DNA of 22,905 nucleotides from a virus. Every line of letters starts with the position of its first letter. Positions within the stretch are counted from its first letter, which is position 1. Of the stretch, positions 1-22,905 are shown piece by piece. Under the pieces are notes generated by a model, which was given only the letters and a program-made list of their open reading frames with translations, searched no databases and had not been told where the DNA came from. The position numbers and the translations under genes are program-made. The stretch lies in IMG/VR virus record IMGVR_UViG_3300030098_002349, positions 1 through 22,905 of that record, one strand, 5' to 3'.

Positions 1-386
1 GCTACATCATGCAGGGTCATTTATACGGAGAAGCAACTGGACTACCGTTTGGTGGGTGGATCGTTGTTAACAAATCAAGTGGCGAGATAGCCGTAGTTGA
101 AGCACCAGAATGGCAAGACCAAGATAGAAAAGAATATCTTAAAGATGCAGAAAAGCGTGTACAGTTCCTGAACAGACCATTTAGTGAATTTGTTGTACCA
201 TACAAAGATGAGTTTGAAGAATACAAAGGCGAACGAACTGGCAACAAGCTTATGCCAAAGCCTTGCAACATGTGTGGGTATAAAAGTTATTGTTGGAAAA
301 ATGCAACCTTACATGATAAGATTACATCAAAAGCTAAACAGCCACCTCAAGTGTGGTACACTAGATTAAAAAAGAAAGCATTGTAA
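1..386 (+). CDS. Cas4/RecB-like PD-(D/E)XK exonuclease with Fe-S cluster motif, C-terminal part (5' truncated)
   Basis: The reading frame is open to the left edge (first full codon at position 3, residues YIMQGHLYGEATG), so the gene starts outside the window; the ATG at 9 is internal. About 127 residues are visible. The QGHLYGEATG segment followed by GGWIVVNKSSGEI resembles the end of the nuclease core in Cas4/RecB-family PD-(D/E)XK exonucleases, where a Q..Y motif follows the catalytic residues. Near the C-terminus CNMCGYKSYC gives a C-x2-C-x5-C cluster, which in Cas4 and AddB-type nucleases binds a 4Fe-4S cluster with a fourth cysteine near the N-terminus. The catalytic D/E/K residues and that fourth cysteine would lie upstream and are not seen. 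The expected role is 5'-end or single-strand processing in phage recombination or host DNA breakdown. Its stop overlaps the next start (TAATG at 384-388). Confidence 0.7.
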   Translation, partial: YIMQGHLYGEATGLPFGGWIVVNKSSGEIAVVEAPEWQDQDRKEYLKDAEKRVQFLNRPFSEFVVPYKDEFEEYKGERTGNKLMPKPCNMCGYKSYCWKNATLHDKITSKAKQPPQVWYTRLKKKAL

Positions 387-775
387 TGCCAGTATTGTAC
401 GCAAGAAATTATGTAGCAGAACTTATGGAATTAAACGAGGACATGTACCACGTTTATATAGACTCCCATGTGGAGACTGGTGGTGGGAGAGAAACAGTTT
501 TTTTACGTCAACATGAAAGAGGTATTCCCCTTACTCTTCGTGAAAACTTTTCAGAAAACGGCTCTCTCACTTCCAACACAGAACAACGAGATATAGTAAA
601 GGTAGAAAATGAATTTCAAACTATTGGTTACGCACTTAGTCAGGGTAAAATAATATGCCTTCCGATGTTTCCCCTAACAATCCAACTTATCACAATAGAA
701 AAACAATCCCCCAAACTGGCAGGGTACATAAACAAAAGGATTCAATCGTTAGGATTGAAGATGAAAGAGATATGA
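386..775 (+). CDS. Hypothetical phage protein between two nuclease genes
   Basis: This 129-residue ORF starts at an ATG sharing one base with the upstream stop (TAATG) and ends in an ATGA overlap with the endonuclease start at 772, so its placement fits the operon. I recognise no domain. The N-terminal half is mixed and acidic (MELNEDMYHVYIDSHVE), followed by GGGRETVFLRQHERGIPL; the C-terminal part is hydrophobic then basic (KIICLPMFPLTIQL, ending in KMKEI). There is no signal peptide or convincing membrane segment. The last 120 bases are also open in the endonuclease frame (from 649), so the true C-terminus could be altered by a frameshift or sequencing error, or the next gene could start earlier. 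A role in DNA metabolism is inferred from neighbours only. Confidence 0.6.
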   Translation: MPVLYARNYVAELMELNEDMYHVYIDSHVETGGGRETVFLRQHERGIPLTLRENFSENGSLTSNTEQRDIVKVENEFQTIGYALSQGKIICLPMFPLTIQLITIEKQSPKLAGYINKRIQSLGLKMKEI

Positions 776-1140
776 GATATCGATCAAAGTTTGAATTAGA
801 ACTGGCTAAAGTTCTTATGCGTCACAAGGTTAAGTTTCAATATGAATCTAAAAAGTTTTTGTACATACCTAAACCTAGAACATATACACCAGACTTTTAC
901 ATACCTGAAACAAATATATTTATAGAAGCAAAAGGACATTTTGATAAGGCAGATAGAGTAAAGATGGCACTTGTGAAAGAGCAACACAAAGATCTTGATA
1001 TACGTTTTGTATTTATGAACGCTAAGAATAAAATTTATAAAGGTAGTAAAACAACATATGCCGACTGGTGTCTTAGGCACGATTTTCAGTGGGCAGAAAA
1101 AACAATACCGTTGGAGTGGTTTAAAAATGGAAAAAGATGA
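772..1140 (+). CDS. Endonuclease I (T7 gp3-like Holliday junction resolvase)
   Basis: This 122-residue protein matches T7 endonuclease I through almost its whole length. Recognisable blocks are YRSKFELEL near the N-terminus, TYTPDF, IFIEAKG, KEQHKDLDIRFVF, KIYKGSKTTYADWC and the closing IPLEWF. The family's catalytic residues correspond to E8, D41, E52 and K54 (PD followed by E-x-K). In T7 this enzyme cleaves branched DNA, resolves recombination junctions before packaging and helps break down host DNA. T7 gp3 is 149 residues; this version lacks the basic C-terminal tail. The start at 772 is chosen because it begins at the conserved N-terminal region and overlaps the previous stop as ATGA; an in-frame ATG at 655 would add 39 residues unlike the family. 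It overlaps the next gene by 14 bases. Confidence 0.93.
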   Translation: MRYRSKFELELAKVLMRHKVKFQYESKKFLYIPKPRTYTPDFYIPETNIFIEAKGHFDKADRVKMALVKEQHKDLDIRFVFMNAKNKIYKGSKTTYADWCLRHDFQWAEKTIPLEWFKNGKR

Positions 1141-1480
1141 AGTAGAAGATTTTATTAAAGAAATGGGGTTGGCAAAAGGCAACTACTATATTATTCTTCA
1201 AGACGTGGGTGAGGATAAATTTAAAATGATGGCTTACGATACAACTGGTAAAGAACACAAAGATGAAAAAGACCACTCTGTTGCATCGATAATGCACGAA
1301 GGTTTAGTAGGATTACTCACAACAAAAGGAGAAGATTTATTTAACTTTGGTTATTCTGAGTTGGCGTACCGATATTCAACTGGTAGAATGTTTGATGAAA
1401 TACTAGATGAAGTAGACAAACAAAAAGAAATAAAATACAGAGATAATGTAATAGAGGTTGATTTTGGCAAAGATAAATGA
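1127..1480 (+). CDS. Hypothetical phage protein, acidic, 117 residues
   Basis: The start is taken at ATG 1127, preceded by a GGAG at 1113-1116 with a 10-base spacer; an earlier in-frame ATG at 1058 would lie deep inside the endonuclease gene and is rejected. The protein is charged, with an acidic start (MEKDEVEDFIKEMGLAKG), a beta-like stretch (NYYIILQDVGEDKFKMMAYD) and an acidic end. I do not recognise a domain, catalytic motif, membrane segment or signal peptide. It overlaps endonuclease I by 14 bases and the DUF3310 gene by 17, so it is clearly an operon member. Its position between a nuclease and nucleotide-metabolism genes suggests an early or middle function, but that is inference. Confidence 0.75.
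   Translation: MEKDEVEDFIKEMGLAKGNYYIILQDVGEDKFKMMAYDTTGKEHKDEKDHSVASIMHEGLVGLLTTKGEDLFNFGYSELAYRYSTGRMFDEILDEVDKQKEIKYRDNVIEVDFGKDK
1453..1457 (+). promoter_or_regulatory. Ribosome binding site for the DUF3310 gene (TTG start)
   Basis: AGAGG lies six bases before the TTG at 1464 and inside the end of the upstream gene. It decides in favour of 1464 over the in-frame TTG at 1458, which would directly abut the site. Confidence 0.5.
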
Positions 1481-1823
1481 TAACGATAAAGAACCAGAAC
1501 GTTACTACGACTGGATAGGTTGGAAACTAAGACAAGAGAGAAAGAAGATGAAAAACGGAAAATTAGATTACCATCAGGATATGGAAGATATGGTCAATCA
1601 TCCACCACATTACAATCAAGCAGGCATCGAAGCCTTAGACGCAATTTTAGCGGCCACAAACGAAGGCAGTGAATATTATCTACAAGGTAATATAATAAAA
1701 TATCTTTGGAGATATAGATATAAGAATGGATCACAAGATCTAGAGAAAGCTTTGTTCTATTTAGAGAAGATGATTAAAGTCGTAAAAAAATTAGAGGAGA
1801 ATGATAATGTCAATATCAAATAG
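1464..1823 (+). CDS. DUF3310 family protein (related to T7 gp1.7)
   Basis: This 119-residue protein carries the DUF3310 signature at about residues 44-104: VNHPPHYNQAGIEALDAI, then GNIIKYLWRYRYKNGSQDL and EKALFYLEKMI. In T7 the protein with this domain, gp1.7, has been described as a nucleotide kinase involved in thymidylate metabolism, so a role in dNTP supply is plausible and fits its place before the ribonucleotide reductase; the activity here is not proven. The N-terminal ~43 residues are charged and not part of the domain. I chose the TTG at 1464 because AGAGG at 1453-1457 sits six bases upstream; the TTG at 1458 has no spacer and the first ATG (1548) has no better site. It overlaps its neighbours by 17 bases on each side. 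Confidence 0.85.
   Translation: MAKINDNDKEPERYYDWIGWKLRQERKKMKNGKLDYHQDMEDMVNHPPHYNQAGIEALDAILAATNEGSEYYLQGNIIKYLWRYRYKNGSQDLEKALFYLEKMIKVVKKLEENDNVNIK
1795..1799 (+). promoter_or_regulatory. Ribosome binding site for the ribonucleotide reductase
   Basis: AGGAG is seven bases before ATG 1807 and only one base before ATG 1801. The normal spacing picks 1807 as the start. Confidence 0.75.
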
Positions 1824-3738
1824 TTTACCTACCTCTTATCAACAGTTCATACATAAGTCACGCTATGCGAGATGGTTAGATGAAGAGGGGAGAAGAGAAA
1901 ATTGGTACGAAACTGTAGAAAGATACGTTTCGTTTATGGAAAAGGCACTTTTAGAAAAACACGATTACAAGCTCTCTGAGGGCGATAAAGTAATGATTAC
2001 GGAGTATATAACCAATTTAAGCGTTATGCCCTCTATGCGAGCCTTAATGACGGCAGGAGAAGCACTTGAGAGGGACAATGTATGTGGGTACAATTGTAGT
2101 TACCTTCCAGTAGATAGTCCACGTTCATTTGATGAAGCGATGTACATATTGATGTGTGGAACTGGAGTAGGTTTTTCTGTAGAAAGAGAGAACATAGAAA
2201 AGTTACCAGTCATAAGTGAAAGTATGCAAAAGTCTGATGTTGTTATTGTCGTTGATGATAGTAAAATGGGTTGGGCAAAAGCCTATCGTGAGTTGATTGC
2301 TTTACTATACTCAGGTATGATACCGAGTTGGGACATATCTAAGATAAGACCTGCAGGTGCTAGATTAAAAGTTATGGGTGGTAGAGCATCAGGACCTGAT
2401 CCGTTAGTTAATCTATTTGAGTTTACTGTTCGTAAGTTTGAAGAAGCAAAAGGTCGTAAGTTGTTTCCAATAGAGTGTCACGATATTATGTGTAAGGTTG
2501 GAGAAGTTGTAGTAGTTGGTGGGGTTAGAAGATCTGCACTCATCAGTCTATCTAATCTAAACGATGACCAGATGAGACACGCTAAGACTGGAGAGTGGTG
2601 GAGTGCAAATGGACAACGGTCACTTGCAAACAACTCTGTTGCTTATAAAGGCAAGCCTAAGATGGAAACTTATATGAGAGAATGGTTATCTTTGTACGAG
2701 TCAAAGTCTGGAGAACGTGGTATGTTCAATAGGCAGGCCGCAGACAGTCAAGTATCTAAGAATGGTAGAAGAGAAACTGGATATATGTGGGGTACAAATC
2801 CTTGCTCAGAGATTATACTAAGACCATATCAGTTCTGTAATTTATCAGAAGTGGTTGTAAGAGAAACAGATGACCTTGCTACTTTAAGAAGTAAAGTACG
2901 TGTTGCAACCATACTGGGTACGTTTCAATCTACCTTAACAGATCTCAAATACATACGTAAGATTTGGAAGAAGAATACAGAAGATGAAAGATTGTTAGGA
3001 GTTTCCTTGACTGGTATCATGGATCATCCTATACTGTCTAAGATGACTGATTCAAAAATATGGTTACAAGATATGAAACAAATAGCAATAGATACAAATA
3101 GAGAGTATGCCGAAGCAATAGGTATACCACAATCTACTGCTATAACTTGTGTCAAACCAAGTGGCACAGTATCTCAACTCGTAGATGCTGCGTCAGGTAT
3201 ACACGCTAGACACAATGATTTTTATATAAGAACCGTACGTGGGGACAACAAAGATCCCCTAACAGAGTTTATGAAAATGGAAGGCATACCTAATGAGCCA
3301 GACGTAATGAAGCCAGATAGCGTAACTGTCTTTTCTTTTCCAATGAAGTCGCCAAGTGGTGCAATCACCAGAACGGAGATGGGTGCAATAGAACAACTAG
3401 AGTTATGGAAGTTATATGCAACCTACTGGTGTGAACACAAACCATCCGTTACGATTACTGTAAAAGAAGAAGAATGGATGGAAGTTGGTGCGTGGGTGTA
3501 CGAGAACTTTGATATCTCGTCTGGGGTTTCCTTTCTTCCCCATAGTGATCACACCTACAAACAAGCACCTTATCAAGATATAGATGCAAGAGAGTTTAAT
3601 GCTTGGAATAAGAAAGTTCCGTTGACGTTAGACTGGTCTAAGTTTTCTGATTTTGAGAAGGAAGATAATACAACTGGATCTCGTGAACTGGCATGCACTG
3701 CAGATGCCTGCGAAGTCGTGGACTTAGGTGCATCGTGA
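1807..3738 (+). CDS. nrdJ: Adenosylcobalamin-dependent class II ribonucleotide reductase (monomeric RTPR type)
   Basis: This 643-residue enzyme reduces ribonucleotides to deoxyribonucleotides with a thiyl radical generated from adenosylcobalamin. The active-site loop is NPCSE at 331-335, with C333 as the expected radical cysteine and E335 following; C344 lies 11 residues later, the same spacing as C408/C419 in the Lactobacillus leichmannii enzyme. C97 (YNCSYLPV) is the probable second partner of the reducible pair, and C630/C635 (CTADAC) form the C-terminal re-reduction pair, again five residues apart as in L. leichmannii. The MCGTGVGFSVER and CVKPSGTVSQL blocks are typical of the family. No small-subunit (NrdB) gene is next to it. 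At 643 residues it is about 100 shorter than the 739-residue L. leichmannii enzyme; roughly 50 residues are missing between C97 and C333. The product supplies dNTPs for phage replication and needs host cobalamin. Confidence 0.93.
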   Translation: MSISNSLPTSYQQFIHKSRYARWLDEEGRRENWYETVERYVSFMEKALLEKHDYKLSEGDKVMITEYITNLSVMPSMRALMTAGEALERDNVCGYNCSYLPVDSPRSFDEAMYILMCGTGVGFSVERENIEKLPVISESMQKSDVVIVVDDSKMGWAKAYRELIALLYSGMIPSWDISKIRPAGARLKVMGGRASGPDPLVNLFEFTVRKFEEAKGRKLFPIECHDIMCKVGEVVVVGGVRRSALISLSNLNDDQMRHAKTGEWWSANGQRSLANNSVAYKGKPKMETYMREWLSLYESKSGERGMFNRQAADSQVSKNGRRETGYMWGTNPCSEIILRPYQFCNLSEVVVRETDDLATLRSKVRVATILGTFQSTLTDLKYIRKIWKKNTEDERLLGVSLTGIMDHPILSKMTDSKIWLQDMKQIAIDTNREYAEAIGIPQSTAITCVKPSGTVSQLVDAASGIHARHNDFYIRTVRGDNKDPLTEFMKMEGIPNEPDVMKPDSVTVFSFPMKSPSGAITRTEMGAIEQLELWKLYATYWCEHKPSVTITVKEEEWMEVGAWVYENFDISSGVSFLPHSDHTYKQAPYQDIDAREFNAWNKKVPLTLDWSKFSDFEKEDNTTGSRELACTADACEVVDLGAS

Positions 3739-4223
3739 TCACAGAGATACAGATTAACAGCGATTATATGAGCCGTGCGAGGGAAAAGGCTTCTTCTGTA
3801 GGCATACTGCAGGGAAGTATTACAGGTGGCACACGAAACGTTATAGGTGCGATAGGCGAGGTAGTCGTTGCTGATAGTATTAATGCTGATGAGATAAGCA
3901 CATACGATTATGATCTTGTTAAAGATGGGAAACGTATAGATGTTAAAACTAAACGTTGCAACACTAAACCTCTGCCCTACTATGAATGTTCTGTCGCACT
4001 TCATGGTACAAAGCAAGATTGTGATACGTATGTGTTCGTCAGAGTCTTATCTGACATGAGTAAAGCTTGGATATTGGGTAGCATATCTAAGCAAGATTTC
4101 TATGACAGAGCTACCCTATATAGAAAAGGGGACATCGATCAAGACAACGGCTTTGTGTTCAAAGCTGATTGTTACAATCTAAGAATAGATAAGTTGAGTC
4201 CTATCCATGCAATTCAAAAGTAA
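3735..4223 (+). CDS. Putative PD-(D/E)XK nuclease-like phage protein
   Basis: Read from GTG 3735, which overlaps the reductase stop (GTGA), the protein has 162 residues; ATG 3768 (MSRAREKASSVG) is an alternative start, and the ATG at 3693 lies inside the reductase gene. The middle shows a pattern like the PD-(D/E)XK nuclease core: a helix with GE at 41-42 (GAIGEVVVAD), an acidic strand (TYDYD, 56-60), then KRIDVKTKRC with D69 and K71 as the D-x-K pair. A later strand is DTYVFVRV and a conserved-looking tail reads KADCYNL. Enzymes of this fold cut or repair DNA, and the two other nucleases in this operon make that plausible. The substrate is unknown, and the fold assignment rests on motif spacing only. 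Confidence 0.65.
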   Translation: MITEIQINSDYMSRAREKASSVGILQGSITGGTRNVIGAIGEVVVADSINADEISTYDYDLVKDGKRIDVKTKRCNTKPLPYYECSVALHGTKQDCDTYVFVRVLSDMSKAWILGSISKQDFYDRATLYRKGDIDQDNGFVFKADCYNLRIDKLSPIHAIQK

Positions 4224-4434
4224 AGTAAAAGCTAAGTTATTTTCACTAGAATACTATTTAAATAAGGATGGTAATGTGGAGATGTTATATGAAGCAGTAA
4301 AACCAGAAGATCTGGAAAGAGAACTTAATTCAGGTTTGCCCATGTATACTGGCACAAGTCAGGTTGCATCATTGCTTCGATATCTAAGGAAGATGGGGGA
4401 TGAGATAATTAAAGGAAGTGGTAATTACGTATGA
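4207..4434 (+). CDS. Small hypothetical phage protein, 75 residues
   Basis: The ATG at 4207 lies 17 bases inside the previous gene, and the stop overlaps the next start as ATGA (4431-4434). The protein starts basic (MQFKSKVKAKLFSLEYYL) and then becomes an acidic, helix-like segment (VKPEDLERELNSG) followed by SQVASLLRYLRKMGDEI. There is no signal peptide, cysteine or known motif. Coding is supported by the tight overlaps on both sides; the function is unknown. Confidence 0.6.
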   Translation: MQFKSKVKAKLFSLEYYLNKDGNVEMLYEAVKPEDLERELNSGLPMYTGTSQVASLLRYLRKMGDEIIKGSGNYV

Positions 4435-4754
4435 AGATTTTTTTATTACTATTTTTATTTATTAGCTCATTTGCACTAGCAGGAGAATGGAATGATAAGC
4501 CAGTTATGTGTGCAAAAGCTGAAGAGATATTTTACGTTATAAATGATAAAAGTGAGAAGATATCATTTGAAGCTAAACAGTTTACTAAAGTGCGTAATAA
4601 AAATGGTCTATCTGATATACCTGCGTATATACCCCTACAGGTATATATGAATAAAAAAACTGGAACATATACTATTGTAGAATATCATCCCAGTTATGAC
4701 ACGTATTGTGTTATCAGTTACGGTACAGAGTTTAAACAGTTTTTTTCTTTTTAG
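4431..4754 (+). CDS. Small secreted phage protein with Sec-type signal peptide
   Basis: This 107-residue protein begins with a short positive end (MK), a strongly hydrophobic core (IFLLLFLFISSF) and an ALA|GE cleavage site after residue 17, a clear Sec signal peptide. The mature part (about 90 residues) has two cysteines, C27 and C93, which could form one disulfide in the periplasm. Beta-rich segments such as YIPLQVYMN and GTYTIVEYHP follow, but I recognise no domain. It is the last gene of the + strand module and overlaps the preceding gene by four bases. A periplasmic or cell-surface role, such as changing the infected cell's envelope or excluding other phages, is an inference from export alone. 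Its 3' end overlaps the opposing structural operon by 23 bases. Confidence 0.75.
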   Translation: MKIFLLLFLFISSFALAGEWNDKPVMCAKAEEIFYVINDKSEKISFEAKQFTKVRNKNGLSDIPAYIPLQVYMNKKTGTYTIVEYHPSYDTYCVISYGTEFKQFFSF

Positions 4755-5067
4755 ACTTATCTCTTTGTGCGAGAGCTTGTTTCATTGACTCTTTTTTGTT
4801 ACCGTCTTTATCAAAATCTAAGTAGTCTGGTTTAGCACCAGTTTTGCCACCATTAGATTTTTTCTGTCTACCTTCAAACTTAGCGATAGCACCACCAAGA
4901 TTCATACCCATGCTGAATCTTTTGGGTTCAGTAGCACCCATGTTTTTTGCCATAGTCGTTGGTTGCACTCTGTTTTGTTCAGCGAGTCCACCCATAGGTT
5001 TACGTGGCATTGCCATACCACCACCATACATTTTGGTTGGTCGCTGTCCGTTATTGTATTGTTTCAT
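4732..5067 (-). CDS. Small basic Met/Gly-rich phage protein with EF-hand-like loop
   Basis: This 111-residue protein is the last gene of the structural operon. The N-terminal half is rich in Met, Gly and Pro (MYGGGMAMPRKPMGG), the middle is basic, and residues 80-93 read PDYLDFDKDGNKKE, with D84, D86 and D88-G89 spaced as in the first half of a calcium-binding EF-hand or dockerin loop. The end is lysine-rich (KSKKKKTV). Small proteins with this composition occur in marine phage structural regions, but no function is established to my knowledge. A virion-packaged or DNA-contacting role is inferred from charge and position. ATG 5067 is preferred over ATG 5070 because AAGGAG lies six bases before it. 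The gene overlaps the giant gene upstream and converges with the secreted-protein gene. Confidence 0.7.
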   Translation of the reverse strand: MKQYNNGQRPTKMYGGGMAMPRKPMGGLAEQNRVQPTTMAKNMGATEPKRFSMGMNLGGAIAKFEGRQKKSNGGKTGAKPDYLDFDKDGNKKESMKQALAQRDKSKKKKTV

Positions 5068-8000
5068 CATCTTCTCCTTGATCTTGTTCTTTTCTTAATG
5101 CTTCTAAACCTTCTTCTGTGAAGTCAGGTAATGTTATATTTTGTCTTGTCAACTGTGATACAACAAAGTTTGTTAAAAGTTCATTGGCTGTGCTTATATC
5201 TGCTTTAGTCATAAGGCTTGGATTTTCCATAATCATAACTAACAATTCGGATGCTCTTTCATTAGTCACAGCTAAATTCATAACATTTATACCATGTTGA
5301 GATGCTATTCGCAAAGCAAATTCTGTTGTGACATATAGAGGTGACACCATATCTCTTGCAATGTTATAACCTCTGCTTGCTAATTCATTTTGACTTATCT
5401 TTCTTAAATTTGTGTTTTGTTGTGTAAGTTCTCTTGTCAAAGATAACTTTCTTCTTCCGTTAACTAATTTCATTAAAGTGCTAACATTTTTTAATACATT
5501 AGGTTTTAATATTTTTTCTAATAAAACAGAAGAATTAGGATTATCCTCAATGGCTTGTATTACTTTTTGAGGACTGCTAAAAACTTCATATATGTTATCA
5601 CCACCCTCTATAAGAGGAGTAAACTCTCCACCCTCTACTGCAGTTGGGTTTCCATACTCTAATAATCCATTTCCTGTCATGTGTTCATAAAGTTCATCAA
5701 CTCTTTGTCTTGATAAATTTGTTGCTCGTACTATAAGATTTTTATCTCTTTCTATTTTTGCTTCTGAACCACCCATAATATTTTTTTGAAAAAACCTAAG
5801 ATACCCATCAGGAGTTGCTTCAAAAGTGTTGTCTCCAAGTCTTCTAGCAACTAGCTCTAGATCATCTTGTAAACTTTTTTGTGCATTTAATACAGTCTCT
5901 CCACTGGCACTAATTCTTACTTTTAAATCTTTTAAATAGTCTTTTAGTTTTCCTTGTAATTCTACATTTTCTTGAACTCTTACTGCTATATCTTTTGTCT
6001 CTTCCATTAAATCGGCAAGAGGATTAAGAGATACTATAACTGGCTCTGCTTCATTAGGATCTATTATTTTAACTTCAAAAGCTGCATCTATATCTTTTAT
6101 AATATCTTGATCAGCTTCTTTATCAAATAAGTAACCCCCACCCTCTCTTCTCGCTATAGCTTGTTCACGTATTCTTTTAGGACTGGTTGTCTTAACATCA
6201 AAATACTCTCTACCTATCTTCATGTATAGTTTTTCTTGTAAAAGTCTTTTAAATATATTTAAATTATCTATACCGTTTGGTGTTGAAGTGTCAAAGACTG
6301 GTATAAAATTATCAGTTTTTGTTTGAAATCCTCTTGCGTCATTTCTAAATTGACTTTTTATTTGTTGTAAAAAATCAGCATCACCACCACTTGTTATGTA
6401 TTTTCTAGAAAGATCACCTACAGTATCAAATAATGTTTCAGGTCCTTTTCCTGCTTGATATATAAAGTTTAAACCTGATGGATTTTCATCTGTTCTTTTT
6501 ATACCACTTTGTATTTTGTTCATATCATTAGGTAAGTCTTGGTCATCAAAAACTATTGCCTTGTATCCTGTTCTAGCATTTGCGTATTCATTTGCTTTAT
6601 CTGGCATTTTGGACATAAACAAATCGTCTAATTCATCTTTTCTTTGTACAAAAGTTCTTGATAATTCAGGATCTTTGTCTTTTAATCTATACGCATAATC
6701 TCTAAAAGCTGAACGAACAGCGTTTACTTCATACGCTGAAGCTTGAAAAGGTCTAAAATTTTGTAAACCAAAATCAGGGTTTTTAGAGTTTTCATCTAGC
6801 TTTAATACTAAATCAAAACTATCAAAGTCGCCCTCTGCGTTTATAAAAAACGGATTCCTATTGCCATCAATATCAAACTCAATCGTTGCTAGTTCTTCTA
6901 ACTTACCTTTTAAGTTAGGTGGTAAAGTTTTTAAAGATCTATCTGCCATCATGTTAAAAGACTTTAACAGCTTTTTGTTTAAAGGACTGTTAAAAAATTG
7001 TATACCATCTTTCTGCTTTGAAAAGAAAAATGATAAAGGTTTGCCTTTAGATATTTTTTCTTCATCAACTAAACTACGAACTAACCCACCCATGTCAATA
7101 AACTGATCAGCGTTTTCCATCTCATCGTCAAGTTTTTTAAATGGAACTCTTGCTCTTACAAGTCTGTTGTTTATAGTTGTTCCTATAAATTTTTCTGCAG
7201 TGTTTCCAAATTGATCTTGCTGTAAAGCAATTTCTTTTCTATTTTGCTTGACTTTATCTAAACTTGTTTTTAAATTTTTGTAACTATTTCCGAGTTGATC
7301 GTCTATTGCAGCGAACTCATCTAGCTCTTTGCCATCTATAATTTTGGATATTTCTATTTCATTATCTTTAAGTTCTTCTATAAGACCTGCTCTGCTTGAT
7401 TGACTAGGATCTTTTTCTATTTTATTTATATAAAGTTGTATTTTTTCTTTTAGTCTAGTCGCAAAATTTCTATTGAAGTCTCTTGTATATTTTACTCTTG
7501 CTTCTACTTGATTAACGTAGCTGTTAACTATACTGTTGTCTTTAAAATCTATACCTTGTTCTTTTGCTAATTGTAGTATTCTATCTTTAGCTATAGACTG
7601 AGCAACGGCAGAAGATTCTAATTCTTTTTGTAAATTTATTATTTTACCAACGCTTCTTGGATCTGCACCATCAAAAGCACCTACATTTTTTTGAGCAAAT
7701 ATGACTGCAGTTTGTAACCACTGAGCTTTTGAAGTTTCTCCTATATCACCTGCAAGTATTTTATAAGCTTCGTCACTGGTTATTCCTTTTTGACCCTCAG
7801 GCAACACGTCAGGAAACAAATTTGCTATATATCTTCTTTTTTGAAAATCTGCTTTTATATTATTCATAACTATAGCAGCGTTTTCTTCTCCCATGTAATC
7901 AGTTAACTTTTGTGTCCACTCAAATCCACGTTTTTCAGATGGGTTTAATTTTCTACCTAGTAGTCTTTCGTAGTCCTCTTGACTTCTATCTGCTAACCAT

Positions 8001-9871
8001 CCCTTAGGCATGGCATCTCCACCTGTTTTTGTATATAACCACCCAGTTATGTCTTCAAATATTTTTGCTCCATTGTTTGCTAAACCACCTGCAAATCCAT
8101 CTGCTTTTTTAACGACTCTTCCTGTAATAAATGACATAGTTCCTCTAGTCATCATGTAGAGTCCTACACCTAAAAGTTCTCCTGTAAAAGTATCGCCACC
8201 TATTCCGTCAGTTCCTAAATACTCTTGTCCTATATATTGAGCAGCTACTAATGGAAAAATCTCTTTTATGCCCTCTCTCAGAACAGGAGAGGTTCTCATT
8301 TTTATTGTATCTTGAAGTGATTGAGCATAAAACTTTCTGTAAGTATTTAAAGCAGCAGTTTTAGCTCCTTCAGTGGCTGTTGGGTCTTTCAATAATGAGC
8401 TATACTTTACTCCTGCTAAGTAAGTTTTTTCATTAAGTTTTTTAGCATTTTTGGTTACTCTATCTAATTCAATACTTGTAGCAAGAGATCTTACATTTAT
8501 ACCTTTTACTAAAAACTCAATGTCTGCTTTTCTAGACAAGTCTAAATCTTTCATCTCATCTAAAAATTCTATGTCGTTTAATTTTAAAAGTCTTTGAGAT
8601 TCTTTAGGATTAAATGTTTTTTGTACTTTCTCTCTAAGAACTTTCATTTGATTTTTAGCCAAAGCTGCACCTGCTTTTATGCTTATGGTGCTTGCTCCAC
8701 CTATGGGCATACCAACTTCAAATAAGTACACGCCTATCTTTTTGTCGTCACTAAGTTGACTAAAAGATTGATCTAATATTTTAACAGCTAAATCTTCATC
8801 TACAAATTGTCTTTTAAAAATTCTGTCTCCGACTTTAATAGTTGTAAGATCGTCAAACTTAGCTCGATCTATTTCACCTTTTTCTAAATCTAGTTTTAAC
8901 TCTTCAACAACAGCTTCGTTTATAACATCCATCAAGAGGGGTATACCAAGTTCACTTTGTAAAGCTTGTTTCATTTCTTGAACAGTCTTTTCTCTTTCTG
9001 CTCTAGTTGCTTCCCACAAAACAGGATTAAACGGCATACGTGCGTAATCGTATATATACTTTGCATACGGAATTATTGTTGGTATAGCACGAGGTATTTC
9101 GTTAAATCTTTCAATAGCCACTTTTAAAGCAGATTTAGGAGTGTCTCCTAAAGATATTCTATTAAGAAGTTTTTGCTTAATTCTTGTTCGATCATCAGGA
9201 TCTTCAAACTGACCAAATCTACCCTCTATGACATTTAAAAAATCAGTTTGATTGTCAAAAAATTTCTTCTTTGAAAAATTGAGTCTAGCATTGTCACTCT
9301 CTTGTTTTTTAAATTTACCTTCTTCACCAAATGGTCTTATTAGTTTTTGAGATGGGTCTTTATATTGAGAGTATTCATAAAAAGATTTTAAAGTTGCTTC
9401 TGTTTGAAATTTTACTGTAGGGTCGTTTGTATTTTTTAATATATCAGTTATATTTTTTAAAACATAAGGTGATCCTGCAGAAGATGCTTGAGTTATGTCT
9501 CCAGAAAAAACTCGTTCTTTAAACTCTTCGTATGATATAGGTTGCTTTTGTTTTTCTATACTCGCTAGACCTTCTTCTTTTAAAGTTCCATAAATAGGTC
9601 TACCACGAGCATCTGTGTCTACAGGAACTCTAGTGTCAAGTCCTGCCATAGGAGCATCAACCACTTTCTCCTTTAATCCAACTTTGCCTTCTCCAATTGG
9701 CTCACGCACGATTTGTTTTGATGGTGTAACAATTCCTTCTCTTTTACCTATAGTTAAAGGTCTTGCCATTGGACTAATATTAGGAGCAAGAATTTTTTCA
9801 GAAGTGTCAGTGTCAATAACAGGTTTTTCTTTTGTTTCCTGTTCTGGTATATTTTCTATTAACTCACTCAT
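5051..9871 (-). CDS. Giant structural protein, putative internal virion/DNA ejection protein (1606 residues)
   Basis: This is the largest gene in the window. The N-terminal ~115 residues are Pro/Glu/Lys-rich and probably disordered. The rest is mostly charged, helix-like sequence with long coiled-coil-prone stretches (around residues 780-900 and 1360-1400). Two short hydrophobic glycine-containing patches (about residues 375-395 and 555-580, LLGVGLYMMTRG) could be membrane-interacting. No lysozyme or transglycosylase motif was found by eye. In T7-like phages the largest proteins of this kind (gp15, gp16) are stored inside the capsid and ejected to form a channel across the host envelope. Length, composition and position among other such genes support that role, but I see no diagnostic homology. 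A tape-measure protein is less likely, since no long-tail genes are visible. The start follows the upstream stop by five bases and has only a weak ribosome binding site. Confidence 0.75.
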   Translation of the reverse strand: MSELIENIPEQETKEKPVIDTDTSEKILAPNISPMARPLTIGKREGIVTPSKQIVREPIGEGKVGLKEKVVDAPMAGLDTRVPVDTDARGRPIYGTLKEEGLASIEKQKQPISYEEFKERVFSGDITQASSAGSPYVLKNITDILKNTNDPTVKFQTEATLKSFYEYSQYKDPSQKLIRPFGEEGKFKKQESDNARLNFSKKKFFDNQTDFLNVIEGRFGQFEDPDDRTRIKQKLLNRISLGDTPKSALKVAIERFNEIPRAIPTIIPYAKYIYDYARMPFNPVLWEATRAEREKTVQEMKQALQSELGIPLLMDVINEAVVEELKLDLEKGEIDRAKFDDLTTIKVGDRIFKRQFVDEDLAVKILDQSFSQLSDDKKIGVYLFEVGMPIGGASTISIKAGAALAKNQMKVLREKVQKTFNPKESQRLLKLNDIEFLDEMKDLDLSRKADIEFLVKGINVRSLATSIELDRVTKNAKKLNEKTYLAGVKYSSLLKDPTATEGAKTAALNTYRKFYAQSLQDTIKMRTSPVLREGIKEIFPLVAAQYIGQEYLGTDGIGGDTFTGELLGVGLYMMTRGTMSFITGRVVKKADGFAGGLANNGAKIFEDITGWLYTKTGGDAMPKGWLADRSQEDYERLLGRKLNPSEKRGFEWTQKLTDYMGEENAAIVMNNIKADFQKRRYIANLFPDVLPEGQKGITSDEAYKILAGDIGETSKAQWLQTAVIFAQKNVGAFDGADPRSVGKIINLQKELESSAVAQSIAKDRILQLAKEQGIDFKDNSIVNSYVNQVEARVKYTRDFNRNFATRLKEKIQLYINKIEKDPSQSSRAGLIEELKDNEIEISKIIDGKELDEFAAIDDQLGNSYKNLKTSLDKVKQNRKEIALQQDQFGNTAEKFIGTTINNRLVRARVPFKKLDDEMENADQFIDMGGLVRSLVDEEKISKGKPLSFFFSKQKDGIQFFNSPLNKKLLKSFNMMADRSLKTLPPNLKGKLEELATIEFDIDGNRNPFFINAEGDFDSFDLVLKLDENSKNPDFGLQNFRPFQASAYEVNAVRSAFRDYAYRLKDKDPELSRTFVQRKDELDDLFMSKMPDKANEYANARTGYKAIVFDDQDLPNDMNKIQSGIKRTDENPSGLNFIYQAGKGPETLFDTVGDLSRKYITSGGDADFLQQIKSQFRNDARGFQTKTDNFIPVFDTSTPNGIDNLNIFKRLLQEKLYMKIGREYFDVKTTSPKRIREQAIARREGGGYLFDKEADQDIIKDIDAAFEVKIIDPNEAEPVIVSLNPLADLMEETKDIAVRVQENVELQGKLKDYLKDLKVRISASGETVLNAQKSLQDDLELVARRLGDNTFEATPDGYLRFFQKNIMGGSEAKIERDKNLIVRATNLSRQRVDELYEHMTGNGLLEYGNPTAVEGGEFTPLIEGGDNIYEVFSSPQKVIQAIEDNPNSSVLLEKILKPNVLKNVSTLMKLVNGRRKLSLTRELTQQNTNLRKISQNELASRGYNIARDMVSPLYVTTEFALRIASQHGINVMNLAVTNERASELLVMIMENPSLMTKADISTANELLTNFVVSQLTRQNITLPDFTEEGLEALRKEQDQGEDDETIQ
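5074..5079 (-). promoter_or_regulatory. Ribosome binding site for the small EF-hand-like protein
   Basis: AAGGAG on the minus strand is six bases before ATG 5067 and three bases before ATG 5070. It lies inside the end of the 1606-residue gene, so the last operon gene has its own strong initiation signal. Confidence 0.6.
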
Positions 9872-9876
9872 AATTT

Positions 9877-12012
9877 TTAAGTCTCTACGCCTGCTTCTTT
9901 AAGTAAAGCGTCAAGTTCTGATGGTGATAACACTTTACCAGTTTGTTTACTTATAGCTTTGTAAGTTTGATTATCAATAAGATGAGTTCCCCTATCAGTA
10001 TAAGCAGGCATACCATTTGGTAATTTTTTATTTACATCTACAACACTACTACGTGTTTCAGATCCTTTAGTAGTGCCTAACAACTCATTGGCTTTGGCTT
10101 TTCTTCTAATATCATTTACAACAAAAAGAGCATCAATTGTTCTAAATGTTTCTAGTTTTCGTGCGTCACCATCTTTAACAAAATCAAAAATTTGTTTGTT
10201 AACTGCTGCTTTTTCTTTAAATTCATCAATAGCAACTTGTATACCTGATAATGCTGATGCTTCAGTTCCAAAATTACCTGCAAGTTTTACAAATTGTTGT
10301 TCTATATCTTGGTTAGATAAACGACCTGATGGGTCTGCAGCTCGTGCCATTTGAAAAGCAAGAGTTATTCTCATGGCTTGCAATCTTCCTACTTTTTCAT
10401 CAAGTGTACCACCACCGTAACGTCTAGCGTCTGATATAGCTCGTTTTTTCAAATTATCCAAATAACCTTGAGTTAAAGTTTTATCGTTTTCTGCAGAGTT
10501 ATCATCTTCTGCTCCACTTGTTATAGTTAAACCTGATGTGTTTATATTCATGTTTCCATTTGAAAATACAGCAGATCCTGCGTCAATTGCTACCTCTTTT
10601 AAAGCTCTTAATTTTGATATAAACGCAGCAACAAATTCAGTCTTTATTCCTTTGCCTTCTACTTGTGCTAAACCTTTTCTTTCAAGAAGAAATTTCTCGA
10701 GAGCTATTTGAACTTTTTGTTGTTTTTGATAATTTTCTTCAGCTTCCACAAAAGATTTTTCTCTATCTTTTATGTCAGCAGTTCTTCCTGCAAAGTTTTT
10801 ACCTGCATAGCTTTTTACGGATTCATCAGATGGTTTTACGGCTCTACCAATTACCATACCCTCTTCAGAGCCAGTTGTTAAATGAGCAGAAACATCCATG
10901 TAAGGGGCCATAGCAAAAACAAGCTCGGTAAAATTTAAATTAGAATCGTTAAAAACTTGATTTATATCTGCAACAGTTCTAGCATCACCATAAGTAACCG
11001 TTCTATTTGGACTTAAATTTTGTATATTGGGTATCTTAGATCCCAAATACAAAGATGCTTTAAATACTTGTGCTACTCTTTCAGGTCTTGCTCCTGCTAC
11101 ATTGTAATATTTTTTTGCAAAAGTATCATATAAATCATCTTTTTTAACATTTAAACTTTTAGTCAATATGTTAACAGATTGGTCAAATTCAGGCTCTATG
11201 TTAATTATTTGATTAGCTACTTTGTTGTTAGATAGTTCTACTGAACCTGATGATACCGTATTGCTAACACTTTTATTTTTATTGTTAATGATTGTTTTAT
11301 TTATATCACTTTCAATATCTTTTTCACTTTTAACTCCTCTTTTTATTAAAGCATTTGCTAATGCTCTACCACCATAAAAAGGAGTTGGTAAATTATTAAA
11401 AAACTCTTGGGAGGGAAGATAGTTTGTTCCCTCAAAATTTTCTCCTTGTTCTTTACTTTCAGCAGATCTAACAAAACTTAAAGCTGAAAGATAATTTGAG
11501 TACATAGAAGCTAAATTTTCAGTAGAAATGTCTTTAAAATAATCTTTATTATTTCGTTTAGCTGATAAATAGTTTTGATCAATTTCTGCCATATAACGTC
11601 TAAAGCCGCTTATATCACCTTTATTTACATCTGCTTTAAACCTTACCTTTTGACCTAACGAATCTTTAATTATAAAATTGTAATCACCATTTAAAAAATC
11701 AATCGTGTTGTAATCTATTTTAGGTGGGTTGTATGGCTCTCCAAATTTGTAATTAGCATCATACTCTCTACGATCTTGAACAGATTGTCTAAAACTATCT
11801 CCTAGTGTAACATCACCTTTTGCAGCTTCTTTTTGTAGTGCAGTTACATCTCCTTCAAAACCTTTAATACTATTTAAAACTAACTGTTTTTTAAATCCTG
11901 ATTGTTGTTCTAACATTTTAGCTTCAGCAGCTCTTTTTGCCGCTGTGTTCTGCTTCATGTTCTCTGCGTCACCTTCAAAAAATCCAGTTAATCCTGCTAT
12001 CAAATTAAACAT
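9877..12012 (-). CDS. Putative internal virion/structural protein, 711 residues
   Basis: The start is joined to the upstream stop by TAATG (12012-12014). The protein begins MFNLIAGLTGFFEGDAENM, followed by a charged, Ala/Lys/Gln-rich helical region. The body is a mix of helix-like, Asn/Ser-rich and basic segments with no signal peptide or obvious enzymatic motif; only the first 13 or so residues are hydrophobic enough to touch a membrane. Its size and place directly before the 1606-residue gene fit the second large ejection-type protein of a short-tailed phage, comparable in position rather than in recognisable sequence to T7 gp15. This is inference from architecture; the protein could also be another minor virion component. 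Confidence 0.7.
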   Translation of the reverse strand: MFNLIAGLTGFFEGDAENMKQNTAAKRAAEAKMLEQQSGFKKQLVLNSIKGFEGDVTALQKEAAKGDVTLGDSFRQSVQDRREYDANYKFGEPYNPPKIDYNTIDFLNGDYNFIIKDSLGQKVRFKADVNKGDISGFRRYMAEIDQNYLSAKRNNKDYFKDISTENLASMYSNYLSALSFVRSAESKEQGENFEGTNYLPSQEFFNNLPTPFYGGRALANALIKRGVKSEKDIESDINKTIINNKNKSVSNTVSSGSVELSNNKVANQIINIEPEFDQSVNILTKSLNVKKDDLYDTFAKKYYNVAGARPERVAQVFKASLYLGSKIPNIQNLSPNRTVTYGDARTVADINQVFNDSNLNFTELVFAMAPYMDVSAHLTTGSEEGMVIGRAVKPSDESVKSYAGKNFAGRTADIKDREKSFVEAEENYQKQQKVQIALEKFLLERKGLAQVEGKGIKTEFVAAFISKLRALKEVAIDAGSAVFSNGNMNINTSGLTITSGAEDDNSAENDKTLTQGYLDNLKKRAISDARRYGGGTLDEKVGRLQAMRITLAFQMARAADPSGRLSNQDIEQQFVKLAGNFGTEASALSGIQVAIDEFKEKAAVNKQIFDFVKDGDARKLETFRTIDALFVVNDIRRKAKANELLGTTKGSETRSSVVDVNKKLPNGMPAYTDRGTHLIDNQTYKAISKQTGKVLSPSELDALLKEAGVET

Positions 12013-12551
12013 TATTCAGTCTCTTTTTTTGTAGTTAAAAAGTTTTCAGGTTTAGGTGTATCACCCTCACGTATACCCTTATTAATCTCTTCTCTTACAT
12101 AATTAAACATCGATGGATTATTTCGTTTCATCATCATTAAGAATGTTTCATCATCCATAGTGCCTTTTTCTAACGCATCGTCATTTTCAAAAAACCTATA
12201 GGGTATATTAGCTTCTTCTGCAATACTGGCTATGTAAAAAGCTAAAGGAGCTTTTATAAGTAGTCCAACATCAGGCCCAAATCTTCCTTCGTGAAATGCT
12301 TGTAATATATATCCTTCTACCATCATTTCAATAGATGCACCTGTTAACAACAACTTCACCATTTCAAGTTGTATTTTAGGTTGTTTTATTGAGTTTATAG
12401 CTTCTTGTAAAGCAATCTCTGGATCAACAACCTGTTGAGGTTTACCCCATGCCCATCTAGTATTGTCTTCTGTTAATGAATGTCCCGGAGGTGAGGGAGC
12501 AAAGTCGTCTTTTGCTTCTACACTTCCAACTCGTTCTCTTACTTCCATCAT
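12012..12551 (-). CDS. Conserved-type phage structural protein, 179 residues
   Basis: The start overlaps the upstream stop as ATGA (12548-12551) and the stop overlaps the next start as TAATG, so both ends fit the operon. The N-terminus carries a Pro-rich stretch, APSPPGHSLTEDNTRWAWG, a kind of linker I associate with marine phage virion proteins (P-P-G-x-S-L-T followed by W). The middle is helical and partly hydrophobic (LEMVKLLLTGASIEMMVEGYILQAF, then LLIKAPLAFYIASIAEEANIPYRFF); the end is acidic then basic. There is no signal peptide. The hydrophobic helices could contact membrane or other internal virion proteins. No biochemical function is assigned. Confidence 0.72.
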   Translation of the reverse strand: MMEVRERVGSVEAKDDFAPSPPGHSLTEDNTRWAWGKPQQVVDPEIALQEAINSIKQPKIQLEMVKLLLTGASIEMMVEGYILQAFHEGRFGPDVGLLIKAPLAFYIASIAEEANIPYRFFENDDALEKGTMDDETFLMMMKRNNPSMFNYVREEINKGIREGDTPKPENFLTTKKETE

Positions 12552-13003
12552 ACTGTATCTCTTTTTCTTCTTTGAATATTTGTCGATCCAATAGAAATGT
12601 TTGGTGGTGGGCCACCTTTATAATTTATTGCACTGTAGGGGATAAGTTGTGCAACTTGTTTATTTTGTGCATTAGATAATACTCTCATAGCATTTTGTAT
12701 ATCGGCATTTTCTGCACCAGTTATAAATCTCATGTTACCTAAAGGTTGAAAAGGTTTAGGGCGAGTAAGCTGACTAACAGATCTAGGTTGTCTAAACTCA
12801 GCAGTTTGAAATGCAGGTTTTTTACTCTTCTCTCCCACATCAAGATAAGCCTTTGCAGCACCTGCCATCGTTAAAAAATTATCTGCTTTAGATTTTGTAG
12901 GTTTTCCACCTTCAGGAAAGTCTGAGTATTTTGGATTTGAAACATTGTCATCACCAAAAAAATCTGAAGCATATTTAAGTCCAGTTACTATTAAATCAAA
13001 CAT
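12548..13003 (-). CDS. Hypothetical structural-operon protein, 151 residues
   Basis: It starts MFDLIVTGLKYASDFFG, a short amphipathic N-terminus much like that of the 711-residue neighbour (MFNLIAGLTGFF). It continues with Pro/Lys-rich, low-order sequence and ends in a basic tail (NIQRRKRDTV). There is no recognised domain. An AAGG a few bases upstream is a weak ribosome binding site. The gap to the upstream gene is nine bases and the stop lies inside the next start (ATGA), so it is firmly embedded in the operon. The shared MF-(N/D)-LI start suggests that two internal virion proteins use the same kind of membrane- or portal-contacting N-terminus; this is speculative. Confidence 0.68.
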   Translation of the reverse strand: MFDLIVTGLKYASDFFGDDNVSNPKYSDFPEGGKPTKSKADNFLTMAGAAKAYLDVGEKSKKPAFQTAEFRQPRSVSQLTRPKPFQPLGNMRFITGAENADIQNAMRVLSNAQNKQVAQLIPYSAINYKGGPPPNISIGSTNIQRRKRDTV

Positions 13004-13012
13004 TTTTATACC

Positions 13013-14359
13013 TTAACTTTTACTATTGTTCATCCACTGTGCTATCCAGTTACCAACCCCTGCAGCAAAGTTGTCTTTTTGTTGTTTATCATATATCTTT
13101 TCAGAGTTTGCAAATTCCATAGCCATTATACCAATTTCGTGTTGCCTTTGTAAATAAGATTCAGACTTTTGAAAGTTCCAAGATGCGTTATCTCTGTATT
13201 TTTGCCACAAATTGTTCAAAGCATTTTGACTAGCGTTGTATTGATTTTGTACATTTATTCTATTTGTTTCATTTTGTGTTGCAGTATTTGCTGTATTTAC
13301 TTGCCTTCTCCAGTTTACGTTAGACTGATCTATTGCGAACTGCATATTTGAATTGAATTTATCTCGTGAGTCTCTTAAAGTAGCATTAAATTGTGCTTGT
13401 GCGTTTGCTTGTCCTGCGTTGAATTGTGACATAGCAGATATTCTATTTGCATTTGCTGTTTCAACTTGAGCATCAAGCTCTGCAAAAAACTCCTCGACTT
13501 GTCTTTCATTTTTTGCGTTAAATTCTCTTCTTGCATTTTCTTGGGCTGCATCTTTAAATAGAGCTTGTGTTAGTGCATTAAAAGATATTGTATTTGATTG
13601 TTGTTGGGCTGATAAATTTTTAACATCTACTGTAAGCAAAGACTGAGCATTGGTTACTGCACCTTGTAATCTTGCAGATAAATTAGCTCTATCCATTCCT
13701 GCAACGGTAAGTGCATTTTGTAGTGCTGTCTTTTGTTTATTGTTTAAGTTTTGTAATTGAATTGTTGCGTATTTATTTGCATCTTGCACAGCTATATTTA
13801 TGCCTGATTCCATGACAGCTTGTGTCATTGCCGCTGCAGCCATACTTGATGCACCCATACCCCTTGCTTGCATAACGGCTGATACTTTTCGTACAGCAGG
13901 AGATGCCCAAGCAGGTAAAGGTTTACCATCTTCTATACTCGCCATCAACTCACCAAGTTGATATTGAACCGTTGCTTTTGGATCTAGCTCCTCTGTCTGT
14001 GCAACAGCCATAGCACCTTCACTAACTTCACCTTGAGGTACATCTGTTATAACACCTTTAGGATCTGTTATTTGTGCAGCTTGAGCTTGTCCAATATTAG
14101 GTGTTATTCTTTCAGTAGCAGAAATTTCTCCAAGATTAGGTGTTTGTTGAATAGGAGGTGTAACTTGTAAGTTTGTTGTGTCGGCTAGTGCTGTAGGTGC
14201 TAGAGGGTCTGTATCAAGTAATGTGCCTTGAGTAGGCTGTGTAGTTTCTGCTGTTACAGTTTGTAATACAGGATCTACTTGAGGTACACCTGCCTGTTGT
14301 CCTGCAGCTTGTTTACCTATTTCTTCTGTAAGTTGATCATCGGTTGTTATAGTAGCCAT
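13013..14359 (-). CDS. Gln/Asn/Ala-rich structural protein, putative internal virion protein (448 residues)
   Basis: The first ~130 residues are Thr/Pro/Gln-rich, acidic and probably disordered. A compact block with VMQARGMGASSMAAAAM at about residues 160-180 resembles a segment I have seen in marine phage virion proteins. From there to the end the protein is almost wholly helix-forming, very rich in Gln, Asn and Ala (NAGQANAQAQFNATL), as expected of a long rod or coiled coil. It ends in WIAQWMNNSKS. There is no signal peptide or enzymatic motif. The composition resembles ejection proteins that partly unfold on passage through the tail, and the position fits. The start is coupled to the upstream stop as TAATG. 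Confidence 0.7.
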   Translation of the reverse strand: MATITTDDQLTEEIGKQAAGQQAGVPQVDPVLQTVTAETTQPTQGTLLDTDPLAPTALADTTNLQVTPPIQQTPNLGEISATERITPNIGQAQAAQITDPKGVITDVPQGEVSEGAMAVAQTEELDPKATVQYQLGELMASIEDGKPLPAWASPAVRKVSAVMQARGMGASSMAAAAMTQAVMESGINIAVQDANKYATIQLQNLNNKQKTALQNALTVAGMDRANLSARLQGAVTNAQSLLTVDVKNLSAQQQSNTISFNALTQALFKDAAQENARREFNAKNERQVEEFFAELDAQVETANANRISAMSQFNAGQANAQAQFNATLRDSRDKFNSNMQFAIDQSNVNWRRQVNTANTATQNETNRINVQNQYNASQNALNNLWQKYRDNASWNFQKSESYLQRQHEIGIMAMEFANSEKIYDKQQKDNFAAGVGNWIAQWMNNSKS

Positions 14360-14592
14360 TATTTATCTCTGCTTAACATTTTATCTATTTTATCTTCTAC
14401 CCTATGTAGTGCGGCCATGACTCTATCCATGTCTTCTTTTACATCATCTCGTCTGGCATACTCTTCACGAGTCTTATTTAATAATATCTGCAACCTTTTT
14501 ACCTCTTGAAACATCTTGTTGAACGCCCAACCAAATGGTACAACGACCAATGTAAGAATAACATTCCAAAATAACATTGCATCTATTTCCAT
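14359..14592 (-). CDS. Small single-pass membrane protein with coiled coil (possible holin or spanin-like)
   Basis: This 77-residue protein has one N-terminal membrane segment (about residues 7-25, LFWNVILTLVVVPFGWAF) and then a charged helical region with heptad-like spacing (KRLQILLNKTREEY, VMAALHRVEDKIDKML). It is fused by one-base TAATG overlaps to both neighbours. Small membrane proteins of this shape in phage late operons are often holins, spanin components or proteins anchoring virion parts. One N-in or N-out helix followed by a soluble coiled coil does not distinguish these. No endolysin is seen beside it, which weakens the lysis reading. Confidence 0.7.
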   Translation of the reverse strand: MEIDAMLFWNVILTLVVVPFGWAFNKMFQEVKRLQILLNKTREEYARRDDVKEDMDRVMAALHRVEDKIDKMLSRDK

Positions 14593-15320
14593 TACTTACT
14601 TTCTAGTACTGCTATTCTAGCTTCTAATTCTTGTATTGTTTTAACAAGTAGAGGTACAAGTTTACTTTGGTCTATGCCTTGAGGCATGATTTTACCATCA
14701 CTATCTACTGCATCTTTTTCTCCAGTAATTGCTTCAGGCACAATACTTGAAACCTCATGTGCTAAAAAGCCATCTACTACAGTATTTGTTTTATCTGCTA
14801 TAAAATTAAACCTTTTAGGTTTTAGTTTTTTTATTCTATCTGTTGCATCTGTTATATCAACAATGTTTTCTTTGAGTCTATAATCTGATGATGTATTAAA
14901 ATGAGTATTAGAACTAGATACAGTAATACTTCCATTTAAAGCACCTGCCCTATAAAAGTGCATAGCAGTGCCTGAACCTGAAAGATTAATATTTAAAGTT
15001 GTCCCATCAAAAGTAAGACCAGACTCACCATTAAGACCATCAGAGCCTGTTGCAGTAACAACCCTATTGTTTGAACCATTAGATAAACTTACACCTGCAC
15101 TAACTGTATCAAAACTTAGTGACCCACTTCCATCAGTTTTAAAAAATTGACCACTACTGCCGTCTGAAGTAGGCAGGTTAAATGTAGCACCCCCTGATTT
15201 TATAATTAATTTAGAGCCATCTGATTTTATAGATTCATTAGTGTCCACAAATTTTAATTCTGTATCACTATCAAGTGTTAAATTAGCAATTTGATTTGCT
15301 AAATCTGCTGCTTTTGTCAT
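14592..15320 (-). CDS. Tail fibre with C-terminal Peptidase S74 intramolecular chaperone
   Basis: The first ~140 of 242 residues are Ser/Gly/Thr-rich beta-fibre sequence. Residues 145-240 form a Peptidase S74 domain: SDYRLKENI, KPKRFNF, VDGFLAHEV and a C-terminal coiled coil (LVPLLVKTIQELEARIAVLE). In this family the domain helps the fibre trimerise and then cuts itself off with a Ser-Lys pair; S145 and K150 have the five-residue spacing of S911/K916 in the K1F endosialidase. The mature fibre would therefore end just before S145. It probably acts as a receptor-binding or fibre-tip protein. It is coupled by TAATG overlaps to the genes on both sides. The first ~20 residues (ADLANQIANLTLDSD) may be an attachment helix. 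Confidence 0.92.
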   Translation of the reverse strand: MTKAADLANQIANLTLDSDTELKFVDTNESIKSDGSKLIIKSGGATFNLPTSDGSSGQFFKTDGSGSLSFDTVSAGVSLSNGSNNRVVTATGSDGLNGESGLTFDGTTLNINLSGSGTAMHFYRAGALNGSITVSSSNTHFNTSSDYRLKENIVDITDATDRIKKLKPKRFNFIADKTNTVVDGFLAHEVSSIVPEAITGEKDAVDSDGKIMPQGIDQSKLVPLLVKTIQELEARIAVLESK

Positions 15321-15898
15321 TATTCACTCTCTTTCGGAAAATCATATATAGGTGGATTATCTCCTGTAGGTTTACCATCACTATCTATAGGCATATTAAA
15401 CAACGCCATGAACTGTTTTAAGTTAGAACAATCATTAATTTTAGTCTCTATTGTATTACAGGCAGTTCTTACACTGTCTCTATACTTTGTTATTTCGTCA
15501 GGTATAGCAGTTCCCTTTTCTGCTTTACGTGTAATCATCCAATCTGTCTTAGATAATAAATCATTAGCAGTTGTTTTAGTTTGTCTTATCCAAATAGTTT
15601 TAAGACCTTCGTTGATAAGTTTTGTTTTACCATCTTGTTTATATAATTGTTTTCCGTCATTGTCTTTAGCATCTTCATCTACTAATTTTTTTTCTATTAA
15701 AGAACCATCTGTTTGTCTACCCCAATAAAATCTATTATCAAAAGATGCTTCAGATTTAGGTGGGTCTTCCCATGTTAAACCTACTGACTTTTTATATGTA
15801 TCTGACCATATCATCCAATTAGATGGATGTACAATATTATTATCGTCAGTCCAACCTTTTCCTGCTTTTATTGTCCTTCCGTTATGCTTCCACGGCAT
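15320..15898 (-). CDS. Tail fibre assembly/tail assembly chaperone-like protein
   Basis: The 192-residue protein starts with a Trp-rich region (MPWKHNGRTIKAGKGWTDD, then HPSNWMIWSD). The C-terminal half (about residues 105-180) reads RQTKTTANDLLSKTDWMITRK followed by EITKYRDSVRTACNTIE, the R-x-x-LL-x-x-TDW ... YRxxLR pattern of phage tail-fibre assembly and tail assembly chaperone proteins. Such proteins help fibre proteins fold or join the virion, and the placement between two fibre genes supports this. A good ribosome binding site (GGAGAT) precedes ATG 15898. The Trp-rich N-terminus has no known match here and could be what binds its partner fibre. Confidence 0.68.
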   Translation of the reverse strand: MPWKHNGRTIKAGKGWTDDNNIVHPSNWMIWSDTYKKSVGLTWEDPPKSEASFDNRFYWGRQTDGSLIEKKLVDEDAKDNDGKQLYKQDGKTKLINEGLKTIWIRQTKTTANDLLSKTDWMITRKAEKGTAIPDEITKYRDSVRTACNTIETKINDCSNLKQFMALFNMPIDSDGKPTGDNPPIYDFPKESE

Positions 15899-15907
15899 TC
15901 CTATCTC

Positions 15908-18298
15908 CTATCTTGCATTACTAAATTTAAATGGCTGTTCTGCAAAAGCCATATAGATAAATGAATAACCACTTCCATTAAAACCACTTCCAGATGACCT
16001 TAATTTAAAACCATTTGATAAACCATCAACAAAAGCTAATGTACCCTCTGCACCACTTGTATTTGGTTGTAAATAATTGCCCATAACATTAAAAGTATCT
16101 CTTTTTATATCTACTAAATTCCAAGGCTCAGCATTAGAAGATGACTTAACTAAAATCCAAGCAGGTCTAAAACCAGTATAGACAAATGTGCCATCTGTTG
16201 AGCCATTGCCAGTATAACTGCCAAACTTAGAGTAGCCTTCTATCTCTGCGAAACAATAGGCAACATAATCATTATCAAAATTATTATATGTTCCTACAGT
16301 AAAAACTGAAGATGTAGGTGCTGTATCATTATGAAAACCTGAATCATCTGACCTTGCATTTTGAGCATTTAACAAAATACCATAATCTTCTGGTGCAGAA
16401 GCATCTATATCTGCATGATACATATGCCAATTTCCAGTTGCATCTCTATTTTTTGGTATAATAACTTTTGGTACTGCACCTAATCCATGTCCTACTGTTG
16501 CTTGACTATCCCCTTCTCCATTCCATAAAACAATACTAAATCCAGCAGTTTGATTTGCTTGTACTGTTGATGTTATTGTTCCATCTGAATTACTGCTAGT
16601 TGTTCCACCATTTGCTTTCCAACACCACCCAACGAAAGTGTAACCACTTCCATTAGTTTGTGCATTCGTGCCTACAGAAAATCCATCTGTATTACCAAAT
16701 GTTAGTCTACCAGATGTTGTACTTTCTTGTTGCGTCAAATTTGAGTAAATGTCTGTATTATCTCCCCTAGAACTATCATAAATATAATGTGCATTGTCAT
16801 GACTTCTCATTTTTGTCCATACCCAATCAGCTTCAAAGCCAACACTTATATCCCTTGCTGTTGCATTGCCACTCCAAAGAACTGTATTAAAATGGTCATC
16901 TGCTTGTGTATCTTGATTTGGACTTATTGTAGTGTCTGGTAGGTTAGATGAGCATAGTGCCAAATGATTACTAGGGACTGAATAGAAAAAATCGCCTTGA
17001 CCATTTGCATCAGTATTGCCTTGAGCAGTTTTAGCACCTGCAAAACTTGAGTCCTGTCCTGCATTAAGAATCCAACTAGAACCATTATAACAATCAAATA
17101 TAGGCAGATATGTGCCTGAAGGTAAACTTGAATACGCAGTTCCTTGAGATGAATTATTTTTATAAAAAGTTAAAGTATCATTATCTAAATCTAATGCTAC
17201 TCCAATAATATCTCCGTCAGCGTATGAAGCACCATAAGAAGCACTAGAGTTACTATTATATTTATTTCCATTCCTAAGGTACACATATTCATTTGAAAGA
17301 ATACCAGAATCACCAGTTGATGTGGGGTCAAATGGAGTGCTTACTACTCCAGTATTTAAATATGGAGAGCCACCTGCTAAAACTTCCCAATACCATTTGC
17401 CACTAGAAACTCCAAAAGTACCTGTCATTATTCCAGATACAGAAGCAGAAGCACCAACTGCTTTTAAATTACCCTCACTAAATGTTGCACTACTATTAGA
17501 CCTTTGTTGAAGATGATTTAATGTGGCAAAATTATTCTCAGGACTATCAGGCACAACATCTGTAGAAGCTAGACTACTCGGTGAATAATCATTTGTTCCA
17601 TCTGTACTATTTGCATTATTTCCTATATCACTACTATCTGCAAAAGTTAATCTAAATCCATTTGTTCCATAGGTAAGACCTGATATTTCTTTTGGTATCC
17701 ATACACCATTTTTTGTTTCACCAAAACTAGAGGGTGTTAATGCACTACCATCAATAAAATTATACTCAGCTAAATATCCATCAAACTGATAACCACTAAA
17801 ATTCGCTAAACCACCTACAGTGTGTATAACTGTATTGTTCCAAGCATAATTTTGATTTGCAGGAAAACTAGAATAAAGAACTTGTAAGGTTTGCTGTGTG
17901 CCATTTATATAAATTTTAACTCTGTCCGTGTCAGTGCTTTCAGTAACATCTACAGCTACAACGACATGAAACCAATTAGTTTTATCCCTAAATACTGCGT
18001 TCGTTCCAATAGTATGTGCATTACCAAAACTAATTGATAATCTATCACTAGTGTCAAAGTATATAAAATCTGAATAACTTGAAGCAAAAGCACCTAAAAG
18101 AACAGAACCACCTGCATCAGAATCTCCACTTCTTTTAACCCAAGTGCTAAGAGTCCAAGTTTTTCTGTTACCTGCACTAGATGGAGTTCTAGTCAATTCT
18201 GCACCATCTGCTTTATTAAAACGTAAAGATTGGTCTATAACATCATTATAAAAACCTGTGCTTGGGTTTGCGAACCAAAATGAATTTTGACCTGTCAA
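15908..18298 (-). CDS. LamG-SPRY tail adhesin with three C-terminal repeats (796 residues)
   Basis: Three regions can be seen. Residues ~20-200 form a LamG/concanavalin-like sandwich (SLRFNKADGAELTRTP, WTLSTWVKRSG, WFHVVVAVD, VKIYINGT, DGYLAEYNFIDG). Residues ~290-415 form a SPRY-like domain (GKWYWEV, GDIIGVALDLDNDTLTFYKN). The C-terminal ~320 residues hold three diverged repeats (near 488-562, 607-686 and 710-790), each with a W/V-rich strand, an aromatic middle and an NGSGY-type strand ending in an aromatic F-(W/F)-A run. LamG and SPRY domains bind glycans or proteins, so this is probably a receptor-binding fibre. The start is TTG, supported by GGAGA at 18306-18310 with a seven-base spacer; no equally good ATG follows. 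It is three bases downstream of the previous stop. Confidence 0.85.
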   Translation of the reverse strand: MTGQNSFWFANPSTGFYNDVIDQSLRFNKADGAELTRTPSSAGNRKTWTLSTWVKRSGDSDAGGSVLLGAFASSYSDFIYFDTSDRLSISFGNAHTIGTNAVFRDKTNWFHVVVAVDVTESTDTDRVKIYINGTQQTLQVLYSSFPANQNYAWNNTVIHTVGGLANFSGYQFDGYLAEYNFIDGSALTPSSFGETKNGVWIPKEISGLTYGTNGFRLTFADSSDIGNNANSTDGTNDYSPSSLASTDVVPDSPENNFATLNHLQQRSNSSATFSEGNLKAVGASASVSGIMTGTFGVSSGKWYWEVLAGGSPYLNTGVVSTPFDPTSTGDSGILSNEYVYLRNGNKYNSNSSASYGASYADGDIIGVALDLDNDTLTFYKNNSSQGTAYSSLPSGTYLPIFDCYNGSSWILNAGQDSSFAGAKTAQGNTDANGQGDFFYSVPSNHLALCSSNLPDTTISPNQDTQADDHFNTVLWSGNATARDISVGFEADWVWTKMRSHDNAHYIYDSSRGDNTDIYSNLTQQESTTSGRLTFGNTDGFSVGTNAQTNGSGYTFVGWCWKANGGTTSSNSDGTITSTVQANQTAGFSIVLWNGEGDSQATVGHGLGAVPKVIIPKNRDATGNWHMYHADIDASAPEDYGILLNAQNARSDDSGFHNDTAPTSSVFTVGTYNNFDNDYVAYCFAEIEGYSKFGSYTGNGSTDGTFVYTGFRPAWILVKSSSNAEPWNLVDIKRDTFNVMGNYLQPNTSGAEGTLAFVDGLSNGFKLRSSGSGFNGSGYSFIYMAFAEQPFKFSNAR

Positions 18299-18301
18299 GT
18301 A

Positions 18302-18679
18302 TTATTCTCCATCAAATACCACCCATCCTTTAGTATTGTCTGCTTGATACACATCTTCATCCCATACATAAAGTTTACCATCTTCAGGATAAGATATAGG
18401 TGGATTCCATATCCATGAGTTACTTCCTAATGTCCAACTAGCATGAGGTTGTGGTGCATGAAATACATCACTCTTAGAATTATATATGTACCCAACACCT
18501 GCATAATTAGCTCTTAAAGGAGTTCCGTCATCAGGGTTACCATCTGCATCGTGGTGAACACCTCCAAATGTATTATAAGAAGTCTGCACCCAAGTTCCTT
18601 CTTGTGTATCTATAAAGTCTTGTTCAGCAACAATTACGTCTGTTACTATATTGTTTACTATTTTTGCAAAATGTGCCAT
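18302..18679 (-). CDS. Conserved marine-phage tail-associated protein, 125 residues
   Basis: The protein begins MAHFAKIVNNIVTDVIVAE and continues with TWVQTSYNTFGG, an aspartate-rich loop (DADGNPDDG), LRANYAGVGYIYNSKSDVF and a Trp-rich segment (PHASWTLGSNSWIWNPP). This order, beginning MAHFA, then a WVQTSYN block, then NYAG.GY.Y and a PxPxSW block, is familiar from small virion proteins of cyanophages and other marine phages next to tail fibre genes, whose exact role I do not know. Its length is typical for that group. It sits between two large adhesin genes (gaps of 15 and 3 bases), which suggests it connects or decorates fibres. There are no enzyme motifs or signal peptide. Confidence 0.75.
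   Translation of the reverse strand: MAHFAKIVNNIVTDVIVAEQDFIDTQEGTWVQTSYNTFGGVHHDADGNPDDGTPLRANYAGVGYIYNSKSDVFHAPQPHASWTLGSNSWIWNPPISYPEDGKLYVWDEDVYQADNTKGWVVFDGE
18306..18310 (-). promoter_or_regulatory. Ribosome binding site for the LamG-SPRY adhesin (TTG start)
   Basis: GGAGA on the minus strand overlaps the end of the upstream gene and lies seven bases before TTG 18298, which fixes the non-ATG start. Confidence 0.65.
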
Positions 18680-18694
18680 TTATGCCTTTTAATA

Positions 18695-19537
18695 TTAACT
18701 TGGTGCTAAAGTACCTGATGAGGTAAATGAGTGTATAGTGTTACCACCACTTGAAGTTACAGTTCCACCTGTATATTTTTGACTACCTGCATAAGATATT
18801 ATAACGATACCAGAGCCACCATTTCCACCACGAGTGCCTCCACCTCCACCACCACCTCCAGTGTTGGCTGTTGCTGCACCTCCTGTGCTTGCACCATTAC
18901 CTGCTCCACCACCACCTGTTGTTGCAGAAGTTGAGCCACTATTTCTTCCTGAACCTGAACCACCACTAGCACGAGTAACAGAAGAACCTGTTATTGAGTC
19001 TGCTTGACCTGCTCCACCTGTTCCACCTTTACTGCCATTTGGAGCGTCACCACCGACTCCACCTTTTCCACCACCACCCCCACCGGGATAGTTACTGCCA
19101 TCAGTGTAGCCACCACCACCATCATTACCTTGACCACTAACACCTGAACCACCTGATGATTGAGCATAGTTACCACCACCACCAGAGCCACCATCTATTG
19201 AGTTTCCTGATGCAATAGTTGCGTGTTGTCCTGCTCCACCACGAGTAGATTCAATAGTTGTAAAACCTGTTCCTGCTATGCTAGAAGCAGTACCATTTAA
19301 TCCTGATTGAGGATAGTTTCCACTCTGTCCACCACCTGCACCTACAGTTATAGTCATGCTTGTGTTAAGAGGTAAGGCTGCTTGACCTTCTTCGGCAGAG
19401 GTTCGCATACCACCTGCACCTCCTCCACCTCCACCACCTGCTCCACCACCACCACCTGCGATGACGAGAAAGTTGATGAGTTGTGACCTACTAGGGTGAG
19501 AGCCGAAGCCATTGATGTTATATCCAAAACCTGTCAT
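18695..19537 (-). CDS. Glycine-rich tail adhesin (probable polyglycine-II fold)
   Basis: This 280-residue protein has a short ordered start (MTGFGYNINGFGSHPSRSQ) and a strand, INFLVIAGGGGGAGG. Some 200 residues of glycine runs follow, separated by Ser, Asn, Thr and Ala. It closes with beta-like sequence (GSGIVIISYAGSQKYTGG, then HSFTSSGTLAPS). The LVIAGGGGGAGG ... GGSGIVIISY frame is typical of glycine-rich phage fibre domains; in the phage S16 gp38 adhesin such runs fold into packed polyglycine-II helices presenting variable loops to the receptor. The serine/asparagine loops between runs would be the receptor-contacting parts here. It is not collagen-like, as there is no regular G-X-Y period. 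The start overlaps the upstream stop (TAATG). Confidence 0.85.
   Translation of the reverse strand: MTGFGYNINGFGSHPSRSQLINFLVIAGGGGGAGGGGGGGAGGMRTSAEEGQAALPLNTSMTITVGAGGGQSGNYPQSGLNGTASSIAGTGFTTIESTRGGAGQHATIASGNSIDGGSGGGGNYAQSSGGSGVSGQGNDGGGGYTDGSNYPGGGGGGKGGVGGDAPNGSKGGTGGAGQADSITGSSVTRASGGSGSGRNSGSTSATTGGGGAGNGASTGGAATANTGGGGGGGGTRGGNGGSGIVIISYAGSQKYTGGTVTSSGGNTIHSFTSSGTLAPS
19411..19461 (-). repeat. GGN-codon low-complexity tract (polyglycine)
   Basis: A run of GGT, GGA and GCA codons encodes the first glycine tract of the adhesin. Similar GGN-rich tracts recur at about 18823-18862 and 19057-19083. Such repeats are prone to slippage and recombination and could vary between related phages. 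Confidence 0.6.
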
Positions 19538-20394
19538 TATCCATCATTCTTTGCATCAGTAGTAAAGAATAGTTTAATTCCTAATAATCTTGCATCACCA
19601 CTTTGATTATCTGCAGATACATCTCTCATAACTTGAAAGAAAACAAATTCACTTGTTGAAGGAGAACCTGCTATTGTTACTGCTCCACTTTCTGCAGTTA
19701 CATTTATATCATTAGAAGTACCACTGTGAGCTTTAGCAGTTGCTACTACGTTTGTTCCAAAAGCAGTATCACATGAATCATTGTCTGCTACTGCTACACC
19801 TGATAGTCCCCAAGCAACTGTTCCTGTATTTGTTCCTGTTACAGTAAAGAAGGCTTGAAAGGTAACTGTACCTTCGTTCCATGAATCAGGAAAAGCTACA
19901 GTAAACTGTGCATTTTCATCTGAACTTGCATCAAAGTCTAATACTTTTATTTCAGGACCATTTGATAATTCTACTTGTGCCAAAGAAGCACAACCATTAG
20001 TTGTGTTAGGATACATAGCTGCTGCAGGTACATATATTGTTTCTTTACCTGCTACTTTAACTGCAGAACTACTTACAGTTATATCAGAATCAAAATTACC
20101 ACCACTTGTCTTACTTACTGTATCTGCTACAGAAAAAACATCATATACTGTTATAACTATGATATCATTTTCAGAAGCAGCAGTTCCTAAAACAACTGAT
20201 GTGCCACTTGTTGATGTATAATCTGCAGTGCCTAGTAAAACACCATTTTGGTATACATCTATATAGTTTGTATCAACATATGAAAGAGTTTGTCCTTCAT
20301 TACTTGAACCACTAAAAGTTGTTTGACTTGCAGTGGCAGTATACGTATGTACTCTTCTTACTCCGTTACTTGGTGATGTTCCAATATAAGGCAT
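19537..20394 (-). CDS. Tail fibre/fibre-associated protein with MPYIGT N-terminus
   Basis: The 285-residue protein begins MPYIGTSPSNGVRRVHTYTA. An ASQTTFSGSSNEG segment and a YIDVYQNGVLLGTADYTS segment follow, the second typical of marine phage fibre modules. The rest is Ser/Thr/Val-rich beta sequence, including a block (VTFQAFFTVTGTNTGTVAWG) with a jelly-roll feel. There is no enzymatic motif. The N-terminal M-x-YIGT-x-PS peptide is shared with the gene just upstream and may be an attachment tag. GGAGA upstream of ATG 20394 is a good ribosome binding site, and the stop is coupled to the adhesin start by TAATG. The role as a virion fibre or adapter is inferred. Confidence 0.75.
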   Translation of the reverse strand: MPYIGTSPSNGVRRVHTYTATASQTTFSGSSNEGQTLSYVDTNYIDVYQNGVLLGTADYTSTSGTSVVLGTAASENDIIVITVYDVFSVADTVSKTSGGNFDSDITVSSSAVKVAGKETIYVPAAAMYPNTTNGCASLAQVELSNGPEIKVLDFDASSDENAQFTVAFPDSWNEGTVTFQAFFTVTGTNTGTVAWGLSGVAVADNDSCDTAFGTNVVATAKAHSGTSNDINVTAESGAVTIAGSPSTSEFVFFQVMRDVSADNQSGDARLLGIKLFFTTDAKNDG

Positions 20395-20407
20395 TAATTA
20401 TTCTCCG

Positions 20408-20902
20408 TTACGCATCTGCAAAAGCTAATTGTGCTGCACCTAAATGTATCTTGCCATCGGCTTGTACAAAGTAAGGCACTACATCTATTGAGTTAGCTGC
20501 AGTGCTAAGTGTGATTGCAGTTCCACCTGCAGTAAAATATTGATCTGCTGCATGAGATAATGTTCTACTACCTGTACCATCTTGTATAAATACAAATATA
20601 CCTGACTGCCCTGCAACTTCATCTCCGGGGTCTGTTAATGTAACATTACCTGTTAATGTAAATACAAAATTTGTGTATTGTGAGAAATCAGGTGCAGTGT
20701 TTCCACTCACACTTGTATTAGTATTTGTATTGGGTACATTACCTGCACCAAATGTGATAGCAGTTCCTGTTCCTGCATCTGATGCGATACTGTCTAATGC
20801 GATACTACCTACGTTAGTAATATTACCATCATTAAAACTACCACTATCTACAGTAAAACTTGTAGGAAAAACGTCACTAGGTTTTGTACCAATGTATCCC
20901 AT
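20408..20902 (-). CDS. Small fibre-associated protein with MGYIGT N-terminus
   Basis: The 164-residue protein begins MGYIGTKPSDVFPTSFTV and then has a Thr/Ser/Gly-rich beta body, including ITNVGSIALDSIASDAG, FVFTLTGNVTLTDPG and GIFVFIQDGTGSRTLS. The last of these recalls segments that precede C-terminal beta domains of tail fibres. There is no catalytic motif or membrane segment. ATG 20902 is preceded by GGAGAT with a six-base spacer and shares one base with the upstream stop (TAATG). The similarity of its first residues to the 285-residue neighbour, together with the short length, suggests an accessory fibre or spacer subunit. Confidence 0.72.
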   Translation of the reverse strand: MGYIGTKPSDVFPTSFTVDSGSFNDGNITNVGSIALDSIASDAGTGTAITFGAGNVPNTNTNTSVSGNTAPDFSQYTNFVFTLTGNVTLTDPGDEVAGQSGIFVFIQDGTGSRTLSHAADQYFTAGGTAITLSTAANSIDVVPYFVQADGKIHLGAAQLAFADA

Positions 20903-21258
20903 TATGTTATCTCCATGTAACTTAATATAACTGAAACTTTATCTGCTACAGAACAGTCTACACTTATCCTATCATCAGCATTTAAGATAATTTTATTACC
21001 TGACATAATCTCTACTGTTGAACCAACAGGTATTGGTATGTCCTTTACGAGATGTGCTGTAGTATTTGTTGTTGAACCATCTTGATTTGTTGTACTTACT
21101 AATTTAACAGAAGCAGTAACTTGTGATGTGTGTACGTTTGCTAAACTTAATCCTATGATAACTGCAGTGCGATTATCAGGGCAATCGTAAATCTCTTCAA
21201 AAGTTCCTGCACTCGCAGGTGCAACATCTCTTGTGGTTACTTTGAATATATTTGCCAT
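20902..21258 (-). CDS. Small virion protein of the tail fibre cluster, 118 residues
   Basis: The protein is predicted to be mainly beta-strand: AVIIGLSLANVHTSQVTASVKL, HLVKDIPIPVGSTVEIMSG, NKIILNADDRISVDCS and VSVILSYMEIT. The IPIPVGS-(T/S)-xEI-x-(S/A)-G-xK-I-x-L block is characteristic of a small structural protein found in marine phages beside tail fibres. No precise function is known to me. It starts four bases after the stop of the large repeat fibre, with AGGATAA as ribosome binding site, and its stop is coupled by TAATG to the next gene. It is likely a fibre-attachment or baseplate-type component. Confidence 0.75.
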   Translation of the reverse strand: MANIFKVTTRDVAPASAGTFEEIYDCPDNRTAVIIGLSLANVHTSQVTASVKLVSTTNQDGSTTNTTAHLVKDIPIPVGSTVEIMSGNKIILNADDRISVDCSVADKVSVILSYMEIT

Positions 21259-21262
21259 TTTA

Positions 21263-22905
21263 TTATCCTAACGCTATTGCAAGTGCAGTTGGGTCATCCG
21301 TACTAAAACCTGCACTGGTTAAATATGTTTTTACATCTGTCAATGCTACTTGTTTCATCGTACCATCATCATTTGTAACTAATCTGTCTGCATCCTCTAA
21401 TGTTGTAGAAGAAGCAGCCGTGCCACCATCCATGATGTTTAGCTCTGTTGCTGTTGCATCTACTGCAGCCAATTTTGTGAAATCAGCTTGTACTAATCCT
21501 GATACACCATCTAGTAGGTTAAGTTCTGCTGCAGTTGATGTAATAGAAGTTCCTGCTATTTGTAATGTTGTTGCATTTACTTCGCCACTAGAACCATAAA
21601 TAACTGCTTTGCTGTTTACTATTGTACCTGCAGATGAACCATCAACTAAGTTTAACTCTGAAGCAGTCGATGTTACTCCATCAAGAATGTTAAGCTCAGA
21701 AGCCGTAGATGTAACGCCATCTAATATGTTTAATTCTGCAGTTGAAGATGTTACACCGTCAAGTAAGTTTATCTCTGTTGCAGTTGCAGTAACTGCTACA
21801 TCTTCGTTTATCTTTGGACTTGTTAATGTTTTATTTGTTAATGTAGCAGTTGAACTTGTTGAAACTAATCTAGCATCACCACCTGTACTTGGTAGTGTTA
21901 AAGTATTTGATGCAGCTTCAGAATGAGGTGCTGCTATTACGATCTGTCCATGTGAATTTGCTTCACAGTTAAATTGTATAGCTCCTTGATTAGTATTACC
22001 TTTTACAACTACCTTTCCTGTTCCGTTTGGTGCAAGTTCAAGATCAGCATTTGATGTAGTAACGATATCGTTACCGTTTAAATCTAAATTACCACCTAAT
22101 TGTGGTGTGGTATCTTCTGATACGTTTGATATAGCACCTGATGTAGCAAGTCCTGATACGATTGCACTTCTTGTAATTTTTTTAAGACCCCCACCTGAAG
22201 TATCTACTGCTAAGAATACATCATCATTAGCCACTGTAGATATTTCTGATAAGTCACCCACTGCTACGGAGTTAAAGTTTGTGCCATCTGCAACAAGTAA
22301 ATTACCTGCAGTGTTTGTACCCATAGTGATGTCGTCACCTGCAACTGTCAAGTCACCTGTGATACTTAAATTTCTAAAACCACTTATGTCTTTATTAGAA
22401 TCTACTATAACTGCTTTTGATGCAGATACTGTACCTGCTGTTATACCGTCTACTAAATTAAGTTCTGATGCAGTAGATGTAACACCATCAAGTATATTTA
22501 GTTCTGCACCAGTGGCAGTAATTGCTGTGCCACCTAATGTTAATGATCCTGATACATCTAAATTACCGTTGAGATCAACTGTTGTGGCCGCAAGCTGTAT
22601 CTCTGTATCTGCAACAATATCTAGTTGTCCATCCGTACTGGAATTGATGTATATTGCTGTATCTCTGAATTGTAGCTTCTCTGTAGAAGCGATAAGTATG
22701 TCGTCACTAAACTCAAAGTAATCTTCATCTTCCATCCATTTTAGTACACCGTCTGATGTTTCACCATCAAAGGTAATTGTTATATCTGTTCCTGCTGTCC
22801 CTGCACCGAATGTAAGTGTGTTGTCTAACAGCTTACTTATAGGGCCACCCTCATTGGCTGTGCCATCATGGGTGTGTCCTGTAGTTGCTTGGAAGGCTGC
22901 TAATA
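21263..22905 (-). CDS. Repeat-containing tail fibre protein (5' truncated by the window edge)
   Basis: The frame is open through the right edge, so about 546 residues are visible and the true start is outside; the ATG at 22735 is internal (DGVLKWMEDEDYFEFSDDI reads through it). Upstream residues include FQATTGHTHDGTANEGG and ITITFDGETS, motifs common in marine phage fibres, where the former often follows a conserved N-terminal attachment region. The body has 13-residue repeats of the form ELNILDGVTSTAS (residues 1-2 usually EL or EI, ending ATE or ASE), six in two tandem blocks and two isolated. Between them is a conserved-looking beta region (GNLDLNGNDIVTTSNADLEL, then GTGKVVVKGN) followed by STSSTATLTNKTLTSPKI. 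The last residues are compact (FSTDDPTALAIALG). It is probably the main, trimeric tail fibre. Confidence 0.88.
   Translation of the reverse strand, partial: LAAFQATTGHTHDGTANEGGPISKLLDNTLTFGAGTAGTDITITFDGETSDGVLKWMEDEDYFEFSDDILIASTEKLQFRDTAIYINSSTDGQLDIVADTEIQLAATTVDLNGNLDVSGSLTLGGTAITATGAELNILDGVTSTASELNLVDGITAGTVSASKAVIVDSNKDISGFRNLSITGDLTVAGDDITMGTNTAGNLLVADGTNFNSVAVGDLSEISTVANDDVFLAVDTSGGGLKKITRSAIVSGLATSGAISNVSEDTTPQLGGNLDLNGNDIVTTSNADLELAPNGTGKVVVKGNTNQGAIQFNCEANSHGQIVIAAPHSEAASNTLTLPSTGGDARLVSTSSTATLTNKTLTSPKINEDVAVTATATEINLLDGVTSSTAELNILDGVTSTASELNILDGVTSTASELNLVDGSSAGTIVNSKAVIYGSSGEVNATTLQIAGTSITSTAAELNLLDGVSGLVQADFTKLAAVDATATELNIMDGGTAASSTTLEDADRLVTNDDGTMKQVALTDVKTYLTSAGFSTDDPTALAIALG
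21642..21797 (-). repeat. Four tandem 39-bp repeats in the tail fibre gene
   Basis: Four consecutive 39-base units (starts 21642, 21681, 21720, 21759) each encode a 13-residue unit related to ELNILDGVTSTAS. They are diverged at the base level, mostly at wobble positions, but conserved in protein, so selection acts on the fibre structure rather than recent slippage. Single related units also lie at 21429-21467 and 21510-21548. Confidence 0.8.
22449..22526 (-). repeat. Two tandem 39-bp repeats in the same fibre gene
   Basis: Units starting at 22449 and 22488 match the 39-base period of the block at 21642-21797, more than 600 bases away in the same gene, and encode ELNILDGVTSTAS-like and SELNLVDGITAG-like residues. 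They flank the non-repetitive middle of the fibre. Confidence 0.75.

Follow-up and report, generated by a model that had tools for sequence, protein, structure and literature searches.

A hypervariable adhesin cassette in an HMO-2011-related marine phage and a small jelly-roll protein coupled in sequence to a conserved N-terminal tag

The window considered here, the whole 22,905-nt stretch that was analysed, is a single, incomplete contig from an uncultured marine virus that infects bacteria. It carries an adhesin cassette whose content varies strongly among related phages and which includes the gene of a small jelly-roll protein, denoted c19. We find that c19 is coupled in sequence to a conserved N-terminal peptide (the YIG tag) of adhesin-type proteins, a coupling that is new here. 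Judged from sequence, the region is probably a swappable receptor-binding cassette, with c19 mounting the tagged adhesins on the virion. The cassette would then be a hypervariable island, flanked by conserved tail genes on one side and by conserved internal virion genes on the other, and replaced wholesale via recombination. Its products would be a main fibre, no fewer than five more adhesin-type proteins (the 164-aa, 285-aa, Gly-rich, LamG-SPRY-DUF7483 and S74 proteins) and a pair of proteins resembling assembly chaperones, each encoded after its client. c19 would most likely assemble on the tail or on the main fibre and serve as a socket into which proteins with an N-terminal M-x-Y-I-G-x-x-P-x-x-x-F plug, so that bodies could be exchanged with docking unchanged and several adhesins could coexist on one virion.

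The cassette and its gene products

Gene content points to HMO-2011 as a relative of the window phage: the internal virion block recurs as homologues in identical order, and the succession of fibre, cassette, 77-aa, 448-aa, 151-aa, 179-aa, 711-aa and 1606-aa genes is also that of relative L019. The 448-aa protein has matches in HMO-2011, HTVC033P, CRP-1, CRP-345 and others; the 1606-aa protein has no phage match at 1e-5. Among the annotated genes of this 22.9-kb fragment there is no DNA polymerase or other core gene. All reading frames of the cassette (Table 1) are intact and close-packed, and the gaps between neighbours of -1 to +15 nt fit one transcription unit. Promoter-like sites between positions 4300 and 22905 are not above chance (54, shuffle mean 69). 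The four adhesin designs that the initial annotation had placed in one operon were all located on the minus strand by coordinates together with profile matches or repeats. Its "small accessory proteins" need a finer reading: two of them (285 aa and 164 aa, both beta-rich) are probable adhesin-type proteins that it had overlooked, as it had the DUF7483 domain of the 796-aa protein, two look like assembly chaperones, and one is the small jelly-roll protein.

Table 1. Features of the adhesin cassette and its conserved 3' border
Feature	Position	Strand	Evidence or remark
Adhesin cassette	14592-22905	minus	repeat fibre, Gly-rich, LamG-SPRY-DUF7483 and S74 genes plus small genes
Main tail fibre (repeat fibre), at least 546 aa	21263..22905	minus	N-terminus (about 29 aa, judged by relatives) past contig end
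c19, 118-aa small jelly-roll virion protein, proposed adaptor/socket	20902..21258	minus	homologues, AF2 model, tag of next gene
164-aa YIG-tagged protein (MGYIGTKPSDVF...)	20408..20902	minus	first gene after c19; phrog_4757, E 6.6e-8
YIG tag of 164-aa protein, 12 codons	20867..20902	minus	consensus match
285-aa YIG-tagged short fibre/adhesin (MPYIGTSPSNGV...)	19537..20394	minus	tag, domain 7-96, C-terminal domain 116-284
YIG tag of 285-aa protein, 12 codons	20359..20394	minus	
Gly-rich (polyglycine) adhesin, 280 aa	18695..19537	minus	Gly_rich_2, E 1.1e-12
125-aa probable fibre-assembly chaperone of Gly-rich adhesin	18302..18679	minus	phrog_7759, E 2.1e-26
796-aa LamG-SPRY-DUF7483 lectin-like adhesin	15908..18298	minus	Pfam profiles
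192-aa probable tail-fibre assembly protein, paired with LamG protein	15320..15898	minus	phrog_4912
242-aa short fibre, C-terminal S74 intramolecular chaperone, N-terminal MTKAADLA tag	14592..15320	minus	PF13884, E 9.1e-11
77-aa small membrane-type protein	14359..14592	minus	conserved 3' border of cassette; cluster c9 in relatives
448-aa conserved protein, internal virion block	13013..14359	minus	anchor for finding relatives

The main fibre (22903-21263) contains seven ELN-DG type repeats and matches a "putative structural protein" of HTVC115P at 42%. In relatives the fibre starts with MG-x-x-YTRQSSYTDGDVITAAHTNDEFNQLLAAF, in the window with LAAF; Pfam gave no match to PF03906, the N-terminal domain of T7 gp17-type fibres, but the N-terminus of this fibre is missing from the window. 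The Gly-rich adhesin (35% Gly, seven runs of at least four Gly) matches Gly_rich_2 (PF21722) with 48.9 bits (cut-off 24.3); a PDB sequence search found nothing for it, and it has no phage match at 1e-5. Homologues of the following 125-aa protein adjoin similar genes in HTVC033P and Melnitz-3. Its N-terminal domain superposes on chain a of 7ypx with a Z of 5.1 and 1.7 A across 50 residues, the sole PDB match with Z of at least 2; at 162 residues this chain has the length of the Pam3 chaperone gp25. Foldseek gave E 0.51 for the 125-aa protein and the PDB sequence search an unconvincing best E of 0.2. The AF2 model, of moderate confidence, has no helix after residue 25 and thus no C-terminal alpha-helical trimerisation domain, so that we do not file the protein under the Tfa/gp25-type chaperones.

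The 796-aa protein matches SPRY (E 3.7e-15), DUF7483 (E 1.7e-112) and, when the respective part is scanned alone, Laminin_G_3 (E 9.7e-10), all above the Pfam cut-offs. The 192-aa gene follows the LamG gene in the window as well as in L002, L003, L004, L008 and L017. Its product matches phrog_4912 (tail fibre assembly) with E 4.4e-5 over 44 residues; it has no Pfam match, and its best PDB hit (E 0.43) is not convincing. In the 242-aa protein, for which a PDB sequence search found nothing, the S74 profile covers residues 145-198 (42.3 bits, cut-off 22). The N-terminal peptide of this protein, M[ST]KAA[ED]LA, occurs on about eight unrelated bodies.

Coupling of c19 to the YIG tag

Homologues of c19 carry the annotation "virion structural protein". 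The AF2 model is all-beta with a pLDDT of 91; the best PDB sequence hit (E 0.38) is not convincing. The YIG tag has the consensus M-[PA]-Y-[ILV]-G-[NQK]-x-[PAV]-x-x-x-F and is found on two proteins of the window. In the discovery set a tagged gene follows c19 in 17 of 18 cases; to this set a strict regular expression was fitted and then fixed before any held-out locus was fetched. The held-out set comprises 236 newly fetched loci with 236 strong c19 genes, 21 of which were left out for having less than 285 nt downstream. The gene after c19 encodes an M-x-Y-I-G product in 157 of the remaining 215, as opposed to 69 of 1791 other genes serving as control; by clusters at 70% identity the count is 70 of 89. 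Locus L235, with no downstream frame, is a miss among the 215 (214 entered the clustering step), L351 is the IMG/VR copy of HMO-2011, a member of the discovery set, and L194 and L259 derive from the same contigs as the already seen L101 and L039. The held-out test with its control rules out a chance origin of the pattern. Among the 58 next genes without the strict tag, 26 fit a looser expression (spuriously in at least three cases) and 32 fit neither. S-SRM01, L089 and L093 are exceptions to the rule, and a scan of bacterial genomes yielded only three loci, one of them with the strict tag (L433 none, L434 MPSYQG, L435 MSYLG).

The same coupling is seen across complete cassettes. A genuine tagged gene is present in 11 of the 12 cassettes with c19 and in none of the 36 without it, once internal starts are excluded; the automatic filter alone leaves one of the 36, and five matches in cassettes lacking c19 (L171, L175, L174, L008, L115), which begin at GTG, TTG or ATG within other genes, were removed by eye. 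Gaps between c19 and the first tagged gene are approximately -1 to +21 nt. On the c6 tree both traits change jointly on at least six branches, and in most random pairings six of six independent pairs agree (p 0.031); the 48 cassettes contain near-identical pairs, with 45 distinct c6 rows.

The bodies behind the tag are diverse. Greedy clustering on residues 13-100 places the strict tag on 20 of 31 body groups, and at least 20 unrelated bodies occur behind it; single-linkage clustering, in which repeats merged sequences into one giant group (13 groups), was dropped. The tag is constrained at the protein level: in 110 distinct sequences, positions 1-2 of the Gly codon are invariant and the third has 1.39 bits. 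Since the amino acids stay constant despite varying third codon positions, preservation as a DNA recombination word is ruled out. A literature search with the motif letters returned unrelated words only. The C-terminal part of the 285-aa protein matches gp74 of EBPR siphovirus 2 at 47%, and the same protein leads to Rhizobium phage RHph_TM39, in which c19 is followed by MSYIG.

Exchange of cassettes and alternative readings

The slot, bounded by the tubular-B-like and the 448-aa genes, measures 2157 to 11531 nt across 48 complete relatives, and sisters on the c6 tree hold different cassettes (L019 and L017, L127 and L174). Swapping of gene content between close relatives, anticipated by the initial annotation, is thus borne out. 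Its comparison with T7 is not apt, given the kinship with HMO-2011 and an interval no longer than 4165 nt in 24 of the 48 relatives. The latter figure implies that the group can do without most of the cassette, as expected for an ordinary one-fibre phage of which one or two products reach the virion and the rest are recombination remnants or alternatives. We hold this to be highly improbable, as the intact, close-packed frames, the chaperone-like genes retained beside their clients and the virion annotation of c19 homologues all speak against it.

A reading closer to ours accepts the hypervariable adhesin island and takes c19 and the tagged gene as merely co-inherited, the tag serving otherwise (for example in starting trimerisation) with no binding to c19. 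As c19 adjoins the first tagged gene and whole blocks are exchanged, linkage is expected and alone could explain part of the association. We nevertheless consider it unlikely as the full account: the tag is constant while bodies change, a second tagged gene, away from c19, matches the strict expression in 9 of the 12 c19-bearing cassettes and in none of the others, and c19 and the tag are again found together in records assigned to Kyanoviridae, Autographiviridae, Kleczkowskaviridae and the HMO-2011-like phages. The fold of c19 raises the question of location, as its neighbours include the trimeric cement protein of KHP40 (Z 9.4) and the turret of HFTV1 (Z 8.8), and divergent c19-like families occupy other slots in related phages. 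These observations would fit a head location, where c19 and the tagged proteins would decorate the capsid as cement or turret with head fibres. Nucleoplasmin, C1q and pili score similarly, however, so that the fold does not tell the location; in HMO-2011-like phages the main fibre gene precedes that of c19, and domain 7-96 of the tagged 285-aa protein forms a fused part of the main fibres of CRP-1, HTVC011P and CRP-810, which are without a strong c19. Capsid decoration thus appears rather improbable to us, and we retain the tail-borne socket as the preferred reading.

We take seriously, if tentatively, a wider proposition: c19 and M-x-Y-I-G-x-x-P-x-x-x-F may form a portable plug-and-socket by which unrelated tailed phages with differing virion types swap adhesin bodies and need not rebuild the tail, the M[ST]KAA[ED]LA peptide of the S74 protein perhaps being a second such plug. 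Docking of the tag on c19 would explain the free swapping of receptor-binding proteins in dominant ocean phages, would provide a simple sequence rule for unannotated metagenome adhesins (a conserved N-terminal peptide beside a recognisable small protein), and would make multi-adhesin tail assembly testable with two purified proteins.

Relation to known systems

A multi-gene cassette at this slot is already visible in the annotation of HMO-2011 (GU557055). That phage shares the surrounding gene order and has in its slot a c19 gene, a pair of YIG-tagged genes and some 15 small genes, of which many are annotated as tail fibre or tail-related. Possession of far more than one fibre gene, which the initial annotation took as unusual, is therefore not so in this group. 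The adhesins of HMO-2011 differ from those of the window, its slot being annotated without a LamG-SPRY, Gly-rich or S74 gene. The tail and structural gene passages of Qin et al. 2022 on HMO-2011-type phages do not treat the cassette (PMC9038755). The cassette also matches the known "metaviromic islands": in hypervariable regions of marine phages, genes for tail fibres and for C1q-like, lectin-like and carbohydrate-binding proteins are the commonest that can be identified (Mizuno et al. 2014, PMC3909814), and the passages concerned describe under-recruitment and no adaptor or common N-terminal tag.

The Gly-rich adhesin with its own probable chaperone recalls gp24-gp25 of Pam3, a fibre and a chaperone that is absent from the virion (PMC9608196); the resemblance lies in the N-terminal domain of the 125-aa protein, and the C-terminal helical domain constitutes the difference. 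The tag and adaptor pattern fits the branched receptor-binding apparatus suggested initially, or a multi-adhesin one; branching itself we infer. T4 gp10 and the Ackermannviridae spike are absent among the fold matches listed for the all-beta c19 model (cement, turret, pilus and nucleoplasmin-type), which is no evidence against a relation to the gp10/XD adaptor. In the branched tailspike complex of the Ackermannviridae several adhesins are mounted via conserved N-terminal jelly-roll (gp10-like XD) parts, with variable C-termini (PMC11414711). There the jelly-roll is a covalent part of the spikes, whereas in the window it would be a small protein in its own right, with only about 12 conserved residues at the N-terminus of the adhesins.

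The adhesin cassette of the window

The window is a linear IMG/VR virus fragment of 22,905 bases. In its left part the plus strand codes for metabolism, with a ribonucleotide reductase and a fragment of a Cas4-like exonuclease among the genes; the virion genes lie on the minus strand (see table). The 448-aa protein adjoining the adhesin cassette matches HMO-2011, HTVC033P, CRP-1, CRP-345 and other phages (27 records); the phage is therefore a relative of the HMO-2011-type group, and not of T7, with which the initial annotation had compared it. Neither the phage collection (at 1e-5) nor PHROG gave a match for a 1606-aa protein of the internal virion block.

The claimed battery of several adhesin designs is confirmed by the gene run and its domain matches. 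In 5' to 3' order on the minus strand, the run comprises the main fibre, the proposed adaptor c19 (118 aa), proteins of 164 and 285 aa, a Gly-rich protein (280 aa), a 125-aa protein, a LamG-SPRY-DUF7483 protein (796 aa), a 192-aa protein, an S74 protein (242 aa) and a 77-aa protein, with intergenic gaps of -1 to +15 nt. The SPRY part of the 796-aa protein finds solved SPRY domains as well (ASH2L, E 1e-8).

Positions of features in the window and in fetched loci of relatives (L numbers)
Feature	Record	Position	Strand	Remark
Ribonucleotide reductase	window	1801-3738	+	
Virion genes	window	5070-22905	-	
1606-aa protein	window	5051-9871		internal virion block
M[ST]KAA[ED]LA peptide	window	15285-15320		S74 protein
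c19	window	20902-21258	-	118 aa
Main fibre	window	22903-21263	-	5' end missing
AGE60295 (annotated start probably too late)	HTVC010P (L028)	8376-8690		
2OG-Fe(II) oxygenase-type genes	HTVC033P (L026)	14481-16595		inside adhesin cassette
Divergent c19 homologue	HTVC033P (L026)	16662-21127 (with the genes that follow it)		
Divergent c19 homologue	L109	5546 onwards		
Annotated toxin-activating lysine-acyltransferase	HTVC115P (L024)	13511-13960		among structural genes
Annotated toxin-activating lysine-acyltransferase	HTVC026P (L029)	4295-4708		among structural genes

An N-terminal tag and its co-occurrence with c19

The 164-aa and 285-aa proteins both begin M-[GP]-Y-I-G-T, and the same start (the YIG tag) heads many cassette genes of the first relatives fetched. 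Homologues of c19 occur in 29 records of named phages, 13 of which were inspected for context together with the HMO-2011-like ones already fetched. The homologue directly precedes a tagged gene in HMO-2011, HTVC115P, HTVC103P, CRP-9, HTVC026P, HTVC106P and HTVC035P, as well as in S-TIM66, S-BM3, CRP-143 and YerA41; Melnitz-3 has two c19 copies and two tags. In HTVC010P, c19 is followed by a tagged frame with a TTG start upstream of the annotated one. This TTG, 9 nt after c19, opens a YIG-tagged protein of 212 aa, and the start of AGE60295 is probably annotated too late. Within the discovery set, 17 of the 18 c19 genes of alignment A4 are followed by a tagged gene, the exception being S-SRM01.

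A strict tag pattern was fixed before three new scans yielded 236 held-out loci with 236 strong c19 genes, 215 of them with enough downstream sequence. The gene after c19 carries the strict tag in 157 of these 215 cases, compared to 69 of 1791 for genes that come after any other frame of 100 or more codons in these loci (Fisher p about 5e-127, not corrected for relatedness); clustered at 70% identity, the count is 70 of 89. Among the misses are look-alikes (MPLIGN, MANPYIGN, MSKDRFIGK, MSEYSIGK, MGTIGRK) as well as genuine exceptions such as MALSTIDTNQ, MITTPEFQG and MPISV. Grouped greedily by homology, the bodies that follow the tag form 31 groups, 20 with the strict tag. The consensus of 78 distinct N-termini is M-[PA]-Y-[ILV]-G-[NQK]-x-[PAV]-x-x-x-F; positions 1 and 2 of the Gly codon are invariant, position 3 is free.

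Strong c19 occurs in 12 of 48 complete cassettes, 11 of which have a tagged gene (two or more in nine); in the 36 cassettes lacking it the tag never stands at a genuine gene start, internal starts having been excluded by eye. Independent tree pairs agree for c19 and tag (6/6 in most random pairings, p 0.031). Whole-record searches found strong c19 in 10 of 16 named phages, only a weak homologue in HTVC033P, CRP-345 and CRP-1, and none in HTVC011P, CRP-810 and EBPR siphovirus 2. Tag pattern matches in these six number three in HTVC033P, one in CRP-345 (inside gp42) and two in HTVC011P, away from the fibre genes, and zero in the whole records of CRP-1, CRP-810 and EBPR siphovirus 2.

The AF2 model of c19 (35 sequences, mean pLDDT 91) is all-beta. 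Its nearest solved chains by VIA are HDT2 (9.6), the KHP40 cement protein (9.4; 3.2 A over 104), a Bacillus endospore appendage pilin (9.2) and the HFTV1 turret (8.8), with many tied; Foldseek TM reaches 0.58 among the matches listed, and in BFVD several hits at TM 0.84 carry the label virion structural protein. The model says small jelly-roll-like structural protein, and nothing beyond that. In the CRP-1 main fibre (1080 aa), residues 622-703 are matched by residues 7-96 of the 285-aa protein; HTVC011P has a match to residues 10-120 at 446-570 of 674, and CRP-810 one to residues 7-91 at 757-841 of 1252. None of these three phages has strong c19. This domain thus comes in two settings, as part of the main fibre or as a separate tagged protein accompanied by c19. 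This is the clearest hint at a fibre or tail location for the tagged proteins.

There is a second tag. M[ST]KAA[ED]LA heads 45 genes in nine greedy groups, of which one (L027) is spurious, leaving about eight unrelated bodies, including the S74 protein of the window; no partner was identified for these 45 genes in the fetched loci. One of these bodies, in L237, is joined to a sequence from another cassette family. The divergent c19 homologues of HTVC033P and L109 (E 1e-7 to 1e-9) are followed by proteins starting MANGGIIG, MPRTNGGIIG or MPRRTGGFIG, perhaps a second plug variant. Weakly related c19-like proteins occupy other slots in HMO-2011, CRP-1, CRP-9 and CRP-345 (near record position 49-51 kb), or precede a MAITTAMC gene (L150, L166, L171, L175, L182, L191); no YIG gene lies beside them in the inspected loci.

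Variation of the slot and comparison with known systems

Relatives were gathered via the 448-aa and tubular-B-like proteins. The interval between both genes ranges from 2157 to 11531 nt in 48 spanning loci (at most 4165 nt in 24) and is estimated at about 8.6 kb for the window, whose upstream gene lies beyond the contig end. On a quick tree of the tubular-B-like protein, where some branches are long and some rows partial, c19 presence changes eight times, at least six on well supported branches, exact counts being soft. Comparison of related genomes bears out the suggested gene swapping: of two sister loci, L019 has a dozen small genes, whereas L017 has only LamG and its partner. Cluster c33, that of the oxygenase-type genes of HTVC033P, is also represented by a gene in L009 and L010. 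Two pelagiphages, HTVC115P and HTVC026P, have genes annotated as toxin-activating lysine-acyltransferase amid their structural genes.

Two small proteins are chaperone-like. The 192-aa type follows the LamG gene in L002, L003, L004, L008, L017 and the window; weak profile evidence (phrog_4912) suggests a role in fibre assembly. The 125-aa type follows a Gly-rich gene in the window and in Melnitz-3 (324 aa), and in HTVC033P is flanked by two genes with similar N-termini. The 125-aa model (mean pLDDT 82) has a single PDB match with Z above 2, to 7ypx chain a, at Z 5.1 and 1.7 A over 50 residues. 7YPX is the Pam3 gp24-gp25 complex, and gp25 has the length of chain a, 162 residues; residues 1-55 of gp25 form a beta-sandwich that holds gp24 by its TNF-like and Gly-rich domains (PMC9608196). 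Mass spectrometry of Pam3 virions detected gp24 and not gp25 (PMC9608196), so by analogy the small cassette genes may not all encode virion proteins.

The interpretation of the battery as a branched receptor-binding apparatus or a multi-step adsorption is supported in part. In HMO-2011 the same slot is filled by about 15 small genes, many of them bearing tail fibre or tail-related annotations, and tail fibre, C1q-like, lectin-like and carbohydrate-binding genes are the commonest identifiable ones in hypervariable islands of marine phages (Mizuno et al. 2014, PMC3909814). Such a battery is therefore of a known kind, possibly with a new docking principle. A literature search, with most subscription papers beyond its reach, returned no account of a YIG-type tag or a c19 adaptor, which leaves novelty unproven; the nearest mechanism is that of the gp10-like XD domains of Ackermannviridae (PMC11414711).
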